NCBI GenBank assembly: GCA_030700105.1 | Contig: JAUYKG010000004.1 | Span: forward strand, 1-44,774 | Direction: 5' to 3' | DNA from: Candidatus Veblenbacteria bacterium | GTDB taxonomy: Bacteria > Patescibacteriota > Patescibacteriia > Veblenbacterales > UBA10138 | Length of the DNA: 44,774 nucleotides | Program-made: the position numbers and the translations under genes | Part shown: piece by piece, positions 1-44,774 of the stretch | Layout of the letters: each line of letters starts with the position of its first letter | Position numbering within the stretch: position 1 is the stretch's first letter | The notes under the pieces: model-generated | Database searches by the model: none | Told to the model about the DNA's origin: nothing | The model's input: the letters and a program-made list of their open reading frames with translations, nothing else

Positions 1-90
1 GCTCTACACTGAGCCTCCGACAGGGCGGCAAATACTAAGCTCATGGAACACTCTTAACCCAGCCCCCAAACAGTCTTGGTTCCTCAAGGG

Positions 91-119
91 TTGACAAATT
101 CAGAGTTTTGATGTATGTT
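91..119 (+). promoter_or_regulatory. sigma70-like promoter, TTGACA-N17-TATGTT, upstream of the structured RNA/leader
   Basis: TTGACA at 91-96, 17 nt spacer, TATGTT at 114-119. Confidence 0.6.
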
Positions 120-155
120 TATATGATTTGAACATTAACAACTTGAAGAGCAGTG

Positions 156-320
156 CTTCGTTCCCACCACCCTATGGAGGGGAGAAGCGGTTGGCAGCAG
201 CTTACGGGTTGGTTCCCGCCAGAGGGGCGGACACTAACCTTAGGCTACGAGCCAATCGTCCGGTGTACTGGCCTTCGGGCAAAGGTACACCACTTCTCCT
301 TCAGGGTAGTGGGAATGAAG
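156..320 (+). ncRNA. Structured RNA candidate (5' leader/riboswitch-like or stand-alone ncRNA), identity unknown
   Basis: Long-range stem CTTCGTTCCCACCACCCT (156-173) with AGGGTAGTGGGAATGAAG (303-320), inner stem GGAGAAG (181-187)/CTTCTCC (293-299), two internal hairpin domains including GTGTAC...GCC-TTCG-GGC...GTACAC. Confidence 0.6.
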
Positions 321-370
321 GAATTAAATAAATTAAAAACAAAATATAAACAATCTTTGAGGAGTAAAAA

Positions 371-772
371 ATGAAAAAATCATTCAAGAAAGCGGGCGTT
401 TTTTCGCTTGATCTACTGGTCTTCTTGAGCCCTCTAGCTATAGCAGTTGTTGTAGGTTCTATACTTGCGGGTGGATATAACAAGTTCAATAGTACAACCC
501 AAATGTACATAGCCTATGACGCTGCAATTTTAGCTTTTATTCTGTGGGCGGTCGTTACCTACTTAATGACAAAACTCAGGCGGAGTTGGAGATACGCGAC
601 CGGCATGCTAGCAATCAGTTTTATATTAACTGCCTGCCTCTCACTCATTGAGAGATACGAGACTGGTACGGCAATAATATTTGGTATGCTGTTAATATTC
701 GCCATAGCCTCCTTAATAACTGGCTGGAGCGAGATTAAAAATTGGACCTACCACCGAATAAAAAAACAGTAA
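371..772 (+). CDS. Small hypothetical multi-pass membrane protein
   Basis: ORF with GAGGAG Shine-Dalgarno ~10 nt upstream; several hydrophobic segments; followed by a terminator. Confidence 0.7.
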   Translation: MKKSFKKAGVFSLDLLVFLSPLAIAVVVGSILAGGYNKFNSTTQMYIAYDAAILAFILWAVVTYLMTKLRRSWRYATGMLAISFILTACLSLIERYETGTAIIFGMLLIFAIASLITGWSEIKNWTYHRIKKQ

Positions 773-780
773 AAAACTCT

Positions 781-818
781 AAAGGATTTCCAACTACCTT
801 GGCGGAAATCCTTTTTTT
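781..818 (+). terminator. Intrinsic terminator
   Basis: AAAGGATTTCC ... GGAAATCCTTT followed by T tract. Confidence 0.85.
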
Positions 819-853
819 AATTTTCACAAATTACCACTAAGCGGCCTTAACTC

Positions 854-881
854 TGTACTAACGTGTTAACACGTTAGTACA
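854..881. repeat. 28-bp perfect palindrome TGTACTAACGTGTTAACACGTTAGTACA
   Basis: Exact reverse-complement symmetry read from sequence. Confidence 0.9.
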
Positions 882-921
882 AATGCCAGCCGAAAATATA
901 ACCTCTACTCTCTCAGCCAAT

Positions 922-1605
922 TTAGGTGCCAAACCTACGCTGGCGGTCGCTAAACCAGGCCAAAGCTTTATCCAACTCAACCTCGTTAAAATCAGGGAAC
1001 AACGTAGGCGTAAAATAGAGCTCGGAATAGGCCGATTCCCAGAGCAAAAAGTTGGACAAGCGCTGTTCGCCTGAGGTGCGAATAATAAGGTCGGCTGGCG
1101 GAAGCTCTGCCGTGCTCAGAGCGCTTTTTAATTTTTCAGCTGTAAGCTTTGATAAATCATTATCTGCTTGAGCGAGTTGCTGAACTGCCTCCACAATTTC
1201 CTGCTGACCGCCGTAGTTAATGCATGCCACTACCGTACCCTTGGTACCAGCTCTAGTTTCTTGCTCAGCCGTTACCATAAGCTTAAGTAAACGTGGCGAT
1301 AGCTTTTCCTTGCCGCCGGCAAACATTAAATGTATGGAATCGCGCTTAAAATCCGCTACATCATTGGCCAAGCCCTGTTCCAATAAAGCCATAAGATAAC
1401 TAACTTCCTCCGCGGACCTATTCCAGTTCTCGCGCGAGAATAGGTAAAAGCTCGCCCACCTAACCCCACGGTCGAACAGCCAGCGCGCTAATTCTTTGAC
1501 TCGGGCATAGCCAACCCGATGCCCCTCCAGGGTAGGCAAGCCCTGCCGCTTTGCCCAGCGGCGATTGCCGTCCACTATAACTCCCACGTGAACTGGTGCT
1601 GACAT
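922..1605 (-). CDS. uppS: Isoprenyl transferase / undecaprenyl diphosphate synthase
   Basis: VGVIVDGNRRWAKRQGLPTLEGHRVGYARVKEL, FSRENWNRS, C-terminal ELYFTPTLFPDF motifs. Confidence 0.93.
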   Translation of the reverse strand: MSAPVHVGVIVDGNRRWAKRQGLPTLEGHRVGYARVKELARWLFDRGVRWASFYLFSRENWNRSAEEVSYLMALLEQGLANDVADFKRDSIHLMFAGGKEKLSPRLLKLMVTAEQETRAGTKGTVVACINYGGQQEIVEAVQQLAQADNDLSKLTAEKLKSALSTAELPPADLIIRTSGEQRLSNFLLWESAYSELYFTPTLFPDFNEVELDKALAWFSDRQRRFGT

Positions 1606-1609
1606 AGAA

Positions 1610-2143
1610 TTAGAATGCTTCTACCGCCAGCCACCACCCAAGCGCCAGTAAACAAGCGCCTGAGAACAATAAGGTAATCTTAGCTACGCCGCGGCCAGGT
1701 GCATCCGCCTCGGTACGCACCAAAACAAACAAGGCCAACGCCACAGCGGCCAACGGCAGCAGTACATTCAAGACTACTACGAGAATAAAGGGCACTGCAG
1801 CTACCAGAACAAGCAGTAAACCCCGAAAGCCGGCCACATACAGAGCGGACGACAGCCAGAATACAACCGAGGGAACCGTCGCGGCCAGGGCCAGCCAAGC
1901 CACTCCGCCATACCCTTTCATACTTGTAGCGAGCGAAACTGGCGCAGTGAAAACCTCGGGCACGAACGCGGCAGGTTCGCTACTGGCATGAGTAGCTGTC
2001 GGCGGCGGAGCAGGTTCGGCTGCCAACACCGGGGCAGGCTCCACCCTTGACGGAGGGGCAGACTCGGTAACCACTGGAGCAGGCCCACTATTCATATCCT
2101 GCTGTAAGCGCCGGGTCACTTGGTTGTTGACGTTCTCAAACAT
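1610..2143 (-). CDS. Hypothetical membrane protein with Pro/Ala-rich N-terminal linker
   Basis: ORF; PAPVxAEPAPPP low-complexity region then TM helices. Confidence 0.6.
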   Translation of the reverse strand: MFENVNNQVTRRLQQDMNSGPAPVVTESAPPSRVEPAPVLAAEPAPPPTATHASSEPAAFVPEVFTAPVSLATSMKGYGGVAWLALAATVPSVVFWLSSALYVAGFRGLLLVLVAAVPFILVVVLNVLLPLAAVALALFVLVRTEADAPGRGVAKITLLFSGACLLALGWWLAVEAF

Positions 2144-2165
2144 AGAATTCCACCGTCACTGAAAG

Positions 2166-4112
2166 CTACGGTGCGTACCGCACCAGATAGATAAATCCGG
2201 CTGTGTCATCCGAGATGAGCAAACCACCCTGGTAGTTTACCACTCCCACGGGCCGGCCGCGCACCGTGCTACCCTGAAACCATCCAGTAACAAAATCCTC
2301 CACCGCACCGCTCTGACGATTGACCATAAAAACCTTATACCCGTCGGGTGGCTGACGGTTCCATGAACCGTGGGCCGCCACAAACACGTTACCTTGGTAC
2401 TGGGAAGGAAATTCGCTCCCCGTGTACACCGCTAAGCCCAAGGGCGCATTGTGGGCCGGCAGTTTAGCTAAGGGCGCCTGGCTGTCGGCGCAAGGATCAC
2501 GAATGTACACATTCTTATCGAAATCAGAATCGTGCACCCGGTCGCCGTAACAAATAGGCCAGCCATAATTGCCACCTTCTTGAATAACGTTCACCTCTTC
2601 AGGTGGAATAGCATTACCGAGCTCGTCGCGGCCATTATCCGTACCGTAAATAACGCCTTCATATTCCACAAAATCAACCGTGTTCCTGAGGCCCTTGGCA
2701 AAAGTGGCGCACGAGCTGCCGTCTAACTCACAGCGGGTTATGGCCGCTCGCCTTTCGTCTTGCTCGTGGCAGACGTTACAACTCGAGCCCACCGCTACGT
2801 ACAGCTTATCGCCAATCACCTTTACGGTCCTGGTCCAATGGCCGCCAGTGGGGAGTTGCACGATGCGCTGCACTGAACCATCATCGGCCACGTGGTCTTG
2901 ATTATCATCGCGCATACTCCACACGCCATCCTCGGCCGCCACAAAGGCGGTATTACCTTGGAATGCTATGTTGTGCGGCCGCTTGAGCCCGCTCACGAAC
3001 GTGGTAGCCAGGTCAGCACGCCCATCGGCATTGGTATCCCTCAGAACTGCTATCCTGCCTTCGCGCGGTACCCCGAGGTACACAGCCTCGCCGCGCACCG
3101 TCATAAGCCTGGGGCCAGTACCGGGACCAGGTGCGGACACGCGCTGGCTAGACCATTCATCGCTAAAAACGGTAATTACAAACCCTGGCGGAAGCTTAAG
3201 GAACGATAGCGCGGGGTCCGAGGTGGGTTGGGGTGCTGAGGACGAAGGCTCAGCAGGTTGTTCAGGTGTTTCCGCGGTTTCGCCGGGCGCTACAGGAACA
3301 AATGCCGGCGGCACCACAGGGCGCAAGCTCAGGTAGTGGTAACTGTAATACCCTGCGGCCAAAACAACAGCCACCACCACTATAAGCCAAAGCACCACCC
3401 GACCACCAAGTAAATGATGCGGGGAAGATTGGTTTGGTGCCTGAGCCTGGTTACGCTTACGCACAAACTGACTTATGATCATTGAACCACGCAAACCAAT
3501 AACACCCAAATCAATGGCCGATAGCACCAGTCTCCCCGGCGGTAGGCCGGTACCTTGCGCCAGCCAAGCCAACCACACTTCGTGCTCCATAAGATAAGCA
3601 CGAATAACGAACAACACCAAGGCTACGTACCCCAAACGCAAATATTGCCGCCAGCGCGCCGGCCCCAGGACTTGCATCATCTTGGTGTTCGAGATTATCG
3701 CCATGCCAGCCAGGATAGCCATGGCCGCCAACCCCAGAAGCACCTCCGGCTCGTTCCAGTACTGCCACAGGCCCCAGCTGTAACGCTCGGGGTACAAGAG
3801 CACGAGCGAAACCGAATACGCCAGCGCCCCATAAAAACCCACCAGCCCCAGGTACTTGCGGTAGCCAAGCTTGGTATCCAAAAAATCAAAGTAGTAGCAA
3901 AAGCCGGAGAGGACGAAAGAAGCGGCAATGAGTACGCCAGCCGTACTCGCCAACGCTTTGGAGAACATAAACCAGCTCACGGTATCGCCGACCCCGAGCT
4001 GATACAACCAGCTCAACACAAAAACCACTCCGGCCGCCAGGCAAGAATTGCGCCACAAGCGACGTTTTATACCAGAGGCGTGAATACCGACTGGTGCTAC
4101 TCCTAGTTCCAT
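2166..4112 (-). CDS. Multi-TM membrane domain fused to PQQ-type glucose/sorbosone dehydrogenase-like beta-propeller
   Basis: N-terminal hydrophobic helices; C-terminal GFVITVFSDEW...RPHNIAFQGNTAFVAAEDGVW...GNYGWPICYGD...AHGSWNRQPPDGYKV; CNVCH motif. Start set at MELG because TGGTATACT lies just upstream. Confidence 0.75.
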   Translation of the reverse strand: MELGVAPVGIHASGIKRRLWRNSCLAAGVVFVLSWLYQLGVGDTVSWFMFSKALASTAGVLIAASFVLSGFCYYFDFLDTKLGYRKYLGLVGFYGALAYSVSLVLLYPERYSWGLWQYWNEPEVLLGLAAMAILAGMAIISNTKMMQVLGPARWRQYLRLGYVALVLFVIRAYLMEHEVWLAWLAQGTGLPPGRLVLSAIDLGVIGLRGSMIISQFVRKRNQAQAPNQSSPHHLLGGRVVLWLIVVVAVVLAAGYYSYHYLSLRPVVPPAFVPVAPGETAETPEQPAEPSSSAPQPTSDPALSFLKLPPGFVITVFSDEWSSQRVSAPGPGTGPRLMTVRGEAVYLGVPREGRIAVLRDTNADGRADLATTFVSGLKRPHNIAFQGNTAFVAAEDGVWSMRDDNQDHVADDGSVQRIVQLPTGGHWTRTVKVIGDKLYVAVGSSCNVCHEQDERRAAITRCELDGSSCATFAKGLRNTVDFVEYEGVIYGTDNGRDELGNAIPPEEVNVIQEGGNYGWPICYGDRVHDSDFDKNVYIRDPCADSQAPLAKLPAHNAPLGLAVYTGSEFPSQYQGNVFVAAHGSWNRQPPDGYKVFMVNRQSGAVEDFVTGWFQGSTVRGRPVGVVNYQGGLLISDDTAGFIYLVRYAP

Positions 4113-4197
4113 AAAGTTAAGTATACCACGCCAATTCCACACCTTACCGTTGTCAAAGCAGCTAGATTTTGCTAGGCTAGCTGGTGCTCTGTTGCAT

Positions 4198-4274
4198 CGG
4201 GGTGTGGCGCAGTTGGCTAGCGCGCAGCGTTCGGGTCGCTGAGGCCGTGGGTTCGAGTCCCACCACCCCGACCA
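4198..4274 (+). tRNA. tRNA-Pro(CGG)
   Basis: CGGGGTG/CACCCCG acceptor, anticodon loop TTCGGGT, T-arm GTGGG-TTCGAGT-CCCAC, encoded CCA. Confidence 0.93.
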
Positions 4275-4279
4275 CGAAA

Positions 4280-4315
4280 GAATGTTTGACCTTTGTGGTC
4301 AAGCATTTTTTTGTT
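4280..4315 (+). terminator. Intrinsic terminator after tRNA-Pro
   Basis: AATGTTTGACC...GGTCAAGCATT + T7. Confidence 0.7.
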
Positions 4316-4421
4316 TGTTAACATGGGGTTTGAAGGGCAGGAGCGAAACAAACCACCCTGGGCGGAGCAGTTGAGCGACGCCGAAAGCGAGCGAGCGTAG
4401 CTTTCGGCGCTGCCCAGGACA

Positions 4422-4441
4422 GAGTCCCACCACCCCGACCA
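4422..4441 (+). repeat. 20-bp exact duplicate of the tRNA-Pro 3' end (GAGTCCCACCACCCCGACCA)
   Basis: Identical to 4255-4274; followed by another hairpin terminator at ~4445-4475. Confidence 0.9.
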
Positions 4442-4522
4442 GACAAAAAGATTTCACCATGGTGGAATCTTTTTATATACTTGAATAAAACCGATTTAAC
4501 CTCCTTTAACAATATGGCACCT

Positions 4523-5506
4523 TTATTCTTTAAACAGCTCCCGCGCTGTTTGCCAATAGGCAGGTTCGCCCAAACTATCTTTGGCATAATACCACCATTC
4601 CACCCCCCACAAAAAACCTTCCTCAAAACCAGTACGCCGGAACACGGCTATGTTGTCGTTGAACCTTTCCAGGCTTAGTGAATTCTGAGCCTCTGCCAAA
4701 GAGAGTGAGAGTGGGCCGCGGGGGGCCCAGGGCTCAAGCTGTAACTCGCTCACAACGGTTTTTTTAACAAAAGGGGAAATAAGCGCCGCCTTTAAGCGAT
4801 AGTAGTAAGCTGGCCAAGGATAACTAAAATACCCAAAGACCGGGTTCCACGTTACCCGGTAAAAGGTTACGCCCTGCTCATCCGCCAAACGGCCCGTTTC
4901 CCACCACGAGGACAGCTCGCCTGAATCGGTGAGCATAATGGGTCGGGTTGGGTCCAAGCGACGCAGGAAGGCAATCTCCTGGCGTAGCCGATGCGTATTG
5001 GGTTGCAAACACGTGCCATAAGCAAAAAGCGGCTCGTTCTCCAATTGCCAGCGGGTAATAGCGGGCTCGACGCGGTAGTGCTCCACCACCGCCTCAACCA
5101 TTTTAAATTGCCTCTCGGTCATCTCGTCCGGCGTTAATTCTGCCAGCCACTTCGGGTCGTGGCACTCGGGCCAACGCGGCAACTTCCTACCCACCGCCAA
5201 GGTAACGGTTGCCCCGGCCGCGCGCGCGGCAGCTATGTACCCATCGAGTTCGCCAAAAGTAAATTCTCCTGGCGCGGGTTCGATTTCATTCCAGTTAGCT
5301 TGCAACCTCAGGTGGGAAGGGGAGAAATCGCGAATGATATTACTGAACAGCTCCCCCGGCTCCAGCCCCAGGTACCGTGCGTGCGCCGGCGAAAATGTTA
5401 TCACCCAGCGAGGGGAAGACGTAAACGGCAATTTCCGTTCTAGCACCGCGCCAATCAGCACAGTTACGGCAAGCGGCACCGCTACAATCCAAATCAGGTA
5501 CCGCAT
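4523..5506 (-). CDS. Membrane-anchored glycoside hydrolase-like TIM-barrel protein
   Basis: HLRLQANWNEIEPAPGEFTFGELD and WQLENEPLFAYG motifs; N-terminal signal/TM segment. Confidence 0.65.
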   Translation of the reverse strand: MRYLIWIVAVPLAVTVLIGAVLERKLPFTSSPRWVITFSPAHARYLGLEPGELFSNIIRDFSPSHLRLQANWNEIEPAPGEFTFGELDGYIAAARAAGATVTLAVGRKLPRWPECHDPKWLAELTPDEMTERQFKMVEAVVEHYRVEPAITRWQLENEPLFAYGTCLQPNTHRLRQEIAFLRRLDPTRPIMLTDSGELSSWWETGRLADEQGVTFYRVTWNPVFGYFSYPWPAYYYRLKAALISPFVKKTVVSELQLEPWAPRGPLSLSLAEAQNSLSLERFNDNIAVFRRTGFEEGFLWGVEWWYYAKDSLGEPAYWQTARELFKE

Positions 5507-5510
5507 AATG

Positions 5511-6407
5511 CTACCAACTTAGCCACCACAGCCCACCTACGATTAATACCGTGCCCAGAACCTTACGCACGAGCGCCGCTCCCGAGAATTGCTCACGGAA
5601 TAAGGTGGGCCAGCGGTATGACACCAAGACTGCCAGCAAGAGGATAAAAACATACTGCATGCCTTGGAGCGCCTCCACTAATGTTACGCTCGCCAGCGAA
5701 ACGGCGTAACTATTTAGCACACCAGCCAAGGCCCCAGCTGCCTGCCCGCCCATAAAGCTAAACCTAAGCCCGTTCGAGGTCTTGCCCACCATATGACCAA
5801 ACGAGGACCAAGTGCCGGGAATGGCCAAGAGTGCCAAGCTGCTCACAAAACCACCCAAGCGTGTAACTACCAAACCAGTCACAAAACTCACCTCACCAAA
5901 GGCCAGCTTAAGGAACACGTAGGCCAAACCGAATAAGGCGCTCGAGGCTGTGGCCAACACGAGTGCCCGCACGCTCAGCCCGCCCGGGCCGCCTACCATT
6001 AAGAACCCACCCAGTACTAGTACCAAGAAGGCCGCTACCTGCGAAGGTTCCAAGCGCTCGCCAATGAGAAAGAACGAAGCCCCAAAAACAAAGAGTGGGT
6101 TCAAACTGCCAATGTAGGCCGGCACGCGCGAAGCCTCCCCTTGCTTGAGGACGGTGAACAAGGACCAAAGCGCGGCGGTGAAACAGGCACCAGAACCCAA
6201 ACCATACCACCAACCGAGCAAGGAGGGATTGTGCCAGCCAAAAGGCACCAGCACAAGCGCCAGGAGCCCGAGGCAGGAAATAGCAAACGTATAAACGGCC
6301 GGGTTGTCCAGGCGCTCACGCTTTAAAAGCGACTTGTCGACAATGGCGACAATCGCATTAAAGAAATATCCAATGGCAGCCCAACCAATCCAACCCATAA
6401 CGTTCAC
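5511..6407 (-). CDS. EamA/DMT-superfamily transporter
   Basis: ~10 TM helices; ALWSLFTVLKQGEASRVPAYIGSLNPLFVFGASFFLIGERL. Confidence 0.75.
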   Translation of the reverse strand: MNVMGWIGWAAIGYFFNAIVAIVDKSLLKRERLDNPAVYTFAISCLGLLALVLVPFGWHNPSLLGWWYGLGSGACFTAALWSLFTVLKQGEASRVPAYIGSLNPLFVFGASFFLIGERLEPSQVAAFLVLVLGGFLMVGGPGGLSVRALVLATASSALFGLAYVFLKLAFGEVSFVTGLVVTRLGGFVSSLALLAIPGTWSSFGHMVGKTSNGLRFSFMGGQAAGALAGVLNSYAVSLASVTLVEALQGMQYVFILLLAVLVSYRWPTLFREQFSGAALVRKVLGTVLIVGGLWWLSW

Positions 6408-6429
6408 AGATAGTTTACACCGTTGTAGC

Positions 6430-7665
6430 CTACACCTCTAGGCCCGCTCGCTTAAGCTTGTCTCGCCCACAGTAAGTAGCATACACCTCCGCTGCGGGGC
6501 GGGGCGTGCGGACAAAGCTCTGCCGATCAACTGCTACCAACCCGAACCTAGGGCTAAACCCCTTATCCCACTCAAAATTATCCATAAGCGACCAATAAAA
6601 ATAGCCGCGCACGTCCACACCCTGCTCCTTGACGCGCAACAACGCAGCCAGTGAACGTTCAAGAAAATTCGTACGTTGTGCTTCGCTCACCGGCGCTATA
6701 CCGTTCTCTGTAACGTAGAGTGGCAACCCATAGCGCTGCCAGGAGAACCTTAACAGATCATCTAAACCTTCGGGGTACACTTCCCACCCCAAGGCTGAAA
6801 CCTCATGCCCAAGCTTCTTGGGATCGGCGAACGATACCCACCCGCGTCTGGGGTTCAGGCTCAGCCGAGCGCGCTGGTGAAAGTAGTAATTCAGGCCAAT
6901 AAAATCGTGGCAACCGGCGGTTAAATTCATAAGCCACCGGTTCCAGAACCAATCGGCCCGCTCCGCCGCCCACTGATCCAGCACAAACCGGACTCTCAAG
7001 GGGGCAAGAGAGAGAAAGTTGTGCGCCAAGCCTACCTGAGCTTGGGACAACAATTCGTGAATAATACGGTAGGCAGCCCGGTGCGCCTCAGACAGACGTT
7101 CAACCACCTTGCGCATGCGCTGGCGAGAACGCACGGCTGGCGGCCAATGACCATAGAGGTAGGCCTCGGTAGCCAGCACCAACGGCTCGTTAATGGTAAG
7201 CCACAGATCAACCTGGTCGCCGAACTCAGTCACCACCCGGCGCACGTAACGTTCAAAATACGGCACAGCCTGCGCACACTCCCACCCTCCCTGCCGTGCC
7301 AACCAGGTGGGCAAGGTGAAGTGGTTCAGGGTTAAACATATTTTTAGCCCACACTCACGAAGCGAGTTAAATACCTGGTGGTAGTGGGCAATGGCTTCCT
7401 CACTCCAATTACCCGCCTCCGGCTCCAGCCTGCCCCACTCCAAGGATAAGCGGTGTGCGTTCTGCCCCAAGCTCTTGGCCAAGCGGAAATCTTCGGCAAA
7501 TCGTTCGTAGTGTTGCACGGCCTGGCCGCACTGCTCAAGCCCTTGTCTGTGCTCCCACTCGTACCAATCGCTCCAGACATTGCCGCCCTCCACTTGATAG
7601 GACGAGGTAGCCGCCCCCCACCAAAACGAAGGCTCTCCTCCACCAAACCTGGCTGGTCCCGGCAT
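6430..7665 (-). CDS. Glycoside hydrolase family 1 (beta-glucosidase-like)
   Basis: WWGAATSSYQVEGG, LTINEPL, YVTENGIA, GYFYWSLMDNFEWDKGFSPRFGLV. Confidence 0.93.
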   Translation of the reverse strand: MPGPARFGGGEPSFWWGAATSSYQVEGGNVWSDWYEWEHRQGLEQCGQAVQHYERFAEDFRLAKSLGQNAHRLSLEWGRLEPEAGNWSEEAIAHYHQVFNSLRECGLKICLTLNHFTLPTWLARQGGWECAQAVPYFERYVRRVVTEFGDQVDLWLTINEPLVLATEAYLYGHWPPAVRSRQRMRKVVERLSEAHRAAYRIIHELLSQAQVGLAHNFLSLAPLRVRFVLDQWAAERADWFWNRWLMNLTAGCHDFIGLNYYFHQRARLSLNPRRGWVSFADPKKLGHEVSALGWEVYPEGLDDLLRFSWQRYGLPLYVTENGIAPVSEAQRTNFLERSLAALLRVKEQGVDVRGYFYWSLMDNFEWDKGFSPRFGLVAVDRQSFVRTPRPAAEVYATYCGRDKLKRAGLEV

Positions 7666-7668
7666 AGG

Positions 7669-8610
7669 CTACAACCACCTCAAACCAATCTCAGTAAACA
7701 AGAACAGAGCATAGAAACCTATCAACACCCAGCCTTCGCGAGGCGTAAGACGACGACCAGTATAGGCCAACAGCACAAAACTCACGAGTAGCCCCACCAA
7801 GACAGCAACAAAAACATAGTACGGTGCGCCCACCGCCAGCTGCATAGGTTTAATGAACGCTAGTAAGCCAACCACGAGTGAATTGGCAAAGGCGCTGCCG
7901 ATCAAATTGCCAAATGAGAGGTCCCGTGCGCCACCCCGCCAAGAACGAAAGGCCAAGGTGAGCTCTGGTAAATTGGTCCCCAGAGAAAAGAAGAGCAACC
8001 CTGCTAAAAATGGACGAATATTGAGCTGTTGAATAAGAGGCAACGACAAATCTAGAATGAACTTGGCCATTACCACCACCGCCACCAAGCCGAGCAAACT
8101 TAACCAGAGCACTTTAAGGTTAGAAGTACCACCCTCCAGTTTAAGCGCGGGATGAGAAGAAGTGTTTGTGCGTATGAGGTAGTACACACACAGGCCGTAG
8201 GTAAGCACTAGTACCAACCCCTCGAACGAGGTAAGCGCGCCGTCGAACATAAACCACAACGGCAGACTAATGTAAGTCACTATCAGTACCAGCTCACGGT
8301 GACGAAAACTCTCTGCCACATCGAGACCGCGATCCACTACAACGCTCACGCCAACAATAAGACCAAGCAACACCACTACCCCACCCATAAGGTTGCCGAA
8401 CGAGAGCTGCCCCACGTTCACAAGCGAAGCCTGCACACCCACAGTGAGCTCAGGCATGCTGGTGAGCACACCCAGTACCAAGCCGAGCCAGAACTGACGT
8501 ATACCTAGGTTAACGCCCAGAGTCTTTACGTTAACCATAACCACGTCAGCGGCCTTGCCGATGAGGTAAAACAACACCAGGAGGAGCGCTACGGTAGCTG
8601 TGACAGGCAT
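7669..8610 (-). CDS. Sodium/calcium exchanger family (CaCA) membrane protein
   Basis: Two alpha-repeat-like segments (GLVLGVLTSMPELTVGVQASL; GLLFFSLGTNLPELTLAFRS...NLIGSAFANSL). Confidence 0.85.
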   Translation of the reverse strand: MPVTATVALLLVLFYLIGKAADVVMVNVKTLGVNLGIRQFWLGLVLGVLTSMPELTVGVQASLVNVGQLSFGNLMGGVVVLLGLIVGVSVVVDRGLDVAESFRHRELVLIVTYISLPLWFMFDGALTSFEGLVLVLTYGLCVYYLIRTNTSSHPALKLEGGTSNLKVLWLSLLGLVAVVVMAKFILDLSLPLIQQLNIRPFLAGLLFFSLGTNLPELTLAFRSWRGGARDLSFGNLIGSAFANSLVVGLLAFIKPMQLAVGAPYYVFVAVLVGLLVSFVLLAYTGRRLTPREGWVLIGFYALFLFTEIGLRWL

Positions 8611-8631
8611 ATTAACCACAAGTATAACACA

Positions 8632-8656
8632 GCCCTCCGACGCATGATCGGAGGGC
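8632..8656 (-). terminator. Hairpin between hup and the exchanger gene
   Basis: GCCCTCCGA/TCGGAGGGC. Confidence 0.6.
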
Positions 8657-8703
8657 AGCAGAAGCTCAGACGAGGTAGTGGGCGACTACCCGACTGGTGT
8701 GTA

Positions 8704-8988
8704 CTAAAGGATTGCGTCCTTGGCAGCCTTGGCGACGCGGAACTTGACCACGGTCTTGGCCGGGATCTTGATCGCTTCACCAGTAGCAGGGTTGCGGCCC
8801 ATGCGGGCGGCCCGCTGCTTTTTGACGAGCTTACCAAGGCCTGGAATGGTGAACTCCCCTACTTTCTTGGCCTCGCTGTAGGCCAGGGAAACTAGCGTTT
8901 CCACCACCATCACCACATCCTTGCGGCTGTGGCCGGTCTTCTCCGCCAGAGCGGAGAGAACCTGAGACTTACTCATACCTTTGGCCAT
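8704..8988 (-). CDS. hup: HU family DNA-binding protein
   Basis: MAKGMSKSQVLSALAEKTGHSRKDV...FTIPGLGKLVKKQRAARMGRNPATGEAIKIPAKTVVKFRVAKAAKD. Confidence 0.95.
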   Translation of the reverse strand: MAKGMSKSQVLSALAEKTGHSRKDVVMVVETLVSLAYSEAKKVGEFTIPGLGKLVKKQRAARMGRNPATGEAIKIPAKTVVKFRVAKAAKDAIL

Positions 8989-9094
8989 ATAGGCTCCTCT
9001 CGGTTAAATAATTAGCAACCGCTAGTATAGCAAACCCCCTAAAATAGGGGAAATCCACAGGGTCAAGAGTATGGCCTGGTTCCCTGCCTGATAA

Positions 9095-10180
9095 CTAGTT
9101 CAACTCTAAAAATATATCGTCGCAATCATAGGCGTTCACCCCTGCCTCATTAGGTCCAAAAGAGAACACCGCCGGAGATTCAGTGTGAGCCGTTTGACTG
9201 ACGCAGTTTTCGTACGCCCGGTAATCAGGATCAAAGTAGTACGGATTACCCCAGGGGTCGAGAACCCTATCAATGTACGGCCCCTTCCAACTATCTAGGT
9301 CCTCTTGCGCCCACTCGCAACCATCACCCTGGTCGCCAATAACCGGCGAGGGGATAAGGCCGGCTTGGGTGGTGCTCAAATTTACCTCGGGATTGGCCAC
9401 CTCTTCCGACGGGCAACCGTTCGGCCACTTATAGGTATCGGATTCCAATAGCGCTATGGCGTTACGCAGTGAACGCAAATCCGCTTGCGCTCGCGTGGTG
9501 TACGAACGTTGGCGAGCAACGTTCATGGCTACCACGCCCATGGTGGCTAAGACGCCAATGATGCCTATGACCACTAAAACCTCGATGAGCGTGAATCCTA
9601 CTCCGGTGCGTGGCCGTTTATTATTCGGCATAGTTGCCTGTAGTGTACCGTGAGTCAAAGTTTCCGACAATCCACTACCCACACGGTACAGGTACAATTC
9701 CTGTTCATGCGCCTCGGCCCGCCAACCCGGCACATGAAAACCATTGGAAATAACCACCGCTCCGGCTTTAAGTTCGACAGCCAACTTGGCTGCCAGCCTG
9801 GGCATCATGGAACCAATACCGAACACCACTACCAGATCGACTTCCGCCAGGTTGGCGGACCAAAAATCCTTAAGCCGGACCGTGGACCAGCCAAGGCCCT
9901 GGCGCCACAAACGCCAGCGCGACCACCATACCAGTAAGGGGTTCACCTCGTACCCGGTAACCTCAAAACCTGCTTGCGCCAGGGCCGCCACTATCCTTCC
10001 GTCGCCCGAACCCAAGTCAACCGCCCGTGCCCCCGGAGCCAGGGCGGCTAACTTCAGTAGCGTGGCCAGCTTACGACGGGAGGTGGGCAAGAACGGCGCA
10101 CCGCCGAACACCGCCACAGGCAACACCAGGGCGAGAAATACCAAAATCCCCAACGTCGCCCAATGAACGGCGCTGAACAT
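9095..10180 (-). CDS. SAM-dependent methyltransferase-like domain in frame with a type IV pseudopilin (GspG-like)
   Basis: VDLGSGDGRIVAALAQAGFEVTGYEVNP then MPNNKRPRTGVGFTLIEVLVVIGIIGVLATMGVVAMN and DPWGNPYYFDPD; the pilin probably starts at internal ATG ~9631. Confidence 0.8.
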   Translation of the reverse strand: MFSAVHWATLGILVFLALVLPVAVFGGAPFLPTSRRKLATLLKLAALAPGARAVDLGSGDGRIVAALAQAGFEVTGYEVNPLLVWWSRWRLWRQGLGWSTVRLKDFWSANLAEVDLVVVFGIGSMMPRLAAKLAVELKAGAVVISNGFHVPGWRAEAHEQELYLYRVGSGLSETLTHGTLQATMPNNKRPRTGVGFTLIEVLVVIGIIGVLATMGVVAMNVARQRSYTTRAQADLRSLRNAIALLESDTYKWPNGCPSEEVANPEVNLSTTQAGLIPSPVIGDQGDGCEWAQEDLDSWKGPYIDRVLDPWGNPYYFDPDYRAYENCVSQTAHTESPAVFSFGPNEAGVNAYDCDDIFLELN

Positions 10181-10209
10181 ATCACGCTCGGCGGCGAGGG
10201 CTTAGGCTG

Positions 10210-10818
10210 TTATGATTTAAATTTAAAACTTGCCACCACCTGCTCAAAAATATCCTCGGCGCTGGCACTCGCAGCTGGAGTTACCAAAATAAGCCGGAAC
10301 GTTTTACCCGCTGTACTGAACTGGTACTCAACAACCGCTTGCCCATCGCCGCCTGCGTTCTGGCGCTTCCCGGCGTACCGGCTGGCCGACTCTCCTCCCA
10401 CGGTAGCCACGGACTTTGTTAACCCACCCACGGCGTCAGCGTAATCAGCCAACGGCCGTTCCGATACCTCAATTACTATCTGCCCCAGATATTCGCTCCC
10501 CAGACCAGGTAGCGGCTTGGAATCGATAATAAAGTAATCAACAACACCCTCGTTACTCCCGGTAATCTCGTTCTTGATATAGTGACGCCAGTACCAATTG
10601 TCCGGCCGCAAGATGGTGTACCCCTGCACACGGTTCTCGTACGCTACGAATTTTACGCCCACTAAGTCTTCCCCCTCGCCCGAACCTGCCGCAGGCTCGT
10701 TCGTAGCAGGTGAGGTGGATTCTGGGTATACCGGAGCCACAGGTTCGGGCGCACAACGCCCGCCAACAAGAATAAGGGCCGCGCCCAAGGTAACCGCCAA
10801 CAAATAGTGTCGGGACAT
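10210..10818 (-). CDS. Predicted lipoprotein, unknown function
   Basis: Signal peptide with lipobox-like LILVGGRC. Confidence 0.65.
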   Translation of the reverse strand: MSRHYLLAVTLGAALILVGGRCAPEPVAPVYPESTSPATNEPAAGSGEGEDLVGVKFVAYENRVQGYTILRPDNWYWRHYIKNEITGSNEGVVDYFIIDSKPLPGLGSEYLGQIVIEVSERPLADYADAVGGLTKSVATVGGESASRYAGKRQNAGGDGQAVVEYQFSTAGKTFRLILVTPAASASAEDIFEQVVASFKFKS

Positions 10819-10902
10819 ATAGATGATTTCCTTTCTAATTTCCAGCATAGCAGAAAAACAGGGCTAAGGTAAACGGTGCCCCACTCTCCATGCTCACGGC
10901 AG

Positions 10903-13113
10903 CTATGTTAGCTTTACCCGACGCAAGCGCAAGGCGTTCACCACCACAGACACGCTCGAGAAGGCCATGGCCAGAGCGCTCACTTTCGGATTCAGGAAGC
11001 CGAGAGCCGCCACAGGAATTCCAACGGTGTTATACACAAAGGCCCAAAATAAATTCTGCTTAATGTTCGTGAGCGTGGCCCGAGACAGCATAATGGCTTC
11101 GCTGGCTTTATGGAGATCACCCTTCACGAGCACGATATCTCCGGATTCCATGGCAATGTCCGTGCCGGTACCAAGTGCTATGCCCACATCGGCCTGAGCC
11201 AAGGCTGGTGAATCATTAATACCATCCCCCACCATCGCCACCACTTCACCTTGCTCCTGCAGCGCTTTGATTACAGCTACCTTGTCAGCCGGCAGCACTT
11301 CCGCCCTAACCTCCTTAATACCAACCTGCCGCGCGATTTCCTTTGCCACTGGCAAAGTGTCGCCGGTTAACATTATGGTTGTAATACCCATCTTGGTACA
11401 GGCAGCCACCGCCGCGGCTGAGGAAGGCTTTAATTTATCTTGAATGGCAAAAAACCCAAGCAGTACCTCATCCTTGGCCGCCACAACCACAGTGTACCCA
11501 CGCCCGGCGTACTCCTGAATCTTGTCGTTTTGCACCCCCGCCACACCGGCGGCCTGCAAAAAACGCGCGCTGCCAACGCGATACGTGCTACCAGATGAAT
11601 AGCCAACGATGCCGCGACCAGGCTCTGCCTTCACTTCGCTTATCAAGACGCCCCGTGCCAAGCCCTCGCGCTTACCCCACGCCACAATAGCTCCTGCCAA
11701 AGGGTGTTCGCTCTGCGCCTCCAGCGAAATAATTTGCGCCAAGTGCTCCCGCGCCCTTGGCGTAAGCTCCACCCAGGCGGTAACTTCCGGCTCGCCGCGT
11801 GTGAGCGTGCCGGTCTTATCGAACACCATGGCAGTAACCCGCTTTAACTTCTCCAGTACTTCAGCACGCTTGATAAGCACCCCCGCCCGTGCCCCGCGCC
11901 CGGTACCCACCACCAACGAAATAGGCGTCGCCAACCCCAGGGCGCAGGGGCAGGCAATAATGAGCACTGCCACCGTGGCCACAAAAGCGGGCGGCAAAGC
12001 GCCGTCCTTTGCATACCAAACCAGGAAGGTTAGTGCCGCCACTGTGAGAACACCCCACACAAAGTACTGCGACACGCGATCTACCAACTTTTGAATGGGC
12101 GCTTTGGACATTTGCGCTTCCTGCACCAAGCGGACAATATGAGCCAGCATGGTGTCGGCCCCGATTTTCTGCGCCCGCATGACAAAGACGCTACTGCTGT
12201 TGATGGTACCACCAATAACAGCGCCTCCAACCGAACGATCTACCGGCATGCTCTCACCGGTAATCATAGATTCATTCAATGTGGCAGTACCCTCCACAAC
12301 CACTCCATCGGTAGGCACCTGCTCACCCGGCTTCACTACCAACAGATCACCGATGTGAACCTCGGCGGTGGGGATATCCTGCACCTCACCTTCCAAGCCA
12401 CGGCGGTGCGCTATCTTAGGAGCCAACTGCAAGAGCTCACGGATGGCGGACGAGGCCTTGCCTTTGGCTCGCGCTTCCAAGTACCTGCCTAAGAGAATAA
12501 AAGTGGTAATAATTCCGACATCCATGAAGTACTCATCGCCGCCAAGTAAAAACAGGATTACCGCGCCGGAGTACAAAAAGGCCGCACCGACCCCCAGGGC
12601 AACCAGGGTGTCCATATCCGGTCGGCCGCGCAACAAGGCGGGCAACCCAGCTTGAAAAAACTCGCGCCCGGCGTAGAGCACACCCAGGGCTAGGAGCAAC
12701 ATAAGCATATCTGCTGAGGGCACCTCCACCATACCCAGTGCCACGATTGCTAGCGTGAGCACCCCCGCCGCGAGCACTTTGTGAAAACGGCGCGTTATTG
12801 CGCTCTCCCCTTCGACCGCTACGTGAGCGGTATGGTCTGGAACGCCACCACCAGTATCGTGCTCATGTCGGTGTCCGGGATTGTTTACCTCGCTACCGAT
12901 TGGCTCCGCATGATAGCCAGCCTTGGCCACCGCGGCCGTGATGTTCTCCAAATTCAGGACTGTATCATCGTAGCTCACCCTACCTTGCTCTAGCACCAGG
13001 TTCACGCTTACCTCCTGAACCCCACGAAGCGCCTTAAGATCGTCCTCAATATGCGCCACACAGCTGGCACAGTTCATACCATGAATACGTAATTGCACAG
13101 TCTGGATAGCCAT
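10903..13113 (-). CDS. copA: Heavy-metal (copper) translocating P1B-type ATPase
   Basis: GMNCASC HMA motif, TGESMPV, CPCALGLATP, DKTGTLT, GDGINDSPALAQADVG. Confidence 0.95.
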   Translation of the reverse strand: MAIQTVQLRIHGMNCASCVAHIEDDLKALRGVQEVSVNLVLEQGRVSYDDTVLNLENITAAVAKAGYHAEPIGSEVNNPGHRHEHDTGGGVPDHTAHVAVEGESAITRRFHKVLAAGVLTLAIVALGMVEVPSADMLMLLLALGVLYAGREFFQAGLPALLRGRPDMDTLVALGVGAAFLYSGAVILFLLGGDEYFMDVGIITTFILLGRYLEARAKGKASSAIRELLQLAPKIAHRRGLEGEVQDIPTAEVHIGDLLVVKPGEQVPTDGVVVEGTATLNESMITGESMPVDRSVGGAVIGGTINSSSVFVMRAQKIGADTMLAHIVRLVQEAQMSKAPIQKLVDRVSQYFVWGVLTVAALTFLVWYAKDGALPPAFVATVAVLIIACPCALGLATPISLVVGTGRGARAGVLIKRAEVLEKLKRVTAMVFDKTGTLTRGEPEVTAWVELTPRAREHLAQIISLEAQSEHPLAGAIVAWGKREGLARGVLISEVKAEPGRGIVGYSSGSTYRVGSARFLQAAGVAGVQNDKIQEYAGRGYTVVVAAKDEVLLGFFAIQDKLKPSSAAAVAACTKMGITTIMLTGDTLPVAKEIARQVGIKEVRAEVLPADKVAVIKALQEQGEVVAMVGDGINDSPALAQADVGIALGTGTDIAMESGDIVLVKGDLHKASEAIMLSRATLTNIKQNLFWAFVYNTVGIPVAALGFLNPKVSALAMAFSSVSVVVNALRLRRVKLT

Positions 13114-13150
13114 AGGGTATTAGTTTAGGTAGAAATCAAAGAGTTAGCAG

Positions 13151-14548
13151 CTACGGCCCAACGACCGACACGGTAACCGGCGCCGCCCGCGCTTCACCCT
13201 CAGCTGGCAACACGGTAAAGCTACCGGTATACATGCCCATAGCGCAGTGAAAGGGAAGCTGACCAGCGCCTTGGGGTGTGAACTCAACCACGTTCAGGCC
13301 TGGTTTAATGTACTTGGTAAGATTGAGGGCTGGGAACTGTAAAACGCTCTGGCAGCCGTAGGTATTAACACCCTGAATCTCCCAGCGCACCGGCACACCA
13401 GCGCGAACAGTGAACCGATTGGGCGAATAGCCACGCGCCACCACATCCATCGCCACCACCTGTACGCCGTTCTCTAGGCGTACGTTAGGATCGGCAACCT
13501 CTACACCTTGCCGGCTTAGGGTAATTTTAAAGTTCTCCCGCACGGTGGCAGCCTTGGCCGAGAGCCCGGTTAAGGTAAGGCCAAAGCCCAGGTTCATGAA
13601 CCCGAGCGCTACCACGGCCGCACCCGCCACCATGGCCACTGCCTGTTGCCATCGTCCTTTCAGAAACGACGTCACAGCACCCAAACCAACCAAAGCCGGT
13701 AAGGTGCCGAGCGAAAACACCAGCATAGTTAAAGCTCCTGCCGCGGCATCCCCACGCGTTAACACGTAGAGCTGGAGCGCTTGGGTAAACCCGCAGGGTA
13801 GGAAGAATGTACCGGCTCCCAAGAGAAAAGGTGCCCACGGTCGGGGGTTACCGGCGGCATCATGCAAACGGTGCGCAATGAACTTGGGAGGACGCAAGGT
13901 AACGCGGGCCAAGCTGGGGAATAGATTGAGCAAGCGGAAACCAAGGAAGACCATGGCCAAGCTAGCCAGTAAGGTAATTGTGCCGCTCCACACTGGTGAG
14001 AGCGCCAAGGCCGAGCCCAAGAGCCCGACCGCCCCACCCAAAATACCATACGAAAATACGCGGCCGATATTAAAGAATACATGCGGTCTGAACTTTTGCC
14101 AGCCCGTAGCCTCGGGGTGAGCTTGCGCATGAGCGGTGGACAATGCCACCAGCAACCCGCCAGTTACGGCAATGCAACTTGAGACCGCGGCCACCAGGCC
14201 CATCACGAACACCACACCCAAGGAAAGGTCTTCGCCCGTGCTTATATTCGGCACCAGGCTGAACTTACGGAACAGTACATAGGTAGCCACGATAATAAGC
14301 GCGATACCACCCAAACGCCTCAAACTAAACTTGTTCGCGCCCAGACCGACCTGTACCCGATACCCGTGCGGGGCTAAGCGTTCATTAGCAGCTATGAGAT
14401 TGGGTTCATCTTGCCCCCACACCTCAACGTACCCCGACTGGTAGGCCTTCACGCGCGCCACCGATGGATCGTGCTTAAACGCCCGCTCCACCAGTACCTC
14501 GCAGGCCGCGCAATGCATGCCTTGAACTTGATATGTTCGTTTTGGCAT
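13151..14548 (-). CDS. HMA domain + sulfite-exporter-TauE/SafE-like membrane domain + C-terminal cupredoxin-like domain
   Basis: GMHCAACE; membrane domain with LGAGTFFLPCGFTQALQLYVL; C-terminal FTVRAGVPVRWEIQGVNTYGCQSVLQFPALNLTKYIKPGLNVVEFTPQGAGQLPFHCAMGMYTGSFTV. Confidence 0.85.
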   Translation of the reverse strand: MPKRTYQVQGMHCAACEVLVERAFKHDPSVARVKAYQSGYVEVWGQDEPNLIAANERLAPHGYRVQVGLGANKFSLRRLGGIALIIVATYVLFRKFSLVPNISTGEDLSLGVVFVMGLVAAVSSCIAVTGGLLVALSTAHAQAHPEATGWQKFRPHVFFNIGRVFSYGILGGAVGLLGSALALSPVWSGTITLLASLAMVFLGFRLLNLFPSLARVTLRPPKFIAHRLHDAAGNPRPWAPFLLGAGTFFLPCGFTQALQLYVLTRGDAAAGALTMLVFSLGTLPALVGLGAVTSFLKGRWQQAVAMVAGAAVVALGFMNLGFGLTLTGLSAKAATVRENFKITLSRQGVEVADPNVRLENGVQVVAMDVVARGYSPNRFTVRAGVPVRWEIQGVNTYGCQSVLQFPALNLTKYIKPGLNVVEFTPQGAGQLPFHCAMGMYTGSFTVLPAEGEARAAPVTVSVVGP

Positions 14549-14551
14549 AAG

Positions 14552-15004
14552 CTAGTGCTGGTGATTTTTAAATTCTCTGGCGCAACCCGTACCGCAAAAG
14601 TAGTACGTGCGCTTACCAACCTTGACATGGCCGGCGGCTGATACGGGTGTTAAGCGCATGCCGCACATCGGATCCTTCACCACGGTGAGTAGGGCTGTCG
14701 CGCGGGCGGCAGCGCCGCCCATGTTCTGAATTAATACCTCACGTATCGCGTCCGAAGCGCGCATGAAATTCGGGTGTGCCAAACGGTAGTACATCGCCTT
14801 CCCATTCCGCTCTGCTCGCACCACTCCGAACTTCCGCAACACCATAAGGTGTTGCGATAGGTTGGCCTGCCTAAGCCCCAACATACGCTCCATATCGGAA
14901 ACGGTTAGCCGCCCCTGGCGTAGTAGGTGAATAACCTCCAAACGCTTGGAGTTGGCTAGAGCTTTAAGTAACCCGGCATGCTTGCGGAAAACGACTTGAT
15001 ACAT
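14552..15004 (-). CDS. ArsR-family HTH regulator with C-terminal YHS/TRASH-like metal-binding domain
   Basis: LLKALANSKRLEVIHLLRQGRLTVSDMERMLGLRQANLSQHLMVLRKFGVV plus DPMCGMRL...KVGKRTYYFCGTGCAREFKNHQH; ATG at 15004. Confidence 0.85.
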   Translation of the reverse strand: MYQVVFRKHAGLLKALANSKRLEVIHLLRQGRLTVSDMERMLGLRQANLSQHLMVLRKFGVVRAERNGKAMYYRLAHPNFMRASDAIREVLIQNMGGAAARATALLTVVKDPMCGMRLTPVSAAGHVKVGKRTYYFCGTGCAREFKNHQH

Positions 15005-15044
15005 ATTCAATCATCAGAATACATTGCCGAGCCGACAATGTCAA
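15004..15044 (-). promoter_or_regulatory. Promoter TTGACA-N17-TATTCT with overlapping operator (ATATTC-N8-GAATA), upstream of arsR-YHS
   Basis: Minus strand TTGACATTGTCGGCTCGGCAATGTATTCTGATGATTGAATATG. Confidence 0.8.
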
Positions 15045-15135
15045 GACTTGGTCCAAATTAATACTCGTCTTTATCTCACGAAAGAGTTGAGTTGGGGTGG
15101 GAGGTACACGAACTAGGTCGCAACCACCCTATGTA

Positions 15136-15399
15136 TCAGCTGCCCAAGCACTGCTGATATTGATCTGGGTGATGGCTCATATGTTCGCGCCATTCCTCAT
15201 CCGTGTAACCAGCAGGTGTAGCGCATGGATTTGATGGATCCTCGGCCTGCTTCGCCTGGGTATAGTTGAGCGGCTGACCACCAAGTGTACCGAGAGTGTT
15301 CAAATTCCCCCAATTCTGCCACCCCTGGAGTACCCAGACTGTTCCAAGTACGAGCACCAAACTCAGAAGTGAGAATAATATTTTTTCAACCTTTGACAT
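15136..15399 (-). CDS. Small single-TM protein with His/Cys-containing tail, unknown function
   Basis: N-terminal TM; NPCATPAGYTDEEWREHMSHHPDQYQQCLGS. Confidence 0.55.
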   Translation of the reverse strand: MSKVEKILFSLLSLVLVLGTVWVLQGWQNWGNLNTLGTLGGQPLNYTQAKQAEDPSNPCATPAGYTDEEWREHMSHHPDQYQQCLGS

Positions 15400-15404
15400 A
15401 TGAG

Positions 15405-16220
15405 TTAAGGAGATGATGTATTAGGTTGAGCTATTACCGCGCGCTGTAACTGTAGATCGTAGTAAGTACCCATCAACCTTACGCCATCACGCAGAATGTA
15501 CGTGCCGTCATCTTCCTTGCTACCCACCTGCGGCCATACTTCTTGTAACCCTGGGTAAACCCCTAGATCTCCTACTAAGATAATCGTAGGTAGGTAACGG
15601 ATCTTGTACTGCTGAATCAATTCTTGACCCTCAGAACTTTCAGCCGTTACTACCTTATCTTCTGTGACATTCACACCCAGGTTCTTAAGTGCTCCAGCGT
15701 TCCCCGTAACATCATAACAGCCACTGCAGTTTGAGCTAGCGAGGTAGGTAGCACGAAAGATCCCGCGTACCTTATCGCTGGTTACCTCATGGTAAGGGGC
15801 TGGCACAGCGTAGTTAAACTGGCTCTCACCCCGCGTACTGGTCTGCGTTAGGAATTGCTCAAGCCCGGAACTGCGTGAGGTTTCTCCACTTACCACTACT
15901 GCGGGGAAACGCTCCAACTTTTGCTCTGCTAAGTAGCGTTTACCCTCTTCTGTGGTACCGTCAATCTGTTTGATAGTACTAAATACCACCTGTTGCTTCT
16001 GCAATGCATCAAGGAAGGGCTGTGTACTGGTACAGGTGGGGCAGGTACCATCTGCTACCACAACCACGTCCAGCCGAGCGGGACGAACCGACTCTTGCTG
16101 CGTGCTCACACGTGCCACAACCGTAGGCACGTTATTTAGCAAAGTCGCCAACCGTACCCCCGCCAGTACAATAAGTCCGTCGAGCACTGCCACGAGAACT
16201 ACATTAGATAGCCACTTCAT
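15405..16220 (-). CDS. Membrane-anchored protein with two thioredoxin-like regions
   Basis: VVVVADGTCPTCTSTQPFLDAL (CPTC) and FRATYLASSNCSGCYDVTGN (CSGC), each followed by a thioredoxin-like P-containing strand. Confidence 0.65.
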   Translation of the reverse strand: MKWLSNVVLVAVLDGLIVLAGVRLATLLNNVPTVVARVSTQQESVRPARLDVVVVADGTCPTCTSTQPFLDALQKQQVVFSTIKQIDGTTEEGKRYLAEQKLERFPAVVVSGETSRSSGLEQFLTQTSTRGESQFNYAVPAPYHEVTSDKVRGIFRATYLASSNCSGCYDVTGNAGALKNLGVNVTEDKVVTAESSEGQELIQQYKIRYLPTIILVGDLGVYPGLQEVWPQVGSKEDDGTYILRDGVRLMGTYYDLQLQRAVIAQPNTSSP

Positions 16221-16231
16221 ACACGGCGTGT

Positions 16232-16543
16232 TTAACAACCACCCACCTGGGATGGCAGCTCTGTTCCGCCTGAGACTGGCGCTGGGGCGGCGACGGCAGT
16301 GGGAGCACCCGCAGCTGGTAGTGTCTGCCAAGTGCCCAAAGCCTGGTGGAGGCGTGTAAGTTCAATGGTTTCAAACACCGATATAACCAAGAGCATGGCG
16401 AGCGCAGATACGACGAGCGTCTGGCGGTTTACCTTAAATGAGATTACGCCGCTCTCGGCAGGTACCGAGATACTAACTTCTGATTCAACTGAGACCTCTG
16501 GCTGTGGCGTTTGGTCTTCGTGAGTATGGTGATGAGTAATCAT
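16232..16543 (-). CDS. Small single-TM protein ending in ELPSQVGGC
   Basis: ORF; TM segment; C-terminal motif shared with the upstream neighbour. Confidence 0.6.
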   Translation of the reverse strand: MITHHHTHEDQTPQPEVSVESEVSISVPAESGVISFKVNRQTLVVSALAMLLVISVFETIELTRLHQALGTWQTLPAAGAPTAVAAPAPVSGGTELPSQVGGC

Positions 16544-16581
16544 AGGTTTGGTAAATTTAGAGAAAAAGAATTAAGGAATTA

Positions 16582-17223
16582 CTAGCAACCACCTACCTGG
16601 GACGGGAGCGAACCTGATGCGCTGGCAGGCTGAGCGGAAACCGAGCCGCCCTTCTGCGCCGTAGGACCAGGGAAGAAGGCAGCTTTCCATCTATTCACCT
16701 CGCTGAGTATTTCAACATCGGTCATCTCGGGGTACTGCTGTAATAAATAGAGAGCTACCCCTCGCATGGCAGCTGAGTGTGCACAGCCACAAGCGGGTTT
16801 ACCATCTGGAAACACCAGCGTTGTCGCACCGCAGCAAAACTCACAGGAAGTCTGGCTAGCGATAGAAATGTAGCGCTGCTGGAGATCACCAGTTAAGGTG
16901 ATCGCTCCGGAACCACGGTCAAAGTTCTCTAAGATGGGCATGGCGGCGGCGGCATCATCGAAATTCACCCCGAGTTCTGCACCGTAGCGTTCTGGCATAC
17001 CGTGGGGAAGCATATCCGCACCAGCGGTAGTGCTCCCACTATAAGGTGATGCCACAGCGGTCGAACTACTATTTCCCGCGGCTACCGCCGCAGCTGGTAA
17101 TAAATTATGCATTGCTACCATGTGCCATTGATTCAGCAAGAGTAACCCACCGGCCACGAGCAAGAGGATTAGCTCCAGGCTCCGACCAACTGTGTGCTGT
17201 AATAAAGAATATTTCATGGACAT
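16582..17223 (-). CDS. Exported/anchored Cys-rich protein ending in SLPSQVGGC (PCYCGC-like Cys cluster)
   Basis: QTSCEFCCGATTLVFPDGKPACGCAHSAAMRGVALYLL; C-terminal LPSQVGGC. Confidence 0.6.
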   Translation of the reverse strand: MSMKYSLLQHTVGRSLELILLLVAGGLLLLNQWHMVAMHNLLPAAAVAAGNSSSTAVASPYSGSTTAGADMLPHGMPERYGAELGVNFDDAAAAMPILENFDRGSGAITLTGDLQQRYISIASQTSCEFCCGATTLVFPDGKPACGCAHSAAMRGVALYLLQQYPEMTDVEILSEVNRWKAAFFPGPTAQKGGSVSAQPASASGSLPSQVGGC

Positions 17224-17247
17224 AAGTAAGGTAATTAACGATTAGAA

Positions 17248-17775
17248 TTACTCATTGCAGCAATCGACCAGTTTGCTGACAATGTCTTCTTTACTCCAAG
17301 GTATCGCTGTTTTACCAGCGTCATGGATATTGAGCTGCTGTACACCGACCTTTTTTACACCTGATAGATCAATGAGTTTCAAGCGCAAAGCCCAGAACAG
17401 CGAGTACACTTCATAAGCTCTATCGAACATGAGTTTAGCCTCGTCGGTTTTGCCATCCGAATGTAATTTGGTGCCAACCTCCATGAGGCGCATAGTGGCG
17501 GCCAAGAGGTGCTTGGCTATGCACCAGGTTTCGCCCTCATTTTGGGGCACCATGCGCGCCAAAAGTGATTTTCTGATTTCCCTGGTTTGACTAAGCAGAT
17601 CAAGGTAAGTTGGCTTATTTGTTTTCTGTGCCGTAAAGAAGAAATGCTCCTCCAGGCTCACCAGGTTCATGATAGCCAGGCTGAGGTCTTCTTCTGTAGA
17701 TAGATCTACGGTGCCAGAAGCTTTCAGTTTGTTAACTTTTTTGATTAGTTCGCTTTGATTAATAATAGTAGTCAT
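17248..17775 (-). CDS. Hypothetical protein, probably alpha-helical, ending CCNE
   Basis: ORF; start at MTTIIN. Confidence 0.55.
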   Translation of the reverse strand: MTTIINQSELIKKVNKLKASGTVDLSTEEDLSLAIMNLVSLEEHFFFTAQKTNKPTYLDLLSQTREIRKSLLARMVPQNEGETWCIAKHLLAATMRLMEVGTKLHSDGKTDEAKLMFDRAYEVYSLFWALRLKLIDLSGVKKVGVQQLNIHDAGKTAIPWSKEDIVSKLVDCCNE

Positions 17776-17780
17776 AAGTT

Positions 17781-18569
17781 CTACATATAAAAGATAAACA
17801 GACCAAGCAGTACGGTAATTACTCCGCCCCATAGCCTGACCGCATTAAGATTATCTTGTTTCCAAGCCTGCAGTTTTTCCAGCACTGTACGCTGGCCAGC
17901 GAGCAGCAATACAACCACCAAGGGCGACACAAACAGTAAGTTGTACCACAGGAGGTAACCGATTCCGCGCAACTTAGTTTGAGCATCATGGAGCAATCCC
18001 AACACCATGAGGTACGGTCCGCCGGTGCATGGGAACTCGCACAAGCCTACGAGAATCCCGAGGAGGAATACGGCTGGAATCGACGTTTTATGCATCAGTT
18101 CGGCTATCTTGCTGTGGGCCGCACGCGGGATTTGGAGCTTCAATGGAAAGGCTGGGAAAAAGTAGTTAATCAGGTTAATGACGCCTAGACCGATGAGTAA
18201 CAGCGCGCCGAGCCTGCCCATGAAGTGCGGGGTATTGAAGAGGTGGAGAGCCTGTAGGATCCCCAAACCAATAGCAAGGTAAGCCGCGAAGATACCGAAC
18301 AAGTAGGTAGCGCCAATCTGCAGAATACGTACGCGGCTAAAGGTACCTAGGGAAAACAAGAAGGCTATGGTGAGAAGTAGGATGGAGAAGGCACACGGAT
18401 TGATGCTATCAATGAGCGCGGCCAACGAGACCAGGGGAAATAGCTTTGTTCCGCCGGCTGATAGGTTCCAAATAACGGCCGTAGCGCTGCTGGAAGACTT
18501 AAGGAACAGCAGAATGGCGAAGACGACGAGCGCGAGGGCTATGAATAGTGTGAGCTTTCGGTACTTCAT
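17781..18569 (-). CDS. CcdA/DsbD-like transmembrane thiol-redox protein
   Basis: AALIDSINPCAFSILLLTIAFLFSLG and LLGILVGLCEFPCTGGPYLMVLGLL. Confidence 0.8.
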   Translation of the reverse strand: MKYRKLTLFIALALVVFAILLFLKSSSSATAVIWNLSAGGTKLFPLVSLAALIDSINPCAFSILLLTIAFLFSLGTFSRVRILQIGATYLFGIFAAYLAIGLGILQALHLFNTPHFMGRLGALLLIGLGVINLINYFFPAFPLKLQIPRAAHSKIAELMHKTSIPAVFLLGILVGLCEFPCTGGPYLMVLGLLHDAQTKLRGIGYLLWYNLLFVSPLVVVLLLAGQRTVLEKLQAWKQDNLNAVRLWGGVITVLLGLFIFYM

Positions 18570-18573
18570 ACCG

Positions 18574-19110
18574 CTACGGCGTAACCTGGGCTTTAATTTC
18601 GAAGACGAGCTTCTTGTCGTCCGTTGTTTCCACGAACACGTTGCGGGCGATAGACCCGACTCCCGCTGGGCCATGAGCCGCCGGGTCAAACGTTACTTCG
18701 ACTTGCGCTTCTTGGCCGGCAGCTAGCTCCTCGCTGATGGTTGGAATGGGACCCCCGTGGCCCTCCATACTGAACGGGCCAACACGCCTATCCCCCAAGA
18801 CCAACGTAGCGCTCGTGCACATACACGAGGTGTAGAACTTACGCACGGTGATAGAGGCTGGCGTAGAGTTATTGATCTTGAAGAATTTAGTTACTTTACC
18901 ATTCGCCATAGAGATGGTGCCAAAATCATACGACATCTCCGGCGCTACTAAGGCGCTGTCCGAAACTGTGGACTTCTGGCTTTGGGCAGAGGGTGGCGAA
19001 AAGGCTATAACCGCGCCCACTGCCAGGAGCATAACAGCGACTACGCCAACAACCATCCACGTTGTGCTCCTGTAATTACTCGCTGAGCGATGATGTGATC
19101 GATGCGTCAT
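18574..19110 (-). CDS. DUF1573-like membrane-anchored protein
   Basis: YDFGTISMANGKVTKFFKINNSTPASITVRKFYTSCMCTSA...VEVTFDPAAH. Confidence 0.65.
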   Translation of the reverse strand: MTHRSHHRSASNYRSTTWMVVGVVAVMLLAVGAVIAFSPPSAQSQKSTVSDSALVAPEMSYDFGTISMANGKVTKFFKINNSTPASITVRKFYTSCMCTSATLVLGDRRVGPFSMEGHGGPIPTISEELAAGQEAQVEVTFDPAAHGPAGVGSIARNVFVETTDDKKLVFEIKAQVTP

Positions 19111-19130
19111 AGGTTATTCTAATAAATACT

Positions 19131-19156
19131 AAAAAGCACCACCGTATCGTGGCGCT
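19131..19156 (-). terminator. Possible intrinsic terminator/attenuator inside the redox cluster
   Basis: Minus strand AGC-G-CCAC gatacg GTGG-T-GCT followed by TTTTT. Confidence 0.55.
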
Positions 19157-19190
19157 GCGGGAACCTATGCCTCAAGCTAGGTACAGTAAC

Positions 19191-19661
19191 CTAGGTAATC
19201 GATACAGGTAAAACCCTCAGCACCACTAGGCCAATTGGTGCTGGGTCGCGCTTCTCATGAAGTATGAGCCACTGCCCTATCTTCTCGGGTAAAACATAAA
19301 GATGAGCCATGAACTTCTGCAATCGCAAACGGAGCCGGGACAGCGCATCAGGCTCGCTTCCTCTCCACTTAAACCTAAACCATAGTACGACCGCTACAAC
19401 GAGAAAGAGGAGTAACTGGCTAACGTACGTTGGAACGGCTTGTGAAATCGCCTGGAGTACTCCCATATGAACACGCAAGCACTCTGTAATATCAGCCAGA
19501 GCCAAGCAGGGCGGCGCGGCGGCGCTTAAGCCAACACAACCATGTCGTTCCGTAGTATTGTGGCCCATGTACCAGATACTTACTAAGCCAACGCCCAATA
19601 GCCCAACTAGGAGGACGATACCGATAATCGGCTTAAGCTTTGAAAAAACTCGTACGCTCAT
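19191..19661 (-). CDS. Hypothetical Cys-containing membrane protein
   Basis: ORF; TM segments; HGCVG...PPCLALADITECL. Confidence 0.5.
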   Translation of the reverse strand: MSVRVFSKLKPIIGIVLLVGLLGVGLVSIWYMGHNTTERHGCVGLSAAAPPCLALADITECLRVHMGVLQAISQAVPTYVSQLLLFLVVAVVLWFRFKWRGSEPDALSRLRLRLQKFMAHLYVLPEKIGQWLILHEKRDPAPIGLVVLRVLPVSIT

Positions 19662-19673
19662 ATAAATACCATA

Positions 19674-20153
19674 TCACACGGTAAGTAGCTGGCCATGATC
19701 TACATTCGGTACGTGTTTTCTGAAACTAGCAAGCTGACTCACGAGATAAATGATGCCAACAAGATTAAACAGTATGCCTACCCAAGACAGCTGACGCTGG
19801 TACTGGCCAATAAAACTAACGACACCAACAATCCCCAGCAGCGACGCCACATTCGCCAAGTAATGGGCGCAGCAAGCGATCATAGCGGCAGTGGAAGTAG
19901 TGCCTGAGGTTACTACCACCCTACCATTGGTGTGCTGGGCGGCTATTCGCTGTTTAAGATAAGCATAAAGACCAACTTGAATGCCAAAACCTGCCGCCAG
20001 ACTGACTACAAAGTACCAAGTGGAGATAAATTGACGCTCGACAAACGTCCACCCCGATACGGCAACCACCACCACTGCATAGATAGTAAGCAGGGCAGTT
20101 GCGGCCAACAGGCCTAACACAGTAGCAATTAAGATTTGTTTTTTGTAAGACAT
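19674..20153 (-). CDS. Hypothetical membrane protein with CCAHY motif
   Basis: ORF; four or more TM segments; AAMIACCAHYLANVASL. Confidence 0.55.
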   Translation of the reverse strand: MSYKKQILIATVLGLLAATALLTIYAVVVVAVSGWTFVERQFISTWYFVVSLAAGFGIQVGLYAYLKQRIAAQHTNGRVVVTSGTTSTAAMIACCAHYLANVASLLGIVGVVSFIGQYQRQLSWVGILFNLVGIIYLVSQLASFRKHVPNVDHGQLLTV

Positions 20154-20182
20154 GGCATTACCGTGCGAACGATAGGGTATTA

Positions 20183-20530
20183 CTAGCAGCAGCCGTGCTT
20201 ATGACCACCTTTCGTAGCGTCAGAATTTACCACAGGCTGCTGATTACTGGGATAAGCTTGACTGGCGGTAGAGGGAAACACTGGCTGATTGCCAGCCACA
20301 CCTGCGCCGGCGTTACCCTGATGCCCATAGCTACCGTGACCGCGCATAGCAAAAGCATGCATGCCTAACATGACCACCCCAGCGCCAAGTAGCCACCAAA
20401 CCGAATTATGACCCTCTCCTCCCCCACTGAACACCAAAAAAATAATGGGAACAAAACATGCCAGCATCATCATCCACATTATCTTGGAATCGTGACCGCC
20501 GGAACTAATGTTGTTGCCGTGATTGTGCAT
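20183..20530 (-). CDS. Small His-rich membrane protein (DUF2933-like), C-terminal GGHKHGCC
   Basis: MHNHGNNISSGGHDSKIMWMMMLACFVPIIFLVF; metal-ligand-rich tail. Confidence 0.5.
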   Translation of the reverse strand: MHNHGNNISSGGHDSKIMWMMMLACFVPIIFLVFSGGGEGHNSVWWLLGAGVVMLGMHAFAMRGHGSYGHQGNAGAGVAGNQPVFPSTASQAYPSNQQPVVNSDATKGGHKHGCC

Positions 20531-20553
20531 ATGAAAAATTTGAAGATGCCTGG

Positions 20554-20823
20554 CTACTGCTTTTCAGGCTTAATCAAGCTTGAGTTATGCATCCAAACCA
20601 TGTACGAACCGAACAACCACGCAAACACGAATACGTAGGAAGCGCCCAGGAACACGCTGCTGAGATTGATCCAGGTAAAACCTGGCAGCGTTTCCAAGAG
20701 GGCATGGTGGAGCTCAGTACCACGCGCACTCCGCCACGGCAGAAAACCGCCCAAAAGGCAGAGGACGTACAATACCTCACCACCAAGCACACACAACCAA
20801 CGGTATCGTTTAAGCAACAACAT
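20554..20823 (-). CDS. Small membrane protein, first gene of the redox cluster
   Basis: ORF with ATG at 20823; TM segments. Confidence 0.5.
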   Translation of the reverse strand: MLLLKRYRWLCVLGGEVLYVLCLLGGFLPWRSARGTELHHALLETLPGFTWINLSSVFLGASYVFVFAWLFGSYMVWMHNSSLIKPEKQ

Positions 20824-20866
20824 AGTCAATCAAAATTAAGGGTTAACTTAGCAAATCTTTCTCTTA

Positions 20867-20910
20867 ACATATTCAATTATTAGAATATATTAATTCAAGC
20901 AGGCTGTCAA
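20867..20910 (-). promoter_or_regulatory. Promoter TTGACA-N17-TATTCT with operator ATATTC-N8-GAATAT
   Basis: Minus strand TTGACAGCCTGCTTGAATTAATATATTCTAATAATTGAATATG; near-identical to the arsR-YHS operator. Confidence 0.8.
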
Positions 20911-20933
20911 GGGGCTATGAACGATTCCCCACC

Positions 20934-22445
20934 CTAACCCAAGCTGTGCCGCAGAACACCTCCTTGGGCAATCAAGCGGCTCAGCTGGTGCGGATGCTTG
21001 AGGCTCGCAGCTACGCGCCGGGCAAGGATTGCGTGCTCCTGTTCTACTACCGTACGCGGCCCTAAAGTAATGTTTAGGAGACGTGCAGCATACTCAATCT
21101 CCCGTACTAAACGCTTAAGCGGTGCACAGCGCCGCGCCAGCATACTCACTGACTCGCGGCAGTAAAACCGGGCGGCGCAAGAAATATCGCGATGCAAATT
21201 GCCGTAGTAACGCTCCAGTGTTACGAGTTCAGCTGGGCTAAAAGATTGTAGTGCGCGCCCCAAACCAATGAACTCGGGAGGTAAACCCAAACTGTAACAA
21301 GCCGCAGCAAAGGTGATAGCGCGCGGCAAAGCCTTCTTACCTAACTGGCGGCTGTATGATAGTAAACCAACGTGTAGTCTGCGCTCACGCCGACTTGGCA
21401 CAGCAGCAAAAGCTGGCGCCAATAGGGGTAGTAAGGGCGCCAAAGAACTCACGTAAGCGCGGCTAGCCTTGTCCACAATTCTATCCAGGTGCGGCCGGTC
21501 TGCCGAGGCTATCGGCATGGCTTTGGTTTTTGGCAAAAGACGGACCAATTCTTGCAACGCGGCCCGCACGCGGGGCAGAGGAAAATCATACCTAAAAGCT
21601 GATTGAATTGTGACAGTATGAACACCGGCGTACTGAGTAGCAAATTGTGGCACGGTAAAAGGGGTAAGCCCACCACGGAACGGTAAGCTACCAACTCCGA
21701 TCATGGGATACACCGGGATGTGGTGTTCACGGGAAAATTTTGCTAGGTCAGCCAGCGCGACTCGCGTGGCCAACACCGAAGCCACGAGCCCTGAAACTAA
21801 AGCTGGGTCGCTCCGCGCCAAAAAGACTCGCAGGTATGGCGGAGGCTGTTTGAATAAACGAACGTGCCTGCGTATGTATTCACGGAGCAGTTCAGGAATG
21901 CGTAGTTGGTCTAATACGCCCTCCACCAGCGGAATTACCCCCAGATAAGGTATATTATGATGTTCGCGGTGCGTAAAGGTGCGACGTTTAAAGCTAACCA
22001 GGTCGCGGTAGGCATGTTGAATGTAAACCAACTGGTCAGCAGTGCGTGTCATGGGCAAGATCACCTCTATAACCGGCCGGGCGGCCAACCGCAAGTCCCG
22101 CGCCAAATCCTCCGCGGTAACAATAGCCATCATGGCGCGCAAAAGACTGTACCCCTTCTCCTCCCACACGTTCGGTATGCGAAAGGTCAAGAAAATATCG
22201 CGCCCCAACCGCCGACGACGAAACAGGTTATAAGTCCGCGTAAGCAGCTTATCTACCACCGCCTCGTCCGCATCCTTACCTTCCCAATCCCACATGAACT
22301 CATCCACCCCGAGGTCACGGAAAGCCGACACGCACTCGGTTACCTCCTCCTGTACGCTCACAAAACCATCGCCATCGCGCTCCCAATAAGGCGCACCGGC
22401 GTTATCCGGGTGCTGCGTAGCGGTAGTAACAGGGATGCGACGCAT
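20934..22445 (-). CDS. ppcA: Archaeal-type phosphoenolpyruvate carboxylase
   Basis: MRRIPVTTATQHPDNAGAPYW, VDEFMWDWEGKDADEAVVDKL, PMIGVGSLPFRGGL. Confidence 0.88.
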   Translation of the reverse strand: MRRIPVTTATQHPDNAGAPYWERDGDGFVSVQEEVTECVSAFRDLGVDEFMWDWEGKDADEAVVDKLLTRTYNLFRRRRLGRDIFLTFRIPNVWEEKGYSLLRAMMAIVTAEDLARDLRLAARPVIEVILPMTRTADQLVYIQHAYRDLVSFKRRTFTHREHHNIPYLGVIPLVEGVLDQLRIPELLREYIRRHVRLFKQPPPYLRVFLARSDPALVSGLVASVLATRVALADLAKFSREHHIPVYPMIGVGSLPFRGGLTPFTVPQFATQYAGVHTVTIQSAFRYDFPLPRVRAALQELVRLLPKTKAMPIASADRPHLDRIVDKASRAYVSSLAPLLPLLAPAFAAVPSRRERRLHVGLLSYSRQLGKKALPRAITFAAACYSLGLPPEFIGLGRALQSFSPAELVTLERYYGNLHRDISCAARFYCRESVSMLARRCAPLKRLVREIEYAARLLNITLGPRTVVEQEHAILARRVAASLKHPHQLSRLIAQGGVLRHSLG

Positions 22446-22452
22446 GAATGTG

Positions 22453-23604
22453 TTAGACACGGTAGCTACGGATAAAACGTACCAAGCGCTTTGTGCCAAG
22501 CGAAAGCTGAATACGCGAAGCTGCTAAGGAGAGCCGCACACACCCAGGACTCCGGAAAGCCGAACCCGGCACCAGCATAACTCGCTCCGCCTGGATGAGG
22601 CGCCGGCAGAACCGCTCATCATCCTTATCGCACTTGGCAATGTTGAGAAAAAGGTAAAACGCACCCCGCGGCTGCACCCACGATACTTCCGGCAAGCCGG
22701 CCAAACCCTTAAGCACTAAGTTCAGACGGGCGGCCAATTCGGTACAAAAAGCCTGAGTGGGCTCGCCGCGTGCGAGGGCTGCCAAAGCCGCGTATTGCGC
22801 CGGCAAAGAAGTATTACCGCTCGTGTGGCCCTGGAGCTTGTCCAAGGCGGCAATGAGCTCAGGCTGGGCCAATACGTAACCTATGCGCCAGCCAGTGAGC
22901 GCTTGGCTTTTAGAAAACCCATTCACCACCACGGTTGAAGTCCCAAACAGTTTAACCGACGAGGGTAGCCTAACCCACCCGAACGTTAGTGAACGATACA
23001 CGTCGTCGGCTATCACCCGCACGTTTGTGCGCTTTAATCGCCGCGCCAACTGCCGCAACCTCGTAGTACTGAACACAGCACCTGTGGGATTGTGCGGAGA
23101 GTTTATAATAATGGCGCGCGTACGCGGGTGTATGGCACGGCCGATGGCTTCTACGTCCAGGTCATACCGGCTGTTGAGCGGAACGAATACCGGCTTGGCG
23201 CCAGCTAGGCGCACCATGTGCTCATACGAAACCCAGGCTGGCACGGGTATAATAACCTCGTCGCCTCGGCGAACCACAATGCGCAACATCTCGACCAAAC
23301 CAGATTTGCTACCGGCGGTTACGCCCACCTGCCCTGAGGTAAAAACCCTGCCGTACGTATGGCTGGCCGCCCGCGCAATCCTTTGCCTAAGCTTAAGTAA
23401 TCCGAGCGTGGGGGTGTATTGGTTCTCGCTCAAGTGCTTGGCTACCGCTGTGCGTATGTAGCTGGGCGTGGAAAAATCAAGCTCCCCCGCCGTTAAATTG
23501 ATCACATTAATGCCAGCGGCCTGCAGCCGCTTGGCCTCGGTGTTTACTCGTAGGGTAGCGCTCTCTTCTAACCTGGCGATTTCGGGGTTAATTACTACGC
23601 GCAT
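22453..23604 (-). CDS. Class I/II PLP-dependent aminotransferase (aspartate aminotransferase-like)
   Basis: NLTAGELDFSTP, INSPHNPTGAVFS, VNGFSKSQALTGWRIGYV. Confidence 0.9.
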   Translation of the reverse strand: MRVVINPEIARLEESATLRVNTEAKRLQAAGINVINLTAGELDFSTPSYIRTAVAKHLSENQYTPTLGLLKLRQRIARAASHTYGRVFTSGQVGVTAGSKSGLVEMLRIVVRRGDEVIIPVPAWVSYEHMVRLAGAKPVFVPLNSRYDLDVEAIGRAIHPRTRAIIINSPHNPTGAVFSTTRLRQLARRLKRTNVRVIADDVYRSLTFGWVRLPSSVKLFGTSTVVVNGFSKSQALTGWRIGYVLAQPELIAALDKLQGHTSGNTSLPAQYAALAALARGEPTQAFCTELAARLNLVLKGLAGLPEVSWVQPRGAFYLFLNIAKCDKDDERFCRRLIQAERVMLVPGSAFRSPGCVRLSLAASRIQLSLGTKRLVRFIRSYRV

Positions 23605-23738
23605 ACTACATATTGTAAAACAGTTCGGCCGTAAGAGCTAAAACTACTACAGTCACCGGACAATCCCGTTGGTGGCATCAACCTCTACCGGGTATTTTAT
23701 TGGCAGGGGCTTAGTGGAGCCTGCCTCCCGCTCCCCTA

Positions 23739-24686
23739 TTAAATATTGCTATCCAAGGCAGGGGACCGACGCAGGGCATCGAGGAGAGTGGCCTTGGCGA
23801 TGCGTGCCCCGGCGAGTACCTTATCAGCCCCACCGTAATAGATGAAGTAGTCTGCACCAAGCTCAACCAAACCACACGTAAATACGACGTTTGGTACCAC
23901 CCCCACGCGCTCGTAGACTTCACGCGGCTCAAGCAGTGGCTCAGCTAGCCGTGCTACCACACGACGAGGATCATGGGCATCCACCACCAGGGCGCCCAAC
24001 CGGTACACACCCTGACTGTCACGCGCATGATACATGACCAGCCAACCTAGCTCTGTAAGTACCGGCGGGGCACCAATGCCAACGCGATCGTTCTGCCAGC
24101 CTGAATGAGCTGGCTCAAGTATTCGTCCCTCTTCTTGCCAATGCTGCAAATCGGTCGACGACGCCAACACCACAGCTAAATCGCGGCGGTGAAAAATATA
24201 GTACCTACCGTTTATCTGCTCAGGGAACAGCGCAGCATTTTTGTCGTCTATTTCGTCAGAAAAAACCAAACCATGACGTACGAACGTTTTAAAATCAACT
24301 GTGGTTAAGCGAGCCACCCTCGTGCGCCACGGGGCGGTGTACGAAATTTTCTTCGAATGGGAGTAGAGGGAGGCAGCTGTGTAGATAACGTGGTAGGTAC
24401 CGTCTAACAATGTAATACGGGGGTCCTCACATCCACACCACTCATACGGGTCATTGTAATCCGGCTCAACGGTTGGTACTAATGTCCGTTCATCAATGGT
24501 CACGCCGTCGCGGCTAACTGCCAGCCCGAACCGCGACGCGCCATCCTTGCCCACCGCTCGATACAGCAGATGCACCTTACCTTGATGCTGAGTTACTCCG
24601 GCATTAAAAACAGCTCGACACTCCCACCAATTTGTGGTGGGCATGAGGAGTGGATTGGTCGGAAAACGTTCTAATTGCACTACCAT
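23739..24686 (-). CDS. GH130-family glycoside phosphorylase-like protein
   Basis: NPLLMPTTNWWECRAVFNAGVTQHQGKVHLLYRAVGKDG...EDPRITLLDGTYHVIYTA...YYGGADKVLAGARI. Confidence 0.85.
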   Translation of the reverse strand: MVVQLERFPTNPLLMPTTNWWECRAVFNAGVTQHQGKVHLLYRAVGKDGASRFGLAVSRDGVTIDERTLVPTVEPDYNDPYEWCGCEDPRITLLDGTYHVIYTAASLYSHSKKISYTAPWRTRVARLTTVDFKTFVRHGLVFSDEIDDKNAALFPEQINGRYYIFHRRDLAVVLASSTDLQHWQEEGRILEPAHSGWQNDRVGIGAPPVLTELGWLVMYHARDSQGVYRLGALVVDAHDPRRVVARLAEPLLEPREVYERVGVVPNVVFTCGLVELGADYFIYYGGADKVLAGARIAKATLLDALRRSPALDSNI

Positions 24687-26917
24687 AATTTACTACTTAT
24701 ATAGGTGAGTGCGGGGACACTTGCACTCTGCAACGAATAGAAAGCTAAATGGTGGCTCAAAACCGATTCAGCCCCTTGATTCTTGTTTCGACCCGAGGGC
24801 GTTAATCCGTCAAAAATACCACCTGATCGACTATCAATGAGCCTTTGGTGTAATATATTGTCTCCATCGTACCAGGCGAAGGCTTTTTCAGCTAGGCTAC
24901 GGTACTTTTCATCTTTCGTAACACGGTGCGCAGCTACGCAGGCTTCCACCACCGCATCAGCTTCCACTGGTTGCTGATCAAATATGGCCTTAAGTTTGCC
25001 ACGGAAATACCAACCATTACAGCCAATGAACGAGAAGCACCCTCGCTCTTGGTCGAAGAGCTCGTGCATTAGCCAATCTAAAGATTGCTGGCCTACGGCA
25101 CGCATATCACTATTATTACAAACGCGCGCGGCCGTTAAGAGAGCCTGCGGCAAGCGTGCACTGTCATAGGTAAGATAATTTTCAAACCACTGCCAATTAT
25201 TGTTAGCTACCGAGGTAAACATGGTAGTAAGCTTTTTAGCCATATCATCAACGATTGCCTTAAGGTTATGCCCTAAACCCGGCACCGCCACCTGATTTGC
25301 TTCCAACACACAGAGTCCAAGCAATGCATAACTCACTGTCCGGGGTGAACTCAGATTAAGCAAGTGTTGGTACATCTTGGTGAGTAGCTGAATGCCCCTC
25401 TTATATAGGAGCGGGCTAGGTCGGACAGCAACCAGGCAGCTTACTGCCCAAAAAGCTTTCCCCCACCAATCACCGGTACCCGGCTCCCCCTGCCAATCGC
25501 CGATGGCTGACCGATCATTGTACAAAAGTCCATTCTGCTCGGCTTGCAGAATGAATGTAAGGTAGCAGCGAACTAGAAAACGGTCCCCGCGACAGAGCGC
25601 TACAATGAGCGCTTTCGCGTTATCATCAACGGTATAGCCTTCGCTTTCCTGAGGAATTCTAAACGCACCGTGCTCAAGTATACCCCACCGGGTGGTTAAC
25701 GTTCGAACGTAATCGAGCGTAGGTGGAACAACGAATGAAATCGGAGAAGATGGAGGCTGCGCTAACACAGAGGTAAAGATCTCAAGGTAGTTAAGCGCCA
25801 CACGGTGCCAAGTCATAAGACGGCCCTGCGCGTACGCTCGTTGCTCAAGCAAATGCCTCTTCTCAGCCTGTCGCAAAAGTACGAGGAGTGCCTGGCTTAA
25901 GGCCGAGCTATTCCGGAAGGGCACCAAAATACCCCTGCCGCCTCGCAGCATTTCGCGCGCATAAAAATACGAAGTCGATATACAAACCTTACCAGCACCC
26001 ACTGCGTAGGCCAGTGAACCAGAGGCTGCCTGTTCAGGGTTTAAGTAGGGCGTAACGTAGTAATCACTGGCCTGAACATAGCGCACCAGCTCAGCTAGCG
26101 AGAGGTACCTATCAATAAACTGAACCGATGATTGCAGCCCGAGTTCTTGTACTAACCGTTCTAGTTTCGCACGGTAACGTTCCCCCTCCTCACGGCGTAC
26201 GTTGGGGTGGGTTTCACCAATTACCAAGTACAGAAAGTTCGGGAATTTTTCCACCACGGGAGGTAAAGCCGCAATGGCATATTCTATACCCTTAGATTCA
26301 CTTAACAGATTAATACTCGACATTACTATGTGCCCCTCAAGCTTAAGCTCTGGTTTTGCCACATCGGGAGATTGGCGCGGGAAATCTGGCACACCGTGGT
26401 GTATGACCGCCACCTTACTCGGGTCCACACCATACTCACGCCGCAAAAGATCCGCCGCCGCCCGCAGCATAACCACAACCGCACCGGCGCGCTGGCACAG
26501 GTAGTTCATAATTTCTCGCTGGTGCGTTGCAGGGTTAGATAGCACCGTGTGAAACACAACCACACACGGTTTTTTTAACTTTTCCAAAAATTTTACGACC
26601 AATTCACCGTCTTTCCCGCCCCATATGCCGAACTCGTGCTGCACGACGACCAAATCAACGTTGCTCCTGTTGAGGTAACGCAAAACACGGTCATAATCTG
26701 GCCACTCCTGCTGGCGAATACGGTACTTGACTTCCCATGGATACCCCAATTGCTCACCCTCGGAGTTATCCAGCGCAATTACCTCTGCCAGGTGTTCTGG
26801 ATTAAGCAGGTTAAGGGCGTTGGTTAGGTCCTTAGTGAAAGTTGCAATTCCACATTTGCGTGGGATGTATGTAGAAATGTAAACAACACGGGGACTTGTA
26901 AGTTTTACCCGAGCCAT
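24680..26917 (-). CDS. GT4 glycosyltransferase fused to (alpha/alpha) toroid glycosidase-like C-terminal domain
   Basis: YISTYIPRKCGIATFTKDLTNAL...VVQHEFGIWGG...; C-terminal half GYTVDDNAKALIVAL...LTYDSARLPQALLTAARV. Confidence 0.82.
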   Translation of the reverse strand: MARVKLTSPRVVYISTYIPRKCGIATFTKDLTNALNLLNPEHLAEVIALDNSEGEQLGYPWEVKYRIRQQEWPDYDRVLRYLNRSNVDLVVVQHEFGIWGGKDGELVVKFLEKLKKPCVVVFHTVLSNPATHQREIMNYLCQRAGAVVVMLRAAADLLRREYGVDPSKVAVIHHGVPDFPRQSPDVAKPELKLEGHIVMSSINLLSESKGIEYAIAALPPVVEKFPNFLYLVIGETHPNVRREEGERYRAKLERLVQELGLQSSVQFIDRYLSLAELVRYVQASDYYVTPYLNPEQAASGSLAYAVGAGKVCISTSYFYAREMLRGGRGILVPFRNSSALSQALLVLLRQAEKRHLLEQRAYAQGRLMTWHRVALNYLEIFTSVLAQPPSSPISFVVPPTLDYVRTLTTRWGILEHGAFRIPQESEGYTVDDNAKALIVALCRGDRFLVRCYLTFILQAEQNGLLYNDRSAIGDWQGEPGTGDWWGKAFWAVSCLVAVRPSPLLYKRGIQLLTKMYQHLLNLSSPRTVSYALLGLCVLEANQVAVPGLGHNLKAIVDDMAKKLTTMFTSVANNNWQWFENYLTYDSARLPQALLTAARVCNNSDMRAVGQQSLDWLMHELFDQERGCFSFIGCNGWYFRGKLKAIFDQQPVEADAVVEACVAAHRVTKDEKYRSLAEKAFAWYDGDNILHQRLIDSRSGGIFDGLTPSGRNKNQGAESVLSHHLAFYSLQSASVPALTYISSKLW

Positions 26918-26970
26918 GGAGAAAATGGTTTACTGCAAACGGTTACTAATGCCATTGGATAAGTATAACA

Positions 26971-26999
26971 AAAATCTCTCAATAAATCACTGAGGGATT
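26971..26999 (-). terminator. Hairpin terminator
   Basis: AATCTCTCA/TGAGGGATT with T tract on minus strand. Confidence 0.6.
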
Positions 27000-27001
27000 G
27001 T

Positions 27002-27040
27002 TGGCGGGCCTTGTGGAACGATGTTCGAACAATTGTTGAA
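27002..27040 (-). repeat. tRNA-3'-end-like repeat, copy A
   Basis: TGGCGGGCCTTGTGGAACGATGTTCGAACAATTGTTGAA (plus strand); 36/39 identical to copy C. Confidence 0.85.
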
Positions 27041-27049
27041 TTCTATAAC

Positions 27050-27622
27050 TTACGAAACTTTGATACCAAATTCTCTTAACCTACGTGTAAGTGTATCAAG
27101 TGGCAACGCTCTCTCAGCGCCAGACTCTCCCTCAAATCTCTCAAGAAATTCTTGGCCTAATCCTTCTGGTCCCCACCCAATAGACATAGCGGTGGGATCA
27201 ACTTGACTTAGGTATCTCTCCACTAAGTCTTCACTATACTTTTTAAAAATAAAACGTGAGTGATTAAGGTCAACTGTCTGCCTACCTAATGTATGGTGTG
27301 TAACTACTAGAGCTGTGTAAAAATCTATAGGTTTACCAGCCATAGCAAGAAGCCATTCTCTGGCTTGCTCACGTGAAGCCGGCTTGCCATACTTTTTACC
27401 TTCAAAAAAACTATTTGAATCAGCCGTTATCACTACGGCATCTGGGTACTGCGGCGCCAACACGGCTGCCTTACCCTTAGCTGTTGCAACAACGAGATCT
27501 TTGACATCTTCCGCTTTCGTCTCTTCCTCATTAAAATTTGAATGTACTACCCGAAAAGGTATTCCTAAAGATTCCATAACTCTAAAACGCAGCTTTGAAG
27601 AAGTGCCGAGAATTATATCCAT
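27050..27622 (-). CDS. Maf/Ham1-like nucleotide pyrophosphatase
   Basis: IILGTSSKLRFRVMESLGIPFRV...VVITADSNSFFEGKKYGKPASREQAREWL. Confidence 0.75.
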   Translation of the reverse strand: MDIILGTSSKLRFRVMESLGIPFRVVHSNFNEEETKAEDVKDLVVATAKGKAAVLAPQYPDAVVITADSNSFFEGKKYGKPASREQAREWLLAMAGKPIDFYTALVVTHHTLGRQTVDLNHSRFIFKKYSEDLVERYLSQVDPTAMSIGWGPEGLGQEFLERFEGESGAERALPLDTLTRRLREFGIKVS

Positions 27623-27639
27623 GATTTTAGTATACCAAA

Positions 27640-27661
27640 AACTGTCCGAAAATGGACAGTT
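27640..27661 (-). terminator. Hairpin terminator followed by TTTTTGGTATACT
   Basis: AACTGTCC/GGACAGTT. Confidence 0.7.
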
Positions 27662-27668
27662 TCAGATT

Positions 27669-27704
27669 CGGGTCTTATGGAACGATGTTCAAACAATATT
27701 AGAA
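27669..27704 (-). repeat. tRNA-3'-end-like repeat, copy B (diverged)
   Basis: CGGGTCTTATGGAACGATGTTCAAACAATATTAGAA, ~30/36 to copy A. Confidence 0.7.
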
Positions 27705-27734
27705 CACAATTTGGTTGAAGGTGGTGGAGGATGA

Positions 27735-28031
27735 TCAAATTCGCTTCACCAGTAATTGACCTCTAATTGCCTCGACCAAAAATTCCGCCGTAACCTTATA
27801 GGACTCTTGAAAATCAGCTGCTTGAATTACTTTTTTAAGCTGCTCTAACTTTACAATTAATTTATCTTTATCTTCAATTTGGTAGTTAGAAATAATATTA
27901 CTAATTTTATTTAACCTATCAACCACTTCATTATCATTTACTTCTTCCGCGGCTCTTATAATATTATCCAGTTCGTCTTCTAGATTATTAATTTTTTCTT
28001 CTTGAATTGGTATTTCGCTTTCATTAGTCAT
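27735..28031 (-). CDS. Small acidic helical hypothetical protein
   Basis: ORF; EEKINNLEDELDNIIRAAEEVNDNEVVDRLNKI. Confidence 0.55.
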   Translation of the reverse strand: MTNESEIPIQEEKINNLEDELDNIIRAAEEVNDNEVVDRLNKISNIISNYQIEDKDKLIVKLEQLKKVIQAADFQESYKVTAEFLVEAIRGQLLVKRI

Positions 28032-28081
28032 AATTTGGAAGCTTTAATAATTATTTACTAAGATCAATTATATACCCAAAA

Positions 28082-28100
28082 CCGCTCCTATGTGGAGCGG
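28082..28100 (-). terminator. Hairpin terminator
   Basis: CCGCTCC/GGAGCGG with TTTTGGG on minus strand. Confidence 0.7.
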
Positions 28101-28109
28101 CTAAAATGC

Positions 28110-28148
28110 TGGCGGGCCCTGTGGAACGACGCTCGAACAATTGTTGAA
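28110..28148 (-). repeat. tRNA-3'-end-like repeat, copy C
   Basis: TGGCGGGCCCTGTGGAACGACGCTCGAACAATTGTTGAA; flank TAAAATGCTGGCGGG matches the 3' flank of tRNA-Trp. Confidence 0.85.
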
Positions 28149-28218
28149 AGAAATTTTGCTAACTCTTGTAGAGGATGTTAGAACCATGATTATGGTGAAA
28201 TGTGTGACTCTAGTCTAA

Positions 28219-28854
28219 TTATTCCTCATCAAGCGGCTTGATCTCGTTTATGAATCGGAAATCTTCAGGAACGACACCCAACTTTGCAATCGGCCTCACG
28301 GCTGTTTCTGCCGCCCATTCGTCCACTAATTCTCCCTTATCATTAACGCCCTGCGCAAACGAGCTGTGGTCTAGAATGTAAACTGCGCCGCGTGTCCAGG
28401 GTTTTGCTTCAATCGCTTCTCGAGACATACGAAATTCATACTTGGCCTCCCCCGTTTCTGCATCGGCCTCATAACCACTTATAATCGCGCCGCGTATCTT
28501 AGTTCGGTCTCGAATGGCATAAAAAATGGGTAGCACAGAATCGGTTACCGCATACACAGCCTTTTTGTTTCCAAACTCCTTCGCGCCATCGTTCGTTTGT
28601 TGGGGTGCTAAAACCTCAAGGTTTTGATTTGAAGAACCGTGTAAGAGAAGGTGTTTTTCTTCAACCAAAAACTTTAGGAATTCTTCCTTAGGATAAGGAA
28701 GATTATAGTCAATAACAGCTATGGCTTCTTTGCTATGAGACTCGAAAAAATTCGAGTAGAGTTGGGCGAAATCGGCACGCCGCCTCACTTCCTCTTCTTG
28801 TCGTGCAGTTCCTTCCATACCCATGGCTTCTCTAGGATGCATAATAGCGTACAT
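28219..28854 (-). CDS. Hypothetical protein, possibly ADP-ribosyltransferase-like fold
   Basis: HLLLHGSSNQNLEVLAP...FGNKKAVYAVTDSVLPIFYAI resembles ART H-Y motif spacing (weak). Confidence 0.5.
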   Translation of the reverse strand: MYAIMHPREAMGMEGTARQEEEVRRRADFAQLYSNFFESHSKEAIAVIDYNLPYPKEEFLKFLVEEKHLLLHGSSNQNLEVLAPQQTNDGAKEFGNKKAVYAVTDSVLPIFYAIRDRTKIRGAIISGYEADAETGEAKYEFRMSREAIEAKPWTRGAVYILDHSSFAQGVNDKGELVDEWAAETAVRPIAKLGVVPEDFRFINEIKPLDEE

Positions 28855-28930
28855 CGTGATCTAAACTTACAGGCTTAGCCTAACAGAATAAGCTAGTCTT
28901 TTCTATCTTATTTGTAAAGGGGTATACCAA

Positions 28931-28952
28931 AAGCCGCTCAGGTGAGCGGCTT
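28931..28952 (-). terminator. Terminator after tRNA-Trp
   Basis: AAGCCGCTCA/TGAGCGGCTT followed by TTGG on minus strand. Confidence 0.75.
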
Positions 28953-28960
28953 GAAAATGC

Positions 28961-29034
28961 TGGCGGGGGCGGTAGGAATCGAACCCACGTTACTGGTTTT
29001 GGAGACCAGAGTCCTACCACTGAACGACGCCCCC
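28961..29034 (-). tRNA. tRNA-Trp(CCA)
   Basis: GGGGGCG/CGCCCCC acceptor, anticodon loop CTCCAAA, encoded CCA. Confidence 0.93.
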
Positions 29035-29058
29035 ACGCGCCAAGGCAACCAGACAAAA

Positions 29059-29214
29059 CTACTTGGTTTCCTTGTGCAGGGTGTGCTTTTTGCACCACTT
29101 GCAGTGCTTCTTTGTTTCCAACCGGTTCTTCACCTTTTTCTTATTCCGATAGGTGTGGTAGGTGATACGGTGGCACTCCGAGCACTCAAGCTTGACGAGG
29201 TTATCTTGTGACAT
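29059..29214 (-). CDS. rpmG: 50S ribosomal protein L33 (absent from ORF track, 51 aa)
   Basis: MSQDNLVKLECSECHRITYHTYRNKKKVKNRLETKKHCKWCKKHTLHKETK. Confidence 0.93.
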   Translation of the reverse strand: MSQDNLVKLECSECHRITYHTYRNKKKVKNRLETKKHCKWCKKHTLHKETK

Positions 29215-29244
29215 AGGAAATATAAAATCAAAATAAAAAGATGC

Positions 29245-29319
29245 TGGAGCCAGCGGTCGGATTTGAACCGACGACCTACTGTTTACAAAACAGTTGCTCT
29301 ACCACTGAGCTACGCTGGC
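29245..29319 (-). tRNA. tRNA-Thr(TGT)
   Basis: GCCAGCG/CGCTGGC acceptor, loop TTTGTAA, encoded CCA. Confidence 0.93.
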
Positions 29320-29385
29320 GAGCATAGCTGGCTAAAAAATCCGACAGCTTCACAATGACCGACTTAACAATGAACTACTGTTACC

Positions 29386-29472
29386 TGGTGGGTGGGGAGG
29401 GATTCGAACCCCCGAAGCCACGAGGGCGACTGGTTTACAGCCAGTCCCGTTTGACCACTTCGGTACCCACCC
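29386..29472 (-). tRNA. tRNA-Tyr(GTA)
   Basis: GGGTGGG/CCCACCC acceptor, loop CTGTAAA, long variable arm, encoded CCA. Confidence 0.93.
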
Positions 29473-29548
29473 TGGAGCCGTTGGCCGGAATTGAACCGGC
29501 GACCTACTCCTTACCATGGAGTTGCTCTACCAGCTGAGCTACAACGGC
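29473..29548 (-). tRNA. tRNA-Thr(GGT)
   Basis: GCCGTTG/CAACGGC acceptor, loop ATGGTAA, encoded CCA. Confidence 0.93.
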
Positions 29549-29560
29549 AAGTTGTATTGG

Positions 29561-30502
29561 CTAACGCCTTCCGGTCGGCAAGTTAAAGCTGGTGCTCCCC
29601 TTACTACTCTTGGAGCGTTTTGGTTTTGTCTTGTGTTCAAGTTCGCGAATGGCGCGCGCGAACTCGGCTATCTTCTGATTCTCAGGATTTGCCTCCCGCA
29701 AGGCAGCCAAACCTTCCTGCGCCAGATTTGATTGCCCATTCAATATACTGACTTCTATGAAAAAGTCAAGAGTTTTGGGGTTCTGAGGCTCTATCTTCCT
29801 AGCCTCCTTAAGGTACTTGAGGGCGCTGGCCGCGTCCCCGAGCTCGCACAGTATATGTGCCAATTCCAACCTGGGCTGAGCCAGGCTGGTAAGCTGCATG
29901 GCGCCCAGATACTCATCACGCGCTTCTTCCAGCCTGCCCTGGCCCGAGGCCACCCGAGCCAAACCAAGACTGGAGGTGGCGGTGCGGCCTTGCTGCAATA
30001 GGTACTCGTATACCTCCCGGGCCGCTTCAAAATCACGCTGTTCCAGATACACCTCGCCCAGCCCTTGGTACGCTAGCAAATGGTGCGGATCCAAGCGCAA
30101 TACCTCAAGGTACGCCTCCTCGGCTGGGATGTACTTCTCCTGAGCCAACGCTTCTTCGGCGCGCCGAAGATAGTCGGCCATGGTGCGTTTGGGCGAAGTA
30201 CGCTCTAAAATACTTTGTTGCAGATGCTCCCCCAGTTCCCCCAGGCGCTGTGGTAAGGATCTGACTGTGCCTCTCTTACGCCCCGAGGACGAGCCGAAGA
30301 CGGCTACTACACGGCGGCCTAAAGTTACAAGTTGGCGCTTGAGGCGACCAGCCACTAGGTGCTGCTTCACCTCCTGCTCCCTGAACTTAACCACCTCAGA
30401 AGGATTAGTAAGCCGCAGTACCGGTAGCTTGCGTACCACCAAAGCGATAAGTCCTGCCAGACCGCCGAGAAAAAGGAGCCCCAGAACCGCGTCCAAAGCC
30501 AT
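29561..30502 (-). CDS. TPR-repeat protein with N-terminal TM
   Basis: EEALAQEKYIPAEEAYLEVLRLDPHHLLAYQGLGEVYLEQRDFEAAREVYEYLL. Confidence 0.8.
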   Translation of the reverse strand: MALDAVLGLLFLGGLAGLIALVVRKLPVLRLTNPSEVVKFREQEVKQHLVAGRLKRQLVTLGRRVVAVFGSSSGRKRGTVRSLPQRLGELGEHLQQSILERTSPKRTMADYLRRAEEALAQEKYIPAEEAYLEVLRLDPHHLLAYQGLGEVYLEQRDFEAAREVYEYLLQQGRTATSSLGLARVASGQGRLEEARDEYLGAMQLTSLAQPRLELAHILCELGDAASALKYLKEARKIEPQNPKTLDFFIEVSILNGQSNLAQEGLAALREANPENQKIAEFARAIRELEHKTKPKRSKSSKGSTSFNLPTGRR

Positions 30503-30505
30503 AGC

Positions 30506-31360
30506 TTAACGCGCCAGGCGCCTGAGCTTTTGAACAGCCAAGGCTGTGAGGGCCGCCACCACTGGCCCAAACACCACCCGGGGGTCATATTCATTCCGCT
30601 GACGAGCAAGCTCACGCCGCATGGCCGCCAGATAGGCCAGCCTAAGCTCGGTATCAATGTTTACCACTGTTACCCCTAACTTGGCCGCCCGCTTGAGATC
30701 GGGCACAGGCACGCCCGAACCGCCATGCAGCACCAAAGGCACGCGCACGAATTCGTGAATGACTCGCAAGCGCTTAAAATCTATCTTGGGCAGTTTGCGG
30801 AACATCTTTATGGGCCCATGCAAAGTGCCTACTGCCACCCCCAGACTATCCACTCCGGTTAAACGCACGAACTCGCGCGCTTGTACTGGATCGGTCATAA
30901 GTTCGCTCGCCACCCGCAGGTGTGTGAGCCGGCGGCGTGGTACCAGCGCACCAACCTCGCCTTGCACCATCACGCGATGTCGTCGGGCAAAATCCACCAC
31001 CCGCTTCGTCAGCTGTACATTAGCCTTAAACGGGAGGGCTGAACCGTCTATCATCACCGAGGAAAAACCGGCACGAATAGCGCTGGCACACAATTTAAAA
31101 CTCCGGCCATGGTCCAGGTGAAGCCCCAGGGGCACACGGCCACCTGCTTCGTGGCTGGCCGCCCTTACCAGGGCTACCACCGTTTCCAAACCGAGGTACA
31201 CTATGGTCTTCTCGCTGATCTCGAACAACGTAGGGGCACCCACCTGGCGCGCGGCCCGCGCCACCGCCAACGTGGTCTCGGCGTTCATGGTGTTAAAAGC
31301 CACCACCAAGCGGTGCTGACGATAGGCTTGGGTGATAATTCGACGTACGGAGGTAAGCAT
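30506..31360 (-). CDS. fba: Class II fructose-bisphosphate aldolase family
   Basis: VAFNTMNAETTLAVARAARQVGAPTLFEIS, LGLHLDHGRSF, GFSSVMIDGSALPF, LHGGSGVP. Confidence 0.88.
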   Translation of the reverse strand: MLTSVRRIITQAYRQHRLVVAFNTMNAETTLAVARAARQVGAPTLFEISEKTIVYLGLETVVALVRAASHEAGGRVPLGLHLDHGRSFKLCASAIRAGFSSVMIDGSALPFKANVQLTKRVVDFARRHRVMVQGEVGALVPRRRLTHLRVASELMTDPVQAREFVRLTGVDSLGVAVGTLHGPIKMFRKLPKIDFKRLRVIHEFVRVPLVLHGGSGVPVPDLKRAAKLGVTVVNIDTELRLAYLAAMRRELARQRNEYDPRVVFGPVVAALTALAVQKLRRLAR

Positions 31361-31365
31361 ACTAC

Positions 31366-32145
31366 TTAAAGTTTCTTCATCAAGTTGGTGAACCGCTTGG
31401 CCTCCAGACTGGCGCCGCCCACCAACACGCCGGCGAGCAGGCCTCGGCCCACGAAGTTACCGATGTTGACAGGGTCCACGCTACCACCGTAAATAATCCG
31501 TACCTGCCTCGCGATGGTGCTCTCCGAAAACACATCAAGCAAGGTGTGCCGAATGACAAGTGCTGTTTCCTGGGCCTCGTGAGTTTCCACCGCCTGCCCA
31601 GAACCTATCACCCACACTGGTTCATAGGCAATAACGAGCCCCAAACCGCTCGTGAGCGTAACACCCGCCAGGGCCGAAGCAACTTGACGCGCAATCACCA
31701 AATACTTCTGCCCGGTCTGACGCTCGGAAAAAGTTTCACCCACGCACAGCACCGGCGTAATCCCTTCAGCCAGGGTGGCTAGCACCTTCTGCTGCACCAT
31801 GGCGTCGGACTCTTTCAAAAATTGCCGCCGCTCCGAGTGGCCAATAATGACGTGCGTAACTCCCAGCTCTTTTAATACGCGTGCGCTCACCTCGCCAGTA
31901 TACGGCCCCACAGGCTTCCAAAATACGTCCTGCGCGCCCAAGCACACACTTTGGCGTTTAAGCACCTCCGCCACGGGCGCCAGCGCTGGAAAGGTGGGGC
32001 AAAGCACGAGTTCCAGATGTTCCTTGAGCTTAAGCTTACTGTAGGCCGCCGCCAGATTACGCGCCAAAACCACGCTCTCTTGCACCGAGAGATTCATCTT
32101 CCAATTGGCGAGTACCAGCGGCTTAGTGTGCGCCGTCGTGGGCAT
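31366..32145 (-). CDS. tpiA: Triosephosphate isomerase
   Basis: VLANWKMNLS, VIIGHSERRQF, IAYEPVWVIGSGQAV, IIYGGSVDPVN. Confidence 0.96.
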   Translation of the reverse strand: MPTTAHTKPLVLANWKMNLSVQESVVLARNLAAAYSKLKLKEHLELVLCPTFPALAPVAEVLKRQSVCLGAQDVFWKPVGPYTGEVSARVLKELGVTHVIIGHSERRQFLKESDAMVQQKVLATLAEGITPVLCVGETFSERQTGQKYLVIARQVASALAGVTLTSGLGLVIAYEPVWVIGSGQAVETHEAQETALVIRHTLLDVFSESTIARQVRIIYGGSVDPVNIGNFVGRGLLAGVLVGGASLEAKRFTNLMKKL

Positions 32146-32193
32146 AGAAAGAGTTCCTCCTCACTTAAGCTTAGGCGAATTCCAAGCTTCCAG

Positions 32194-32790
32194 CTAGCCC
32201 TTGGCCACGGGCTCGGTGGGAGCCGGCTCGCTAACTATCCCCACAATAGCCTGCCCCAAGTTCTCGTCGCGTGAGAGCGTATCATACTCCGGCAGCTCAC
32301 TGGTGGCGGACAAGCCTAGATAGCGAATAAAATCCACCGTCACCTGGTAGTGTGGTACTGGGCCATCCTCGCCCACCACCTCCACCAAACCGCGGATCAT
32401 GAGATTGCGCAGAATAAGGCTGCAGTTCACGCCCCGCACCTGCTCCAGTTCGGGCTTGCTCAAAGGGCCACGGTAAGCCAGTACAGACAAAGCTTCGAGC
32501 TGCGGGCGGGTAAGCTCCCCCAGCTCCTCGACTTTTAAGAACTGGCGCACGAGGTCGGAGTATTCCGGACGCGTGACCATAAGGGCCTCACCTTGGTGCA
32601 AAATAACCTCCAACCCGTGCCCGGCCTCGCGATATCGTTCATTAAGCTCTCGCGCCGCCGCTTCCACATCTCCCACGGTTACCCCGAGCATGTCGGCGAG
32701 CTTCTTAAGGGCGAGCGGCTTACCGGCGGCGAACAGGATACTCTCAAACTTGCCGCGCAGAGCTTCGGTTATTGGGGTGGGGGTCGACAT
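32194..32790 (-). CDS. scpB: Segregation and condensation protein B
   Basis: KFESILFAAGKPLALKKLADMLG...LTRPQLEALSVLAYRGPLSKPELEQVRGVN. Confidence 0.92.
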   Translation of the reverse strand: MSTPTPITEALRGKFESILFAAGKPLALKKLADMLGVTVGDVEAAARELNERYREAGHGLEVILHQGEALMVTRPEYSDLVRQFLKVEELGELTRPQLEALSVLAYRGPLSKPELEQVRGVNCSLILRNLMIRGLVEVVGEDGPVPHYQVTVDFIRYLGLSATSELPEYDTLSRDENLGQAIVGIVSEPAPTEPVAKG

Positions 32791-32792
32791 AG

Positions 32793-33497
32793 CTAGTTCT
32801 CTAGACGGGTAAGGTTAATATCTTGAAACAGCGCCGACTGTTCGGCAATGAGCTGTCGTTGTTTCACGAGCTCTAAGAGCGCCAGGAATGAAACTATGAT
32901 CTCGGTTTTGTCCTTAGCACCCTTAATCAAGCTCTGCCAGTTCAAGTGCGCCTTTTTTAGGATCATGGCCTTAAGGGCTTGTATTTTCTCCGTGATAGAA
33001 ATGACTTTTAGCAACGTAACTTGCGGAAGCTTAATAATTGGTTCAAGAGCGGCAATCACGCGCCCCAAAGCCTGCCGCAAACCATCGACACTCAAGTTCG
33101 GCGGTGGCCCTTCTGGTTCCTCGCGCTTTAGGATAAGGGGTTTTGGGCGCACCCAGGCCACGTGGCCCGCTCGCCACAACTTATCTATCGCCCGCCCGGC
33201 TGCTATAAAGCGCTGGTACAACCGTAACTGACGCTCAAGCTCCGAGGCCTCCTCTTCCCCGCCCAAATCAAGTGTAGGCAAGAGCAAGCGGGACTTAATC
33301 AGCAAAAGCTTGGCCGCCACCACCAGAAAGTCTGCCACCTCTTCCGGGTTCAGCTCTTCCACTTGCTTAAGGTATTCCAGGTACTGATCCGTTACCTGCG
33401 CCAGGGAAACCTCGGTAATATCAAGCTCCTCCTGTTCTATGAGCTGCAACAGGAGGTCTAGGGGCCCTTGAAACTTTTCTATCTTGATTTCGTACAT
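32793..33497 (-). CDS. scpA: Segregation and condensation protein A
   Basis: FQGPLDLLLQLIEQEELDITEVSLAQVTDQYL...ADFLVVAAKLLLIKSRLLLP. Confidence 0.93.
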   Translation of the reverse strand: MYEIKIEKFQGPLDLLLQLIEQEELDITEVSLAQVTDQYLEYLKQVEELNPEEVADFLVVAAKLLLIKSRLLLPTLDLGGEEEASELERQLRLYQRFIAAGRAIDKLWRAGHVAWVRPKPLILKREEPEGPPPNLSVDGLRQALGRVIAALEPIIKLPQVTLLKVISITEKIQALKAMILKKAHLNWQSLIKGAKDKTEIIVSFLALLELVKQRQLIAEQSALFQDINLTRLEN

Positions 33498-33510
33498 GAA
33501 GCCACCAAAC

Positions 33511-33990
33511 TCACTTCTTCTTGGAAAAATTCGCCAGTTTGCCCTCCACCGCTTTCAACAGGTCTTTGGTTTTCATATGCACCGACTCTTCAAAACTTCC
33601 GGCCTGCACCACTGCTTTCTGTGCTCGCATTACGGCCCTATCCACATACACCGGTAGCTTGTAGAGCGGTCCGTGGAAAGGCGAAAGCGCACCGGCTTTG
33701 ATCTTGAACAGCTTCACCATGGTGTTCTCGCGATCAATATCCACACTCTTGGCGCCAGTAACCTTCTTGAGAACCTTAAAATCCACCTGGCGCGAAGCAG
33801 GTAGTACTAGAATGGCATGGCCCTTGTCCACCTTAACCACCAGTGTTTTGGCAACCTCGCCGAGCTTGCGCCCCAGGGTTTGCGCCAGATCATAGGCCGT
33901 GTACACCGTACGGTGACCAATTATCTCATGCTTAATTTTGTTCTTTTTTAAAAAGTTCAAAACTTTGGCGGGTATTTTCATGTGGCGCAT
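33511..33990 (-). CDS. YbaK/EbsC-family aminoacyl-tRNA deacylase-like protein
   Basis: LGRKLGEVAKTLVVKVDKGHAILVLPASRQVDFKVLKKVTGAKSV. Confidence 0.8.
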   Translation of the reverse strand: MRHMKIPAKVLNFLKKNKIKHEIIGHRTVYTAYDLAQTLGRKLGEVAKTLVVKVDKGHAILVLPASRQVDFKVLKKVTGAKSVDIDRENTMVKLFKIKAGALSPFHGPLYKLPVYVDRAVMRAQKAVVQAGSFEESVHMKTKDLLKAVEGKLANFSKKK

Positions 33991-34011
33991 AAGCGTACGG
34001 GGGATTAATTA

Positions 34012-34278
34012 TTAGCTACCGATGTTGGCGATAATATCAAAAATAGGAACGTTGAAGGATTGCAGGATAATGAAGAAAATAATAATGAGCGCTAACCACA
34101 GAATAATCTTAAAAATAACGCTCGTTACCAATTTTAGTATGAAAGCCAGGATAACGGCCCCACCCAAGCCAATGGCCCAGGCCGGCAGGGTGCGCTCCAA
34201 ATCGGCCACAAATTCGGCTGGTAAGAACTTAATGACGAATCGACCAATAATCGTGAGCCAATTGAGTACGGTTTCCAT
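34012..34278 (-). CDS. Small hypothetical membrane protein
   Basis: ORF with TM helices. Confidence 0.5.
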   Translation of the reverse strand: METVLNWLTIIGRFVIKFLPAEFVADLERTLPAWAIGLGGAVILAFILKLVTSVIFKIILWLALIIIFFIILQSFNVPIFDIIANIGS

Positions 34279-34284
34279 AAGTGG

Positions 34285-34614
34285 TTAGTGGTTACTATTT
34301 ACTCTCTGCTTCTTAAGCCGCAACGGCAGCGCCTGTTGCTCGCCCAACAGCTTGCGCGCGATGCGCCGGCCGTCCGGCAGCAACCGCACCTCCTTAATGT
34401 ACCACTTCTCCCGCGTTCTGACACCGTAACCTACCATAAGCCCCTTATCTACGAGTGATTCCAAACTTTTGGTGATTATGCTCACCATATCACCTGCTTT
34501 AGGCTTTAACTTTTGCCCTTCGTAAAACCTGGCAAAGCCACCCCGCCCCACTACTTTAGCCGAAGAAGTGTAGCAAGCCCTTAGGAGATATTTTTGTAAC
34601 GGGGAGAGACGCAT
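34285..34614 (-). CDS. Hypothetical protein
   Basis: ORF in operon context. Confidence 0.5.
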   Translation of the reverse strand: MRLSPLQKYLLRACYTSSAKVVGRGGFARFYEGQKLKPKAGDMVSIITKSLESLVDKGLMVGYGVRTREKWYIKEVRLLPDGRRIARKLLGEQQALPLRLKKQRVNSNH

Positions 34615-34618
34615 ACAG

Positions 34619-35173
34619 TTATATATAACCCTGTTTCTTAGCTACTTTAAACCAATCCTGTTTTAAAACCGCCAGAATAATGGAATCGTAAAACTTACCT
34701 TTCTTGCACAAGTTCTGGCGCAACAGCCCCTCTTTTTTGTACCCGCACTTTAGGCTGTAACGGGCGCTGCGCGGATTGTGCGGGAACACATGACTCACTA
34801 CCCTGTTGAGTTTGAGTTTTAGGAAAGCGTACTTCAGTAGCGCCATTTTCGCGTCCGAACCATACCCCTTGCCCCAGTACTTCTCATACGCGATGTAGGC
34901 TCCGGTAGTGGCCTTCTTGTTGTGGATATCAATGTGGTGCAGGCTCATCATGCCAATGGGTTCAGCCGTATCTTTCCGCTCAATAATGAAGTGCTTGGTG
35001 TATTTTATTTTGGTAACCATGTCGCGCACCTTCTTGCGCTCCTTAACCAAACTAATAGGAATTTCCACGCCCAGGAAACGGTTCAAACGTTTGTTGTTTA
35101 TCCAGCGATACAGCATCATGGTATCGCTCAGCCTTACCGGCCGCAGGCGCGTAGTTTTGCCTACCAGAACCAT
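34619..35173 (-). CDS. GNAT-family (RimJ/RimL-like) acetyltransferase
   Basis: TTRLRPVRLSDTMMLYRWINN...AYIAYEKYWGKGYGSDAKMALLKYAFLKLKLNRVVSHVFPHNPRSARYSLKCGYKKEG. Confidence 0.88.
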   Translation of the reverse strand: MVLVGKTTRLRPVRLSDTMMLYRWINNKRLNRFLGVEIPISLVKERKKVRDMVTKIKYTKHFIIERKDTAEPIGMMSLHHIDIHNKKATTGAYIAYEKYWGKGYGSDAKMALLKYAFLKLKLNRVVSHVFPHNPRSARYSLKCGYKKEGLLRQNLCKKGKFYDSIILAVLKQDWFKVAKKQGYI

Positions 35174-35215
35174 ACTTTTCTCATAGTAACATTCGTACGA
35201 ACATTATAATGAAGA

Positions 35216-36631
35216 TTAACCTATATCTTTTATACCCAATTCTTTCAACTGCTCCTTGCTCACCTCCGCCGGCGCGCCCATAAGAGGATCGCGCACATCA
35301 CCAGTCAAAGGAAAGGCAATAACCTCGCGGATGTTCTTCTCGCCGCACAGAATTGAGACCAACCTATCCAAGCCAGGTGCAATACCACCGTGCGGCGGCA
35401 CGCCGTACTGGAAAGCCTCTATGAGGTGAGCGAACTGCTGTTTTTGCTCCGCGCTAAAGCCTATTAAATCCCAAATCTTTTCCTGAACTTTCGGATCGTG
35501 AATCCGGAGACTCCCCCCGCCTACCTCCAAACCATTCAGTACTAAATCGTGCTGGTACGAACGCGCCTTGCCCGGCTCGGTCTCTAGCAACGGCAAGTCC
35601 TCCTCTTTGGGGCGGGTGAACATGTGGTGCGATGGCGCCCATTTGCTAGCCCCAGAACCGTGAAAAAAATCCTCGTCCGACTGTTCAGTAAAGAGCGGGA
35701 AATCCACTACCCAGACAAAGGCCAGTTCATTAACATCATTCTTGTCCTGGCGCAGATCCGGCTTGTCGGTACCGTACTTTTCTACTACCTCGGCATGCTT
35801 TAGCCTGGGCCAGGGTTCGAAGGTGAGGTGCTTCTCCGGAAAAAGTTTTTTCACCATGGAAGTGAACATACTCTCCGTAATGACCAGGATATCGTCCTGG
35901 CTGACGAACGACATTTCCATATCAATCTGATAGAACTCCCCGGGGCTCCTATCGGCCCGGGCGTCCTCGTCCCGAAAGCAGGGCGCAATCTGGAAATAGC
36001 GCTCGAACCCAGCCACCATCAAGAGCTGTTTGTACTGCTGAGGCGACTGCGGCAAGGCGAAGAACTTGCCCTTATGAACACGAGAAGGTACCAGGTAATC
36101 GCGCGCGCCCTCGGGCGTGGATTTGGACAGCATGGGAGTCTGTATGTAAGTAAAGCCGTGATTCGTTAGGTAATCAATTACGTAACTAATTACGTTACTA
36201 CGTTGTTGTATATTCTTGGCCATACGCTCGTGCCGCAGGTCAAGGTAGCGGTACTTAAGCCTAAGCTCTTCCGAGGCTTGCCGGTCCTCGTTCTCTATTT
36301 CGAACGGCGGGGTTTTGGCGGTGTTTATTATTTCCAACTTCTCGGCTAATACCTCCACCTGGCCGGAGGGTAATTTATCGTTCTCACTGCCCGCCTTTCT
36401 GGCCTGCAGCTTGCCAGTAACCGCCACCACGTATTCGGGGCGAATTTCTTTAGCTGCTGCCAGCGTTTCCTCGCTTGCGGAGGGCAAAATAACTACCTGC
36501 ATTAAGCCTGTCCTGTCGCGCAGATCAAAAAATACCATTTTGCCGAGGTTTCGGCGCACATGCACCCAACCCTTAAGCAGGACTTCCTCGCCAACTTTTC
36601 CTATAGCTTCTGAAATAGAAATTCGCGACAT
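35216..36631 (-). CDS. aspS: Aspartyl-tRNA synthetase lacking the bacterial GAD insertion domain
   Basis: GWVHVRRNLGKMVFFDLRDRTG, QIDMEMSF, GGIAPGLDRLVSIL; VEKYGTDKPDLRQDKNDVNELAFVWVVDFPLF skips the GAD region. Confidence 0.92.
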   Translation of the reverse strand: MSRISISEAIGKVGEEVLLKGWVHVRRNLGKMVFFDLRDRTGLMQVVILPSASEETLAAAKEIRPEYVVAVTGKLQARKAGSENDKLPSGQVEVLAEKLEIINTAKTPPFEIENEDRQASEELRLKYRYLDLRHERMAKNIQQRSNVISYVIDYLTNHGFTYIQTPMLSKSTPEGARDYLVPSRVHKGKFFALPQSPQQYKQLLMVAGFERYFQIAPCFRDEDARADRSPGEFYQIDMEMSFVSQDDILVITESMFTSMVKKLFPEKHLTFEPWPRLKHAEVVEKYGTDKPDLRQDKNDVNELAFVWVVDFPLFTEQSDEDFFHGSGASKWAPSHHMFTRPKEEDLPLLETEPGKARSYQHDLVLNGLEVGGGSLRIHDPKVQEKIWDLIGFSAEQKQQFAHLIEAFQYGVPPHGGIAPGLDRLVSILCGEKNIREVIAFPLTGDVRDPLMGAPAEVSKEQLKELGIKDIG

Positions 36632-36633
36632 AG

Positions 36634-37038
36634 TTATTTGGCGGTATGAAACTTACGTGAAACCAGCCATCCAATAATTACCAACAACACAACTGGAACG
36701 ACAATTCTGAACCAAAAGTAGTTAAAAGTATAGCTCGAGCCACTGTGTATAGGAAAAAGACAAAACAACTGCCAGTGGGGCTTCGTTTTATGTGCCAAAG
36801 AAACTTGCTGGTAACCTGCGGGACAACCACCCATAGTGCTCCCGTCACCAACCTCCTGGTATTTCCAGCCTGCCGGAATATCATAGGTAATTGTTGAACA
36901 TTCATCACCTCCGTTTAACACCGCACACTGTTGTGTTGCTTCATTAACAGCATAACTCCGCATCATGGGTGCCGCTCCTACGGGCAACGCGCTGCTTAGT
37001 AATAAATAGACTACTGTGCTAATCAATAATTGTCTCAT
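36634..37038 (-). CDS. Hypothetical exported/membrane protein
   Basis: Signal peptide and C-terminal TM. Confidence 0.5.
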   Translation of the reverse strand: MRQLLISTVVYLLLSSALPVGAAPMMRSYAVNEATQQCAVLNGGDECSTITYDIPAGWKYQEVGDGSTMGGCPAGYQQVSLAHKTKPHWQLFCLFPIHSGSSYTFNYFWFRIVVPVVLLVIIGWLVSRKFHTAK

Positions 37039-38324
37039 GGCCTTAACCTATTAAGTAGCCTCGGGAACGGAATGCTCTCGCGCACGTGCTTCAATCCGCA
37101 AATCCAAGCCACCAGCCTTTCCAAACCAACGCCGAAACCTGAGTGCGGCACACTGCCGTACTTGCGCAAATCCAAGTACCACTGGAAATCGGCGATATTG
37201 AGCTTTTGCTCTTTCATGCGCTTAAGCAGTTCATCGTAATCGTCCTCGCGCTGCGAACCGCCAATTATCTCCCCATACCCTTCCGGCGCCAACAAATCCG
37301 CGTTCAGCACGCGCGTGGGGTCCGCCGGGTCGCGCTTCATATAGAACGCCTTCACCGCGGCCGGGTACTTTTCCACAAAAATCGGCTTGTCATAGAGTTC
37401 CGTAAGGAGCGTTTCGTCGTCCGCACCCAGGTCGTCCATATCGCCAATATCGCTCCCCCGTTCGCGCAATTTCTGAATAGCCTCGGTGTGGGTGAGGTGA
37501 TAAAACGGCGGTTTTACACGCTCCAAAATAGTGGTGTCGCGCTCAAGTAGTGAAAGCTCTACCTTGTTACGCTCCAACACCGCCGCCACGATATATGAAA
37601 TTAATGCTTCCTGAATTTGTAAGTTCTCCTCGTGCTCCACAAAAGCAGCTTCGGCATCCATCATCCAAAACTCAATAAGGTGGCGCCTCGTCTTGCTCTT
37701 TTCGGCGCGGAAGACCGGCCCAAAATCGAACACACGGCCGTGCGCGAAAATGGCCGCCTCAAGGTAAAGTTGTCCTGACTGCGTCAGGTAAGCTGGCTCA
37801 CCAAAGTAATCAACTTGAAACAAGGTTGTGGTGCCTTCGCAGGAAGTGGGTGTAAGAATAGGCGCGTCGATCTTTATGAATCCCTCGCGGTTCAGGTACT
37901 CGTACGTGGCGTTTATAATGGTGTTGCGAATACGCTGAATAGCCCACTGCCGCGAGCTCCTAAGCCACAGGTGCCGGTTATCCAGCAAAAAGTCGGGCCC
38001 GTGCTCTTTCTTGCCAATGGGGTACTCCGGAGAGGCTCCCACTAAGGCTACCGACTTAGCCTTAACCTCGTACTCATTCTTCTTGGGGTGCTTGGCCACC
38101 GTACCGGTAACCAGCGCCGAGCTCTCCAGGGTAAGCGCTTCCACCACCTTCAAGCTGGCAGCATCAACCGTGCCGGCATCCACTATTACCTGCGTAAAAC
38201 CCGTACCGTCGCGAAATTCCAAAAACCAAATCTTGCCCGAAGACCGTACATTGGCTGCCCAGCCTGCCAGGGCGACTTCCTTGCCCTCGTAACCGGATAG
38301 TTGGTTAATAAATACTTTAGACAT
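37035..38324 (-). CDS. asnS: Asparaginyl-tRNA synthetase
   Basis: GWAANVRSSGKIWFLEFRDGTGFTQVIV, PVFRAEKSKTRRHLIEFWMMDAEAAF, SGFGVGLERLVAWICGLKHVRE. Confidence 0.94.
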   Translation of the reverse strand: MSKVFINQLSGYEGKEVALAGWAANVRSSGKIWFLEFRDGTGFTQVIVDAGTVDAASLKVVEALTLESSALVTGTVAKHPKKNEYEVKAKSVALVGASPEYPIGKKEHGPDFLLDNRHLWLRSSRQWAIQRIRNTIINATYEYLNREGFIKIDAPILTPTSCEGTTTLFQVDYFGEPAYLTQSGQLYLEAAIFAHGRVFDFGPVFRAEKSKTRRHLIEFWMMDAEAAFVEHEENLQIQEALISYIVAAVLERNKVELSLLERDTTILERVKPPFYHLTHTEAIQKLRERGSDIGDMDDLGADDETLLTELYDKPIFVEKYPAAVKAFYMKRDPADPTRVLNADLLAPEGYGEIIGGSQREDDYDELLKRMKEQKLNIADFQWYLDLRKYGSVPHSGFGVGLERLVAWICGLKHVRESIPFPRLLNRLRP

Positions 38325-38414
38325 AATAATGAACAAAATGTACCATTTTTGCCTTTGTTTGGCAAAAAACACCCGAACTTACCAAAGTACTCCGCGACGT
38401 GTTACCCTTACTGA

Positions 38415-38888
38415 ATGTCTATGCGCCTACTGCTTGAGCGTTTTAAGAAATTCTGTTGGAAAATATTCGAACCATTCTTCCCCACCGTACGCGACGCCTG
38501 GGTGGCGCTCGGGTTAATAAATCACAACCTTAGGCAGCCCTACCTCTACGGCGCACTAAAAGCCGAGTTTACCCATAACGATCTGCGGACGTACCTCAAG
38601 GCTGCTGGTTTTACCAACGACTACCTGGCCTGGGTGGACCCGGACGAGATTTTGAATATGAGAAAAGTAGTGGACGTAATCTACCAGTACCACGTCAGAC
38701 TATTTGTTGATGGCGAGGTACGAGGCCACCATGAATTCGCAGCCGAGAGCCACCCCTTTAAGCACCTGCACGACATTGGCTTAACGGACGGCTCCCCCTA
38801 TCTTACGCCGCTGTTGGCTGGTATGGTGGATGAATTACCTGCGCCCGAGGAATCTTTGCGCAGCACCACCCAGGGCGAAACATCCTGA
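38415..38888 (+). CDS. Hypothetical protein, convergent and overlapping with the next ORF
   Basis: 157-aa ORF on plus strand. Confidence 0.5.
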   Translation: MSMRLLLERFKKFCWKIFEPFFPTVRDAWVALGLINHNLRQPYLYGALKAEFTHNDLRTYLKAAGFTNDYLAWVDPDEILNMRKVVDVIYQYHVRLFVDGEVRGHHEFAAESHPFKHLHDIGLTDGSPYLTPLLAGMVDELPAPEESLRSTTQGETS

Positions 38889-39151
38889 GCCTGGTAAAAA
38901 GCCTTTACTAAATCGCTGCGCGTCACCACGCCACTGGTGGCATGCCGGCTGACGCCGCGATATAAGGGTTCTACTATAACGGGCGGACCGTAAGAATCGT
39001 AAAATTCAAGCGCTTTTTTTACCAGCATCATCCGCTGGCCACCCGCACGCGGGCGGCCCAATATGCGCCCCACGAAGCTTTGCAGCCAAAGCAGTATGTG
39101 CACCGGCATAGGCCGGCCGCACCGTGGGCATGTTCCCTTAAGCCGCCACAT
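38798..39151 (-). CDS. Hypothetical protein with zinc-ribbon-like N-terminus
   Basis: TCPRCGRPMPVHI. Confidence 0.45.
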   Translation of the reverse strand: MWRLKGTCPRCGRPMPVHILLWLQSFVGRILGRPRAGGQRMMLVKKALEFYDSYGPPVIVEPLYRGVSRHATSGVVTRSDLVKAFYQAQDVSPWVVLRKDSSGAGNSSTIPANSGVR

Positions 39152-39152
39152 A

Positions 39153-39785
39153 CTACTTTCGCCTTTCCAAAGCCTCCTTAATACTGGTTTTCATACGCTC
39201 ACGATGATTACGATTGAAAGTTACTTTCCACAAACTAGGCAAGAGCGAAGCGATGACAATAAAACCCACCAACGGCAGTAAGTACTTGTCCACGCCAGGA
39301 ATGGTATTACCCAAAAAATACCCCAACGAGGTTAAGCCTACTGCCCAGAGCAGGCCGCCCAGGAGATTGTAAGCCAAAAAAGTAGGGTAGTGCATATCCC
39401 CTACACCGGCGAGAATTGGTGCCAATGTTCTAATGCCAGGTAGAAACCTGGCCAAAACTATGGCTTTGCCGCCGTGCTTGGCATAAAACGCCTGGGCCTT
39501 TGTTACATTCTCAGGGTGGAAAAAAATGGAACGTTCACGGGTGAAAAAGCGCTTGCCCACTCTCTTGCCAAAAGTATAGCCAACGCTATCGCCAGTAACG
39601 GCCGCGATAAAACAGACGGCGACTAAAGGCACAATACTGAAGAGGCCCTGGGCGCTCAAAAAGCCAGCGGTAAAGAGCAAGCTATCGCCCGGCAGAATTA
39701 TACCGAAGAGCAAGCCGGATTCGGCAAAAATAATAACAAAAATACCAATGTAACCGGCCGCCATAATGATACTTTGCAAATCCAT
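39153..39785 (-). CDS. DedA-family membrane protein
   Basis: FAESGLLFGIILPGDSLLFTAGFLSAQG...GDSVGYTFGKRVGKRFF...LARFLPGIRTLAPILAG. Confidence 0.93.
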   Translation of the reverse strand: MDLQSIIMAAGYIGIFVIIFAESGLLFGIILPGDSLLFTAGFLSAQGLFSIVPLVAVCFIAAVTGDSVGYTFGKRVGKRFFTRERSIFFHPENVTKAQAFYAKHGGKAIVLARFLPGIRTLAPILAGVGDMHYPTFLAYNLLGGLLWAVGLTSLGYFLGNTIPGVDKYLLPLVGFIVIASLLPSLWKVTFNRNHRERMKTSIKEALERRK

Positions 39786-39788
39786 AAG

Positions 39789-40715
39789 CTAGATCTTAAT
39801 GAGCTTGCGCGCTGCCAATCCGCTCAAGGGCAAAAATATGGTCCAAGGCACCACCGACAAAATCACTGGCACAGTCACGGCCGCCTGCGGGAAAAAAGTA
39901 TCTGCCAGGTAAATGGCCAGGAGAAAATTCATGTACGTGAGGCAGAGGGAAATTGTGAAGCGGTCGCGCACTGGCCGCCAAAAAATCGCCCAGTAACCTA
40001 AGACATGAAAAGCCGCGAACAGCAACATCAACCAACCAAGCCAACGTAATGTTTGGCCGCCGGACAAGGAACCTATAATAGCGGGCGCCTGCCGCGCTGA
40101 CACTGCGGCTATGATGGCTCCCAGCAGTACCACCGAAAGGGGCGAACTTACCAGAGAAACCTTCGTGCTTAAACGCGGCCAAATGTACTTAACCACTTCA
40201 GCCAAAGCAAAAGGCAGGAATATCACTTTGGCTAAGGAGATAAACATACTGCCGAAGGGCACTACAACTTGGGCACCAGCTAGCAACGAAAGCACGAACG
40301 GCACGGTGAGCGGTGCCAGCAAGGAAGTGGTAACGGTAGCCACCAGCGCTAGGCTTTGCCGACCGCCCAGCAACTCAGCAATCAAGGGCGCAGCCATGGC
40401 CGTAGGCATGGCTGCCAAAATGAGAAAAGGCAGGGCAAGCTCCGGTTTAGCTACCAGCATCACGTAATACACCACAGCTGGCAAAGCCACCAACATTAAG
40501 ACATTGGTCTCCAGCACCATGCGCCAATCGCGCAGGTAACTCGCCACCTCTTTAAAATCAACCTTGAGCGCGGTTAAAAAGAACACCACCGAAAGGAAAA
40601 ACGTGCTGTAAGGCGAAAGCAATCCAGCCACGCCCGGTACAGTCAGCCCAAATACCAGCGCCGCGAGCGCCACTAGCAGGTAAGACTGGCCTAAACGATG
40701 TACCACTTGGGACAT
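39789..40715 (-). CDS. Bile acid:sodium symporter (BASS)-like transporter
   Basis: ~9-10 TM; FLTALKVDFKEV; AAMPTAMAAPLIAELLGG. Confidence 0.7.
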   Translation of the reverse strand: MSQVVHRLGQSYLLVALAALVFGLTVPGVAGLLSPYSTFFLSVVFFLTALKVDFKEVASYLRDWRMVLETNVLMLVALPAVVYYVMLVAKPELALPFLILAAMPTAMAAPLIAELLGGRQSLALVATVTTSLLAPLTVPFVLSLLAGAQVVVPFGSMFISLAKVIFLPFALAEVVKYIWPRLSTKVSLVSSPLSVVLLGAIIAAVSARQAPAIIGSLSGGQTLRWLGWLMLLFAAFHVLGYWAIFWRPVRDRFTISLCLTYMNFLLAIYLADTFFPQAAVTVPVILSVVPWTIFLPLSGLAARKLIKI

Positions 40716-40717
40716 AT

Positions 40718-41059
40718 CTACTTCAGCTCTCCTTTAACCCAGCGAGTAAAACTCGCTTCAACCTCAAGCTTAATACTTCCGATAAAAGGCAATGTATCGC
40801 TATGATTTGCTTTTACCAAACGTCTCAACTTAGCCACATGCGTCGGCATGGTTTCCAGCACCAACAGCGCCCCCTTAGCCTGCTCGGTCCGGCCCGACTT
40901 AGGCGGCCAGTAGTACATAGACCGCTCGCGTTTAAAAACGTCAAAGCAAGAGGATAACCGCGCTTTTAGACAAAGCCGGCCAATACGGCTGGCCTCGGTA
41001 ACACTATTACAATTCACCAATACCCAAAGCACTCGCGCCATAAATTTCATTTCTGCCAT
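40718..41059 (-). CDS. cutA: CutA1-like protein
   Basis: VNCNSVTEASRIGRLCLKARLSSCFDV...MYYWPPKSGR...GALLVLETMPTHVAKL. Confidence 0.75.
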   Translation of the reverse strand: MAEMKFMARVLWVLVNCNSVTEASRIGRLCLKARLSSCFDVFKRERSMYYWPPKSGRTEQAKGALLVLETMPTHVAKLRRLVKANHSDTLPFIGSIKLEVEASFTRWVKGELK

Positions 41060-41088
41060 TGTACTATTCTATAGAATAGTACAATGGC
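41055..41088. promoter_or_regulatory. 34-bp perfect palindrome, putative ArsR operator over the cutA start
   Basis: GCCATTGTACTATTCTATAGAATAGTACAATGGC. Confidence 0.85.
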
Positions 41089-41348
41089 TATATGAAAGGT
41101 AAAAGCCGATTAACTACACGCGGCAAACGGGCTGCTAAACGGTAAAAAACCAACAATCCCACCTTATCGGATTCAACTATCTCAGCGGCACTTAGACGTG
41201 CTAAATGATTTGAAGTCGCCTTGAATGATAATTTAACTTCGGCCGCAATATCACCAACGTTCGCCCGCTTAACGTGCTTGAGGTAGCGCACCATAGCCAA
41301 TCGGCGCCGATTGGCTAAAGCTTTCAACGTTCGTTCTAGTTCGTTCAT
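41088..41348 (-). CDS. ArsR-family transcriptional regulator
   Basis: MNELERTLKALANRRRLAMVRYLKHVKRANVGDIAAEVKLSFKATSNHLARLSAAEIVES. Confidence 0.88.
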   Translation of the reverse strand: MNELERTLKALANRRRLAMVRYLKHVKRANVGDIAAEVKLSFKATSNHLARLSAAEIVESDKVGLLVFYRLAARLPRVVNRLLPFI

Positions 41349-41371
41349 ACTTCCATGACACAATAATGACA

Positions 41372-41415
41372 CCTCCCTTATAGGACTATTCTATAGAATA
41401 GTCCTATAAGGGAGG
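41372..41415. promoter_or_regulatory. 44-bp perfect palindrome, putative ArsR operator upstream of arsR
   Basis: CCTCCCTTATAGGACTATTCTATAGAATAGTCCTATAAGGGAGG; promoter TTGACT-N17-TATTCT (-35 at 41418-41423, -10 at 41395-41400). Confidence 0.85.
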
Positions 41416-41419
41416 GAAG

Positions 41420-41746
41420 TCAATTAGAACCGTTGCTTACCCCCAAACCGGACGCTTCCTGAGCCCAGACCACAAGTTCCACTTTATCCTCCAGTACTTC
41501 AGGTGGCACTTCATAGTAATTCTTGAGCACCTGGTCGGCGCTGGGCGCGAACGGTTTCATACCAGTAGCTTGGAACTTAGCGCGGGTATGGCTATTAGTC
41601 TTAAAGAAAAGCTGGCCCGAGGAAATAATACCGAAAAACCTCTCCCCTGAATAAAGGCCGTAGCCGGAGAACATTGGCCGCACCGTAAGTTGCGGCAAAC
41701 CAGCTAGCTGTTCGGTAACGTAGTCCCGAAATGAATCATGCTTCAT
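41420..41746 (-). CDS. TfoX N-terminal domain protein
   Basis: LPQLTVRPMFSGYGLYSGERFFGIISSGQLFFKTN. Confidence 0.85.
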   Translation of the reverse strand: MKHDSFRDYVTEQLAGLPQLTVRPMFSGYGLYSGERFFGIISSGQLFFKTNSHTRAKFQATGMKPFAPSADQVLKNYYEVPPEVLEDKVELVVWAQEASGLGVSNGSN

Positions 41747-42140
41747 GAATAAAGCGCAAACAAGCGGAGTTGATGCAATACCGCTCGCCCGATTCTCCTG
41801 GCCCGTCGGAGAACACGTGCCCCAAGTGCGAGCCACAACGCTTACAGCGGACCTCGGTACGCTTCATGCCGTGGCTTACGTCATCCAATAACTCAACCTG
41901 TTCCAAATTCACCGGATCGGTAAAGCTCGGCCAGCCGGTGCCGGAATCAAATTTAGTAGCGGAAGAAAACAATTCTTGCCCACAGGCGCGGCAGGAGTAC
42001 CTACCTACCTCGTGATTATTCCAGTGCTCACCAGTAAAAGGAGTCTCGGTACCCTGCTCGCGCATAATCTTGAACTCTTCCGGCGCCAGTTCACGTTGCC
42101 ACTCTGCCTCGGTTTTTTGTAGCTGCTGTGGTTTGGCCAT
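41736..42140 (-). CDS. msrB: Peptide methionine-(R)-S-oxide reductase
   Basis: GTETPFTGEHWNNHEVGRYSCRACGQELFSSATKFDSGTGWPSF...RCKRCGSHLGHVFSDGP...RYCINSACLRF. Confidence 0.95.
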   Translation of the reverse strand: MAKPQQLQKTEAEWQRELAPEEFKIMREQGTETPFTGEHWNNHEVGRYSCRACGQELFSSATKFDSGTGWPSFTDPVNLEQVELLDDVSHGMKRTEVRCKRCGSHLGHVFSDGPGESGERYCINSACLRFIHEA

Positions 42141-42161
42141 ATCATCAGTATAATTAACACC

Positions 42162-43217
42162 CTACCCAAGAACCACCAGTTCCTCCCATGGTAATCCAGC
42201 TTTGCCGAAGTGACCGTAGGTGGCCGTGGCGCGGTAAAGGGGGCGCCGTAAACCCAAGCGCTCAATGATAGCCTGAGGGCGAAAATCAAATCGCTGGCGT
42301 ACGTAATCGCTCAAGCTTTCCTGCTTCTCGTTAACCGCTTCAACCATTAGTGGTTCGGCTCGGCCGATGGCATAAGCCACCGAGACTAGACATTCCTTGC
42401 CTAAACCAGCCGCTACCAGATTCTTGGCCACGAACCGACACATGTAGGCACCAGACCTATCCACTTTAGTTGGGTCCTTCCCTGAAAAACAACCCCCACC
42501 ATGTGGAATCAATCCGCCGTAAGTATCTACCATTATTTTGCGGCCGGTAAGTCCGGCGTCGGCCTCAAAACCGCCGGACGTAAATGTACCAGTCGGGTTT
42601 ACCAGCACTTCTATACCCCCCATATCTTGAACTAACGGGGCGATGAGTTTAGCTGTGAGCACCGACCGTAATTCATCCAAGCCAACCTCAGGTGTATGCT
42701 GGGCGCTCACTAAAACCGTGAGCGTGCGGCCATTCTCAGCTGTTACCTGAGTTTTACCGTCAGGCTTAAGCCAGATGATCTCCCCCACGGTGCGCAACTG
42801 CTCCAGCCGACGCGCTAAAGCATGAGCCAATACCACGCCCCGGGGCAAAAATTCCGGCGTTTCGCTCGTGGCATAGCCGTACATAATACCCTGGTCGCCC
42901 GCGCCACCCGTATCCACACCACGCGCTATCTCCGGAGCTTGCTCACTTACGTGCGCCTTAACTTCTATGACATTGCTATAGCCAACCTCAGTATGAATTT
43001 GGCGGGCAATAGCTTCGTAATCAACTTTAGCGCGAGTAGTCACCTCGCCGCCTATAACCACCAAACCATGACTACCCATTACCTCCACACCCACGCGTGA
43101 GGTGGGGTCCTGCCGCAAACATTCGTCCAATACCGCGTCTGAAATTTGGTCGCAGACCTTGTCCGGATGTCCTGAGGTAACGCTTTCCACGGTATATATT
43201 TTTGGCTCAAAACGCAT
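42162..43217 (-). CDS. metK: S-adenosylmethionine synthetase
   Basis: VTSGHPDKVCDQISDAVLDECL, GAGDQGIMYGYA, GGGCFSGKDPTKVDRSGAY. Confidence 0.96.
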   Translation of the reverse strand: MRFEPKIYTVESVTSGHPDKVCDQISDAVLDECLRQDPTSRVGVEVMGSHGLVVIGGEVTTRAKVDYEAIARQIHTEVGYSNVIEVKAHVSEQAPEIARGVDTGGAGDQGIMYGYATSETPEFLPRGVVLAHALARRLEQLRTVGEIIWLKPDGKTQVTAENGRTLTVLVSAQHTPEVGLDELRSVLTAKLIAPLVQDMGGIEVLVNPTGTFTSGGFEADAGLTGRKIMVDTYGGLIPHGGGCFSGKDPTKVDRSGAYMCRFVAKNLVAAGLGKECLVSVAYAIGRAEPLMVEAVNEKQESLSDYVRQRFDFRPQAIIERLGLRRPLYRATATYGHFGKAGLPWEELVVLG

Positions 43218-43226
43218 GTTATATAT

Positions 43227-43250
43227 AAAAAATCTTCCCTGGCGGGAAGA
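43227..43250 (-). terminator. Riboswitch expression-platform terminator
   Basis: TCTTCCC-GCCA-GGGAAGA + TTTTTT on minus strand. Confidence 0.85.
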
Positions 43251-43261
43251 ATAATACATTA

Positions 43262-43376
43262 ATTATCTTCCCCGGGTAAACCTGGGGCTAGAGGGAGCAC
43301 CTTATCCGCCCAAGGCGAACAGGTTGCTGAAGCGCTCAAACGGGCTAGGTCCCTCGCGCCTACTCTTGATAATATC
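43262..43376 (-). promoter_or_regulatory. SAM-I (S-box) riboswitch aptamer upstream of metK
   Basis: Minus strand ATTATCAAGAG...GAGGGACCTAGCCC...GCTTCAGCAACC...AAGGTGCT...GGGGAAGATAAT matches S-box landmarks. Confidence 0.92.
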
Positions 43377-43394
43377 CGATTGTTAAGCTTTTTC

Positions 43395-43422
43395 ACTATA
43401 GCACCCGCCGCTCCCGCGTCAA
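43395..43422 (-). promoter_or_regulatory. metK promoter TTGACG-N16-TATAGT
   Basis: Located directly upstream of the SAM-I aptamer. Confidence 0.6.
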
Positions 43423-43425
43423 TCC

Positions 43426-44166
43426 CTACTCAAGAAAACTCAATAGCACCATGAGCGCTACACCAGCCACGAGGAACAAAAGCTGTAAGGCCGATTTATC
43501 CAAACGCACTTCTTTGTGTAATTCGGGGATAAGGTCCACCGTGGCGATGTAGATGAACCCCCCGGCTGTAAGCGCTAAGAGTGCCGGCAAAGCACCTGCT
43601 ACCGCTTGGCTGAACCACAGCGCCAGCACCGCCCCCACTACGGCCACCATAGCCGAGAGAAAATTAAACAGCAGCGCCTGGCTGCGCTTAAAACCACTGT
43701 GTATTAAAATCGCATAATCACCGATCTCCTGTGGGATTTCGTGGAATATTACCGCCAAGGTGGTGGCAAAGCCCAACTTTATATCCACCAAGTACGAAGC
43801 GCCGATAATTAGCCCGTCGATCAGGTTGTGAAAACCATCACCAACCAGGTTAAGGGTTCCCACTGGGTGCCGGTCTTCCTCGGCTACGTGGTGGTAGTGG
43901 TGCCAATGAATACCGTTCTCGAGCACATAAAACAATATGAATGCGCCAAGCAGCCACAAGCTAAGCTTGAGTTCAAAACCAACCTCTTCCACGAGTTCGG
44001 GAAGAATATGTATGAAGGTATCACCAAGCAATGTGCCAGCGGCAAAGCTGATGAGTATGAACATCAGCCGTTTTAAGGTTGGCACCGAAAGCGAAAAAGC
44101 GAACACACCCACGAATGAGATGAGGCTGACCACCAGCACGCTCACTATGGTGGGAAACCAGGGCAT
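43426..44166 (-). CDS. ZIP-family metal transporter
   Basis: AAGTLLGDTFIHILPEL, VGDGFHNLIDGLIIGASYL, VIFHEIPQEIGDYAILIHSG. Confidence 0.92.
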   Translation of the reverse strand: MPWFPTIVSVLVVSLISFVGVFAFSLSVPTLKRLMFILISFAAGTLLGDTFIHILPELVEEVGFELKLSLWLLGAFILFYVLENGIHWHHYHHVAEEDRHPVGTLNLVGDGFHNLIDGLIIGASYLVDIKLGFATTLAVIFHEIPQEIGDYAILIHSGFKRSQALLFNFLSAMVAVVGAVLALWFSQAVAGALPALLALTAGGFIYIATVDLIPELHKEVRLDKSALQLLFLVAGVALMVLLSFLE

Positions 44167-44191
44167 AATGGGCTCAGTATAGCACAACCTT

Positions 44192-44774
44192 CTACTGCCC
44201 CAGAACCTGCATGCCAGCGAGTACCGCTTGGTATAAATTATCGGGCAGAGTAGGGTTCTTCGCTACCACATAGAACCTAGCGTAGTTCGGCCCGGTTTTA
44301 AAATCTGTCACCGTATGGCGTTGGTTGCGCCAGGAGGGTTGGTAAGCAAAATCGGCTACCCCCGGCTTCTTTTCAATATCATAACGGCGGGCCGGATAGT
44401 TGCCCTCGCCCACATTCATATCATCTTGCGAATGAATGGTAACTGTGGAGAGGGTTTGAAAGTCTACAGCGTCAAAGTAGCGAATGAATATTTGCGAGCG
44501 CTCCCGCGCCGTGCCTTCGCCTACCAATGTAAAAACATTCAGCGCTTGGATTTGTGGGACGTACTCCACCTCCATACCTCCCGGAACGGCAAAACGTATT
44601 GGAAAGACATTGCTCCCCAGGTCCGCCAGCACGTACGCACGCGAATAGTCTTCCAGCCCGGCACTATGTTCTTCAAAAAAATCCGTTGGATTTATCCAGT
44701 CGCGTACCTTAGCCGCATCTTTTTCGTAACCATTAAGCCTAAGCTCGTCACCTTTGTACAGGGCAAAATGCAGG
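44192..44774 (-). CDS. Hypothetical protein, 5'-truncated by the window end
   Basis: Frame stays open to the window edge (LHFALYKGDELRLNGYEKDAAKVRDWINPTDFFEEHSAGLEDYSRAYV...). Confidence 0.65.
   Translation of the reverse strand, partial: LHFALYKGDELRLNGYEKDAAKVRDWINPTDFFEEHSAGLEDYSRAYVLADLGSNVFPIRFAVPGGMEVEYVPQIQALNVFTLVGEGTARERSQIFIRYFDAVDFQTLSTVTIHSQDDMNVGEGNYPARRYDIEKKPGVADFAYQPSWRNQRHTVTDFKTGPNYARFYVVAKNPTLPDNLYQAVLAGMQVLGQ

Follow-up and report, generated by a model that had tools for sequence, protein, structure and literature searches.

Two gene blocks adjoin on the minus strand of the window (the whole 44,774-nucleotide stretch of DNA analysed), one with a copper-export pump and the other with genes for handling protein thiols, and the same switch appears to open each. 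What is this switch, how widely is it conserved, and what would it sense? The features of the first block and of the two control sites are as follows.

10903..13113, minus strand: copA, a P1B-type Cu ATPase with one HMA domain and a CPC motif (TIGR01511 579 bits, cut-off 397)
13151..14548, minus strand: HMA - DsbD_2/SafE - cupredoxin membrane protein, 465 aa (Pfam DsbD_2 6e-36, Cupredoxin_1 3e-7)
14552..15004, minus strand: arsR-YHS regulator gene with HTH_5 and YHS domains, 150 aa from the ATG at 15004; the ORF also opens at a TTG at 15010
15002..15044, minus strand: promoter-operator 1, TTGACA-N17-TATTCT, with a palindrome GTATTC-N8-GAATAT that overlaps the -10 and reaches the arsR-YHS start codon
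20868..20910, minus strand: promoter-operator 2, TTGACA-N17-TATTCT, with a perfect ATATTC-N8-GAATAT (20869-20888), preceding an 11-gene block

Twin promoter-operators in the copA region

The score for the copper-translocating subfamily, together with the CPC motif, places the ATPase in the CopA group. Its neighbor had been described as HMA-SafE-cupredoxin; the HMA and cupredoxin parts were recovered, while the middle domain is DsbD_2 according to Pfam, so that the protein reads HMA, DsbD_2 and cupredoxin.

The genome has two and only two copies of TTGACA-N17-TATTCT-NATNATTGAATATG, one preceding arsR-YHS (15002-15044) and the other the 11-gene block (20868-20910); in both, exactly 17 nt separate TTGACA from TATTCT. 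Exact matches to TATTCTNATNATTGAATATG lie at 15002-15021 and 20868-20887 on the minus strand, there is no third copy anywhere in the 811-kb assembly, and none of 100 dinucleotide-shuffled versions of the window contained it, even with up to three mismatches allowed. When promoter-like minus-strand sites between 10000 and 22600 were scored, these two ranked at the top. The nearly identical layout that the earlier note had seen in two minus-strand promoters is therefore real. The inverted repeat at the -10 that it reported is also present, but is better written ATATTC-N8-GAATAT than ATATTC-N8-GAATA(T/C), with one mismatch in promoter-operator 1 and none in promoter-operator 2. A near-leaderless transcript start is predicted. 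The PEPC gene ends 24 nt before the -35 of promoter-operator 2, and an unexplained 14-codon ORF follows this site.

The ArsR-YHS regulator and its operator among relatives

The reading of the regulator as an ArsR protein with a C-terminal YHS domain was upheld. Its winged-helix domain falls within ArsR/SmtB according to Pfam HTH_5 (E 1e-10), NCBIfam NF033788 (79 bits, cut-off 55) and an AlphaFold model (pLDDT 84.7) with an ArsR fold that matches Rv0081, CzrA and SqrR, while Pfam detects the YHS domain at E 5e-5, under its gathering score. Class- and phylum-wide searches yielded a set of 26 ArsR-YHS genes, all of which keep D111, C114, C137 and C141 at spacing 0, 3, 26, 30 (D-x2-C-x22-C-x3-C), in agreement with the YHS/TRASH ligand set D/C-x2-C ... 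C-x3-C. We propose these four residues as the metal ligands. The YHS domain of the M. phlei adenylyl cyclase, an enzyme with Cu2+-dependent activation, has the same D-C-C-C residues at identical spacing (D178/C181/C204/C208; PMC4626032), although there it is fused to a cyclase and here to a repressor. Archaeal CopR/CopT likewise combine a DNA-binding N-terminus with a Cys-rich, TRASH-type C-terminus and have copA as a neighbor (PMC7830388). ArsR-YHS differs from them in being bacterial, in its ArsR-type HTH (that of P. furiosus CopR is Lrp-like), in its D-C-C-C ligands and in its 20-bp operator over the -10.

Co-occurrence of the operator with arsR-YHS had been set beforehand as the observation on which the proposal would stand or fall. 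The palindrome lies near the gene start in all 26 ArsR-YHS loci (at least 10 of 12 bases; 19 perfect), compared with 1 of 28 loci of YHS-less ArsR genes. The perfect form occurs in about 29 places in the 26 carrier genomes, against one for the reversed control, and a longer motif searched class-wide was found in 10/10 carriers and 27/370 non-carriers. Together, the shuffles, the reversed-pattern controls and the YHS-less ArsR controls rule out a chance origin. Motif matches in non-carriers were rejected as marks of further regulons: among those whose surroundings were inspected, most are inside ORFs and none adjoins any relative of a window gene. Several other palindromes in carriers were rejected as members because they lie inside ORFs (G161, the distant one of G529, G599) or have no copper genes near (G000:C31, G542, G067).

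The neighborhoods are conserved as well. copA is present in 22 of 26 and copA or the HMA-SafE gene in 25 of 26, whereas copA is near none of 27 control loci; relatives of the HMA-SafE-cupredoxin protein adjoin many arsR-YHS orthologs. The G687 locus has no copA within about 8-10 kb.

By sequence, the window HTH is nearest to SqrR (E 9e-12) and BigR (6e-11), whose operator half-site is ATTC-N8-GAAT (PMC9774250); ATATTC-N8-GAATAT, found at 10-12 of 12 bases in 26/26 loci, contains this half-site. HTH and half-site are thus alike in ArsR-YHS and the ArsR persulfide sensors SqrR/BigR/YgaV, so the operator type is not new and it is the sensor that appears to be. ArsR-YHS is without the pair of conserved sensing cysteines, has an added C-terminal YHS domain and is linked to copA. 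The sensing position is H26 in the window protein and never Cys in a ten-sequence alignment (A2), and the HTH part of the window protein has no Cys at all. The classical ArsR metal ligands (Cys/His of the HTH at alpha3N and alpha5) are not found either, A2 having no invariant HTH Cys and H77 as its only invariant candidate.

This kinship raises the question of whether the same repressor and operators could respond, through the YHS cysteines, to reactive sulfur (persulfide or polysulfide) or to general thiol oxidation, the link between sulfide and copper chemistry then accounting for the induction of copA. Such an inducer would fit the rhodanese domains carried by G519 and G598 regulon members, a rhodanese-like stretch fused to a relative of the last block gene (g11) in G081, and a DoxX gene behind an operator in G006. 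The substitution of the sensing Cys, the conservation of a metal-ligand set that includes Asp, the linkage to copA and the pairing of block relatives with CsoR- and BlaI/CopY-type repressors speak against it, and we regard it as unlikely. We consider it quite improbable that a soft metal other than Cu(I), for instance Hg(II), Ag(I) or Cd(II), is what the sensor answers. Archaeal mer operons do contain both an ArsR regulator and, as a protein of its own, a TRASH member (PMC3466566), and TRASH in L24e binds Cd(II) (PMC4626032), but the ATPase here is of the Cu subfamily, the partners are HMA, CopZ-like and cupredoxin proteins, and no merA or merB came up incidentally.

The eleven-gene block

The block behind promoter-operator 2, previously counted as ten genes, comprises 11 ORFs.

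20554..20823, minus strand: g1, membrane protein of about 90 aa
20183..20530, minus strand: g2, 115 aa, His/Cys-rich, C-terminal GGHKHGCC
19674..20153, minus strand: g3, membrane protein of 159 aa; relative in the G537 arsR-YHS/copA operon
19191..19661, minus strand: g4, membrane protein of 156 aa; relative with 55% identity in the block of G006
18574..19110, minus strand: g5, DUF1573 protein (Pfam 5e-10)
17781..18569, minus strand: g6, CcdA/DsbD-like membrane protein; best Pfam match SfLAP (6e-8), below cut-off
17248..17775, minus strand: g7, 175 aa; 90% identical in G006
16582..17223, minus strand: g8, membrane-anchored Cys-rich protein of 213 aa, C-terminal QVGGC
16232..16543, minus strand: g9, 103 aa, His-rich N-terminus, one TM stretch, C-terminal QVGGC
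15405..16220, minus strand: g10, anchored, with two thioredoxin-like CxxC motifs (C60/C63 and C165/C168)
15136..15399, minus strand: g11, 87 aa, with a conserved tail C..PxGYTxxxWxEHMxHHPDxYxxCL

The g8 family is absent from Pfam and NCBIfam and is repeatedly linked to copper genes. Its invariant residues are C127, C130, C131, C145, C147 and H149, within a signature CxxCC...CGCAH...[MQ]VGGC, and a structure model gave no match in the PDB. Relatives of g9 were found in G006 and G081, and G083 and G035 encode similar proteins with [MQ]VGGC. Both CxxC pairs of g10 are invariant across seven relatives. No relative of g1 or g2 turned up in the fetched loci.

Judged from sequence, the block belongs to the ArsR-YHS regulon, because genes of its DUF1573, CcdA-like, g8-like and g3-like types lie inside arsR-YHS operons elsewhere and because G449 has a second site of its own. 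DUF1573 genes of the g5 type are immediately 3' of arsR-YHS in G519, G529, G537 and G598, and a remote g8 homolog (hhalign 93%) is inside the arsR-YHS operons of G529, G537 and G598. Relatives of g6 are found within the G060 arsR-YHS operon and in G449, where the second operator copy precedes DUF1573-CcdA. These placements support the earlier suggestion that the block proteins are targets of the regulator.

It is very improbable, in our view, that ArsR-YHS is an autoregulator only, the upstream site being a functionless recent duplication and the block being read from elsewhere, for example from the PEPC gene. A second operator precedes block genes in few genomes (the window genome G000 and G449 only), and the close PEPC end and the 14-codon ORF would suit this explanation. 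However, the second site is the perfect palindrome of the two and has an intact TTGACA-N17, the G449 site is independent, and several lineages carry block genes within the arsR-YHS operon itself. Elsewhere, the g8/g10 core has CsoR-type or BlaI/CopY-type repressors, copA and DUF411 as neighbors. The G081 block has no operator of the ArsR-YHS type; a site before it (L052 13670) was rejected, having another core sequence and appearing to form part of a terminator. The promoter of the G006 block lies beyond the contig end.

Proposed mechanism and significance

We consider it likely that ArsR-YHS governs, by copper-relieved repression, a regulon for Cu(I) efflux and extracytoplasmic thiol repair. 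As a dimeric repressor, it would bind ATATTC-N8-GAATAT over the -10 and start region through its winged-helix domain, holding off its own operon (arsR-YHS, the HMA-SafE-cupredoxin gene and copA) and the adjoining 11-gene block. A rise in cytosolic Cu(I) would load the YHS domain via D111, C114, C137 and C141, and the loaded protein would leave the DNA, turning both operons on together. Copper would then be exported by CopA and the HMA-SafE-cupredoxin protein, while the block would guard the cell exterior: the CcdA-like g6 may pass electrons to the two-thioredoxin g10, which may reduce or isomerise copper-damaged disulfides, and the Cys-rich anchored g8 and g9 may bind copper. In the Scs system (suppressor of copper sensitivity), too, extracytoplasmic thiol-disulfide proteins are linked to copper, and they include an isomerase resembling thioredoxin and a partner in the membrane (PMC5524982); this comparison is by function only, the families here being the two-CxxC anchored g10, the CcdA-like g6, DUF1573 and g8/g9.

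Given an operator at the regulator start in 26/26 carrier genomes, ArsR-YHS is apparently a widespread, previously undescribed kind of bacterial copper sensor. Among the freely readable papers covered, none contains both 'ArsR' and 'YHS domain'. In a plasmid collection the ArsR part was matched, the ArsR-YHS fusion and g8 never, and a search of genome contigs with a single ArsR-YHS protein returned only an acidobacterial YHS fragment.

The host bacterium has a very small genome and, to our knowledge, little is known about metal sensing in reduced-genome bacteria of this kind. On balance, we lean towards a joint reading in which an undescribed copper-sensor class, a YHS domain on a persulfide-sensor-type ArsR, occurs in several classes of the phylum and commands a new, g8-centred extracytoplasmic copper-defence module, and in which that module is wired within the group to CsoR-type, BlaI/CopY-type or ArsR-YHS regulators. 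Because the regulator-operator pair has a clear 20-bp target, the regulon can be predicted in large numbers of genomes and binding can be put to a simple test. The linkage to copper genes has brought a Cys-rich family, g8, to light, and the architecture of the regulator suggests that the DNA-binding part of a sulfur sensor can serve again in combination with a new metal domain.

Operator-promoters in the window

The minus strand carries the 20-base motif TATTCTNATNATTGAATATG without mismatch at 15002-15021 and 20868-20887, with TTGACA 17 nt ahead of each copy, in agreement with the twin promoters that the earlier note had placed before arsR-YHS and before a gene block. They are the top minus-strand promoter-like sites of the region. 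The motif is limited to these two places across the entire 811-kb assembly, and shuffled windows contained no match with up to three mismatches allowed.

14552-15004, minus strand: arsR-YHS, the regulator gene
15002-15044, minus strand: site 1, before arsR-YHS
16232-16543, minus strand: g9, His-rich anchored protein
16582-17223, minus strand: g8, Cys-rich anchored protein
20827-20870, minus strand: 14-codon ORF MLRERFAKLTLNFD
20868-20910, minus strand: site 2, before the block
20934-22499, minus strand: PEPcase_2 (PEP carboxylase) gene

The arsR-YHS start codon forms the end of site 1 (GAATATG). With TATTCT as the -10, transcription would begin a few nucleotides before this ATG, so that the message is probably near-leaderless. 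Site 2 is a perfect palindrome followed by eleven tightly packed ORFs (g1-g11); the proposed block is present, with eleven genes instead of ten.

The 14-codon ORF opens at the terminal ATG of site 2 and stops just ahead of g1; it could encode a leader peptide or else be what remains of an arsR promoter that was duplicated. The 3' end of the PEPcase_2 gene lies 24 nt ahead of the -35 of site 2, and its transcription possibly reads through into the block. A stretch of the related genome G006 (L037, 5875-6457) holds a perfect operator, an arsR-like 5' remnant with ATA for ATG, a DoxX gene and then arsR-YHS itself, intact, an order that looks like the product of an operator-region duplication. Elsewhere in the window, an ORF at 9095-10180 (minus strand) fuses a part resembling methyltransferases with one resembling type IV pseudopilins (N_methyl, T2SSG), the latter being a separate gene of 185 aa in genome G007, and G+C is ~0.41-0.44 over 26000-29000 versus ~0.52 for the window.

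The regulator and its operator in related genomes

ArsR repressors and YHS copper domains are both known. HTH-TRASH copper regulators are known in archaea (CopR; PMC7830388). In the literature searched, which covered few subscription papers, we came across neither an ArsR-YHS fusion nor this regulon.

The claimed fusion was recovered by profile searches, with an ArsR winged helix at the N-terminus (HTH_5, 1e-10; NF033788 above cut-off) and a YHS domain (E 5e-5) at the C-terminus. The AlphaFold model (pLDDT 84.7) shows an ArsR fold nearest to Rv0081, CzrA and SqrR, and the closest solved proteins by sequence are SqrR and BigR. Their persulfide-sensing cysteine aligns with H26; no sequence of the ArsR-YHS alignment has a cysteine there, and the window protein lacks cysteines throughout its HTH part. 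In the C-terminal part, D111, C114, C137 and C141 are among the residues that never vary, and the D-x2-C-x22-C-x3-C spacing is identical in 26/26 ArsR-YHS proteins found. For the YHS domain of a Mycobacterium phlei adenylyl cyclase that is switched on by Cu2+, an analogy with TRASH domains led to the same residues and spacing being proposed as copper ligands (PMC4626032). G006 also encodes, at the end of its block, an ArsR without YHS (L038, 161-499; 62% identity to the window regulator over 78 aa) and, beside a second copA, a free-standing YHS-like protein of 64 aa (L038, 10176-10370).

A class-wide search of 380 genomes found full ArsR-YHS in ten, and a phylum-wide search of 379 added sixteen from other classes. 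We scored ATATTC-N8-GAATAT from 250 nt before to 30 nt after each start. The expected conservation upstream of orthologous regulators was borne out: all 26 genes reached at least 10/12 (12/12 in 19, 11/12 in 6, 10/12 in 1), versus 1 of 28 YHS-less ArsR controls, whose match lies at a distance of ~250 nt, next to a stretch resembling a tRNA. The perfect palindrome occurs at ~29 places in the 26 carrier genomes, versus one for a reversed control. Co-occurrence with arsR-YHS likewise held, the longer motif being present in 10/10 class carriers versus 27/370 non-carriers; among non-carrier hits with surroundings read, none had relatives of window genes beside it. The ATTC-N8-GAAT half-site is identical to the one on record for SqrR, which YgaV was found to share (PMC9774250); this fits the similar recognition helix.

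Linkage to copper and thiol genes

The score of the window copA clears the cut-off for the copper subfamily by a wide margin, and assignment of the gene to the regulon agrees with the presence of copA in 22/26 arsR-YHS neighbourhoods read versus 0/27 YHS-less control loci. Of the four exceptions, two (G006, G019) are cut off by the end of the contig beyond the HMA-SafE gene, G724 combines HMA-SafE with a CopZ-like gene, and G687 shows only a CcdA-like gene.

The block genes, also claimed as targets, have counterparts inside arsR-YHS operons elsewhere. DUF1573 directly follows arsR-YHS in four genomes (G519, G529, G537, G598), and G060 has the row arsR-YHS, HMA-SafE, HMA-DsbA, DUF1573, CcdA-like, CopZ, cupredoxin, copA. 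A g3 relative lies within the operon of G537. The operons of G529, G537 and G598 encode a protein that contains RPCCGNxTxFPDCNHGMA together with SCGA at the C-terminus; hhalign relates it to the g8 family (93% probability). No relatives of g1 and g2 were found in the loci read. In G449 the two-operator layout occurs independently, with a separate perfect palindrome 20 nt ahead of a DUF1573-CcdA pair adjoining arsR-YHS; in G006 a second site precedes the DoxX gene. Weak points of the proposed mechanism are the small number of genomes with two operators, the rhodanese-like partners and the lack of g1 and g2 relatives.

The g8 family, which neither Pfam nor NCBIfam recognises, has relatives in eight further genomes of the 239 covered by a phylum-wide search. 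C127, C130, C131, C145, C147 and H149 are invariant in the alignment of ten members, nine of which end in GGC. Relatives of g10, with two invariant CxxC motifs, accompany them in 5/7 neighbourhoods read. Neighbours of these g8 relatives, which stand without ArsR-YHS, include CsoR-type repressors (G485, G493, G494), copA (G152, G213), DUF411 (G152) and, by Pfam Penicillinase_R, BlaI/CopY-type repressors (G083, G035) with a presumed copper role; the module is thus found with copper genes whichever regulator is present. A short C-terminal [MQ]VGGC tail is common to the otherwise dissimilar g8 and g9 and recurs in seven other stretches (L114, L115, L116, L117, L118, L119, L120); it may serve as a metal ligand or as a signal for sorting/attachment.

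Proposed function of the regulon

Sequence comparison establishes the regulator architecture, the operator conservation and the gene linkage; strong ties by conservation are confined to the regulator, its operator and copA, and roles for the small membrane proteins are guesses. We infer that the repressor sits over the -10 and that Cu(I) binding at the YHS domain would release it, switching on both operons together. Copper would then be exported by CopA and the HMA-SafE-cupredoxin protein, while the CcdA-like g6 would supply g10 and further extracytoplasmic thiol proteins with electrons, a role comparable to that of the proteobacterial Scs proteins (PMC5524982), and g8 and g9 may act as external copper-binding proteins.

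Follow-up and report, generated by a model that had tools for sequence, protein, structure and literature searches.

The locus behind tRNA-Trp

The window, meaning the whole 44,774-nt stretch of DNA analysed here, is one contig (C24) of an 811-kb genome that is 96% complete (G000, family f1). On its minus strand, a tRNA-Trp gene is followed by an islet of three genes, and behind each gene a copy of the same repeat precedes a hairpin. In order of transcription, with a numbering of putative cassettes that anticipates the interpretation given below, the islet reads as follows.

28961..29034, minus: tRNA-Trp (ARAGORN, Rfam); its 3' end is the proposed attB and array anchor
28931..28952, minus: terminator-like hairpin after tRNA-Trp, proposed right end of cassette 1 (from the sequence; the DNA fold shows a stem)
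28219..28854, minus: gene of putative cassette 1, 211 aa, without known family
28168..28188, minus: further site GGTTCTAACATCCTCTAC, decayed, with which putative cassette 1 ends, just upstream of site C; it resembles the sites of G001 and G006
28107..28148, minus: site C (repeat C), left half TTCAACAATTGTTCGAGCGTCGTTCCACAGG and tRNA-Trp-like end CCCGCCAGCATTTT
28082..28101, minus: hairpin after site C, proposed right end of cassette 2, which copies the tRNA-Trp terminator arrangement (sequence, DNA fold)
27735..28031, minus: gene of putative cassette 2, acidic protein of 98 aa, without known family
27663..27704, minus: site B (repeat B), the most diverged repeat
27640..27661, minus: hairpin after site B, then a -10-like TTGGTATACTAAA (sequence, DNA fold)
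27050..27622, minus: gene of putative cassette 3, Maf-type nucleotide pyrophosphatase, 190 aa (PF02545, 2e-28)
26999..27040, minus: site A (repeat A), distal array end
26972..26999, minus: hairpin and TTGTTATACTT after site A
24680..26917, minus: GT4 glycosyltransferase, the first gene past the array, syntenic in G002 and G006

The three repeats are 42 nt long, C being 90% and B 71% identical to A, and a degenerate core pattern run over the window returns exactly these three, where shuffles expect 0. Between each copy and the stop codon of the minus-strand gene before it are 20–81 nt, and on the other side comes a hairpin; the hairpins were read from the sequence and were not listed by a simple terminator scan. 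Alignment, pattern search and coordinates thus bear out the original prediction, which had described repeats placed after each gene and before a hairpin, and the islet is indeed AT-richer than its surroundings, with a GC content of 0.34–0.45 against 0.50–0.58 outside. Its gene labels fared unevenly: the Maf assignment holds, whereas "ART-like" is unsupported because the 211-aa protein has no Pfam or NCBIfam match. Structure prediction for this protein is uninformative (mean pLDDT 38), the 98-aa protein has no significant family, and an Rfam search gives no match at the repeats.

Within this genome, the repeat core occurs in the islet and in a diverged copy on contig C31. There, at about 500-1900 of locus L020, a second and decayed cassette pair lies behind an M50 peptidase gene and starts with a tRNA-Trp 3' fragment, TCGATTCCTACCGCCCCCGCCA; it is possible that this pair reflects insertion at a secondary, non-tRNA site. 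The module of hairpin and TTGTTATACTT recurs after the tRNA-Trp fragment on C31 and after a site in G006.

Variable content and recurring sites in relatives

All eight f1 genomes that we compared carry the block of tRNA-Thr, the rpmG region and tRNA-Trp, and what follows tRNA-Trp is different in each of the eight; none of the three islet genes lies behind tRNA-Trp in the family relatives. Gene content at this position is variable rather than fixed. The repeat itself does recur: it was found behind tRNA-Trp in G002, with one EamA transporter gene between, behind tRNA-Asp in G005, with one HicB-like gene between, and in further families, while in G001 and G006 the sites behind tRNA-Trp are variants, GGTTCTAACRTC with the end GCCCCTGCCA. 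Neither an excision circle nor two strains that differ by the presence of a given cassette turned up among the genomes compared.

We searched 384 genomes of the class with the pattern GTTCKAACRTCKTTCCAY, allowing at most one mismatch and making no use of tRNA positions, and obtained 39 core matches, spread over 14 genomes; the reversed pattern, used as control, gave 5. The matches cluster in G318 and G335 (f19), G344 (f6), G369 (f96) and G240 (f57), and reading of the loci revealed arrays of one- or two-gene units, mostly about 0.7–2.3 kb in size, in four families beyond f1. The sites are placed far from randomly: 38 of 41 are intergenic, compared with 24% of random positions, and a co-directional stop codon lies at most 150 nt before 24 of the 41, compared with 10% at random. 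A looser first pattern gave class matches with no tRNA nearby, and exact 19-mer matches in a collection of genome contigs, as well as matches in IMG/VR, showed no array and, in the stretches examined, no tRNA, and were taken as chance.

The cassette proteins are mostly unrelated to one another. Toxin–antitoxin pairs are among them, and the contents include HicA, HigB/Gp49 with an HTH partner, RHH with a RelE-like partner, HicB, DUF433/DUF5615, DUF3800, Ham1, Maf, a trypsin-like protein, a response regulator and EamA.

tRNA anchors and the anatomy of the site

Most arrays with a recognisable start begin at a tRNA 3' end, that of Trp in f1 and f6, of Asn in f57 and f19, and of Asp in f1. At loci that were found without any use of tRNA information, the anchors are Trp (G000, G002 and, both in f6, G344 and G322), Asp (G005) and Asn (G240, G318/G335), so that the repeats are tied to tRNA genes rather than unrelated to them. 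In G318 and G335, the anchor, which we read as tRNA-Asn and ARAGORN calls Thr, is interrupted, its 3' exon following a group I intron (L172 1202-1486 in G318, common to G335). The f96 sites have no anchor that we could find, and several f19 arrays reach contig ends.

Each site consists of a left half, GTTCKAACATCGTTCSAC with family-specific upstream bases (about 45–60 in f19), followed by a right part; the half-site sequence is GTTCGAACATCGTTCSAC and the invariant core is TTCGAACATCGT. In most arrays, the right part matches the anchor tRNA 3' end and flank of its own genome. Scored locally against that anchor, the right flank gives 133 in G322, 85, 74 and 29 in G240 and a maximum of 55 in f19; the 95% values of shuffles are 19–24. 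For repeat C, whose likeness, together with its flank, to the tRNA-Trp 3' end and terminator had been pointed out at the outset, the score is 52, where shuffles have a 95% value of 20. Compared with tRNA-Trp on their own, repeats A and B are not clearly above shuffles. The junction is seen most sharply in G322, where the match sets in exactly at CCCCTGCCA, within the acceptor 3' strand, and holds for 68 of 69 nt through the hairpin, and in the pair G318 and G335, whose tRNA is alike up to GGAG and is then followed by different cassettes.

This anatomy bears on a reading in which the repeats are signals at the RNA level, tRNA-like ends in the 3' UTRs of genes, and not recombination sites. Their position directly past stop codons and ahead of hairpins is what such signals would show, but the copy in G322 extends past the terminator, the core is found in accessory arrays, the anchoring at tRNAs is left unexplained, and repeats A and C have no outstanding or stable DNA fold of their own; we consider this reading very improbable.

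Some tRNA-Trp loci show further rearrangement. In G344 (L132 5740-6290), tRNA-Trp-like fragments carry hairpin insertions in their anticodon and T loops, and between one such fragment and the intact tRNA-Trp lies a GIY-YIG-like ORF; similar hairpins are found within duplicated tRNA-Trp ends in G002, G003 and G006.

A model for cassette insertion

On the whole, the islet is likely, in our view, to be a row of mobile cassettes of one gene each that takes the 3' end of tRNA-Trp as its anchor and is served by a recombinase acting in trans. Serial, site-specific insertion at a tRNA 3' end, with each unit bringing an attachment site, a terminator and a promoter, had been suggested for this locus from the start, and the relatives lend it support. 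A cassette would combine one or two genes with a right end, made up of the tRNA acceptor 3' end, a terminator and a promoter, and with the left half-site GTTCKAACATCGTTCSAC and its upstream bases. The recombinase would join the site of a circular form of the cassette to the tRNA 3' end, with the crossover presumably within the acceptor 3' strand. Because the cassette carries its own copy of the tRNA end, the tRNA would be kept intact and the distal junction would again be a complete site; both targets would be regenerated and the array could grow, while every gene would retain a promoter and a terminator. To judge from the anatomy, since the right part copies the tRNA end, integration should yield an attB-like tRNA end and an attP-like distal site, which would allow both repeated insertion beside the tRNA and excision.

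Candidate recombinases

The window contains no serine recombinase gene, and the genome as a whole encodes one tyrosine recombinase, an rpsO-linked Xer that is the only PF00589 gene, and one serine recombinase of 510 aa. Xer genes were discarded as the dedicated integrase on the grounds of their housekeeping synteny with rpsO or ftsQ, and tRNA-like matches behind an Xer gene proved to be ordinary tRNA-Arg. The enzymes that have to be considered are located as follows.

L129 1492-3024 (G000, contig C33), L119 1367-3019, L124 2598-4241, L126 9785-11440, L125 1889-3457: five large serine recombinases of f1
L198 4334-5164, L199 212-1033, L211 92-931: IntI-like tyrosine recombinases without the IntI insert

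Genomic context suggests that the cassette enzyme is, on balance, most likely a large serine recombinase; the count of serine recombinase genes covers part of the array-bearing genomes. We favour this class because of its placement at tRNA ends in f1, together with its links to cassette sites in f19 and a site in G004. First of all, the five f1 enzymes lie at tRNA-fMet in G000, His in G003, Asn and Leu in G004 and Ala in G007, and all five are antisense directly behind the tRNA, with a reading frame that ends inside it and a C-terminus encoded by the tRNA antisense strand (for example WLRGWDSNPRPIG); tRNA ends seem an uncommon target for serine recombinases. Second, in f19, G335 has a serine recombinase against a tRNA-Asn 3' fragment and a serine recombinase remnant (8e-15) that abuts a cassette site (contig C44, L169 1-350), and the right flank of a site in G318 equals the recombinase end over 19 nt with one mismatch. 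Third, in G004 a lone site-like sequence, with GAGCCA, lies on the same strand 17.7 kb downstream of the tRNA-Asn and its recombinase. The element at tRNA-fMet in G000 has no cassette-type site on its contig. The L169 remnant contains N- and C-terminal fragments in opposite orientation, as in an inverted or collapsed element.

Another reading takes the repeat for a coding remnant, in which the antisense peptide W-N-D-V-R-T with a short tail and a stop would be, for instance, a recombinase C-terminus cut by integration. The antisense peptide is open in most copies, but a full-length protein is absent from the 384 genomes, Pfam, PHROGs and phages give no match, stops fall at chance distances, silent and non-silent sites vary about equally in our own tally, and in G318 the recombinase frame differs from the W-N-D-V-R-T frame. 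The antisense reading, highly doubtful on these grounds, was dropped for want of a full-length protein and for the chance spacing of its stops.

A tyrosine recombinase acting in trans had also been anticipated, and one of IntI type does exist in three site-bearing genomes, even if the evidence leans to the large serine recombinase. The same arrays could on this account be relatives of integrons, with an IntI-like enzyme without the IntI insert and the tRNA end as attI. The enzyme (273–279 aa, 57–59% identical) is encoded in three families by genomes with arrays or sites, G005, G335 and G369; among solved proteins IntI4 is the closest to it (1.7e-43), the alignment having a gap at the extra residues of IntI, and it scores at or near the cut-off of NF040815, "tyrosine recombinase/integron integrase". 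On the other hand, it reaches 207–223 bits against the cut-off of 265 for the integron integrase model TIGR02249, a profile search did not find it in the site-bearing G000, G002, G318, G344, G240 and G322, its presence in 3 of 9 site-bearing genomes against 0 of 5 without a strict site is not significant, and it is never beside an array. The cassette site also lacks the attC consensus (RYYYAAC ... GTTRRRY), its core having no conserved GTTRRRY, which argues against a relative of integrons. We thus hold an IntI-like enzyme to be unlikely.

Relation to known systems

The arrays act like an integron array and like the accretion of tRNA-targeted CIMEs, but they do not pass as integrons and their units are smaller than known tRNA islands. 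With integron arrays and CALINs (attC arrays without integrase), they share tandem, mostly single-gene cassettes in one orientation, a conserved, species-typical site and toxin–antitoxin pairs. They differ in that the anchor is a tRNA 3' end instead of attI, that the site departs from attC, and that each cassette carries its own terminator and would restore the tRNA end; none of the arrays read has an intI gene beside it. Cassette-borne promoters are possible in integron arrays, and Patescibacteria are missing from the integron-bearing phyla listed in the same source (PMC8618304).

The likeness to tRNA-targeted islands and CIMEs, tandem elements lacking their own integrase, lies in insertion at the tRNA 3' end, in accretion, in a direct distal repeat of the tRNA tail (G322, G240 and repeat C) and in variable content at one site, as seen behind tRNA-Trp across f1. 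Such elements insert at tRNA 3' ends, repeat the tRNA tail distally, may have their recombination genes in trans and build up in tandem. The present units, by contrast, are single genes with terminator and promoter, and their left half-site is conserved across families and different tRNAs. Tandem islands at one tRNA are common, and serine recombinase elements occupy tRNA ends in these genomes; the genes might accordingly have arrived in full-size tRNA-targeted islands that have since decayed to single genes between att remnants. Site, terminator and promoter closely enclose intact genes in several families, in units mostly of 0.7–2.3 kb, which makes this quite improbable, because decay would not produce such regular units.

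Tycheposons of marine bacteria are likewise anchored at tRNAs and have a partial tRNA at their far end. They resemble the arrays in both respects, but they are larger and carry their own tyrosine recombinase. PMC10872708 deals with them. Elements of large serine recombinases are alike in the likely enzyme and in attB/attP recombination. Most of those known target protein genes, and their attL and attR are unlike attB and attP; here, on the other hand, attL would resemble attB and attR would resemble attP, the right halves being equal. We put forward, tentatively, that these arrays could be a serine-recombinase "integron", a tRNA-docked capture platform in which every insertion would leave the tRNA (attB) as well as the cassette site (attP) restored, build up arrays and be reversible without a directionality factor.

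We found no description of such arrays in the open literature that was searched, and their novelty is provisional on that scope. If the interpretation is right, a gene-capture system of their own, docked on tRNA genes and comparable to integrons, would account for part of the variable gene content in these bacteria with very small genomes, whose size (811 kb here) makes membership of the Candidate Phyla Radiation probable. The site would serve as a sequence tag by which cassettes could be collected from metagenomes, and possibly as a tool for recombination at tRNA ends, and the array model makes a testable claim on how tRNA genes survive repeated insertion.

Elsewhere in the window, a SAM riboswitch scoring just over the gathering threshold lies at 43260-43375 on the minus strand.
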